Source: Desulfobacterales bacterium (GTDB lineage: Bacteria > Desulfobacterota > Desulfobacteria > Desulfobacterales > JAAELO01). Taken from it: a stretch of 35,413 nucleotides of DNA. The position numbers were made by a program, and so were the translations under genes. The notes beneath the pieces were generated by a model. That model was not told the origin of the DNA, ran no database searches, and was given only the letters and a program-made list of their open reading frames with translations. The stretch is taken from positions 1 through 35,413 of the forward strand of contig JAAELO010000902.1 in NCBI GenBank assembly GCA_024226555.1, read 5' to 3'. Positions 1 through 35,413 of the stretch are shown in pieces (positions within the stretch are counted from its first letter, which is position 1; every line of letters begins with the position of its first letter).

Positions 1-702
1 AATAAAAATTGTGTAGAAACTAAAATTGATTTTAGCGGTGATCTATCCAATGAATATGATGATATTGTACATAAAATAATACCTGCTTACCAGACTCTTT
101 ATGAGTTAACACAACACCTACTAAGAGATAAACTGGGAGCAGAGGCAAAAATATTAGTGTCTGGTGCAGGAACAGGAAAAGAGATAATTGACTGTTCACA
201 GAATAATCCCAACTGGTCCTTTACCGGTTTTGATCCGGCAGAACCGATGCTTACAATTGCCAGAAAAAAAGTGACTGCTGCTTCTCTTACAAACAGAATA
301 TCCCTTGTCCATGGCTTGATTAATGATGTTGCTGAAAAAGAATTTGATGCTGCCACATCTATTCTGGTTATGCATTTTCTTCCTGATGATGGGACAAAAC
401 TTAGTTTTTTAAAAGGTATTGCTGACAAATTAAAATCCGGAGCTGTTCTAATTCTTGTTGACCTAGAAGGAGAGAAAGGTTCGGATGAATTTAATTCCCT
501 TAATTCTGCCTGGAAAGATCAACAGCTATTTAAAAGAGGAGATAAAGAAAAGGTTAAAGATGAATTTGAATTACGGGATAAAGAAGTTCATTGCATAACT
601 CAAAAGCGTACTGAATCTTTACTGGAAGAAGCTGATTTCATTAAAATTCAAATATTTTTTAAAGCCTATCTTTTTAGCGGTTATGTGGCTGTAAAAAAAT
701 AG
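1..702 (+). CDS. class I SAM-dependent methyltransferase, 5' end outside the window
   Basis: The reading frame is open from the first base, so the gene starts upstream of the window. The GTG at 157 is unlikely to be the start because it falls inside motif I, which reads ILVSGAGTGKE and needs the preceding strand-helix residues. After motif I come an acidic strand end (FTGFDPAEPML), a motif around DAATSILVMHFLP and a late strand SGAVLILVDLEGE, the order seen in Rossmann-fold methyltransferases. Motif I has Ser where Asp or Glu is usual (VSGAGTG rather than LDLGCGTG). The substrate cannot be told. The C-terminus (FFKAYLFSGYVAVKK) looks natural. The next gene is convergent. Confidence 0.75.
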   Translation, partial: NKNCVETKIDFSGDLSNEYDDIVHKIIPAYQTLYELTQHLLRDKLGAEAKILVSGAGTGKEIIDCSQNNPNWSFTGFDPAEPMLTIARKKVTAASLTNRISLVHGLINDVAEKEFDAATSILVMHFLPDDGTKLSFLKGIADKLKSGAVLILVDLEGEKGSDEFNSLNSAWKDQQLFKRGDKEKVKDEFELRDKEVHCITQKRTESLLEEADFIKIQIFFKAYLFSGYVAVKK

Positions 703-707
703 TATTA

Positions 708-845
708 ATTTTTGAGAGTAAGTTAAAGTTATAAAACCTATGGACCCTCTGTAAGCTGGTGAAAATAAATTCGTTGTTTTTATCACCGTTGTAAAAGATT
801 CTCTAAAATCTGAGCTTGAAGTTAATTTTAGTTTACTTACTTTTC
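708..845. repeat. imperfect palindromic intergenic segment
   Basis: Between the methyltransferase stop and the convergent dehydrogenase there is no convincing gene. The segment holds a GGTGA / TCACC hairpin (758-762 with 783-787) with AT-rich pairing inside. Around it are looser outer arms (GAGAGTAAGT near 713 and ACTTACTTTTC near 835). It may work as a transcription end between convergent genes, but it has no clean T-run. Confidence 0.3.
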
Positions 846-937
846 TTTTTAAATGATGCACCGAACAAAATTAATCCATTTTGATCGGTGCTGACCACCT
901 GATGTCCGAAAGATTTTCCTGCAGGAAATGAAATTTA

Positions 938-1843
938 TTAACCTTTTGATATAAAATCATCTTCCAGAAATTTTGGATCAGGGTAGCTATAAAAACCTTC
1001 ACTGGATTTTATTCCTAGTTTTCCGTTATCCACATATTCTTTCAAATACTCTGCATTTTTTGTGATTTGAGGATTTTCATAAAGTTTTGCAATGTTGTCG
1101 GTTATTTTCCAGACAGTATCAATACCTATAGAGTCCATAATTCCAAAGGGGCCTGATTGTGATTTCATAACGCCCATCCATGCTCTGTCAATATCTTCTA
1201 CCGATGCTACCTTATTGCTTGCAAGAGTTACAGCTGATTTTAAGAAGTCACTTAGCATTGCATTAAAGACATAACCAAAATTTTCTTTTTTTAGCATAAT
1301 AACAATCTGACCAAGCTTTTCAGCTAAGGCTTTCACAAGCTCTATTGTCTCTTCACTTGTTCCAGGGTGTGGCATTATATCAACAACATCTGTTTGAATA
1401 ATATCGTGGAAATGAAATGCCAGAAATTTTTCTGGTCGACCAGTTTCTTCAGCAATCATTGAAGGAATCAGAGTAGAAGTATTAGTAGTAAAAATTGTTC
1501 TTTCAGGGCAAAGCTCATTAAAGGTTTTAAAAATTGTTGCCTTCATTTTAGGATCTTCAGGTACTGATTCTGTTATTAAATCAGCATCTTTTGCAGCTAA
1601 ATCCTTGTCTGTTGTATAGGTCATTCGATCAAGAGAATTTTCTTTTTCATCCGCTTTTAATCTTTTCATATGAACCAGTTTATCTGCAAAAAGTTTTACC
1701 CGCTCGCTTGCTTTATCTAAAACATCCTGATTAATATCATATACAACAACATTATAACCGTTTAAAGCGCATAGAAAACCAATCTGGTGTCCCATTGTGC
1801 CAGCTCCAATTACAAGTATTTTATTTAAATCTTCTATTTTCAT
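938..1843 (-). CDS. 3-hydroxyacyl-CoA dehydrogenase family protein
   Basis: A 301-residue protein, the usual length of single-function short-chain 3-hydroxyacyl-CoA dehydrogenases. These oxidise 3-hydroxyacyl-CoA to 3-ketoacyl-CoA with NAD+. The N-terminal Rossmann motif is VIGAGTMG (GAGTMG at 13-18), with Asp36 at the end of beta-2 as expected for NAD. ESVPED (92-97) and NTST (121-124) are family motifs. His144 fits the catalytic His, but the signature reads HFHD...VVDIMPHPGT rather than HFFNP...LVEV, so this is a divergent subfamily with an Asp near the usual catalytic Glu. The helical C-terminal domain follows. It lies downstream of the ACAD/kinase/SDR genes on the same strand, separated from them by a repeat element. 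RBS AGGAAG lies 7 bases before the ATG. Confidence 0.88.
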   Translation of the reverse strand: MKIEDLNKILVIGAGTMGHQIGFLCALNGYNVVVYDINQDVLDKASERVKLFADKLVHMKRLKADEKENSLDRMTYTTDKDLAAKDADLITESVPEDPKMKATIFKTFNELCPERTIFTTNTSTLIPSMIAEETGRPEKFLAFHFHDIIQTDVVDIMPHPGTSEETIELVKALAEKLGQIVIMLKKENFGYVFNAMLSDFLKSAVTLASNKVASVEDIDRAWMGVMKSQSGPFGIMDSIGIDTVWKITDNIAKLYENPQITKNAEYLKEYVDNGKLGIKSSEGFYSYPDPKFLEDDFISKG

Positions 1844-1864
1844 GTTTTACTTCCTTATAAAATT

Positions 1865-2081
1865 AGGGGAACCTCTAACAGATTATAAAACTAAAAAGCT
1901 TTAATTATGTTTTTTTTGGCTGAACAACAATGAAACAAAAGTTTTAATTATGTTTGCTTTGCGTTATTCCCAAAAAAGAGCTGCTGAGTATTATATAAAC
2001 AAACCAGCCCGATATATTTTTCTCATTCCATTATTTTAAAAGCTTTAGTTTTAATTTTACTAAAACATATAGAGGTTCCCT
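1865..2081. repeat. inverted-repeat element, family 1, copy A (217 bp)
   Basis: The ends are AGGGGAACCTCT (1865-1876) and AGAGGTTCCCT (2071-2081), which are inverted copies with one extra G on the left. A second inverted pair lies inside (ACTAAAAAGCTTT on the left, AAAGCTTTAGTT on the right). No coding frame is present. It has the length and orientation of copy E (30624-30838). It sits between the SDR stop and the 3-hydroxyacyl-CoA dehydrogenase start, so it would be transcribed in the middle of this operon and could fold in the RNA. Confidence 0.75.
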
Positions 2082-2139
2082 TTAATCAAAAAAATTTAAA
2101 TCTGGTCAGTTCCTTACCTGATAATAAATAGATATACTA

Positions 2140-2901
2140 TTAAGATACGAGATATCCTCCATCACAAACCAAACAGGTTCCGGTAGTAAATGATGCTGCA
2201 TCACTTACCAAATACAGAACAGCCCCGGCCATTTCTTCAGGTTGAGCTGCTCTTCCCATTGGGATCTGTTTAAAAATCTCTTTTTGAATATCTTCATTAT
2301 CTGTAATTGCTTTTGCAAATTTAGTTTCAGTAAGTCCTGGTAGTAATGCATTTACTCTAATGTTATCTGCGGCAAGCTCTTTTGCAAAAGACTGTGTCAT
2401 ATTTATTAAGCCAGCTTTTGTAACTGAATAGACTCCCTGAAAAAGACCTGGTTTAATTCCATTTATGGATGAAACATTTACAATTGCTCCGCCACCATTT
2501 TTCTTCATAAGGGCTACAGCTTTTTTAATCATAAAAAAGGGGCCCTTTAGATTTACTTCCACTGTTTTGTCCCACATGGAATCTTCCGCATCAAGGAGAT
2601 TTCCAAAATGTGGATTTGTTGCTGCATTATTAACCAATATATCTAATCTACCGAATTTTTCTTCAATCTCTTTATATAATGCTTCGATTTGATCAAGACT
2701 ACCTGCATGACAAGCAATTGGAGTTGCTTTATTCCCGGCACCATTAATCTCATCTGCTACTTCTTTTAAGCTTTCAATTTTTCTACTGGTAAGAATTACA
2801 TGCGCACCAGATTCCGCTAAAAGTTTTGCAATGGCTTTGCCAATTCCCCTGCTTCCACCTGTAATAACAGCAACCTTGTTCTCTAAAGAAAATGGATTCA
2901 T
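2140..2901 (-). CDS. SDR family NAD(P)-dependent oxidoreductase
   Basis: A 253-residue classical short-chain dehydrogenase/reductase. The cofactor motif TGGSRGIG is at 14-21, NNAA at 91-94, Asn117 in the helix, and catalytic Ser145, Tyr158 and Lys162 in SSINGIKPGLFQGVYSVTK. The C-terminal DGGYLVS is typical of the FabG-like group. It starts 15 bases after the kinase gene ends and belongs to the ACAD-kinase-SDR run. In levulinate catabolism (LvaD) an SDR interconverts 4-oxo- and 4-hydroxyacyl-CoA; a similar step here is inference from context. Substrate and cofactor preference cannot be read directly. RBS GGAGATG precedes the ATG. Confidence 0.9.
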   Translation of the reverse strand: MNPFSLENKVAVITGGSRGIGKAIAKLLAESGAHVILTSRKIESLKEVADEINGAGNKATPIACHAGSLDQIEALYKEIEEKFGRLDILVNNAATNPHFGNLLDAEDSMWDKTVEVNLKGPFFMIKKAVALMKKNGGGAIVNVSSINGIKPGLFQGVYSVTKAGLINMTQSFAKELAADNIRVNALLPGLTETKFAKAITDNEDIQKEIFKQIPMGRAAQPEEMAGAVLYLVSDAASFTTGTCLVCDGGYLVS

Positions 2902-2916
2902 TTTTCATCTCCAGTT

Positions 2917-3984
2917 TTAGAATTGTCTTTTAAGCATCACTTCCGATGCTGTTCTTTCCAGTATATGTACAAAAAAGGCTATATTTGCAAAACGCTTGTC
3001 CTTGGTTTGCCCATGATAATACCTGTAATATATCTGTTGTGCAATAACTGCCAGCCTGAACAAACCAAAACAGTAGTAAAACTCAAAATTTTTAATTTTA
3101 GTACCAGATAGCTCTTCATACAGCTTAACAATCTCTGCCCGATTAAGCATCCCCGGACTTGTTGTTGGAAGTGTTGCAATAAGCTTCATCTCATCGTTAT
3201 CATCATGATTGACCCAATAGGCGAGAGATGCACCAAGATCCATTAAAGGATCTCCAATAGTAGCCATCTCCCAGTCTACAACCCCTGTTATTTCAGATGG
3301 ATTATCAGGATTCAGGAAAACATTATCAAATTTATAATCATTATGAATGAGAGCAGGAGTTTTAGAGTCTTCCGGCATATTATCTTTTAACCATTCCATT
3401 ATTCCTTCAAAATCAGGAACATCTTCTGTTCTTGCATTTCTATATCGCTTTGTCCAGCCCTTTACCTGACGCTTTACATATCCTTCAGGTTTACCAAGAT
3501 CTTTGAGTCCACACGATTCATAGTCAAGTTTATGCAGATTACATAGAACATCAACCCAGTTTCTGCATAAACTTTTAATTCCTGATTCATCTGTGAAAAG
3601 TCCATTGGGCAACTCTTTACGAAGAATAATCCCTTTTAACCGTTCCATTACATAAAACGGAGCACCTATTACTTCCTCATCATCACAATATAAAAGCATT
3701 TCAGGCACATAATTAAATGAGCCTTTGATGGATGAAAGTATATTGAACTCCCTTTTCATATCATGGGCAGATTTTGCTTTTGTTCCAAAGGGTGGCCTTC
3801 TTAAAACAAGTTCTCTTTCTCCAACTGTTACCATATATGTAAGATTTGAAAAACCACTGGGAAATTGCTTAATATTTATTTCACCATCCATCTCTTTAAG
3901 ATTGGCTTTTAAATAAGCAGCAATCTTTTCTGTATCAAGCTCCTCACCATCTCGAACTTCCTTCGGGGAATCTATTTGTTGCAT
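2917..3984 (-). CDS. aminoglycoside-phosphotransferase-fold kinase (ACAD11 N-domain / LvaA type)
   Basis: A 355-residue protein of the APH/choline kinase fold. The Brenner loop is LIHNDYKFDN, with catalytic Asp216 and Asn221. The metal-binding Asp is in VVDWE (Asp237), followed by GDPLMDLG. The N-lobe has FPSGFSNLTY and ELVLRRPP (Arg-rich beta-3). This exact type is fused to an acyl-CoA dehydrogenase in animal ACAD10/ACAD11 and stands alone in the Pseudomonas putida levulinate pathway (LvaA), where it phosphorylates the 4-hydroxyl of 4-hydroxyacyl-CoA. Here it follows the ACAD gene by 15 bases. It is not expected to be an antibiotic resistance enzyme. Confidence 0.9.
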   Translation of the reverse strand: MQQIDSPKEVRDGEELDTEKIAAYLKANLKEMDGEINIKQFPSGFSNLTYMVTVGERELVLRRPPFGTKAKSAHDMKREFNILSSIKGSFNYVPEMLLYCDDEEVIGAPFYVMERLKGIILRKELPNGLFTDESGIKSLCRNWVDVLCNLHKLDYESCGLKDLGKPEGYVKRQVKGWTKRYRNARTEDVPDFEGIMEWLKDNMPEDSKTPALIHNDYKFDNVFLNPDNPSEITGVVDWEMATIGDPLMDLGASLAYWVNHDDNDEMKLIATLPTTSPGMLNRAEIVKLYEELSGTKIKNFEFYYCFGLFRLAVIAQQIYYRYYHGQTKDKRFANIAFFVHILERTASEVMLKRQF

Positions 3985-3999
3985 TATATCTCCTAATGG

Positions 4000-5223
4000 C
4001 TAAATATCCAGGGCCGCTCTTATTCCACCCTCTTTATGAGCTCTTAATATTTTTTTGGCAACGGACATCTTGTGAACTTCATCTGCACCATCAAAAATTC
4101 TTGCAGCTCTTTCATGTCTGTAAAAGTATGAAATAATAGTATCGTCTGTCATACCCAATCCACCATGAACCTGAAGAGCTCTGTCGATAACTTTCTGCAC
4201 TGTATTTGCTACAACAAACTTTATAAATGAGATATCATAACGTGCAGCCTTGTCACCATGTTTTTCTATCTGCCATGCAGCATTAAGCGTCATAAGTCTT
4301 ATTGCTTTAATTTCAGCTGCAGATTCAGCTATCCATGCTCTTATGATTTGCTGAGTTCCAAGGGTTTTACCATCCGGAGTTATCACTCTTTCATTTGCTC
4401 TTTTGCACATCAGGTCAAAGGATCTGTTACAAACTCCAAGCCAGCGCATGCAATGATGAATTCTCCCTGGTCCGAGTCTTTCCTGAGCTATAACGAAACC
4501 ATGCCCCTCAGGCCCTAAAAGGTTGCTTTGTGGAACTCTGCATGATTGATAAAGAATCTCTCCATGGCTACTGTAATCTGATCCTTCGTGACCCATAACC
4601 GGGATATTTCTTACAAGATTAAAGCCCTCAGTTTTTGTTGGGACAATAATCATGCTTGCCTGCATATATTTTGATGCTTCAGGATTTGTTACCGCCATAA
4701 CAATTGCAAACTCAGCACCATCAGCACTTGTTGTGTACCACTTATGACCGTTAATAATGTAATCAGAGCCATCCTTAACTGCTGTAGTTTCAAGCATTAT
4801 TGGGTTGGAGCCTGGCATATCAACTTCTGTCATGGAAAAACAACTTCTTATGTCACCATTAACAAGTGGAACCAAGTATTTTTCTTTTTGCTCATCAGTG
4901 CCATGCTTGTGTAAAACTTCAATATTTCCTGCATCCGGTGCCTGACAATTAAAAACATAATGCCCAATAGGAGTTCTACCCAAGGCTTCAGATACAAGTC
5001 CATGTTCAACAAGATCAAGACCCATTCCACCAATACCTTTTGGCTGATTAGGAGCCCATAGTTCCATCTGCTTTACCATCTCCCTTTTCTCTCTAAGAAC
5101 TGGGAGTAGTTCTTTAAACTCTTTGTGTAGAAACTCTTGTTCAAGTGGGATCAACTCTTTGTCAACAAATTCGTTGATCATATCAAGAATTACTTTCATT
5201 TTTTCTGAAATTTCAAAATCCAT
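4000..5223 (-). CDS. acyl-CoA dehydrogenase of the ACAD10/11-LvaC group
   Basis: A 407-residue flavoprotein with the three ACAD domains: the helical N-domain, the beta middle domain (CFSMTEVDMPGSNP, the FAD/substrate loop) and the helical C-domain with VHGGLGMTDDTIISYFYRHE. The catalytic-base motif, YEGT in ordinary acyl-CoA dehydrogenases, reads FDGADEVH with Asp378 in place of Glu. ACAD10/11 proteins share this Asp version (ADGPDEVH). In that group the enzyme processes 4-phosphoacyl-CoA made by the APH-like kinase. It is the first gene of the minus-strand operon. RBS GGAGGAAG lies just before the ATG, and a long palindrome just upstream of it is the likely TetR operator. Confidence 0.93.
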   Translation of the reverse strand: MDFEISEKMKVILDMINEFVDKELIPLEQEFLHKEFKELLPVLREKREMVKQMELWAPNQPKGIGGMGLDLVEHGLVSEALGRTPIGHYVFNCQAPDAGNIEVLHKHGTDEQKEKYLVPLVNGDIRSCFSMTEVDMPGSNPIMLETTAVKDGSDYIINGHKWYTTSADGAEFAIVMAVTNPEASKYMQASMIIVPTKTEGFNLVRNIPVMGHEGSDYSSHGEILYQSCRVPQSNLLGPEGHGFVIAQERLGPGRIHHCMRWLGVCNRSFDLMCKRANERVITPDGKTLGTQQIIRAWIAESAAEIKAIRLMTLNAAWQIEKHGDKAARYDISFIKFVVANTVQKVIDRALQVHGGLGMTDDTIISYFYRHERAARIFDGADEVHKMSVAKKILRAHKEGGIRAALDI

Positions 5224-5236
5224 AACTTCCTCCTAT

Positions 5237-5262
5237 AATTATATCGAGCGATCGATATAATT
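5237..5262. promoter_or_regulatory. probable TetR operator upstream of the ACAD operon
   Basis: This is a perfect 26-bp palindrome with 11-base arms (AATTATATCGA and TCGATATAATT) around GCGA. It ends 14 bases before the ACAD start codon, next to the RBS, where a bound repressor would block the promoter or early transcription. The core CGAGCG-A-TCGA matches CGAGCG-C-TCGA between the tetR and etfB genes. Binding by the TetR at 5999-6685 is inferred from that match. Confidence 0.7.
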
Positions 5263-5308
5263 GTTAAATATAAATATTAGCTTAAAATTTAAATAGTCCT
5301 GAAAAAAA

Positions 5309-5998
5309 CTATCTAAAAGTCAGCATTTTCTCTTCAACTGCCAAAAAACCGGTTTCATTAAACCCGGTCAATATAAAATTATCTTTGTTAAATTTAAGCT
5401 TTGTTATTGAACAATTAAGAATCTGCCACGAAAGTTTTAAGGCCTCTTTATCTGATATATTTAGTGCAAGCTGAACAATTGCTGCAATCACTCCACCTGA
5501 ACTAAATATGCCAATTTTTTTGGAAGACCCCTCATCAATCATAACCTTTGAAACCTCTTTTTCAACACGTTCTACAAACCCTCTCCAGCTGATAACATCA
5601 AATCTGTCCGGCTGCTCAAGCCATTTGAAAACTGATCTCTCAAACACTAACTGAAAAGCTCTGTTACTCTCAAACATTCTGTCCACTTCTTTTTTGAATT
5701 CAGGTTCATCATTGATCAGATAAGGTATAACTTCCCTTAATACATCTTCGAACTCAAACTCATTAAATGCCGATCTGATCTTAATCTCTTCATGTTCTTT
5801 TAAAAGATTTTCAGATGGTAAAAAAGTCTGCCTGTGCCTTTTGTTTTCACCAAGATAAAAGCTGTCAAACCTAACTCCCGTTTTGTTCAAAAAATTTGCA
5901 AGCAGTTTTGACTGTGTATATCCTTTATCTGACAACTGATCATAATCCTCTTTACCAAAGGATGCCTGACCATGCCTTATTAAATAGATTTCACTCAT
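5309..5998 (-). CDS. histidine phosphatase family protein
   Basis: A 229-residue member of the phosphoglycerate-mutase-like superfamily. The N-terminal phosphate pocket is YLIRHGQASFG, with His9 as the residue that becomes phosphorylated; an acidic residue near 80 (NEFEFED) and the later FSSGGVIA segment complete the fold. The FSSGG segment has Ser where the second catalytic His (usually SHGG) is expected, so activity may be altered. The ATG follows the tetR TAA directly with no gap, so the two genes are translationally linked. Such phosphatases often sit beside APH/ACAD genes, and one could remove phosphate from a phospho-acyl intermediate. This is inference. Confidence 0.82.
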   Translation of the reverse strand: MSEIYLIRHGQASFGKEDYDQLSDKGYTQSKLLANFLNKTGVRFDSFYLGENKRHRQTFLPSENLLKEHEEIKIRSAFNEFEFEDVLREVIPYLINDEPEFKKEVDRMFESNRAFQLVFERSVFKWLEQPDRFDVISWRGFVERVEKEVSKVMIDEGSSKKIGIFSSGGVIAAIVQLALNISDKEALKLSWQILNCSITKLKFNKDNFILTGFNETGFLAVEEKMLTFR

Positions 5999-6685
5999 TT
6001 AGCAGTCTCCCTTTACAAAAGCCATTACAAAGGAGATTACATGCTTTGCATAATCATCCACTGAGATGTTCCGCCGATTGTATTTCCATCTCTTCAGATA
6101 CCAATCCTGCAGCATAGATTTAATTGCAGATGCAGTCAAAACAGGGTCGCCCAATTTAAAATCACCTTTTAAACGGCCCATTTCCAATATTTCTGAAAAT
6201 ATTTGTTCCGTTAAAAGCTCGGTCTCAATGGATTTTTCCTGTTCCTCCCTGATAAAAAAACGAGCCTCCATATATGAAAAGAAAAACCAAGGCTGCATTA
6301 ACTCACTTAAATATATGTGGGTATAAATAGCCCTTGTTAGTTGATCTATTGAGCTTTCTTTTTCATTGCCATATGTATCCATTACTTTTAGAAGTAACCG
6401 TCTTCCCTGATCCTGAATAACTTCTAAAAGTTCATCTTTACTGCTTATATATCCATATAAACCGCCCATACTTAATCCACATTCACTGCAAAGCTCTCTT
6501 AAGCTCATTGCATGAAAACCTTTTCTATTGGATATCGTGATTGCAGTTTCAATAATTGTTTTAAGTTTCTTAACACCAACCCGCTCATTTTTAACTTTGA
6601 TTGAGTTGTTATCATCCTGAATGATTTCGTAACAGATATCCTCCATGGACATCTTAAACTCTTTTTTAAAATCTGAGAATTTCAT
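5999..6685 (-). CDS. TetR/AcrR family regulator of the acyl-CoA locus
   Basis: A 228-residue protein. The N-terminal helix-turn-helix lies at about 60-80 (MSLRELCSECGLSMGGLYGYISSKDEL), preceded by a longer than usual N-terminal extension of about 40 residues. The C-terminal ligand domain is variable, as in the family; acyl-CoA ligands are common for TetR regulators next to beta-oxidation genes (FadR, PsrA and relatives). It is divergent from etfB with a palindrome between them, and a matching palindrome lies before the ACAD gene. The simplest model is an autoregulated repressor of both operons. Confidence 0.88.
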   Translation of the reverse strand: MKFSDFKKEFKMSMEDICYEIIQDDNNSIKVKNERVGVKKLKTIIETAITISNRKGFHAMSLRELCSECGLSMGGLYGYISSKDELLEVIQDQGRRLLLKVMDTYGNEKESSIDQLTRAIYTHIYLSELMQPWFFFSYMEARFFIREEQEKSIETELLTEQIFSEILEMGRLKGDFKLGDPVLTASAIKSMLQDWYLKRWKYNRRNISVDDYAKHVISFVMAFVKGDC

Positions 6686-6753
6686 TAAATTTACCTTTTG
6701 GTTTTAATCTTTATATGACCATAGATAGTTTAAAAATGATTGTCAAGAAAATA

Positions 6754-6770
6754 GAGCGAGCGCTCGAATT
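6754..6770. promoter_or_regulatory. probable TetR operator between tetR and etfB
   Basis: The core is the perfect palindrome CGAGCGCTCG (6757-6766) within AGCGAGCGCTCGAATT. The shared string CGAGCG-N-TCGA also occurs before the ACAD gene. Its position directly upstream of a possible etfB promoter and within the tetR promoter region fits dual control. Confidence 0.65.
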
Positions 6771-6776
6771 ATTTTA

Positions 6777-6805
6777 TTGCCCTCTTAATAAATTTGGTAT
6801 ATAAA
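6777..6805 (+). promoter_or_regulatory. etfB: possible sigma70-type promoter for etfBA
   Basis: TTGCCC (6777-6782), a 17-base spacer and TATAAA (6800-6805) give a plausible -35/-10 pair 31 bases before the etfB ATG. The TetR-type palindrome ends 10 bases upstream of the -35. An AGAGGA RBS follows. This is read by eye only. Confidence 0.4.
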
Positions 6806-6836
6806 AGGAGTATAAAAATAAAAGAGGATAATTAAG

Positions 6837-7622
6837 ATGAAAATTCTTGTTTGCATAAAACAGGTTCCAATAGTTGAAGAGCTCTTAGAGCTTGATACAG
6901 AAAAAAAATGGCTTTCCGATACTGATGTTGAGTACCGCATAAACAGGTTCGATGAGTTTGCCATCGAAGAAGCCCTTCTTATCAAAGAAACAACTAAAGG
7001 TACAACAGTTGATGTTATATCATTTGGACCGCAGCGGGTTGAAACTGCTCTTCGAAGAGCAATGGGTATGGGAGCAGATAATGGGATTCATATTGAAGAC
7101 GAAACAGAAGGTTTCATAAATCCTCTTACAATAGCAACACTGATAGGCCAATACGCACAAAACAATGATTACGACCTTATCTTTACCGGAATAATGTCTG
7201 AAGACAGTATGCAATCTCTTGTAGGACCAATGCTTGCATCGTACTTAAATTTGCCATGCGCTGTATCGGTTGTAGAAACCAAACTTGACGAGAAAACAGA
7301 AAAAATTTCAGTAAAATGCGAACTTGAGGGAGGCCATTATCAAAATGTTAGACTTAATCTACCTTCAGTTTCAACCATTCAAAGCGGTATTAATAAACCC
7401 AGATACCCTTCTCTTTCAAACATGCTAAGAGCTAATAAACAGGACCTGATTAATATTGATATAAATTCTCTAAAAAAACCTCAAACCAATGAAAAAATTT
7501 TGAATATCAGTCTTCCGGAACGGTCAAATAAAATTAAATTCCTTGAAGGCTCTATGGAAGAAAAAGCAGAAGAACTGATTCAATTACTTCATAAAAAAGC
7601 GATATTAAGAGGGAATCTATAA
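6837..7622 (+). CDS. etfB: electron transfer flavoprotein subunit beta
   Basis: A 261-residue ETF beta subunit (FixA family). With EtfA it accepts electrons from acyl-CoA dehydrogenases. The N-terminus MKILVCIKQVP and the segment INRFDEFAIEEAL are family hallmarks, followed by VDVISFGPQRVETALRRAMGMGADNGIHI and the nucleotide-binding GIMSEDSMQSLVGPMLASYLNLP. It pairs with etfA downstream and is divergent from the TetR gene of the ACAD operon, which supports electron transfer from that ACAD. The last codons (Gly-Asn-Leu-stop) are formed by the end of a repeat element starting at 7610, so the native C-terminus has been replaced or trimmed. Confidence 0.95.
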   Translation: MKILVCIKQVPIVEELLELDTEKKWLSDTDVEYRINRFDEFAIEEALLIKETTKGTTVDVISFGPQRVETALRRAMGMGADNGIHIEDETEGFINPLTIATLIGQYAQNNDYDLIFTGIMSEDSMQSLVGPMLASYLNLPCAVSVVETKLDEKTEKISVKCELEGGHYQNVRLNLPSVSTIQSGINKPRYPSLSNMLRANKQDLINIDINSLKKPQTNEKILNISLPERSNKIKFLEGSMEEKAEELIQLLHKKAILRGNL

Positions 7623-7741
7623 TAATTTGAATTTTGATAGAAATACAAGGCTAGAGAAAAAAATAATGAGCCGGTTTTTACAACAGTTCTTTTTTTGGAA
7701 AAAACGCAGTATTTCAGTTAAAAGGCAGTTATTAGATTCCC
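7610..7741. repeat. inverted-repeat element, family 1, copy B (132 bp)
   Basis: The left end AGGGAATCTATAATAA starts inside etfB and supplies its last three codons and stop. The right end TTATTAGATTCCC finishes at 7741. The interior (GAAATACAAGGC, ATAATGAGCCGGTTTTTACAACAGTT) matches copy C at 12322-12453, which has the same length and orientation, and copy D inverted. It fills nearly all of the etfB-etfA gap, so the two genes are probably co-transcribed through it. Confidence 0.85.
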
Positions 7742-7764
7742 GCAAAATAGGATAGGAATTAGAT

Positions 7765-8733
7765 ATGAGTGCAGATATTCTCCTTTTAATAGATACAATA
7801 GAAGACAAATTATCATCAGGCTATTATGATCTGATAGGTATTTTAAATCATTTTGATCAAGATGCTATTAAATCAAAAATGATAATTTCAAGTAGGAACA
7901 AAATCCTACCCCAGGTGCCTGAGAATAAATGTCACGATCTTGATATTCTCAATGTATTAAATGACAAGTTTAAACACCCAATCCCGCAAGCTTTTTCAAA
8001 GGAAATTTTAAGTAGACTTAATGGCGTTAAACCCAAATACATCTGCCTGCCTCATAATATGAGAGGTTGTCAGATAGCCGCTGATTTAGCAATTAACCTG
8101 AACACTTCCGTGGTTTCAGGGGTGGATGCTTTAATTCAAAAAGACGATCAGGTTCTATTAAAAAAAAGTGTGATGAATGGAAAGTGGATTACAGAAACAG
8201 CTCCTCTTAATTATCCTGTAATTTTCACAATTAATCAGGGTGCCTTTTCAGCACAAGAAGATATTTATATTGATATAGATGAAGATATAATTTCCTATGA
8301 AGAAATTGAAATAAGTGATGATAGTTATACCTCATTAAATATTTCTTCAATGGATGATGATAACAGCTCTATAGAAGATGCTGAGGTTGTGATTGGTGCT
8401 GGAAGGGGCGCAGAAGATGAAGATGTTATTGAGCTGATACATGAATTTGCAAAGTTTTTTAAGAATGGTGGAGTTGGTGCATCAAGACCATTATGTGATG
8501 CCGGAATATTTCCATACTCTCATCAGATTGGTGAAACAGGGAAAGTTATATCTCCAAAACTTTATATTGCCTGCGGAGTTTCAGGATCAAACCAGCATAT
8601 TGCAGGAGTAAGACAGGCTCAGGAAATTATAGCAATTAACAAAGATCCCCAGGCAGCTATTTTCCAGATTGCAGACATAGGAGTTGTTGCTTCTCTCGAA
8701 GAATTTCTTCCGATACTTTTAGGGGCTTTGTAA
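7765..8733 (+). CDS. etfA: electron transfer flavoprotein subunit alpha
   Basis: A 322-residue ETF alpha subunit (FixB family). The C-terminal FAD domain is well preserved: VIGAGRGAEDED, GGVGASRPLCDAGIFPYSHQIGETGKVISPKLYIACGVSGSNQHIAGV (the signature containing the FAD-binding Arg, Ser and Gln-His) and INKDPQAAIFQIADIGVVASLEEFLP. The N-terminal half is more variable, with an acidic stretch (IDIDEDIISYEEIEISDD) near residues 170-190. It follows etfB after a 142-base gap filled by a repeat. Its TAA stop lies within the end of a second kind of inverted repeat (8727-8872). Confidence 0.95.
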   Translation: MSADILLLIDTIEDKLSSGYYDLIGILNHFDQDAIKSKMIISSRNKILPQVPENKCHDLDILNVLNDKFKHPIPQAFSKEILSRLNGVKPKYICLPHNMRGCQIAADLAINLNTSVVSGVDALIQKDDQVLLKKSVMNGKWITETAPLNYPVIFTINQGAFSAQEDIYIDIDEDIISYEEIEISDDSYTSLNISSMDDDNSSIEDAEVVIGAGRGAEDEDVIELIHEFAKFFKNGGVGASRPLCDAGIFPYSHQIGETGKVISPKLYIACGVSGSNQHIAGVRQAQEIIAINKDPQAAIFQIADIGVVASLEEFLPILLGAL

Positions 8734-8872
8734 AATTCTCCATTTTCTTCGTTATAACTTTCTGTCAATTTCTCAACGTATTGGAAATACGACCCGTTTC
8801 TAACAAATATTTTTAACGCAGTAAGGAGAGAAAAGCGTATTTTTTTCTCTCGTACTGGAGGAATTTTACAAA
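8727..8872. repeat. inverted-repeat element, family 2 (about 146 bp)
   Basis: The left end TTTGTAAAATTC-TCCA (8727-8742) and the right end TGGAGGAATTTTACAAA (8856-8872) are inverted copies with a one-base difference. The interior has no reading frame and includes GTAAGGAGAGAAAAGCGTA. The etfA stop codon is part of the left arm. Only one copy was found here. It lies between convergent genes and may end transcription. Confidence 0.65.
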
Positions 8873-8879
8873 GACACCT

Positions 8880-9926
8880 TTAATTCCGTCCGAATATGCG
8901 CTTTCTGTTGTATCTATAGAATCCTGATTTTTCTTCAATTGCTATGGTATTGGCCTCATATTTGAAATACTTCTCCCTTAATTCATTTAACTGAACATCA
9001 AGATCATCGCCATCATATGTCTTAGCTAAAGCATCTCTCTCTTTCATATAATTCAAACCATTTTCCCAGCGCTTTTCCCGCTTAAGGTCTCTTTTCGCCA
9101 TCACCTCTATCTCTTGCTGATTATAACCTATCTCTTTTCTGATCTCGTTTAGCTTATCTAACCTATCATCCTGATTTAAACCCAACAGCTCTTTTTGTAC
9201 TGAGTTCATATTAAAAAAAGATGTGGCAAGATTATATTTTCTGTTTGTTAGGGTCTCTTTTTCAGTAGAGTACTCCTCATCCACAGTATTTTTAAAAATT
9301 TCAAGTTTCTCATCAATGGTATCTGTTGATTTATCAAGGATTGCAATTGTATCTCTAACAGTATCTATCTTAGATTCTTCAGACCATATTTTGGCTGCAT
9401 CATCACCAAAAAAACTTTTTCTGATATCTGACAGAGCCTGTTTAATCTCATCGTAATTCATCCCGGAAAAATTTTCACCAGTTGCAAGCCACTTATTATA
9501 TTCATCCATCTTGATTATTAATTTGAAAATTTTTTCTGCTTCATCTGGAAAAGCACCTTTTATAATTTTTTGGAAAAGTTTTTTCCAGTTCTCAGGATAG
9601 TGTTTTTTTATAAAGTTTCTAAACCTTATCAACTTTAGCTGATTTTTTATGTCCGAAATTGAAGAACCAAACTTAGCTTTTAAACTTTTAATGGAGATAT
9701 CTATAAATCCATCTTTATCTTCAAGAGCTTTTTTAAGTTCCTCTTTAGTAATTAGCATTGGCTGCTTATTATTTTTTCCTTTTTTTTTGGAATTCTTAAT
9801 TTCCTCTTTATGCTGCATTATGTCCTTGCCATTTATGCTTTTCTGGGGAGCCTTGTTTGAAAAGAAAAAAATACCAGCGTATAGAAGAGTCAGGGTGAAT
9901 AAAGCGCCTATTATTTTTAGTTTCAT
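8880..9926 (-). CDS. lipase-chaperone-like membrane-anchored protein
   Basis: A 348-residue protein with an N-terminal hydrophobic anchor (residues 5-22), a Lys-rich linker (25-60) and a long charged, helical remainder. Length, layout and several stretches (KALEDKDGFIDISIKSLKAKFGSS; IRKSFFGDDAAKIWSEESKIDT; LNEIRKEIG; LRKYFKYEANTIAIEEKSGFYR-like C-terminus) resemble lipase-specific foldases (Lif/LifO), which are anchored in the inner membrane and fold secreted lipases in the periplasm. The classical RxxFDY motif is not obvious. The gene next to it encodes an exported SGNH esterase, a sensible client but not the alpha/beta-hydrolase lipase type served by known Lif proteins. The call is tentative. 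Confidence 0.55.
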   Translation of the reverse strand: MKLKIIGALFTLTLLYAGIFFFSNKAPQKSINGKDIMQHKEEIKNSKKKGKNNKQPMLITKEELKKALEDKDGFIDISIKSLKAKFGSSISDIKNQLKLIRFRNFIKKHYPENWKKLFQKIIKGAFPDEAEKIFKLIIKMDEYNKWLATGENFSGMNYDEIKQALSDIRKSFFGDDAAKIWSEESKIDTVRDTIAILDKSTDTIDEKLEIFKNTVDEEYSTEKETLTNRKYNLATSFFNMNSVQKELLGLNQDDRLDKLNEIRKEIGYNQQEIEVMAKRDLKREKRWENGLNYMKERDALAKTYDGDDLDVQLNELREKYFKYEANTIAIEEKSGFYRYNRKRIFGRN

Positions 9927-9954
9927 ATCTTCATCTTTTTCTTAAAGGTTTATC

Positions 9955-9984
9955 AAAAAAAAGGGTACCAAATTACTGGTACCC
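9955..9984 (-). terminator. rho-independent terminator after the SGNH hydrolase gene
   Basis: Read on the minus strand, GGGTACC and GGTACCC form a 7-bp stem around an 8-base loop, followed directly by a run of eight T. It lies 12 bases after the SGNH hydrolase stop and before the chaperone-like gene, so the downstream gene probably has its own promoter or depends on read-through. Confidence 0.85.
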
Positions 9985-9995
9985 TCAAAAAAATT

Positions 9996-10727
9996 CTAAA
10001 TATCAATAACATTCCAGATCAAGCTTGCAAGAACTTTTGATCCTTCTTTTGTTGGATGTATACCATCAACAATTATATAACTGTTTTTAAAGCTGCTTCT
10101 TGGGTCGACGAATACACAGTTTACTGAAGCATTGGAACATGCCTGTGAAAGACGCTGGTTTCCATAATCAACTGCATCTGATAGTTTTGAAAGGTCTCCA
10201 AAAACACCAAATTTAGTATGGTAATATCCCTGATAAACAACCTGCTGAACATTATCCTGACCCATTTCATTAAGAAGATTGACAGCATCAACATAAAGAT
10301 CATCAATAAGATCTTTACACTGTTGTGAAAGATCTCCACACCACCAGTAATTACAGGTTTTACAATTGTATGGATCGAGTGCTATTGCAGGAAGAAGAAT
10401 ATCATTTCCACCTCCATCCATATAAACGACTCGTATATTAGGATTATCTGCCTTGGCTGTATCATACTGTTCCGGAATTGATGGTCCTAATATACCTCCA
10501 TTTAGCTGTGTTCCAGAGATTGCATAATGACGCCAGGTCTCCCCGGCCCAGCTGTGAAGGTAATCATAAATATCACCTGATAAAGCAAAGATTGAATCAC
10601 CGACATTTACAATTTCATTATTGTCGGCATTCCTTAATTGTGGGACACTCACCATATATCCGCATGCAAATATGAGTGATACTGAAAACAAAATCATCAA
10701 AAAACGAAACCGCTTTAATCCAGTCAT
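9996..10727 (-). CDS. SGNH/GDSL hydrolase lipoprotein
   Basis: A 243-residue esterase or lipase of the SGNH superfamily. The signal peptide ends in SLIFAC with Cys22 as the likely lipidated residue. Block I is VNVGDSIFAL with nucleophile Ser45 (GDS), block III is GGGND (Asn108) and block V is DGIHPT with Asp221 and His224. An oxyanion Gly comes from the SGTQLNGG stretch (71-78). Six Cys after the lipobox (122, 125, 130, 137, 197, 204) suggest disulfides in the periplasm or outer membrane. The natural ester substrate is unknown. A strong terminator follows; the lipase-chaperone-like gene is next on the same strand. Confidence 0.88.
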   Translation of the reverse strand: MTGLKRFRFLMILFSVSLIFACGYMVSVPQLRNADNNEIVNVGDSIFALSGDIYDYLHSWAGETWRHYAISGTQLNGGILGPSIPEQYDTAKADNPNIRVVYMDGGGNDILLPAIALDPYNCKTCNYWWCGDLSQQCKDLIDDLYVDAVNLLNEMGQDNVQQVVYQGYYHTKFGVFGDLSKLSDAVDYGNQRLSQACSNASVNCVFVDPRSSFKNSYIIVDGIHPTKEGSKVLASLIWNVIDI

Positions 10728-10791
10728 ACCATAACCTCCCCGTACATTTTAGTAAGTGATAAAATTCAAAAACAACAATAGCCTCTAAACA

Positions 10792-10810
10792 AAGGATCAT
10801 AACGATCCTT
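10792..10810. other. short hairpin in the SGNH upstream region
   Basis: AAGGATC (10792-10798) and GATCCTT (10804-10810) form a perfect 7-bp inverted repeat with a 5-base gap, 65 bases before the SGNH hydrolase start. It could be an operator or an RNA hairpin in the 5' UTR; nothing distinguishes these. Confidence 0.4.
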
Positions 10811-10933
10811 GTAAAACTTTTGGGTCTTACTCAATAGAAATTTTAAATAGGGATTTATCCTGCCTTCATTATTTTAAATACCAAATATTTGTATAAACAA
10901 ACAGCAAAAAAATCACATTAAGCTGTTATAATG

Positions 10934-11068
10934 ATTAAATAAATAATTTATATTTACAGTTAGCATTAATATCTGTCCCGCAATTTACTTGCAAACAAGG
11001 CGTTTGATAGTTTTTTTAAGAAATAATGAATATAGTTTTATAATAAAAATATAATTTATTTATTTAAT
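10934..11068. repeat. AT-rich long-armed inverted repeat in a gene-free stretch
   Basis: The region 10728-11246 has no gene. Within it, the 22-base arm 10934-10955 (starting ATTAAATAAATAATTTATA) is the reverse complement of 11047-11068 at 21 of 22 positions. A third, looser copy of the arm (AAATAAATAAATTATAT) lies near 11130. The 91-base interior is not a gene. It might be a decayed mobile element; no function can be assigned. Confidence 0.5.
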
Positions 11069-11246
11069 ATATTCTTGTTAGGATCTAACAGAATTTTAAT
11101 AAAAAAACAGATATGTGATTTAAAACAAAATAAATAAATTATATATTAGGGATTTTAGCAGAAAAAATTTTGCTTAATTTGCGGTAAATATTTTTCTACT
11201 AATAGAGCTCTAATAATCAAAATACAGGTATTGAAGTTTGCTGAAT

Positions 11247-12107
11247 CTAATCTGGAACACCAATATACTTCATATTAACTTTTCTGTATTTACCTCTGAT
11301 CTCTATAGGAAGGAAATTTAGCAGGCTGTTTGTTACAGGTATTTTAAAAGATTTTTTTCTAAGTAGTTTGTTAAGCTTTTCAATCAATTCTTTGCTCTCA
11401 TCATTATCATTACAAACAGCTCTAACAAACTTTATGTTTTGTGTGAAGTTGATTGGTAAAAAAAGAATTTTTTTCTGGTCTTCTTTATTTAATTTTTTGG
11501 CATTTATATAGAATGAAATGGGGTAATCGATCAAATAATCAACTCTTTTTGATAAGAGCATCTTTAATAAAGCTACCTGATCTATATCAACTCTTTGATA
11601 TAGATTATTTTGCTTTTTGTATTTATGTATCAGGTTATCAATATATTTTCCATATTGGCCACTTTTCATAATTCCGGCTTTAAGTTCCGTATCTTTTAAA
11701 ACTGTTTCTAAATAAACACCTTTTTCGCTCTTTCTAAATTTGAATGCTTCTGTTTTTAAAACAATAACACCTGCTGGAGGCATTATGAGTATCGGAGCTG
11801 AATATAATGTTTTCGAAAACTGATTCTTCGTAACTGCAAGACCAGGTGAGCAATAGATTCCGCTTTTTCGCCAGAAATGCATAATTCTGGGTATTGTTAC
11901 ATCATCTATTACTTCATGGGAAAATGAGTTTAAATTATTTATCATGATCTGCATAGCGATATCATTCATACCAGTCCCCTTCTGGGGGCCTGATAATATA
12001 TATGCAGGAGGATAGTTAATCGTCATCCAATGTGTAATTTTTTTTTCTGCATAAACTTGCGTAACAAGAAATGTTGATAGTAATAGAACAATTCTAAAAG
12101 ATTTCAT
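11247..12107 (-). CDS. periplasmic substrate-binding-protein-like protein (TIGR02285 type)
   Basis: A 286-residue protein with a clear signal peptide (residues 1-20, cut after VYA). The mature part begins KKITHWMTINYPPAYILSGPQKGTGMNDIAMQIM, typical of the two-lobed family-3 solute-binding fold found in TIGR02285 proteins. Other fold marks are YSAPILIMPPAGVIVLK and ALLKMLLSKRVDYLIDYPISFYI. No transporter genes are nearby, and proteins of this kind are often orphans. The ligand is unknown. It is a single gene flanked by AT-rich non-coding DNA on its 3' side and the GNAT remnant on its 5' side. Confidence 0.7.
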   Translation of the reverse strand: MKSFRIVLLLSTFLVTQVYAEKKITHWMTINYPPAYILSGPQKGTGMNDIAMQIMINNLNSFSHEVIDDVTIPRIMHFWRKSGIYCSPGLAVTKNQFSKTLYSAPILIMPPAGVIVLKTEAFKFRKSEKGVYLETVLKDTELKAGIMKSGQYGKYIDNLIHKYKKQNNLYQRVDIDQVALLKMLLSKRVDYLIDYPISFYINAKKLNKEDQKKILFLPINFTQNIKFVRAVCNDNDESKELIEKLNKLLRKKSFKIPVTNSLLNFLPIEIRGKYRKVNMKYIGVPD

Positions 12108-12188
12108 AACTTATGTTTTTTATTGGGTTTGATTATGATTTAATTCAGATATTATAACTTTTAAAAAATCAAAAAACAAGTGGGTTAT

Positions 12189-12559
12189 TTATTTCTGATA
12201 AGACATAACAGCAATATCATTTCGATATTCCCAACCTGTATTTTTCCAGAAATTTACTGCAACATTATTCTTAAAAAGAAAGAGGTGACCTTTTTTTATT
12301 CCTGCACTTTCCAGTCTATCAAGGGAACCTCTAATAACTAGAAATTTGATTGAAATACAAGGATGAGAAATAAATAACGAGCCGATTTTACAACAGTTTT
12401 TTATTTCGAATAACACAGTAGTTCAGTCAAAGAGCAGTTTTTAGAGACTCCCTACATAGCATCAATTGAATCGGCCTCACTTAAACCTACACCCTCACAG
12501 GATTCCCACAATGAGTATACTTCCTCATAATACTCAATTCCAAACGCCTTTATTTCCAT
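12189..12559 (-). pseudogene. GNAT family acetyltransferase, disrupted by a repeat element
   Basis: On the minus strand, the ATG at 12559 opens a natural GNAT N-terminus (MEIKAFGIEYYEEVYSLWES, then CEGVGLSEADSIDAM). It hits a TAG formed at the edge of the repeat element (12452-12454). Beyond the element, 12321 to 12189 encodes a GNAT C-terminus: DRLESAGIKKGHLFLFKNN, then VAVNFWKNTGWEYRNDIAVM. Together about 80 residues remain of a family of about 140-150. The central acetyl-CoA-binding part is gone and replaced by the 132-bp element, so insertion came with a deletion. A run of 75 codons ending here can be read but half of it is repeat sequence. Confidence 0.85.
12322..12453. repeat. inverted-repeat element, family 1, copy C (132 bp), inside the GNAT gene
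   Basis: The left end AGGGAACCTCTAATAACTAG and the right end TTTTTAGAGACTCCCT are imperfect inverted copies. The interior (GATTGAAATACAAGGATGAG, ATAACGAGCCGATTTTACAACAG, GTAGTTCAGTCAAA) matches copy B in the same orientation and copy D inverted. No protein is encoded, so any movement must depend on an enzyme supplied from elsewhere. Both flanks are GNAT coding sequence. Confidence 0.88.
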
Positions 12560-12698
12560 CAATCTATACCTTTTCTATGAATTGGTTATTATTTTAAATA
12601 CGAAAATTTCAATTGAATGTGAAGGATTTAATTTGAATATTTAATACTATTATTCTATTTCTTTTAGGTATTTAATTTGAATTTAAGGAGATCTTATA

Positions 12699-13997
12699 AT
12701 GATCTGGTCAAAACAGAAACTTATTGAAAAAGCTTTAAAATGTATTGATGACGAAGATATTAAGGGACTTGAACAAATATTTGAGAAAAAGCCAGACCCT
12801 TTTTTAGAGAATAAAGATGGAAAATCTATTTCGTCTGTTTTTATTTTTGATAAAAAAATGAGTGAATTTGTAACTTCATATGTTGCACTTTATGATCTGT
12901 CAAAAGAGATAACAGATGCTTATTATGCCATAGAGAATAAAGATATCAGATTATTAACGAAGATACTTGATGGTGGTTTGGATATTGACTCTGAGGACAG
13001 AACCGGAAGAGTTCTCCTACAAATTGCTTTTGAGCTTGAAAACTATGAAGCTGTGAAACTTATTCTTAACAGATCCCATATAATTAAAAATGAAAAAGAA
13101 GTCTTAAGAGTTGCTTTTGCAAAGGGAAATAGTTCTATTCTTCTAAAATTGCTTGAATTTATTGATCTTTCCAAAATTCTGGATGAAGAGTTTATTGATC
13201 GCTTACACTACCAGACCATATATAACAATAATATTGATGGGCTTTCTATTTTGCTCGATCACATAGATATTAAAAAGCAGGGCCCCGAGCTTTTTAATGA
13301 GGTTTTACGAAACAGTTCTTTAGATATGGTTAGATGTTATATCTCAAAAGGGGTTGATATGAATGGTGTTTTTGAAGACAAAACACCTTTAATGGCCCTT
13401 ACAGGTAAATTTTGCTATAAAGATGAAGATGTAGAAAAATCAATTAGAACAGCAACACTGCTCATTGAAAAAGGTGCTGATCCAACAATTAAAAGTTCTT
13501 TAGGCAAGAGAGCTGTTGATTATGCTTTTTCAGGAACAAATACCGGGCTTGGATATTTCTTAAGGGCATTCGATTTTGACATTGAATCCCATAAAAAAAT
13601 GTTAAAAGAAAAAAATATTCCGGAATCGGTGTATAAATATTATAAGGATAAAGGTGAAGTTCCTGAAATCAGTTGCCCAAACTCTTATGAGATGCGTAAC
13701 GCTAAGTTTTGCAATCTTTATGAATTAAGAGTTGGAAATGCTTTTATCTCTTCATGGCAATATCAAAATAATTATGACAGAGATGACCCAAATTTTAAAA
13801 ATGATGGGGATTATCATATTCCGGTAATTGAGTTTATTAAAGAACAACAGTCCCATGGCGCAAATGGAATTTTAATATGGATACCTGCTATCAAACAATT
13901 TGGTTGTTGTGATAATGATCATGGGGTAATAAGAATATTTAAAGATGTGAGCTTTGATATGATTGTTGATAAAGGCTGCTCAATTATTGGGTTGTGA
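12699..13997 (+). CDS. ankyrin-repeat protein, 3' end probably truncated
   Basis: A 432-residue protein with a strong RBS (AAGGAG) 9 bases before the ATG and no signal peptide. Ankyrin-like repeats run from about residue 10 to 290 (for example AIENKDIRLLTKILDGGLDI and DMVRCYISKGVDMNGVFEDK, then TPLMAL and ATLLIEKGADPTIKSSLGKR). After a linker comes a separate C-terminal domain of about 110 residues (NSYEMRNAKFCNLYELRVGN through ILIWIPAIKQFGCCDNDHGV). The last residues (KGCSIIGL) are read from DNA that in another frame encodes tRNA-dihydrouridine synthase, so the original C-terminus appears lost at a junction near 13970. Function unknown; ankyrin proteins with such tails may be toxin-immunity or interaction proteins. 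Confidence 0.8.
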   Translation: MIWSKQKLIEKALKCIDDEDIKGLEQIFEKKPDPFLENKDGKSISSVFIFDKKMSEFVTSYVALYDLSKEITDAYYAIENKDIRLLTKILDGGLDIDSEDRTGRVLLQIAFELENYEAVKLILNRSHIIKNEKEVLRVAFAKGNSSILLKLLEFIDLSKILDEEFIDRLHYQTIYNNNIDGLSILLDHIDIKKQGPELFNEVLRNSSLDMVRCYISKGVDMNGVFEDKTPLMALTGKFCYKDEDVEKSIRTATLLIEKGADPTIKSSLGKRAVDYAFSGTNTGLGYFLRAFDFDIESHKKMLKEKNIPESVYKYYKDKGEVPEISCPNSYEMRNAKFCNLYELRVGNAFISSWQYQNNYDRDDPNFKNDGDYHIPVIEFIKEQQSHGANGILIWIPAIKQFGCCDNDHGVIRIFKDVSFDMIVDKGCSIIGL

Positions 13998-14712
13998 CCC
14001 AAGAGTAATGGAAAAGATGTCAAAGAGTGATTATCTGGCCCGGTTTGATATTATAGATATTAATATGGGATGCCCTGTGCCAAATGTGTTTAAAAGTGGA
14101 AATGGCAGTGCACTCCTTGGGGATTTAAAAAAAGCATCCGCTATTATTAAAGGCTGCAAAAAAAGTGGTAAGGCAGTAACTGTCAAATTCCGTGTTGGTA
14201 TAAAAGAAGATGCAATGATTTCAGGGGAATTTGCAAAAATGTGCGAAGATTCCGGAGCGGATATGATTACTGTTCACGGTAGAAGCAGAAATATGATGTA
14301 TCAGGGGACTCCATATTTTGACCAGATAGAACAGGCAAAATCAGTTGTTGGAATACCTGTTATTGCAAATGGTGGTATTTTTTCCAAAGATGATGCTGAC
14401 AAAATGATGAATCTTACAGGAGCAGATGGCGTGATGATTGCCAGATACGGTCTTCAAAATCCATTTATATTCAGTGAGCTTACAAACAAAGAGATTAAAA
14501 AGAACAAGTATACTATAATATCTGAACAGATAGATTTAACAGCAAAATACTATGATGAGACATATACAATTTCCTATATTAAAAAGCTTGCTTCATACTG
14601 CATGAAGAAACGAAAAGGAACTAAGCAATTTAAAACAGAACTATTCAGATGTGGTAATATCACTGAATTGAAAGATATTATAAAAAAAATATTTTATGAG
14701 CAGGAAGATTAA
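13963..14712 (+). pseudogene. tRNA-dihydrouridine synthase, 5'-truncated
   Basis: The frame encodes a Dus-family flavoenzyme from the strand AAQLLGCDPRVME onward. The active-site motif DIIDINMGCPVP (catalytic Cys), KFRVG, ITVHGRSRNMMYQG, PVIANGGIFS and GADGVMIARYGLQNP (FMN phosphate site) are intact, as is the C-terminal helical domain. The first 70-75 residues, including the FMN-binding APMAGVTD segment, are missing. The same frame has a TGA at 13960-13962, so no upstream start is possible; only TTG codons at 13963 and 13966 could start it. The open frame is otherwise undamaged and the next gene starts 3 bases after its stop. It may still be translated, but it is probably not a normal Dus. 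Confidence 0.8.
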
Positions 14713-14715
14713 CTA

Positions 14716-17700
14716 ATGGAAGATGGATTTATTATTAAAGATGGTGTCTTGGAAGCATATACACTAAGAGATGCGATTGTAGAGGTTCCAGATAAAGTTA
14801 CATCCATTGGTAAAGGTGCTTTCAAGGGATGTATAAGTATTGAACAGGTTACTCTTCCTGAAGGAGTAACAGAAATTGTGGATACTGCTTTTAAGGGCTG
14901 CAGAAAACTGAAAGAGATAAACTTTCCTTCAAATCTTACCCATATTGGAGAACATGCTTTCCATCGTTGTCATTCTTTACGTATTGCAAAACTTCCTGAT
15001 AGAGTTACAACTCTTGGCAGAGGGGCATTTTTATTATGTGACAGCCTGGAATATGTTTCTATTAAAGGTGTTAAAAAGCTTAACAAACAGGTTTTTTTAA
15101 ATGATGTAAATTTAAAAACAATTGAAGTTTCAAGTGATCTGGATATATCCAACATAAATGAGATCTTAATGGGTTGCAGTAAGATATCTGAGATAGTCTT
15201 ATCTGATGGAACTGTTTGCAATGTTGAAAACGTTATTGAGGTTATATCTGAACATTCTAAAGCCCACCCTGTGGCTAAAGCAATTGTCACTGATATATTC
15301 AGAATGCTGATGATTAAAGATGGCATTCTGCAAAAATTACTAATTAATGTAAAGGATGTGGAGATACCAAATGGCATAACCGGTATTTCAAAAAACTGTT
15401 TTTCTAATAAAAAGGGTTTGGTATCTGTAACGTTTCCTGAAACCTTAACTGAGATTGGAAGCCTGGCATTTAGTAATTGTATCAGTCTTGCAAAAATCGA
15501 ATTTGGAAGCGAAAATATAAATATAAACCGTAATGCCTTCATAAATTGCACTTCTCTAAAACATATTGCATTAGCTGATGGGAACACATATGAATTAATT
15601 AAAAATTTGTCAGAAACATCTGATGAAAGCACTCCACATATAATAAGTACAATTCATTCACAGATACTGAATAATTTTTTTGTCAGTGGTACCACATTGA
15701 TAAAGTATAGAGGAAATGAAGAAAGAGTTATTGTTCCCGATCATGTAACGGTAATTGGAGAGAAAGCTTTTGCTGGCAATGAAGTAATTGACAAAGTAAT
15801 TCTGCCGGATTCCATCAGAGAGATTCGTGAAGAGGCTTTTTCTGATTGCCTGCTTTTACAGAATATTGATGTTCCAAAAGGCCTGACATATCTTGGTAAA
15901 TCGGCATTTGAAAACTGTGTAAAACTTATACGTATAGATCTCCCGGAATCACTTACCACAATAGAAAAATCCGCTTTTAACAGATGCAGAAAGTTGAAAG
16001 ATGTGCAATTTGGAAGTAATATTAAAGAGATTGACGACCTTGCTTTCTACTCATGCAGTTCACTGAAAAATTTACTTCTGCCTGAGAAATTGAAAAGTAT
16101 TGGTGATATGGCATTTTATAAGTGCCTGTCATTAAAGGAAGTAATACTACCGGAATCTTTAGATAGCCTTGGCAATAATGTATTTACAGCGGCAGGATTG
16201 AAATCTGCAACAATAAACTGTGATTTGAAAAAATGTGGTACAGATATTTTTTCCCAATGTAATAAACTGTGGAGCCTGACTTTCAGTGAAGGTATAAAAA
16301 ATATTGGTGATAAATTTGCTTTTGGATCGACATCGCTTAAATATGTGAACCTACCCTCTTCAATCGAAAATATAGGCAGAAATGCGTTTGAAAACAGTAT
16401 CTATATAAAAGAAACAGTAAAGGAAGTAGTAGCAGCAGGAACTATCTGTATAAATGGAGATAGAATTCTGGGAGAGGTTGAAATACCTGAAGGAATAACT
16501 GCTATCGCAGGAGGAGCATTTTATGGTAATACCTGGATTACTTCTGTAAAATTTCCTAAATCTCTTAAACTAATTGGTTCGAGAGCTTTTTGTGGATGCA
16601 CTTCACTTAAAAGCATAACACTTCCAGATGATGTAACTGTATTGGAAGAAGGAGTTTTTGCTTATTGTACATCTCTTCGGAGTGTTGTTTCCAAAGGCAG
16701 GATTTCACGAATATCTGACAATGCATTTTATGAATGCAATACAATACTTAAGGTTCCTTCATCAAAAGCTGCCCATATTGGTAAAAATGCATTTAATGGT
16801 TGTAGAAAGCTTGAAAACATTGAGATAAACTGCACAGATATACAGGCAGGAGCTTTTAGAAAAACTCAGTTTTTACAAAACATAAGAGAAAAATCATCAC
16901 TTGTCATAATATCTGATACTGTTGTTGATGGTAAGAATTGTACAAAAGAGATTATTATTCCTGAAAATGTAGTTAGTGTTGCTCCTTATGCTTTTGCAGG
17001 AAATGACAGTATAACCGGCATAAAGTTTCCTGATAATCTTGAATCAATTGGAGAAGATGCTTTTGGAGGGTGTAAGAATCTAAAAGAGATTACTCTTCCA
17101 TCCTTGAAATATATTGGTAAAAAAGCATTTGAAAAGTGTGTATCGCTTATAAGTGTTAAAGGTAATGTGGAAACATTAGAAGAAGGTGTATTTTCATACT
17201 GTATAAATCTGAAAAAAGTAATGATAGATAAAACAATATCTTTTGGTAAAGAGGTGTTCTGTGGTTGTTCTGCAATTGAAGTCATCAAATGCAACGAACT
17301 GCAATATATAGGAGACAGTTGTTTTAATGGATGTGATTCTCTATGCGACTTTGATTTTTCCAATATTAAATCCATAGGGCACAGAGCTTTTGGCGGCTGT
17401 AATTCACTTAAAAGTATTTCACTACGTGCAGACACTGTTGTTGAAGCCCATGCTTTTGAGGATTGTTGCAGTATAGAAAAAATAGAGTTATCTGAAGAAG
17501 GACTTCAATTTGGAAGTTATGCATTTGCCGGATGTACTGCTCTAAAAGCAATAGTTATTTGTGAAAAGAGATATACTACCGATCACTATTCAGTTATTTC
17601 AAAGAAACAGATACCAGACAGTGTAAAATCTATATACAACAGTGCAATCAGCTGTTTTGATATTGACGAAAACCTCTCAATAATTGAATACAAAAACAAT

Positions 17701-18756
17701 GGAATATCTGTACATATTCCTGATGGAATTAAAGCAATTAAAGCTAATGTTTTTATAGATGTTATGAATCTTGAGAAAATATATATACCTGAAAGTGTGG
17801 AATATATTGGTGAAAGAGCTTTTAATAGTACGATATGGTTAGAAGAGCAGAAAGCTGTCACACCGATGGTGATTATAAACAATATACTGGTTGATGCTTC
17901 TTTATGTCAGGGTGATGTTGTAATTCCTGAATCCGTTAAAATAGTATCAGGCTGGGCATTTGCAAACTGCTACGCACTAACAGGTATTTCCTTTTCTTCC
18001 AAAACTGTTGTGGAAAAGTATGCGTTTCGAAACTGTATAAATTTAAAAAGTGTAACTGATGGTGATGATAAAGAATACCATTTGATAGACCTCTCAGATA
18101 GATATGATGAAATGCTGCCTAATGTTATCAGGCAAATTTTTACAGATTGCTTAAATTGTTTTAAAACAGAAGATGAAAATGTTCTTATCGAATGCACAGG
18201 AAATATCAACGATCTTGTATTACCAGATGGAATAACAGCGATTAACGACAATGTATTTAAAGATAGTAATTTACTAACATACATATCTTTATCAAAAGAT
18301 ACAGTTAAAATTGGTAAAAGTGCGTTCGAACATTGTAAATGGCTGGTTTCAGTCAAAAATGCATATGGTGTGGAGAGGATAGAAAAACATGCTTTTTCAG
18401 GGTGTTCATTATTAGAAAATCTGGAACTTTCAGATAAGCTTAAATATATTGGTCCAAGAGCATTTGAACATTGTCTGTCTCTAAAAAGCGTTGTCATACC
18501 TGAAGGTATTACTAAAATACCTGAGAAGGCTTTTTACAGATGCAAAAATTTAGTGAAGATAACATTGCCCACAACTCTTAAAACAATAGGTAAAGAAGCA
18601 TTTGCTTTTTGCGATGAACTGACAGGCATAAATTTCCCGGAAGAGCTCGAGTCTATTGATACCAGAGCATTTGCATGGTGCTCAGCCCTTGATAAAAAAC
18701 ACCTGCCGGAAGGTGTTTCGGTAAAAACAGATTCCTTCAGCACAGGTAGTATATGA
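14716..18756 (+). CDS. giant BspA-like leucine-rich repeat protein (LRR_5), cytoplasmic
   Basis: A 1346-residue protein made almost entirely of BspA/LRR_5 repeats of about 23 residues (pattern I-x-x-x-A-F-x-x-C-x-x-L-x-x-I-x-L-P-x-x-L-x-x-I). Several higher-order modules can be seen. Each opens with a beta-hairpin-like line such as FFVSGTTLIKYRGNEERVIV, ICINGDRILGEVEIPEGIT, VIISDTVVDGKNCTKEIIIP or MVIINNILVDASLCQGDVVI, followed by 4-7 repeats. There is no signal peptide, anchor or sorting motif, unlike the surface BspA proteins of Treponema or Tannerella, so it should stay in the cytoplasm unless another secretion route exists. Its TGA overlaps the next ATG (ATGA), linking it to the aldo/keto reductase. 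Role unknown; protein binding is likely. Confidence 0.9.
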   Translation: MEDGFIIKDGVLEAYTLRDAIVEVPDKVTSIGKGAFKGCISIEQVTLPEGVTEIVDTAFKGCRKLKEINFPSNLTHIGEHAFHRCHSLRIAKLPDRVTTLGRGAFLLCDSLEYVSIKGVKKLNKQVFLNDVNLKTIEVSSDLDISNINEILMGCSKISEIVLSDGTVCNVENVIEVISEHSKAHPVAKAIVTDIFRMLMIKDGILQKLLINVKDVEIPNGITGISKNCFSNKKGLVSVTFPETLTEIGSLAFSNCISLAKIEFGSENININRNAFINCTSLKHIALADGNTYELIKNLSETSDESTPHIISTIHSQILNNFFVSGTTLIKYRGNEERVIVPDHVTVIGEKAFAGNEVIDKVILPDSIREIREEAFSDCLLLQNIDVPKGLTYLGKSAFENCVKLIRIDLPESLTTIEKSAFNRCRKLKDVQFGSNIKEIDDLAFYSCSSLKNLLLPEKLKSIGDMAFYKCLSLKEVILPESLDSLGNNVFTAAGLKSATINCDLKKCGTDIFSQCNKLWSLTFSEGIKNIGDKFAFGSTSLKYVNLPSSIENIGRNAFENSIYIKETVKEVVAAGTICINGDRILGEVEIPEGITAIAGGAFYGNTWITSVKFPKSLKLIGSRAFCGCTSLKSITLPDDVTVLEEGVFAYCTSLRSVVSKGRISRISDNAFYECNTILKVPSSKAAHIGKNAFNGCRKLENIEINCTDIQAGAFRKTQFLQNIREKSSLVIISDTVVDGKNCTKEIIIPENVVSVAPYAFAGNDSITGIKFPDNLESIGEDAFGGCKNLKEITLPSLKYIGKKAFEKCVSLISVKGNVETLEEGVFSYCINLKKVMIDKTISFGKEVFCGCSAIEVIKCNELQYIGDSCFNGCDSLCDFDFSNIKSIGHRAFGGCNSLKSISLRADTVVEAHAFEDCCSIEKIELSEEGLQFGSYAFAGCTALKAIVICEKRYTTDHYSVISKKQIPDSVKSIYNSAISCFDIDENLSIIEYKNNGISVHIPDGIKAIKANVFIDVMNLEKIYIPESVEYIGERAFNSTIWLEEQKAVTPMVIINNILVDASLCQGDVVIPESVKIVSGWAFANCYALTGISFSSKTVVEKYAFRNCINLKSVTDGDDKEYHLIDLSDRYDEMLPNVIRQIFTDCLNCFKTEDENVLIECTGNINDLVLPDGITAINDNVFKDSNLLTYISLSKDTVKIGKSAFEHCKWLVSVKNAYGVERIEKHAFSGCSLLENLELSDKLKYIGPRAFEHCLSLKSVVIPEGITKIPEKAFYRCKNLVKITLPTTLKTIGKEAFAFCDELTGINFPEELESIDTRAFAWCSALDKKHLPEGVSVKTDSFSTGSI

Positions 18757-19826
18757 GGTATAGAGATTTAGGTAATACCGGGCTAAAAGTATCTGAAATA
18801 TCCTTTGGGACAATCCCTGTACTTAGTGGAGATGTTCCGGTACTGCCCGATTATTTCAGTCTTAATGAAGATGAAGCGATAAGTGTAATGGAGTATGCAT
18901 ACAATCTTGGCTGCAATCTCTTTGATACTGCAATCGTTCCTGAATATGGAGATGCGGAGATAAAACTGGGGAAATTTGCTGCTCATATTGGCAGGGAAAA
19001 CATTATTATATCAGATAAGTCAAGATTCTTTGATGGAAATGAGATGTACAAAGCAGTGCTTGAGTCTTGTAAAAACCTTGACTCTTATTCAGATATTTAT
19101 TTCATACATCAGGTGGATGAAGGAAATGAGGATGTTACTTTTGGCAAATATGGCGCTGTGGATGCACTAATTGAACTGAAAGCAGAGGGTAGAATAAGAT
19201 TTACAGGGATTGCCTCGCACTACTACGGCATATTGTTAAGAGGTGCAAAAGATTCAAGGGTTGATGTTCTTCAAGGCAGTGGAAACATTTTTGAAAGAGG
19301 CATGCTTGATCAAATAGAATCAGAAATTGCGTTTAGACAAAAAGGATTCATTCTTAATAAAGTATATGCGGCAGGAATACTTCCCTCTTTTTTCCCGGTT
19401 AAAACACTTATATCCGGCGTACTATCATACCCTGTATCCAGTGCATTAATAGGTATAGGAACCAGTGAACAAGCAGATCAGGCATTAAAAGAACCTGAAA
19501 ATTATGGTCGCCCTTCATTTTCAGAAGTGATGTCAGTGCTTGAAAAAAGTTTTGTACCTATCCCATGTGACAGATGTCAAAGGTGCAGATGTATATATGG
19601 TACTGAAATACATATACTTTTAAGACAGTACAACTATTATTTTCTGGGTAAAGATTACTGGGCTCTTAGAAAACTTGATATGAGTATAAATGAAAGCGCT
19701 TCACAGTGTAAAAAATGTACAGAGATGTCATGTATGAAAAACTGTCCAAAAGCTATTAATATACCGGAATCTATTCAAATGATAAAACGACTGGTGGAGA
19801 TACATATTAGAAATTCACGAATATGA
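18753..19826 (+). CDS. aldo/keto reductase with C-terminal Fe-S cluster motifs
   Basis: A 357-residue protein. Residues 1-265 form an AKR barrel that keeps the catalytic tetrad: Asp58 (FDTA), Tyr65 (PEYGDAE), Lys89 (SDKS) and His119 (FIHQVD). Cysteines follow at 272, 275, 278 and 280 (CDRCQRCRC), then at 319, 322, 327 and 331 (CKKCTEMSCMKNCP), so one or two 4Fe-4S clusters are likely. This layout is common in anaerobe AKRs annotated as 4Fe-4S oxidoreductases. The start overlaps the LRR gene stop by four bases (ATGA). Substrate unknown. Confidence 0.88.
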   Translation: MRYRDLGNTGLKVSEISFGTIPVLSGDVPVLPDYFSLNEDEAISVMEYAYNLGCNLFDTAIVPEYGDAEIKLGKFAAHIGRENIIISDKSRFFDGNEMYKAVLESCKNLDSYSDIYFIHQVDEGNEDVTFGKYGAVDALIELKAEGRIRFTGIASHYYGILLRGAKDSRVDVLQGSGNIFERGMLDQIESEIAFRQKGFILNKVYAAGILPSFFPVKTLISGVLSYPVSSALIGIGTSEQADQALKEPENYGRPSFSEVMSVLEKSFVPIPCDRCQRCRCIYGTEIHILLRQYNYYFLGKDYWALRKLDMSINESASQCKKCTEMSCMKNCPKAINIPESIQMIKRLVEIHIRNSRI

Positions 19827-19841
19827 AATGTCTATGATATT

Positions 19842-19872
19842 AGGGGAACCTCTGATTCGTTAGAGGTTCCCT
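19842..19872. repeat. collapsed family 1 element: two ends and an 8-base loop
   Basis: AGGGGAACCTCT (19842-19853) and AGAGGTTCCCT (19862-19872) are the two ends of the family 1 element with no interior. The result is a strong hairpin 16 bases after the aldo/keto reductase stop and 37 bases from the ilvN stop. Lying between convergent genes, it may help stop transcription, though neither side has a long T-run. Confidence 0.75.
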
Positions 19873-19908
19873 AAAATCTGTTCAAAAATTAAATAATATA
19901 TGGTCCGC

Positions 19909-20190
19909 CTATTGCTCTATCAAAGTCTCTCTAAGGTTGTTGAAGAAACTCTGGTCATCCTCTTTCACTTTTACACCTGAAATATCATAAAGCTTTTCAA
20001 GTTGTTTTACTATCTGGCTTATCCTGTCATCTTTGTTAACGAGAAGCTTGATTATACTTTTTGTTTTATCCCCGATGCTTAAACATAGAATCCCTTCAAG
20101 GTTAAAAGCACGCCTTGCAAAAAGACCTGCCACCTGTGAAAGTACTCCCGGATGATTATTTACTTCTAATTCTATTATAATGTTGTTCAT
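19909..20190 (-). CDS. ilvN: acetolactate synthase small (regulatory) subunit
   Basis: A 93-residue ACT-domain protein, the short type like E. coli IlvN (about 96 residues), not the long IlvH type. The N-terminus IIIELEVNNHPGVLSQVAGL, followed by FARRAFNLEGI, is the amino-acid-binding signature giving valine feedback on the large subunit. It starts 4 bases after the ilvB stop, so the pair forms an operon governed by the leader and attenuator upstream of ilvB. Confidence 0.93.
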   Translation of the reverse strand: MNNIIIELEVNNHPGVLSQVAGLFARRAFNLEGILCLSIGDKTKSIIKLLVNKDDRISQIVKQLEKLYDISGVKVKEDDQSFFNNLRETLIEQ

Positions 20191-20194
20191 TGGT

Positions 20195-21862
20195 CTATGC
20201 CCCTTCTGTAATCATTTCAATATTTGCTGCACCTGGAGGTACCATTGGATAAACGTTCTCATTAGGATCGATATCAACTTCAATAAGTGTTGGGCCTTCA
20301 GCTTTCATTATTTCCTGAAGTGCTTCTATCGGTGAAACACAGTTATTCAATTTAAATGAGTTAATTCCAAAACCTTCAGCAATTTTAGAGAAATCCGGAC
20401 GACACTCAAACTTTGATGCCATATAGTTTGCGTTATAAAAAAGTTCCTGCTGTTGTCTAACAAGGCCCAGATGACCATTATTAAGGATTATTATTTTAAC
20501 ATTCAGATTTTGCTCAGAAAGAGTTGCAAGTTCCTGAATATTCATCAGGATTGATCCATCACCACTGAAGCAGATAATTTTTTTATCCGGATTTGCAAGT
20601 GCAGCACCTATCGCTGTTGGAAGACCAAATCCCATTGTACCCAGGCCGCCTGAAGTTAGAAACTGCCCCGGACGTGAAAAGGGATATGACTGTGCAGTCC
20701 ACATTTGGTGCTGCCCAACATCAGTTGTTACAATTACATTTTTTCCGGCAGCAATACCTGTTTCATAAATAAGTTTTCCCGGATAGAAGATATCTAAATC
20801 ATCATAATCCATTACGGGATTTTCATCTTTTACATTTGTAATAGTTTTAATCCAGTTTGTTCTTTTGCTTTCATCGATTAAAGGTAGTAGTATTTTCAGA
20901 ACTTCACATGCATCTCCTTTAATTCCACAATTTGATTCTCGTATTTTATCAATTTCTGAATAATCTATATCTATATGGATAATGTTAGCATGGTTACAAA
21001 AGTCTTCTATTTTACCTGTGGCACGATCATCAAACCTAACTCCAACAGCTATAAGGAGATCTGATTGATCAACAACAATATTTGTGTGTTTTGCTCCATG
21101 CATTCCAAGCATCCCAAGGTATAGTTCCGATTTACTGTTATATGCACCTAACCCCATTAATGTTGAAGTAACCGGTATTGAACTCTTCTCTGATAAATCT
21201 TTTATCATACCGCAGCAATTTGAATTAACGATTCCACCACCTATATAAAGAACAGGTTTTTTTGATGAATTAATCATCTCAGCGGCTTCCAGGATTTTAT
21301 TTATATCCGCGATGGGTGAAATTGTCTTCTGCCCAATCTCCGGTAATTCGTCAATTTCAATTATCTCAAGCTGTACATCCTTGGGAATATCTATAAGAAC
21401 AGGGCCGGGACGTCCTGAAACTGCAACTTTGAATGCCTCTGGTATAACAGTTAAAAGCTCTTTGGCTGATCTTACTAAAAAATTATGCTTAGTTATTGGT
21501 AGAAACAGACCATAGGTATCAACCTCCTGAAATGCATCAGTACCAATAAGAGGAAGCGGAGTTTGGCCTGTGATAGCAATAACAGGTACAGAATCCATAT
21601 TTGCATCGGCAATTGCTGTAACAAGATTTGTTACACCTGGTCCTGAGGTTGCAAAGCAAACAGAGGGTTTACCTGTTGATCGAGCCATGCCCTGGGCAAT
21701 AAATCCTCCTCCCTGCTCGTGTCTTGCAAGAATATGTTTGATGCTGCTTTTTGAAAGTGCATCATAAAGAGGTAAATTAGCGCCTCCCGGTATTCCGGCA
21801 ATCGTTGTGATATTCTGCCTTTCAATTAGTTTAATTATTAAATCAGCTCCTGAGATTTTCAT
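20195..21862 (-). CDS. ilvB: acetolactate synthase large (catalytic) subunit
   Basis: A 555-residue ThDP enzyme catalysing the first common step of branched-chain amino acid synthesis. The N-terminal motif AGIPGGANLPLYDAL and catalytic Glu49 in RHEQGG are present, then FATSGPGVTNLVTAIADA, a central FAD-type domain, and the ThDP motif GDGSILMNIQELATLSEQN ending in LNNGHLG. A frame extension upstream to a TTG at 21904 would run through the attenuator hairpin; the ATG at about 21862, with an AAAAGGAAAAG RBS and the MKISGADLI start, is chosen instead. The gene is last in a leader peptide - attenuator - ilvB - ilvN order. Confidence 0.95.
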   Translation of the reverse strand: MKISGADLIIKLIERQNITTIAGIPGGANLPLYDALSKSSIKHILARHEQGGGFIAQGMARSTGKPSVCFATSGPGVTNLVTAIADANMDSVPVIAITGQTPLPLIGTDAFQEVDTYGLFLPITKHNFLVRSAKELLTVIPEAFKVAVSGRPGPVLIDIPKDVQLEIIEIDELPEIGQKTISPIADINKILEAAEMINSSKKPVLYIGGGIVNSNCCGMIKDLSEKSSIPVTSTLMGLGAYNSKSELYLGMLGMHGAKHTNIVVDQSDLLIAVGVRFDDRATGKIEDFCNHANIIHIDIDYSEIDKIRESNCGIKGDACEVLKILLPLIDESKRTNWIKTITNVKDENPVMDYDDLDIFYPGKLIYETGIAAGKNVIVTTDVGQHQMWTAQSYPFSRPGQFLTSGGLGTMGFGLPTAIGAALANPDKKIICFSGDGSILMNIQELATLSEQNLNVKIIILNNGHLGLVRQQQELFYNANYMASKFECRPDFSKIAEGFGINSFKLNNCVSPIEALQEIMKAEGPTLIEVDIDPNENVYPMVPPGAANIEMITEGA

Positions 21863-21884
21863 TTTCTTTTCCTTTTTTAACAGA

Positions 21885-21930
21885 CCAAAAACAAAAAAGC
21901 CCAACCGGATTTTGATTTCCGATTGGGCTT
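21885..21930 (-). terminator. transcription attenuator upstream of ilvB
   Basis: On the minus strand AAGCCCAATCGGA and TCCGGTTGGGCTT form a stem with one internal mismatch around an AAATCAAAA loop, followed by TTTTTTGTTTTT. It lies between the leader peptide stop (21960) and the ilvB ATG, so it is an intrinsic terminator placed to be controlled by translation of the leader. A smaller hairpin, CGTGA / TCACG (21971-21986), overlaps the leader's control codons and may be part of the alternative folding. Confidence 0.88.
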
Positions 21931-21959
21931 AAATTTTATAAACTATTTAAATTAAAGCT

Positions 21960-22064
21960 TTAACCGGTAAGCGTGAGCAAAATCACGACGACACAGAGGA
22001 CGACACCATTGACGAGAGAGTCAATTCTTAGTGATTTTGTATTTACCAGTTTCTTTAAATTCAT
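21960..22064 (-). CDS. ilvB leader peptide (34 residues)
   Basis: A short frame on the minus strand from the ATG at 22064 to the TAA at 21960. The peptide starts MNLKKLVNTKSLRIDS and continues LVNGVVLCVVVILLTLTG. The second half holds a dense block of Val, Leu and Ile codons (seven Val counting LVNG, plus Leu and Ile), the three amino acids made through acetolactate synthase. Ribosome stalling on these codons when charged tRNA is scarce would favour an antiterminator over the hairpin that follows. This is the arrangement of ivbL-ilvB in enterobacteria. A weak AGGA RBS precedes the ATG. Confidence 0.85.
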   Translation of the reverse strand: MNLKKLVNTKSLRIDSLVNGVVLCVVVILLTLTG

Positions 22065-23037
22065 TTTTTATCCTAAATAAGTTTCACAACTCTTTAATTA
22101 AAAAATTTATCTTTGTCAATTATTAATTTTGATATATCTTTGTAAGCCTTTATTATAAAAGGCATAAGTATATTCTTATGGAATATATTATAGTTTTAAT
22201 AAACTCACCTTTATTTAAATTATCAGAAAAAAATAATGAAAAACTATATCGTTTTTGAAACAATTACTACACGGAGTTATTAACACATCAAAGAAGAAGC
22301 TTAAGGGAATCTCAAATAATTGCCTATAAAACAAAAGGCTTTAGTTTTGTTTGTTTTGACCGAACTACTTATCGTTGTTTTAAAAAACAAAACAACGGAG
22401 TATCTTCAAAAAAAAGAACTGTTTTTAAAATCGGCTCATTATTTTTTTCACGGCCTTGTATTTCAATCAAAATTCTAACTATTAGAGGCTCCCTTAACTA
22501 TATTCAATTAATAAATGACATTTCTTAACATAGATAGCTATTCAAAAATATTCCCACATAAATTTCTAATTGCATTGTACATTAATCATGAGAAAATAAA
22601 ATAAATTGATTCATAGTTGCTGTTAGTTTTTGAATTATGATCAATAATATGCATTATTAATAAACATAGAGTCTAATTAGATAGAAAGTGATTTTGATTT
22701 TACAATAGTCCTCATAGTGAAAAACAGCATTTAAAACCCTATTCAAATTCTTGTTTCATCATCATTGATTTAATCTATTATTTAAATGCTGCGGAACTAT
22801 ATTATCAATTTGATTAACTCTCAGGTTTTTGTAATTAGAAAAACGTTATGATTAAATAACAATTAGCATGCACGTAAACCTGCACCAAATCATGTAACTA
22901 ATATGATTTAATTGTGCAGTGGTGAACTCTTAAAAATTAAAATCAAATACAAACAGATTCTTTATAGAAATCTAACATGTAATTTGTACATGTAATTAAA
23001 TATGAATTTATTCACTTAATTTTTATTGGAGGCGTTA
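22065..23037. other. 973-base intergenic region upstream of the transglutaminase-like gene
   Basis: Apart from repeat copy D (22304-22494), the region holds no gene. Two structures stand out. At 22880-22919 CTGCAC and GTGCAG enclose a second pair, AAATCAT and ATGATTT, giving a strong nested hairpin. At 22975-22993 ACATGTA-N5-TACATGT forms a palindrome 45 bases before the ATG, in the promoter region. The rest is AT-rich with no recognisable motif. The ilv promoter must lie just upstream of 22064 on the minus strand. Confidence 0.5.
22304..22494. repeat. inverted-repeat element, family 1, copy D (191 bp), reversed
   Basis: The left end is AGGGAATCTCAAATAATTGCC and the right end ACTATTAGAGGCTCCCT. 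Reverse-complemented, the interior reads GATTGAAATACAAGGC, AATAATGAGCCGATTTTAA and GTAGTTCGGTCAAAAC, matching copies B and C. It carries an extra internal hairpin (GTTTTAAAAAACAAAAC region). The flanks are TTA on the left and TAA on the right. Confidence 0.85.
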
Positions 23038-23769
23038 ATGCTTACAACAGTTGCTGAACAAACACTCGATGAGTTCCTTAAACCAACATTCTTTATCGAC
23101 AGTGATGCGGAATCAATTATTGAATATGCATCACGAGCATGTGATGGTGCTAAATCTGAAAAGGAGAAAGCGATAAATCTGTTTAATGCAGTTCGCGATG
23201 ATATTTCGTACGACTTATTTGGATTGGAAATTAATCCAAATTATATGAAAGCAAGTTATATTCTGGAAAAAGGAAGTGGTTATTGTGTTTCCAAAGCTCT
23301 CGTTTTAGCAGCTTGTGCAAGGGTTATAGGAATACCATGTCGCCTTGGATTTGCTGATGTTATAAATCATCTTAACCCACCAAAAATGCAGGAATTCATG
23401 CTTACAAATGTATTTGCTTTCCACGGTTTTGCTGAATTATTACTTGATGGAAAATGGGTTAAGGCAACTCCATCATTTGATTCAAGACTATGTGAAAAAT
23501 CAGGTTATATCAAACCTGAATTTGACGGAGTAAATGATACTGTTTATCCTGCGTTTAATAAAGCAGGTGAGAGGCATATGGAATATATATCTTACTATGG
23601 AAGCTTTTCAGATATACCACTCGTGGACCTTATGGATTCAGTATATAAATATTATCCCCACTTTTGTGACGAATCTATAACACTTGAATCTTTGTTCATC
23701 AATGCTGATTTGGACTATGAAGCTATTGTTGCGAATAATGAAATTACCCATTTCCCATACACAAGATAA
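23038..23769 (+). CDS. transglutaminase-like (papain-fold) protein
   Basis: A 243-residue protein when started at the ATG at 23038, which follows a GGAGG RBS; an in-frame TTG at 23026 would place the RBS inside the gene. The transglutaminase-core triad is complete: Cys83 in GSGYCVSKALVLAACARVIG, His129 in FAFHGFAEL and Asp148 in KATPSFDSR. There is no signal peptide, so it is probably cytoplasmic. Bacterial members of this fold are mostly amidases or peptidases. The MaoC-like gene follows 24 bases after the stop, suggesting a two-gene operon. Substrate unknown. Confidence 0.85.
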   Translation: MLTTVAEQTLDEFLKPTFFIDSDAESIIEYASRACDGAKSEKEKAINLFNAVRDDISYDLFGLEINPNYMKASYILEKGSGYCVSKALVLAACARVIGIPCRLGFADVINHLNPPKMQEFMLTNVFAFHGFAELLLDGKWVKATPSFDSRLCEKSGYIKPEFDGVNDTVYPAFNKAGERHMEYISYYGSFSDIPLVDLMDSVYKYYPHFCDESITLESLFINADLDYEAIVANNEITHFPYTR

Positions 23770-23793
23770 CTTTTTAAAAGGAAAAATATTCTA

Positions 23794-24759
23794 ATGGATA
23801 ACAGGTTCAAATTTTTTACATCAATGGTTTTTAATAAAAATGTTTTCAAAACAGTATTTAGAAAACAAAATTTCATAATTCCAAAACCAGTTAATGGTGT
23901 TTATGTTGGTGCATCAAAACAATTTAAGATTTCTAAAGACTATCTTAATGAATGGAATGAATTGTTGAATTCAGAAGGTAATTCGAAAGTCATTCCATAC
24001 ACCTATTATTGGCCATGGCTTATGGATTGGCTTATGAAAAAGCTGTTGCCAGAACTTGGGCTAAACCTGAGAAATGTATTACACACAGGGCAGGAAGCTG
24101 AGTTTCCTCAAAATTTCGCAAATGTTGTAAAAGAGTCAAATGTAGTAAAACTCAAATTGATTGACCTGTATCCTTTGAAAAGAAATAAAATTGATATGGT
24201 AACTCTGACAGTTGTTGAATCAAAAGATGGAGAAGTATTATTCAGGGCAATAGATCATACCATAATTTTAAATATGAAAAACAGTGATATGGAAGCTCTT
24301 AAAAAATCAGATATCTGGGGTAAAGTTGATGTTCCATTTAAAAATAACAGCTTCCGCAATAAAGAATCAAAGTTCAGTGATTCTAAGAATTGTGGTATTT
24401 CAGAATTTTATTGTAAAAAAAATATCGCTTCTAAGTTTGGTTCAGTATCTGGTGCCTTAAGCGTTACACATGCCACAATTCTCACAGCAAAAATATTTAG
24501 ACAGGGAAAAGTATTTTTGCAAGGAATGTGTACCGGAAATATTGTTATGAGGGCCTTATTTCATCAATTGAAAGAGGATGTCAGTAATTTTGAAGTATAT
24601 TTTACTAATCAACTCCCTTTTCCCCAGACTGTAGAGGTACGTTTTGATGAAACCGATTTTGAAGTGTTTGATGAATCAAATACAATGGTTGCTTATGGAA
24701 CAAGAAAAGTTCATCAAATATCTGGCTCAATTGAAACAAAGGAACAGAAGGTAGCATAA
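23794..24759 (+). CDS. MaoC-like double hot-dog protein with an altered active site
   Basis: A 321-residue protein with the length and layout of two-hot-dog MaoC-like acyl dehydratases: an N-terminal hot dog (about 25-170) and a C-terminal one (about 205-310). The hydratase motif, usually SGDxNPIH, reads SGALSVTHAT here. His226 is kept but the catalytic Asp is missing, so ordinary enoyl-CoA hydration is doubtful. The following helix FLQGMCTGNIVMRALFHQL corresponds to the family's HG(M)...A...L segment, and FTNQLPFPQTVEVRFDETDF to the final strands. It could bind acyl-CoA or perform a different reaction. It ends in a strong terminator. Confidence 0.72.
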   Translation: MDNRFKFFTSMVFNKNVFKTVFRKQNFIIPKPVNGVYVGASKQFKISKDYLNEWNELLNSEGNSKVIPYTYYWPWLMDWLMKKLLPELGLNLRNVLHTGQEAEFPQNFANVVKESNVVKLKLIDLYPLKRNKIDMVTLTVVESKDGEVLFRAIDHTIILNMKNSDMEALKKSDIWGKVDVPFKNNSFRNKESKFSDSKNCGISEFYCKKNIASKFGSVSGALSVTHATILTAKIFRQGKVFLQGMCTGNIVMRALFHQLKEDVSNFEVYFTNQLPFPQTVEVRFDETDFEVFDESNTMVAYGTRKVHQISGSIETKEQKVA

Positions 24760-24770
24760 TCCAGTCAAAT

Positions 24771-24801
24771 TGGTGCGTTTATCACGTTAACGCACCATTT
24801 T
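24771..24801 (+). terminator. rho-independent terminator after the MaoC-like gene
   Basis: TGGTGCGTT (24771-24779) and AACGCACCA (24789-24797) form a perfect 9-bp stem with a 9-base loop, followed by TTTT. It lies 11 bases after the stop codon and ends the transglutaminase/MaoC operon. Confidence 0.85.
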
Positions 24802-24806
24802 AATCC

Positions 24807-24821
24807 TATTAGAGATTCCCT
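24807..24821. repeat. solitary end of family 1 element in the stop codon of the next gene
   Basis: TATTAGAGATTCCCT is a single element end with no partner nearby. Read on the minus strand it supplies the codons Gly-Asn-Leu-stop to the receiver-like gene that ends at 24809. Confidence 0.7.
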
Positions 24822-25165
24822 ATATTAGAAATTTCATTAATCACACTATCGGTAGAAAAATCTGTGAGTCTAAATGAAGGAAGAGAACCTAAGTGAATAA
24901 ATTTCAAATCATTTGGATTTTCATTTAAAGCTATAAACAGCACATTTTTAAATTTTCCTCTGAAATGATAAAAGACACTCTTTGTCAAATCAGAATTGGG
25001 AAAATTATCAAGAATAATAACATCAGGAATTATTGATTCATCAATTGTGTTCATATCTTTTAATACTTCAACTTCTATGTAATCTGATTGAGTATCCAGT
25101 ACCAATCGCAATTGCTCTCCACGAATATTATCACCAGCATAGAGTATTCTTTTTCTTCTTTTCAT
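24809..25165 (-). CDS. receiver-domain-like (CheY-fold) protein, degenerate
   Basis: A 118-residue protein with the pattern of a response-regulator receiver. RILYAGDN holds Asp12 at the acidic pocket, PDVIILDNFP places Asp53 at the phosphorylation site, and VLFIALNEN and LPSFRLTDF stand at beta-4 and beta-5. The second acidic residue is absent (YAGDN, not VDDD), the Thr/Ser is Ala and the Lys before the last loop is Arg, so phosphorylation may be lost or altered. There is no output domain. It is divergent from the LysR gene with LysR-type palindromes between them. Its last three codons and stop come from a repeat end. Confidence 0.6.
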   Translation of the reverse strand: MKRRKRILYAGDNIRGEQLRLVLDTQSDYIEVEVLKDMNTIDESIIPDVIILDNFPNSDLTKSVFYHFRGKFKNVLFIALNENPNDLKFIHLGSLPSFRLTDFSTDSVINEISNIGNL

Positions 25166-25198
25166 AATAATTCTCCATTAAAAAAAATATGTTGTATC

Positions 25199-25244
25199 AA
25201 TCTGATATATAGATTAACATAATCAAACTATCGTTTATAACGAT
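25199..25244. promoter_or_regulatory. LysR-type binding boxes in the divergent promoter region
   Basis: ATCGTT-TAT-AACGAT (25230-25244) is a perfect inverted repeat that fits the T-N11-A rule for LysR regulators. A second pair, AATCT-N7-AGATT (25199-25215), lies 14 bases away. Both sit between the LysR start (25289) and the divergent receiver-like gene (25165), the usual place for autoregulation and control of the divergent gene. Confidence 0.65.
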
Positions 25245-25288
25245 TTATATAGATGGGTTATATCGCTTTTTTAGATAGGAGTACTTTT

Positions 25289-26170
25289 ATGGAAATTCGT
25301 CAACTCAGAACATTTAGAGTAGTCGCTGATAATCTAAGTTTTACAAAAGCATCCAAAATACTTTATATGGCTCAATCTTCGGTTTCTGCCCAAATAAAAT
25401 TGCTTGAAGAGGATCTGAATTTAAAACTTTTTGACCGTATTGGAAGAAATATTGTGATCACTGATGCTGGCCAAAAGCTTTATTCATATGCCCGTAAGAT
25501 TGAGGATATGACAAAAGAGATACGATCAGAAGTATCTAATTCACAGCAAGCTCAAGGATCTCTTACAATCAGGGCTCCAGAGACGATAGCATCTGTATAT
25601 ATGCCGGATATTGTGAAGGAATTTCATAGAGACAATCCACAGGTAAAACTTAATCTTATCAATTGCACAGATTTGCAACTGAAAGAGGAATTAAACTCAG
25701 GAAGAATAGACCTTGCATTTGTAATGACTGATTCAATAAACTTTACAGATGTTAATGTTAAAATGCTTAAAACTGAAAATCTTATTCTTATGTCTCACCT
25801 GGAGAACAAACTATCAAAAAAAAAGAGTGTACTTTTTAAAGATCTGGCTGGAGAATCCCTCTTGCTACCAAGTACAGACTGAAGTTATAGAAGAGATTTT
25901 GAGCGGTCGCTTAAAGAAGAAAATGTAAAACTCAAAAAAATTTTATTCTCCAGTATTAATAGTTTGAGAAATTGTATAAGAAAAGGAGTTGGACTTACTA
26001 TTTGTCCTGAAGTTTCTGCACAAAAAGAACTTAGAGACGGAGATCTTATAAAGCTTAATTGGGAACATAGCTATGAAACATCAGTTATGATGATATGGCA
26101 TGCTGATAAATGGTGTTCTCCTCTACTGAAACATTTTATGATGATATCAGAAGATATTATAACAAGTTAG
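25289..26170 (+). CDS. LysR family regulator with a probable selenocysteine (in-frame TGA at 25880)
   Basis: Read through one TGA, the frame encodes 293 residues, the normal length for the family. The ATG at 25289 has an AGGAG RBS; MEIRQLRTFRVVADNLSFTK, ASKILYMAQSSVSAQIKLLE is the HTH domain and the effector domain follows. The TGA at 25880-25882 (codon 198) sits between LAGESLLLPSTD and SYRRDFERSLKEEN. Many LysR proteins have EPGCSYRxxFE here, with Cys at the TGA, and OxyR has its reactive Cys199 at this position. The frame continues with normal conserved sequence (RKGVGLTICPEVSAQKEL, then SVMMIWHADKW) to TAG at 26170. A GGTC-loop hairpin follows the TGA at a suitable distance. A Cys-to-stop mutation is the alternative. 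No sel genes are in the window. Confidence 0.8.
25897..25916 (+). promoter_or_regulatory. candidate bacterial SECIS hairpin
   Basis: TTTTGAGC (25897-25904) pairs with GCTTAAAG (25909-25916) in an 8-bp stem with two G-U pairs, and GGTC forms the loop. The loop begins 23 bases after the TGA, within the spacing used by bacterial SECIS elements. The E. coli fdhF SECIS has the same GGUC in its apical loop, about 19-22 bases after its UGA. The stem here is richer in A-U pairs than fdhF. Confidence 0.65.
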
Positions 26171-26186
26171 AGATTGTTAAAAAGGT

Positions 26187-26225
26187 CCTCTATCAAACAA
26201 AGTCATTACGTTTTTGTTTTAGAGG
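26187..26225. terminator. probable bidirectional terminator between lysR and hrpB
   Basis: CCTCTA-TC-AAACAAA pairs with TTTGTTTT-AGAGG around a loop of about 11 bases. It lies between the convergent lysR stop (26170) and hrpB stop (26249). The arms recall the ends of family 1 repeats (CCTCT / AGAGG), so it may be a decayed member. Confidence 0.55.
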
Positions 26226-26248
26226 CAAATTATTTGAAAAGATTTTTT

Positions 26249-28795
26249 TTATTTCTTAACCTTCTGTTTCTTTTTTGTTCTGTTTGTCGGCGTAGCTTCT
26301 GAAGGGTCGTCTGGCCAGTGATGTTTAGGATATCTGCCCATCAGCTCTTTTTTCACATCGCTATATGTTGTTTTCCAGAAATTTTTTAAATCTTTTGTAA
26401 CCTGTACAGGTCTTGATGCCGGAGACAAAAGATGAATAACCACAGGTTCACCTTTTGCCACACAAGGAGTTTCTTCAAGGCCAAACATTTCCTGCAGGCG
26501 AACAGCAAGAACAGGTGAGAGATCTTTTCCACCTTTCGGATATTTTAATGGCAGAATCGAACCGCTTGGAACAGTTATTTTTTCAGGAGCATCATTTTTA
26601 ATTGCTCGTTGGTTTTCCCAGGAGAAACAGGAATTCAGAGCTGATTTTAGATCAACTCTTTTAAGTTGAGAGGCTTTAGACATCCCATGAATAAAAGGTT
26701 TAAGCCAGACATCCAGAGTCTTGACAAGCTCAGAATCTTCAATATTTGGAAAATTTTTATATCGTCCGGTTTTGTGTAGAAAAACGGCTCTTGCCTGATA
26801 GTTTTTAATATGTTTGCTCCATGGCAAACATGAAAGCCCCATCTGTTTAATACCGTTTATCATTATGGAAGCAAGATTCTCTGCATCTGGTTTTTTAATC
26901 ATTCTCTTTTCAATCTTAATTGCACCATATTTCAGTTCCTCTGTAGAGATAACTGATTTCGATTTTTTGTCCCACTTTACAGTTGTAACTTTTTTAATTT
27001 TATCTTTGAAGTCGTGCATTAGAGATTGTTTTGAGTATGATGCCCCAAGGAAAATTTTCGAGTTTCCTGGTTTGCCATCAAGTAAAGCCGCTACAGCATA
27101 ACCCGCTGAAGATAGAGGGTTTCCGGTTGATAAAAACACGCCCATCCCATTAGACATTAAACCATTAACTCTTGAACTGTTTCCTGATCCCTTATGTAGT
27201 TTTATAACTCTGTCAGGATATGCAAATGCCAGTATGGACCCGGCTTTATTGATGTTTGATGATTCATATCTGGCATTAATAATCTTTTGAAATCTTGATG
27301 CATTTCTAAGGACTCTTTTAAACACACCCTTATTTAATTTGATATTTCCAGCAAATTGTCCGTTGGATTCCAATATTTCAAGTCTTAAAGCAATATCGTT
27401 ATCCTGCACCCCACTAAAAATGATAAAATCCCGTTCACTTAATATGGCTGCAATACGACAAGCAAGAAAGCCCAAACCAACAGTGTTACTCACAAGAATC
27501 ATGTGGGCGAGCCTTGGATGAATTCCAAGGCCGGTCATTTTTTTGCCATGTTCAGTTATCTTCCCACTTGCATCCAAAGCACCTAAATCTTTTAATATGG
27601 ATTTTGCCTGTTCAACAGAACTTTCAGAAGGAGTGTCCAGTAATTTCAGATCAGAAATATTAGAAACTCCCCATGCAGACAGCTCAAGAACAAAACCAGT
27701 CAAATCTGTATTTAATATCTCCGGTGTATTAAACTCTTTGGGTATAATGCCCTCACTCCACATTCTATAGCAAATCCCAGGCTTTGTTCGACCCGCCCGT
27801 CCACGCCTTTGGTCTGCGGAAGACTTTGAAACATCAATTGTTTCCAATCTGCTCATGCCTGTGCCTGAAAAATATTTCGGGACCCTCATAAGTCCTGAAT
27901 CTATAACAATAGAGACTCCGTCAATTGTAATTGATGTTTCAGCAATAGGTGTTGCGATCACAATTTTTCTATGACCTGTAACTGATGGAGATATGGCAAA
28001 ATCCTGTTCCTGTTTGGTTAGATTGCCATACAAAGGAATAATTGAAAGCCCCTTGTTAACTTCTTTTAAATTACCACAAAGTATGGATTCAACTCTCTTT
28101 ATCTCACCAACTCCAGGTAGGAAAACCAGTATATCACCATCTTCATTTTCAATAGCTTTTTGTATTAAAGAAGCACAATCTTTTATCATTTGTGCAGGAT
28201 GTGATAGATGGGTTGAGGGTACATATCTCGTTTCAACCGGCCAGCTTTTCCCCTCAGAAGTGATAATGGGGGCATTATCCATAAGTTTTGATACATTATC
28301 ACCATCAATGGTTGCCGACATCACAAGAATTTTTAATTCAGTACTAAAAACTTCACAGGTCTCCAGAGAAAAAGCAAGACCAAGGTCACTATTTAAGTTC
28401 CTCTCATGAAATTCATCAAAAATAATAAGACCAACTCCTTCAAGGGAAGGATCATTTTGAATCCTACGTGTTAGAATACCTTCTGTAACAACTTCAATTC
28501 GGGTTGTGGGCCCAATCTTTCTGTCCATACGAATCTGATAACCCACTGTTTCGCCGACCTGCTCGCTTATAAGATCAGCCATTCTACTTGCCGATGCTCT
28601 AACAGCAATTCTCCGGGGTTCAAGCATTATGATCTTTTTGCCGGAAAGCCATGCCTCATTAAGCAGAGAAAGGGGTACAAGTGTAGTCTTGCCAGCCCCC
28701 GGAGGTGCTTGGATAACTGCATACCTGTTGTTTGACATGGTTTCTTTTATTTCATCAATTACATCTTCAATAGGAAGTTTCATTTTTATATTCAT
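26249..28795 (-). CDS. hrpB: ATP-dependent helicase HrpB
   Basis: An 848-residue DEAH/RHA-type helicase of normal HrpB length. Motif I APPGAGKTT (30-38), motif Ia LEPRRIAVRA, motif II DEFHERN (127-133, the DExH form typical of HrpB), motif III SAT (160-162) and motif VI QRRGRAGRTKPG (around 330-340) are all present. The C-terminal HrpB-specific domain includes VAGEP-like VVIHLLSPASRPVQVTKDLK and MGRYPKHHWPDDP, the classic ending. The tail is Lys-rich (TNRTKKKQKVKK). HrpB proteins are found mainly in proteobacteria; the precise RNA role is not settled. The gene stands alone. Confidence 0.95.
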   Translation of the reverse strand: MNIKMKLPIEDVIDEIKETMSNNRYAVIQAPPGAGKTTLVPLSLLNEAWLSGKKIIMLEPRRIAVRASASRMADLISEQVGETVGYQIRMDRKIGPTTRIEVVTEGILTRRIQNDPSLEGVGLIIFDEFHERNLNSDLGLAFSLETCEVFSTELKILVMSATIDGDNVSKLMDNAPIITSEGKSWPVETRYVPSTHLSHPAQMIKDCASLIQKAIENEDGDILVFLPGVGEIKRVESILCGNLKEVNKGLSIIPLYGNLTKQEQDFAISPSVTGHRKIVIATPIAETSITIDGVSIVIDSGLMRVPKYFSGTGMSRLETIDVSKSSADQRRGRAGRTKPGICYRMWSEGIIPKEFNTPEILNTDLTGFVLELSAWGVSNISDLKLLDTPSESSVEQAKSILKDLGALDASGKITEHGKKMTGLGIHPRLAHMILVSNTVGLGFLACRIAAILSERDFIIFSGVQDNDIALRLEILESNGQFAGNIKLNKGVFKRVLRNASRFQKIINARYESSNINKAGSILAFAYPDRVIKLHKGSGNSSRVNGLMSNGMGVFLSTGNPLSSAGYAVAALLDGKPGNSKIFLGASYSKQSLMHDFKDKIKKVTTVKWDKKSKSVISTEELKYGAIKIEKRMIKKPDAENLASIMINGIKQMGLSCLPWSKHIKNYQARAVFLHKTGRYKNFPNIEDSELVKTLDVWLKPFIHGMSKASQLKRVDLKSALNSCFSWENQRAIKNDAPEKITVPSGSILPLKYPKGGKDLSPVLAVRLQEMFGLEETPCVAKGEPVVIHLLSPASRPVQVTKDLKNFWKTTYSDVKKELMGRYPKHHWPDDPSEATPTNRTKKKQKVKK

Positions 28796-28936
28796 ACATG
28801 ATTGATAGAATTTTTAAAATATTTGTACTGGAAATATCTTTTTTATTTATACACAGTTTTGTTTGGTGTAGTATCTATCAGTTTTTTACAAAAGATGTAG
28901 AACAAATTAGACTTATTATGTTTTATTAGGAGACCA

Positions 28937-29650
28937 ATGAATAAATTAAAAGAGATTCATAAAAATAGAAAATATGACATTCAAAAAGCAATTAATGAAA
29001 GATCATATGTTTCTGAAAATGAAGAAATCAATATTCAAAATCCTATTGAACAAACTCAAAATGATAAAATCGCTTCAAATAAAAATGTTACAAACATTCC
29101 TCCTCTTCCAAAACAAAAAGTATTTAATGCTTTTGCTCAAGAGGAGTCATATAAAAATAAAGTTTTTACTAAAAAAGATAACTCCATATTTATTTATCTA
29201 ATTTTAGTTGTTTTGACATTGATACATTCTTATATTTTTTATACTTTTGATAATAAATTTATATTTTTATCGTCAGTTTTAATTGATTTCGATTCAGAAC
29301 TTATGAATTCAGATTTTCTAACATACCTGCTTAAGCTATTGTCTAATTTTACTTTATCAATTCTATGGTTACTATCTGCTTTAACTTTCAAAAGAAGTAA
29401 AAATGCATTTTTAGTATTTATTAATATATCTGTTTTTGTTTGCTTAATTTGGATTGCTTCAAATTATGAATTATTTTATTATACTGTTGCATTTTTTGAG
29501 GAGTTCAGTTTTACACTGCAACGTCTATATGATAGTCGTGATTTTGAACTAATTTCTGTATTTATTACGTATTTGACTACATGTTTATATTTAATATTTC
29601 TACCGATACTCATTATTTTATACGATAAAAGATATTTCAATGAAAAATAA
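28937..29650 (+). CDS. membrane protein of unknown function
   Basis: A 237-residue protein not matched to a known family. Residues 1-85 are hydrophilic and rich in Asn, Lys, Gln and Glu. Four hydrophobic segments then follow, at roughly 88-108 (FIYLILVVLTLIHSYIFYTF), 130-152, 158-185 and 205-230, with short loops between. An AGGAG RBS lies 6 bases before the ATG. Base composition is more AT-rich than in the catabolic genes, possibly because the gene was acquired. The next gene is convergent and its stop is only 6 bases away. Confidence 0.65.
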   Translation: MNKLKEIHKNRKYDIQKAINERSYVSENEEINIQNPIEQTQNDKIASNKNVTNIPPLPKQKVFNAFAQEESYKNKVFTKKDNSIFIYLILVVLTLIHSYIFYTFDNKFIFLSSVLIDFDSELMNSDFLTYLLKLLSNFTLSILWLLSALTFKRSKNAFLVFINISVFVCLIWIASNYELFYYTVAFFEEFSFTLQRLYDSRDFELISVFITYLTTCLYLIFLPILIILYDKRYFNEK

Positions 29651-29655
29651 TGATT

Positions 29656-29670
29656 TTTAGAGGTTGCCCA
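29656..29670. repeat. solitary family 1 end supplying a stop codon
   Basis: TTTAGAGGTTGCCCA is a single element end with one changed base (CCC became GCCC). On the minus strand it encodes Gly-Asn-Leu-stop, the end of the frameshifted gene. Confidence 0.55.
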
Positions 29671-30548
29671 ATATTGATTCAAAAGCTTTAAGAGCATATG
29701 AGTAAATATGATTATCGGTATGATTTACTGGAGCAATCTTATTATCAAAATATGATGGATTTCCTTCTAAAATATCAACATATTTACCCCCACTGTTTTC
29801 CTTGACCAATAATCTGCTAAAACTACTTGTATGCATTCGTTCATTTATAAAATTTATTGAGATCTCTCCGGACATGTATCCTCCAGAAAAAAACCTGCCG
29901 GTTTTAAAAATCAATTTCTTCTCTTCAGGTCCCATATATGTCTTCAGAACTTTTGCGTGGACATCACTAATGCCATGTTTTTCATCTTTTATTTCTATTA
30001 TTTCCAACATATAGATGGATGATACATTTTTTATGTCTTTTACAAACTTGTGATCTTCTGAATGCCTCCATTCCTCAGTGTCTTTTTCTTCCCAAAGAAT
30101 ATATTCCTCCGGCAAACACTCTTCAGGGAGCATATTGTAAAAATCCAGACCCCTTGTCCATCCACGATTTAACAGGAAGCAAATTAAAACCTTATAATGT
30201 TTAACAATGGTGGCTTTTTCAGATGATTTATCGGCATCATTACCCCTGTTAATTGAGGTCCATTCATTATGCAAACAAACTAAAGCATATTCAAATGATA
30301 AAAACAGTATCACTTTACCATTCTCCCGTTGCAAAATGTCATACTGCTTTTGCAGTACATATCTCTTCAACAGCTTCAATATATTTGTTTGCTTCAATCC
30401 AACCCCAGTCCATGAGTTGCCTAACCATAGTAAAGGTATGTCCGTTACAAACCCATTCTCTTCCACAACTCTCTTTATAGCATCTTGCTGATTCAAGCAT
30501 TAATTTTATAGTAAAATCAAATGCAGATTTTTGAATTTCATTGAGCAT
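29657..30548 (-). pseudogene. hypothetical protein gene with a frameshift near 30340
   Basis: Two overlapping frames on the minus strand appear to be one gene. The first starts at the ATG at 30548 behind GGAG and reads MLNEIQKSAFDFTIKLMLES, ending at 30339 with EEICTAKAV-stop. The second, one base further on, continues KQYDILQRENGKVILFLSFE and runs to 29657. The second frame can be extended upstream only to a TTG without RBS, through sequence that looks less like protein than the first frame. A +1 slip or a one-base change near 30340-30355 (around GCAAAAGCAGTATGAC) would join them into about 296 residues. No family was recognised. The C-terminus LGNL comes from a repeat end. Confidence 0.55.
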
Positions 30549-30623
30549 ATATAAAACTCCATCCCATAATTAGTTTGAATTGTAATACTAATCATAAAAA
30601 AGTGGATTTGTTAAACTCAAAAT

Positions 30624-30838
30624 AGGAAATATCTAATAACCGCCTATAAAACAAAAGGCTTTAGTTTTGTTAGTTTTAACCGAACTACTTCGTTATTACG
30701 AAAAAAAATGTTGTTATAAAATTAAAGTTTTTTTATAAACGAATCAGCTCGTTATTTTTTCTAATGCAGAGATTTTATAAAACTAAAAGCTTTTATAATT
30801 TGAATTTCAATCAAAATTCTAATTATTAGAGGTTCCCT
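30624..30838. repeat. inverted-repeat element, family 1, copy E (215 bp)
   Basis: The left end is AGGAAATATCTAATAACCGCC and the right end TAATTATTAGAGGTTCCCT. The interior shares CTATAAAACAAAAGGCTTTAG and GAACTACTTCGTT with copy D in the same orientation, plus an extra ATTTTATAAAACTAAAAGC stretch also seen in copy A. It is flanked by AT on the left and AT on the right and contains no reading frame. It lies upstream of the frameshifted gene. Confidence 0.82.
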
Positions 30839-31185
30839 ATAATTACCAGTTTTCTTATATGTTTGAAATTTTAAAATGAATATAAACATAATAGAATTTT
30901 GTTGTTTAAATTCTCTAAAAAAAGAGACTTTATGCCCATTGAGGTGTTCTAAATTTTTATATGTAAGTATAATAGGTTATTTCAATAACCTTAAAAAATT
31001 CACTACATATTTGATTTAGCGAATGTAATAAAAAGAATACAGATATTGCAAAATATTTTAATAGTGCTGTAAGTAGTTTGAATTAGTAGAGTTGAAGTTT
31101 TGAGAATAAAAAAGATAAAAGAGATTCTCATAATTAAAAATATAAGAGAAATAAGTGACTTGGTAATAGGAAAAAACAAAATAAG
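30839..31185. other. gene-free AT-rich stretch
   Basis: Between repeat copy E and the small gene at 31186 there is no supported coding sequence. The only visible feature is a short inverted repeat (AGGTTATT-TCA-AATAACCT around 30972-30990). Nothing else recognised. Confidence 0.4.
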
Positions 31186-31431
31186 ATGAAAAAATTAGAT
31201 CATAGCGATATTATTGTAACGATAGACCACCCCCATGGAATAATTGAAGCAACTTTATATGAATGGACTAAAATGGGCCCTGGACATATGTCATTGTTTA
31301 AACCAATAGAGGCAAAAAACAAGAAAACCGGTGACAAATTATCATTAAAAATAATTCCATTCAAATATCGAAATAGTCCACTCTCAAGATTTTTAGTTAA
31401 ATGGGGGATTGTGACAGATCCATGGAAATAG
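31186..31431 (+). CDS. small protein of unknown function (81 residues)
   Basis: An 81-residue frame, MKKLDHSDIIVTIDHPHGII, EATLYEWTKMGPGHMSLFKP, then IEAKNKKTGDKLSLKIIPFK and a basic, aromatic tail ending DPWK. The residue mix is protein-like (alternating beta-type patterns, conserved-looking GPGH). The opposite strand is also open over the same span but reads as a poor, Cys/Ile/Leu-rich sequence. The RBS is weak (GGAAA about 17 bases upstream). It is convergent with the TetR gene. No family recognised. Confidence 0.5.
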   Translation: MKKLDHSDIIVTIDHPHGIIEATLYEWTKMGPGHMSLFKPIEAKNKKTGDKLSLKIIPFKYRNSPLSRFLVKWGIVTDPWK

Positions 31432-31460
31432 GCAGAGCACTTCATAAACCAGAAGTTTGA

Positions 31461-32090
31461 TTAACTATCCTGAAAAAGCTTTTTCAGGGTAGGGAGAAAA
31501 ATATCAACCAGGGTTTTATGAACCCAATTATAATAATCATCACTGTCTGGATCAAATCTGAGAAGCCATGATGCACTCTCCGGTGTGCCAAGATAATAAA
31601 ATGTAAGCGCATTAAAGCTGTCACTGAATCTATAAAAATCTTCATTGGATGACTTGAATTTGAGAACCTTTACCATCATTCCTCTAACCGATTCAATCAT
31701 TCCGATAATTCTGGCATGACCAGGTATTGTTCCAACAGTTTCGGAAGAAATATTTAACAAAAAAAATCTAAAAATCCAGGGAGATTTCTGTGAGAAATCT
31801 ATCATGCGCTTAACATAATGGGAAAACCCTTCAAGTCGGTCCATAGAACTTATTTCAATTACAGACTCTTCACATTCAATATAAAGCTCATTACAGATTT
31901 TCTCAGCAACAGCATCAAAAAGATCTGCTTTAGTGGGGTAATAATAACGGATCGATGCGTGGGGAAATCCACCCTCTCTTGCAATCATTCTAATACTTGC
32001 ATCGGTATAATTGTTCATAGCAAATATTAAACATGCAGCTTTCAATATTGCAGTCTTTGTTTTTTTTGGATCTTTATTTTTTTTTTTCAT
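31461..32090 (-). CDS. TetR/AcrR family regulator of the ferredoxin-type gene
   Basis: A 209-residue regulator. The HTH at about 31-51 is ASIRMIAREGGFPHASIRYYYPTKADL, a clear TetR DNA-binding pattern after a Lys-rich N-terminus. The C-terminal ligand domain is not specific. It is divergent from the ferredoxin-type gene at 32272; two perfect palindromes built on TTTGTAC / GTACAAA lie between them, so autoregulation with control of that gene is likely. Confidence 0.87.
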   Translation of the reverse strand: MKKKNKDPKKTKTAILKAACLIFAMNNYTDASIRMIAREGGFPHASIRYYYPTKADLFDAVAEKICNELYIECEESVIEISSMDRLEGFSHYVKRMIDFSQKSPWIFRFFLLNISSETVGTIPGHARIIGMIESVRGMMVKVLKFKSSNEDFYRFSDSFNALTFYYLGTPESASWLLRFDPDSDDYYNWVHKTLVDIFLPTLKKLFQDS

Positions 32091-32172
32091 TGTTGAACCT
32101 TTTTCTCACATAAAAAATCATAATATTTCCTAAGGAATCTACCACAGGCGCTTTATGCTTTCAAGTATCATA

Positions 32173-32190
32173 TTTGTACAGCTGTACAAA
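32173..32190. promoter_or_regulatory. TetR-type operator O1
   Basis: TTTGTACAGCTGTACAAA is a perfect 18-bp palindrome, 83 bases before the TetR start and 6 bases upstream of a TTGACA (32197-32202) that could be the -35 box of the ferredoxin-type gene. Confidence 0.75.
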
Positions 32191-32226
32191 AATACCTTGA
32201 CACTTTTTATTTGCTGTGAGAATTTA

Positions 32227-32242
32227 TTGTACACGTGTACAA
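32227..32242. promoter_or_regulatory. TetR-type operator O2
   Basis: TTGTACACGTGTACAA is a perfect 16-bp palindrome with the same outer bases as O1. The centres are 53 bases apart, about five helical turns, so both sites face the same side of the DNA. O2 lies where the ferredoxin-type gene's transcript should start. Confidence 0.75.
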
Positions 32243-32271
32243 ATAAAAAACGACTATAGAGAGGTGATCCA

Positions 32272-33369
32272 ATGGGAGATGAAGTTTATATAAAGCTGAG
32301 AGAACATATTGACAAGATGCCGGCGGGGTACGCAAAAACAGAATCCGGCGCTGAAATTAAGATGCTAAAAAAATTCTATACAGAAACACAGGCTAAGATT
32401 GCTGTTACAATTGGCCCTATGCCTGAAACAGATGAAACAATTGCAGACAGGCTTGATATGGATAGGGAGACAGCAATTTCTGAGATCAGAAAAATGGCCT
32501 CTGAAGGCAGCCTTTTTAGAGTTTCCACGCCAGACGGACCGCTTTTTCGCCACCCCAATTTTATTATGGGACTTTATGAATGGCATGTGAATGTGGTTGA
32601 TAAAGAGGTGGCAGAACTTGCTGATGACATCTATGACAGCCTTTTTGAAAACCACTGGAAAGGAAGAAAAACCAAACAGCTCCGCGTTGTACCTGTGGAT
32701 ACATCTCTTAATGGTAAAAGCACTGTAAAAAGCTACGATATTATACGTGATCTTGTAAAAGGAACCGGACAAGGACCTTATGCTGCAGCTCCATGTATTT
32801 GCAGAGTTGAGCAAATTAAAAAGGGTAATGAAGTTGAAAGACCCATGGAAACATGTCTGGTTTTTGGAATAGTTGCACAATACTATATTGAAAACGGTAT
32901 TGGTAAAGAACTGACAGTAGATCAGTTAATGGAAAAAATCGATGAATGTGAGGAAGCATCATTAGTCCCCTTCAGTACAAATTCAAAAGATATTGTTAAT
33001 ATGTGCATGTGTGACAAGGATTCATGTCAACTGTTCAGAAATTTAAGAAAATTCCCCAAACCAGCCGAAGAGATCCACGCAGCTTTCTACGCGTTCATTG
33101 ATAATACTTCATGCAATGGTTGTATGAAATGTACAAAAAAATGCCAGATAGATGCAATCTTTAAAACAAAAGTTAGTGCTGGTAAAAAAACATTTATACA
33201 TGAAGTGGATATGGATCGCTGTATAGGATGTGGATTATGCGTTGATATTTGCCCCCAGAATTCCTTATCGATGCAGGAAAAGGAAGTACTACCGGATGTG
33301 CCTGAAAACGCACTTGAAATGAATATGAGAATTGCAACTGAACGAATGCAACTTGAAACCATGGTCTAA
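32272..33369 (+). CDS. Fe-S protein with winged-helix-like N-domain and 2[4Fe-4S] ferredoxin C-domain
   Basis: A 365-residue protein. Residues 45-95 (KIAVTIGPMPETDETIADRL, then DMDRETAISEIRKMASEGSL) look like a winged-helix segment. A middle domain has its own cysteines at 175, 177 and 195 (PCICR...ETC) and at 245, 247 and 252 (MCMCDKDSC). The C-terminus holds two ferredoxin motifs, C281-x2-C284-x2-C287-x3-C291 and C317-x2-C320-x2-C323-x3-C327-P. This build is seen in anaerobes, often near oxidoreductases, and suggests electron transfer; the partner is unknown. A GAGAGG RBS precedes the ATG. The divergent TetR gene and two operators suggest inducible expression. Confidence 0.82.
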   Translation: MGDEVYIKLREHIDKMPAGYAKTESGAEIKMLKKFYTETQAKIAVTIGPMPETDETIADRLDMDRETAISEIRKMASEGSLFRVSTPDGPLFRHPNFIMGLYEWHVNVVDKEVAELADDIYDSLFENHWKGRKTKQLRVVPVDTSLNGKSTVKSYDIIRDLVKGTGQGPYAAAPCICRVEQIKKGNEVERPMETCLVFGIVAQYYIENGIGKELTVDQLMEKIDECEEASLVPFSTNSKDIVNMCMCDKDSCQLFRNLRKFPKPAEEIHAAFYAFIDNTSCNGCMKCTKKCQIDAIFKTKVSAGKKTFIHEVDMDRCIGCGLCVDICPQNSLSMQEKEVLPDVPENALEMNMRIATERMQLETMV

Positions 33370-33390
33370 TCAGTATCATGTTCTTCATTT

Positions 33391-33413
33391 AAAGCCTCTC
33401 ACTGAGGGGCTTT
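33391..33413. terminator. bidirectional terminator between convergent genes
   Basis: AAAGCCTCTC and GAGGGGCTTT form a 10-bp stem with one G-T pair and a 3-base loop, flanked by T-rich sequence on both strands. It overlaps the last codons of the minus-strand gene ending at 33399 and follows the ferredoxin-type gene stop at 33369. Confidence 0.8.
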
Positions 33414-34238
33414 GATTACAGAAAAATCCAACCATTGCTTTTGAAAGTTTCGTTCGATTTTCTTTTTATCATGTTTAGTCAGATCTAGTTGTTTAGCAAA
33501 ACGGTCTAAAAATTTTCTCTCTTTTTTATTAATATTTTCATCCACATTTATTATAGCAAAGGCATAAAAATAAAGAGTTTCTTCCAATTCGGATTTCTGA
33601 GCAAAAGATCCGATCTTTTTTAAAGATGTTGGATTTTCGAGTGTTTCATCAATTATTTTTTTAACATTCTTTTTATCAATACCAAATAGTTTAACTTTAT
33701 CATCAGAAAAAATACCCTCATCTGAGAAAATAAACTGGTCAATTATCTCAACACAACGCTTGTTTTCTTCGTAGCTTAAATCACCATCAGCATGTGCAGA
33801 TTGCCCTAATACGGAAACGATTACTTTGAGTAATTTTACAGTTTTATCAAATTCAGATGTATTACTTTCAATGTAAACAACTTCATTTATCCTGTCTTTT
33901 TTATTCTCATACTTTTTCAAAGCCGCACCTAAAGCAACTATGGCAGCAGTGATAACTCCAGCATCGTCTGTGAAACCAAGAGCAGGTAGTAAGTCAGGAA
34001 TAGCATCAATTGGCACAATGGTATAAACAAGTGCTCCTAAAGCGATAGCCTTACTCTCCCATTCTGCTTTTGGGTCTTTCACCATTTCACATAAAAGCGT
34101 TATTTTATCCCAGACATTTTTTAAAGCACCTTTTTTCATTCCCCCTATTTTGTCATTTACTTTTTTGATGTCAGAGTCTTCTAAATTCTTCCTGATCTCT
34201 TCCAATTGTTCCTTTGCAAGTTCCATCTCTTTAGTCAT
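33399..34238 (-). CDS. DUF1232 (YkvA-like) plus TerB-like protein
   Basis: A 279-residue protein. A charged N-terminal helix region (1-50) precedes a DUF1232 segment at about 62-98 (WESKAIALGALVYTIVPIDA, IPDLLPALGFTDDAGVI), the typical YkvA hydrophobic hairpin with the PxDxIPD motif. Residues 125-265 form an all-helical acidic domain (LKVIVSVLGQSAHADGDLSY through EENINKKERKFLDRFAKQL-like sequence), as in TerB proteins, which carry DG/E metal-site-like turns. This pairing is known in bacteria; the role is unclear but linked to membrane or stress functions. An isolated repeat end (ATAGATTCCCT, 34273-34283) lies 35 bases before the start. Confidence 0.8.
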   Translation of the reverse strand: MTKEMELAKEQLEEIRKNLEDSDIKKVNDKIGGMKKGALKNVWDKITLLCEMVKDPKAEWESKAIALGALVYTIVPIDAIPDLLPALGFTDDAGVITAAIVALGAALKKYENKKDRINEVVYIESNTSEFDKTVKLLKVIVSVLGQSAHADGDLSYEENKRCVEIIDQFIFSDEGIFSDDKVKLFGIDKKNVKKIIDETLENPTSLKKIGSFAQKSELEETLYFYAFAIINVDENINKKERKFLDRFAKQLDLTKHDKKKIERNFQKQWLDFSVIKAPQ

Positions 34239-34272
34239 TTTTAAATTCCAATAATTGAGGAGGTTGATTATT

Positions 34273-34283
34273 ATAGATTCCCT
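34273..34283. repeat. solitary family 1 end upstream of the DUF1232 gene
   Basis: ATAGATTCCCT matches the right end of copy B (TTAGATTCCC) except for one base. No partner end is visible within several hundred bases. Confidence 0.4.
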
Positions 34284-34432
34284 ATATTTTAAAAATATCC
34301 CATTCTAATTTTTAGGGCAATCTTTTAGTATTAAAATGAAAATTGAGGGAAATATAATTTTTTATCATGCTTTTAAAATTTTCATTAGAATGTTATTAAT
34401 TCTTTTTTATTAATATTATCAAGGAGAATAAA

Positions 34433-34999
34433 ATGCCTAAGGCTTGTGATTTGAAAAAAGGAAATGTTGTTGAAATAAATGGTGAAGCCTATATGGTTAA
34501 ACATATTGATGTTAAAACTCCGTCTGCAAGAGGGGCTGCAACACTTTACAAAATCAGATTCAGCAATGTTAAGACAAAGCAAAAATATGACGGAAGCTAC
34601 AAGGGTAATGATATGCTAAATGAGGTGGAGCTTCTGAGAAGATCAGTGCAATATCTCTATCCTGAGGGAGAGCTACATGTATTCATGGATAGTCAGGATT
34701 ATTCCCAGTATATGATAGATGGTGATGCAATTGAGAACGAATTTATCTGGCTCACTGATGGCATGGAAGGTATTCTTGGTCTTATCATCGATGAAAACAT
34801 GGTTGCGATTGAGATTCCAACTACTCTAATTTTTGAAATATCCGAAACAGCTCCTGGTATGAAAAGCGCCAGTGCATCAGCAAGAACCAAACCAGCAACT
34901 CTTTCTAATGGTGTTGAGATCCAGGTTCCTGAATATCTTGAACCAGGAGAGATGGTTAAAGTTAATACTGAAACAAAGAAATTTCTGTCCAGAGCATAA
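34433..34999 (+). CDS. efpL: elongation factor P-like protein EfpL (YeiP)
   Basis: A 188-residue EF-P paralogue of normal length. The KOW-like N-domain starts MPKACDLKKGNVVEINGEAY; the loop TPSARGAATLYKIRF, with Arg33 at the tip, is the EfpL signature in place of the modified Lys of EF-P. The middle and C-domains follow, ending with ETAPGMKSASASARTKPATL and SNGVEIQVPEYLEPGEMVKV, the highly conserved C-terminal block. It binds ribosomes stalled at certain peptide-bond sequences, mainly proline-containing. An AAGGAG RBS lies 7 bases before the ATG. It is a single gene. Confidence 0.95.
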   Translation: MPKACDLKKGNVVEINGEAYMVKHIDVKTPSARGAATLYKIRFSNVKTKQKYDGSYKGNDMLNEVELLRRSVQYLYPEGELHVFMDSQDYSQYMIDGDAIENEFIWLTDGMEGILGLIIDENMVAIEIPTTLIFEISETAPGMKSASASARTKPATLSNGVEIQVPEYLEPGEMVKVNTETKKFLSRA

Positions 35000-35045
35000 G
35001 TTAAAAATATGAATGTGCAGAATACCAATTTTTGATCATGTACCT

Positions 35046-35076
35046 AAACGGATACAAATAAAAATAGTATCCGTTT
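35046..35076 (+). terminator. hairpin terminator after efpL
   Basis: AAACGGATAC (35046-35055) and GTATCCGTTT (35067-35076) form a perfect 10-bp stem with an 11-base A-rich loop, 46 bases after the efpL stop. The following TTTCTGT is only a weak T-run. Confidence 0.7.
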
Positions 35077-35360
35077 CTGTAAAATCTATAGTTAACAAAT
35101 GAGACTACCTAAATGTACAAAATGACAAATGCTGTTTTCGCAAACTATATTAAGATTGATATATGACGCACATACTCTATCCTGGAGAATAGATCCTCTG
35201 TTGTTATAGGCACTTTTGCAAAATTCAGGATTGATATTGGTAAAATAGAGTGCATTCTTCGAAAATAAAGACAATATAGTTTTAAGCTCATCTTGGTGTG
35301 GTATAGCTATAGCAGACACCTCGAAAAGAGTGTATAAGAAAACAAACTTTTGGAGGGATA
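35077..35360. other. gene-free stretch before the transposase gene
   Basis: No supported gene. A minus-strand frame spans this region but starts inside the transposase gene and has no RBS. The left end of the insertion sequence should lie in the last 100 bases or so, but no inverted repeat can be confirmed because the right end is outside the window. Confidence 0.4.
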
Positions 35361-35413
35361 ATGGGAATAAGAAACAAGTATACAAAACAATTTAAAAAAG
35401 ATGCTGTAGATCT
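35361..35413 (+). CDS. IS3-family-type transposase OrfA, 3' end outside the window
   Basis: Behind a GGAGGG RBS the frame reads MGIRNKYTKQFKKDAVD to the window's end. This matches the usual start of IS3-family OrfA proteins (M-x-x-R-x-K-Y-x-x-E-F-K-x-x-A-V), just before their helix-turn-helix. Only 17 residues are visible, so the family is likely but the subgroup cannot be told. Confidence 0.75.
   Translation, partial: MGIRNKYTKQFKKDAVD

Follow-up and report, generated by a model that had tools for sequence, protein, structure and literature searches.

Does the gene cluster on contig JAAELO010000902.1 of a Desulfobacterales bacterium (GCA_024226555.1) encode a module that feeds 4-hydroxyacyl-CoAs into beta-oxidation in an anaerobe? 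An initial annotation had likened positions 938-5998 to levulinate/ACAD11-type catabolism. From the sequence we favour such a module, taking the whole pathway together with a TetR regulator and a partner protein in the place of LvaB, at a probability of roughly 0.82. Coordinates are positions in the window, meaning the whole 35,413-nt stretch of DNA analysed.

Gene content, host and conserved neighbourhood

Six genes lie on the minus strand at 938-6685, encoding a TetR regulator, a histidine-phosphatase-like protein, an acyl-CoA dehydrogenase (ACAD), an APH-type kinase, a short-chain dehydrogenase (SDR) and a 3-hydroxyacyl-CoA dehydrogenase. The set reaches further upstream than 938-5998, with the TetR gene (5999-6685) abutting the phosphatase-like gene, and an etfBA pair diverges from it at 6837-8733. 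The features are as follows.

938-1843, minus strand: 3-hydroxyacyl-CoA dehydrogenase (PRK08293 type), 301 aa; Pfam 3HCDH_N/3HCDH; NF006143 at 362 bits, over the cut-off of 312; candidate for the next beta-oxidation step
1867-2080, no strand assigned: intergenic element bounded by 11-nt inverted repeats, within the 296 nt that separate the SDR and 3-hydroxyacyl-CoA dehydrogenase genes
2140-2901, minus strand: SDR (PRK07035 type), 253 aa; NF005446 at 415 bits, over the cut-off of 373; candidate 4-oxoacyl-CoA/4-hydroxyacyl-CoA dehydrogenase like LvaD
2917-3984, minus strand: stand-alone APH-type kinase, 355 aa; Pfam APH at 177 bits; candidate 4-hydroxyacyl-CoA kinase (LvaA/ACAD11-N type)
4000-5223, minus strand: ACAD11/LvaC-type acyl-CoA dehydrogenase, 407 aa, assigned by PDB match, fingerprint residues and tree; candidate 4-phosphoacyl-CoA phosphate-eliminating flavoenzyme
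5245-5254, no strand assigned: second operator-like palindrome, CGATCGCTCG (minus strand)
5309-5998, minus strand: histidine-phosphatase-fold protein, 229 aa; Pfam His_Phos_1 at 62.9 bits; AlphaFold model with pLDDT 94
5999-6685, minus strand: TetR-family regulator, 228 aa; Pfam TetR_N and TetR_C_24; probable local repressor
6757-6766, no strand assigned: predicted TetR-type operator, CGAGCGCTCG, within the 151 nt separating the divergent genes
6837-7622, plus strand: ETF beta subunit EtfB, 261 aa; Pfam ETF; divergent; next to the module in the majority of its group's well-flanked relatives
7765-8733, plus strand: ETF alpha subunit EtfA, 322 aa; Pfam ETF_alpha at 97.5 bits

The five genes originally named were recovered as intact ORFs, all on the minus strand, with names that agree with Pfam and NCBIfam. 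The description of the host as a probable anaerobe was borne out by dsrA in the same genome (606 bits against a cut-off of 393), which makes the bacterium probably a sulfate reducer. The gene set is not a chance assembly, because many other genomes carry these genes side by side as well; relatives of the module probably represent a broad set of probable anaerobes in which gene order is conserved. The intergenic element (inverted arms GGGAACCTCTA/TAGAGGTTCCC) is perhaps an inserted dispersed repeat, and the 296-nt gap has 20 further partial matches in its own genome, mostly short and 70-100% identical.

Gene content, conserved residues, phylogeny, neighbourhood and a conserved palindrome were observed directly, and the reactions, the substrate and TetR binding are predicted from them. 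The acid would be activated by a CoA ligase encoded at another place in the genome, the SDR would interconvert 4-oxoacyl-CoA and 4-hydroxyacyl-CoA, the kinase would phosphorylate the 4-hydroxyl with ATP, and the Asp-type ACAD would remove the phosphate via a transiently reduced FAD to give a 2-enoyl-CoA. Hydration of this product would perhaps yield a 3-hydroxyacyl-CoA, on which the 3-hydroxyacyl-CoA dehydrogenase would take the next step. The SDR has Ser145, Tyr158 and Lys162, and His144 of the 3-hydroxyacyl-CoA dehydrogenase is present in 16/16 aligned rows.

In agreement with the initial annotation, the ORFs of the first 12 kb include no recognisable acyl-CoA ligase. The genome holds 25 AMP-binding matches elsewhere, some in large multidomain proteins, and these could be the source of the ligase. 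Among relatives, no ligase or thiolase stood out as a conserved member of the cluster, which counts against the favoured reading. Two plasmid clusters carry the same genes with additions: an AMP-binding protein and a thiolase in Azoarcus KH32C, and a 3-hydroxyacyl-CoA dehydrogenase and a thiolase in Bosea. Oleate hydratase, considered as a source of the 4-hydroxy acid, is absent from the own genome and was rejected; among 22 searched genomes, two gave a strong match, one a match just at the cut-off and three a match below it. A neighbouring GDSL-like ORF (9996-10727) was likewise rejected as a clue to the substrate, with zero matches when relatives were sought in 92 loci.

The description as an lva-like/ACAD11-type operon holds for the type of chemistry and fails for the lva operon proper, given that there is no ligase, that TetR stands in place of LvaR and that the ACAD lies in a sister clade to ACAD11. 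Like the lva operon and the cluster of P. citronellolis LA18T, the window module has a separate kinase and ACAD together with an SDR. It differs from both in that no ligase or transporter genes are seen beside it, in the added 3-hydroxyacyl-CoA dehydrogenase and ETF, and in its probably anaerobic host; where the lva operon has the sigma-54 type LvaR, the window has TetR. In the accessible portion of PMC6692424, the LA18T genes for a kinase, histidine phosphatase, ACAD and SDR adjoin the two most levulinate-induced genes, and the cluster, which lacks lvaB, further resembles the window module in its histidine phosphatase gene.

The candidate phosphate-eliminating dehydrogenase and its kinase

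The replacement of the catalytic Glu by Asp, reported in the initial annotation, was confirmed in the motif FDGADEVH (Asp378). The best PDB sequence match of the ACAD was ACAD11 (282 bits), and the best ordinary ACAD reached 155 bits. In the alignment, R249, R254, H257, R260 and D378 correspond to R626, R631, H634, R637 and D753 of mouse ACAD11, such that R249, H257 and R260 match the R626/H634/R637 phosphate pocket of the HCMR region. Mutagenesis of R626, H634, R637 and the catalytic Asp of ACAD11 is described in the accessible portion of PMC12440821, and the catalytic Asp of ACAD10 was tested likewise (PMC11342911). The five-residue fingerprint was found in 97 of 103 aligned ACAD rows, the other six being ordinary ACADs of 26-31% identity. 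Likeness to LvaC was judged through this residue comparison with ACAD11.

Clustering with ordinary Glu-type enzymes would have spoken against the initial annotation; the tree splits fingerprint enzymes from ordinary ACADs with a support of 100, by a quick method, with long branches flagged by the program and with LvaC and ACAD10 left out. In the same tree the window ACAD falls outside the ACAD11 clade proper, in a sister clade, at 40% identity to human ACAD11, so its substrate or outcome may differ from that of ACAD11. No assayed enzyme from this clade was found in the literature, which weighs against the favoured reading, as do the Acidimicrobiia-type ACADs that nest within the clade, whose loci in 8/8 cases (6-7 with enough flank) lack a kinase, ETF or phosphatase relative nearby.

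The initial annotation described the kinase motifs HxDxxxxN and DWE as intact, and they read HNDYKFDN and DWE. PDB sequence matches were 9o56 (337 bits), 3dxp (196 bits) and ACAD11 (155-159 bits). R172, H214, D216, N221 and D237 are unchanged in 61/61 aligned rows, Glu239 of the DxE is Asp in 2/61, and R172 lies opposite the CoA-contacting R176 of ACAD11 (position counted along the alignment). In the phylogeny that had been suggested as a check, the kinase branched together with the kinase domain of ACAD11, at a large distance from a different APH protein encoded in its own genome. Relative to the mammalian ACAD10/ACAD11, the module shares the catalytic Asp, HCMR motif, upstream Arg and kinase catalytic residues (compared with ACAD11), and differs in having kinase and ACAD as two separate proteins and in carrying, instead of a HAD domain, a phosphatase-fold protein of another family that is also missing one catalytic residue.

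That the ACAD is an ordinary desaturase in which Asp is a conservative change, with the kinase acting on something else, is compatible with the sequence, since in Pfam terms its domains do not differ from those of ordinary ACADs; we nevertheless regard this as very improbable in view of the full ACAD11 fingerprint, the separation from Glu-type enzymes and the LvaA-type kinase linked to fingerprint ACADs in two distant clades (26/28 and 9/10 well-flanked loci). Phosphate elimination from 4-phosphoacyl-CoA, after phosphorylation of 4-hydroxyacyl-CoA, is most likely the chemistry of this ACAD, as judged from its residues and placement.

The histidine-phosphatase-fold protein and the TetR regulator

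Of the claim that the locus encodes a histidine phosphatase, the family and the first catalytic His (RHG, kept in 50/50 rows spanning the site) stood, and the second catalytic His did not: it is Ser167 in the window copy and Ser in 50/50 relatives covering the site, aligning to GHGG of PDB 9mmh. The protein shares with PGAM-type histidine phosphatases (His_Phos_1) the fold, the RHG nucleophile motif and the conserved Arg and Glu, and differs from them in this Ser, common to all relatives found, and in the nearness of its gene to the kinase. Among family members of the same genome, the one on C398 was seen by eye to have a His at the SixA-type place; the one on C141 has it too, in a gene split over two frames with Tyr for the first catalytic His. 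Both serve as weak controls for the second His.

A working phosphatase that clears stalled 4-phosphoacyl-CoA, a role of the kind suggested for P. citronellolis in the accessible portion of PMC6692424, would fit the invariance of R8 and H9 (RHG), Arg54 and Glu80 in 29 aligned rows and the likeness of the fold to active phosphatases such as 4ij5. We consider it unlikely, given the uniform Ser and the absence from the window copy of His218, which 40/41 aligned rows have. Most likely the Ser167 protein is a non-catalytic or altered partner that may act on the kinase in LvaB's place. A scan of the gaps of 700-8900 for ORFs of at least 25 aa found only four (29, 29, 42 and 63 aa).

A TetR relative lies nearby in 44/60 loci of the same group, and the palindrome CGARCGYTCG occurs in 21/35 divergent gaps against 0.015 expected from shuffles. 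The TetR protein would bind this palindrome between the module and the ETF pair and so control both. The whole genome contains 4 exact operator sites, and a search of this regulon for a ligase under the same operator was unsuccessful: of the three sites outside the window, two fall within ORFs, and the third is close to the end of a contig. The genes adjoining the latter appeared phage- or plasmid-like by eye. The regulator therefore looks local.

Upstream of the ACAD gene, the second palindrome overlaps a promoter-like site (5267-5238) scoring 11 of 12, promoter-like sites overall being no more frequent in the region than in shuffles (34 found, 31.0 expected). It is one of 20 genome sites of a looser pattern, CGANCGNTCG (4 for the control). 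Ten of these loci were viewed, leaving out sites on C430, C611, C805 and C898 and the second on C386, and in 7 of them the site formed part of a dispersed ATGACGACC-type repeat. Since the looser pattern also occurs outside the group (23 sites in 11 of 32 loci), only its position in low-GC genomes makes it informative.

The linked ETF genes and the meaning of the module

The pairing of ETF with the module in a probable anaerobe, singled out in the initial annotation, proved to recur: EtfB is adjacent in 24/30 well-flanked loci of a mainly Desulfobacterota/Spirochaetota group, as against 0/32 loci outside that group, 24 of them well flanked. The ETF belongs to the module and is not a bystander. 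EtfA carries the motifs SRP, GETGKVISPKLY and SGSNQH, which we take to be FAD-site motifs, and Leu193 of the EtfB PRYxxL loop, presumably the anchoring Leu, is kept in 36/37 rows. In these motifs, the loop and the EtfB and EtfA domains the pair resembles canonical ETF; it differs in its physical linkage to a kind of enzyme that reportedly works without an external electron acceptor. The accessible portion of PMC6085437 gave no usable EtfB motif for telling bifurcating from canonical ETF.

According to the accessible portions of PMC11342911 and PMC12440821, the ACAD10/11 reaction proceeds without an external electron acceptor, so a dedicated ETF is unexpected and counts against the favoured reading. 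It is conceivable, though we think it improbable, that the linked ETF accepts the electrons of the ACAD. This could be a net oxidation, in which 4-phosphoacyl-CoA is converted to 2,4-dienoyl-CoA and phosphate, or it could reset enzyme left with stranded FADH2 after premature loss of the dienoyl intermediate, a state from which aerobes, unlike anaerobes, could be rescued by O2. Such coupling would agree with the adjacency and loop conservation of EtfB, with the palindrome conserved between the two gene sets and with the conserved cluster having no recognised flavoenzyme other than the ACAD; the genome has 14 further ACAD-like matches, some partial, and only one EtfB gene besides that of the window (two in all). 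Besides the reported independence of ACAD10/11 from an acceptor, it is opposed by the lack of ETF at 6/30 well-flanked group loci and by the option that the ETF is there just for the ordinary ACADs of other beta-oxidation rounds. When 35 ETF-linked ACADs were compared with 8 of Acidimicrobiia type, three marker columns emerged, none convincing; Cys265, the clearest, was rejected as it is also present in loci without ETF.

More doubtful still is the joint proposition that, in anaerobes, the 'redox-neutral' ACAD11-type enzyme has become ETF-coupled and its kinase is governed by a phosphatase-fold protein without the second His. If it were true, the co-regulated ETF would take two electrons, with 2,4-dienoyl-CoA released, or reset the FADH2 enzyme where there is no O2, and two unrelated decayed phosphatase folds would act on the same kinase (compare ACAD10, whose kinase is kept in check by a HAD domain that lacks a complete active site).

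The favoured reading would carry 4-hydroxyacyl-CoA catabolism beyond the pseudomonads and mammals in which it has been described, to a wide range of probable anaerobes, and the conserved gene order allows the proposal to be put to the test. How FAD works in ACAD10/11 is an open question, to which the association with ETF is directly relevant. The Ser-type histidine phosphatase is a candidate for the missing LvaB role and offers a bacterial counterpart for asking why this kinase travels with phosphatase-like proteins.

Gene set and host

With a probability of roughly 0.8, we read the minus-strand module as one that phosphorylates 4-hydroxyacyl-CoA and eliminates the phosphate, and the initial annotation of this locus was right in substance. 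The relevant features are:

938-1843, minus: 3-hydroxyacyl-CoA dehydrogenase gene, beyond a 296-nt gap from the SDR gene
1867-2080: intergenic element with 11-nt terminal inverted repeats, inside that gap
2140-2901, minus: SDR gene
2917-3984, minus: APH-type kinase gene
4000-5223, minus: ACAD gene
5245-5254: second palindrome copy (CGATCGCTCG), overlapping a promoter-like site that lies upstream of the ACAD gene
5309-5998, minus: histidine-phosphatase-family gene
5999-6685, minus: tetR
6757-6766: exact operator-like palindrome in the divergent gap
6837-7622, plus: etfB, divergent from the module
7765-8733, plus: etfA, divergent from the module

The 296-nt gap has 20 more partial matches across the host genome (7.69 Mb, 904 contigs), which suggests that the element at 1867-2080 is a dispersed non-coding repeat; its insertion may account for the spacing. 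The host was described as a probable anaerobe, and its genome encodes dsrA above the family cut-off, which points to a probable sulfate reducer. Elsewhere on the contig, a leucine-rich-repeat protein of the BspA type and of very large size (1346 aa) is encoded at 14716-18756 and precedes an aldo/keto reductase-like ORF. Near etfA, 9996-10727 encodes a candidate GDSL-like lipase/acylhydrolase, slightly under both Pfam cut-offs; none of the 92 related loci contained a match to it.

Active sites of the ACAD and the kinase

Against solved structures, the window ACAD scored highest with human and mouse ACAD11 (278-282 bits; 40% identity to the human protein), followed by 4hr3 (259 bits), with ordinary ACADs at or below 155 bits. 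Passages of the mouse ACAD11 study (PMC12440821) report that nonconservative changes of R626, H634 and R637 hit ACAD activity hardest and that a D-to-N change of the catalytic Asp abolishes it; a passage of PMC11342911 states that ACAD10 also requires its Asp. Equivalents of all four residues are present in the window ACAD (R249, H257, R260 and D378), together with that of the general R631 (R254).

The ACAD alignment comprised 103 rows: the window enzyme, 98 proteins drawn from fetched loci on the basis of similarity, and 4 PDB chains. This five-residue fingerprint was complete in 97; the other 6, among them 3 from the host's own genome, were ordinary ACADs with 26-31% identity. In a tree built by a quick method, for which the program flagged long branches and in which ACAD11 stood for the ACAD10/11-LvaC type, fingerprint enzymes were split from ordinary ACADs with support of 100. 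They formed a 13-row clade of ACAD11, 4hr3 and plasmid-borne enzymes, an 83-row clade holding the window ACAD (titles mainly Desulfobacterota ('Deltaproteobacteria'), Spirochaetes, Acidimicrobiia and Chloroflexi), and Rhodococcus alone on one long branch. The proposed separation from ordinary ACADs was thus recovered, but the window enzyme falls outside the ACAD11 clade although the two share active-site residues. Judged from this active site, the window ACAD is predicted to function like ACAD11. Five residues past the R637 equivalent, Cys265 is Cys in 69 of the 83 window-clade rows; the position is Ala in ACAD11, Acidimicrobiia-type enzymes and most aligned ordinary ACADs.

Among PDB sequences, the stand-alone kinase matched 9o56 (337 bits), 3dxp (196 bits) and the ACAD11 kinase domain (155-159 bits). 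Its motifs had been called intact, and the catalytic His, Asp, Asn and second Asp were indeed invariant in 61/61 rows, as was the Arg counted as the ACAD11 R176 equivalent; Glu239 was replaced by Asp in 2/61. The ACAD11 kinase fell within the window kinase family in the tree, and the host's other APH-type protein formed a very long branch outside it.

Conserved neighbourhood, putative operator and electron flow

Neighbourhoods were compared in the best 80 of 587 related stretches plus 12 plasmid loci, grouped by hand from tree position and record title. Desulfobacterota and Spirochaetes made up most of the first group (60 loci), and one record each bore the title SAR324, Firmicutes or Holophagae. 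Because Acidimicrobiia-type ACADs nest inside it, this group does not form a clade.

Relatives of window proteins near the ACAD gene in the first group (all loci; loci well flanked on both sides)
EtfB: 37/60; 24/30
EtfA: 30/60; 18/27
Kinase: 43/60; 26/28
TetR: 44/60; 27/34
Phosphatase family: 37/60; 24/34
SDR: 21/60; 12/18
3-hydroxyacyl-CoA dehydrogenase: 11/60; 7/18

No EtfB relative lay near the ACAD in the 32 loci outside this group: 0/8 Acidimicrobiia-type (6 well flanked), 0/13 other window-clade (7 well flanked), 0/10 ACAD11-side-clade (10 well flanked) and 0/1 Rhodococcus. ORFs of at least 110 aa were clustered across the best 80 of 587 loci and labelled by window-protein similarity and eye only; no coding-strand family beyond the module members exceeded 5 loci, families resembling enoyl-CoA hydratases were present in 4 and 3 loci, and 31 of 32 clustered EtfB ORFs lay on the strand opposite the ACAD. 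On an Azoarcus sp. KH32C plasmid, genes for an AMP-binding protein, thiolase, histidine phosphatase, phosphotransferase, SDR and ACAD are clustered, a near-complete pathway in a single gene run.

ACAD10/11 require a redox-active FAD but no electron acceptor, according to passages of PMC11342911 and PMC12440821, so the ETF linkage calls for explanation. The linked ETF may serve other beta-oxidation steps; alternatively, in anaerobes it may accept electrons from the window ACAD.

The exact palindrome CGARCGYTCG occurred in 21 of 35 divergent gaps (34 loci and the window), against a mean of 0.015 and a maximum of 1 in 200 dinucleotide shuffles. Among the 14 gaps without it, 8 had one mismatch to a 14-base consensus; fetched loci L019, L042 and L065 differed from it at two or three positions, and L039, L048 and L049 at four or five. 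A looser form, CGANCGNTCG, lay within 400 nt upstream of the etfB, phosphatase or ACAD gene in 43/60 first-group loci, only elsewhere in 2/60 and nowhere in 15/60; by itself it says little, because it was also found in 11/32 other loci. Genome-wide, the exact form had 4 sites versus 1 for the reversed control, none of the three others ahead of catabolic genes. On the simplest reading of these sequences, the local TetR would control the module and etfBA through this putative operator. A dispersed repeat in the host genome containing GGAATGACGACCGTTCG mimics the operator pattern (e.g., L102:4004, L103:4074, L105:4082 and L106:3954).

A phosphatase fold with Ser at the second-His site

The histidine-phosphatase-like protein keeps the family RHG, Arg and Glu, and its AlphaFold model (pLDDT 94.1, pTM 0.90) has the histidine-phosphatase fold, with the phosphoserine phosphatase 4ij5 as top Foldseek match. 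Its Ser167 aligns with the His of GHGG in 9mmh, the second catalytic His of the family. In an alignment of 51 rows (the window, 42 similar proteins from fetched loci and 8 plasmid proteins added for the purpose), the second-His site was Ser and the first catalytic His was retained in 50/50 rows covering each site, in a set picked by similarity to the window protein that distant His-type relatives would escape. Two other family members in the host genome have His roughly at the second-His place by eye, a weak control, as one of the two genes (on contig C141) is broken across two overlapping frames and has Tyr at the position expected for the first catalytic His. The 8 plasmid loci were hand-picked from 30 of 44 records matching the Ser167 protein alone; an annotated phosphotransferase gene adjoins the phosphatase-family gene in 6, none is annotated within 3.5 kb in 1, and 1 is cut by the record end.

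Passages of PMC6692424 place a histidine phosphatase gene, without lvaB, in the P. citronellolis LA18T cluster beside the most levulinate-induced genes, where its authors suggest phosphate removal; they also state that P. putida LvaB binds LvaA. For the Ser167 protein, the Ser at the second-His site favours a role as partner or regulator of the kinase over phosphate removal. A parallel of unrelated fold is the ACAD10 HAD domain, which, as a passage of PMC11342911 describes, has an incomplete catalytic motif and holds the kinase in check.

In the ACAD11/Lva-type literature covered, which leaves out most subscription journals, no title or abstract opening concerned the module in anaerobes or an ETF link. 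The module is best read as a variant of a known pathway type with two testable oddities, the ETF linkage and the Ser-type phosphatase fold.
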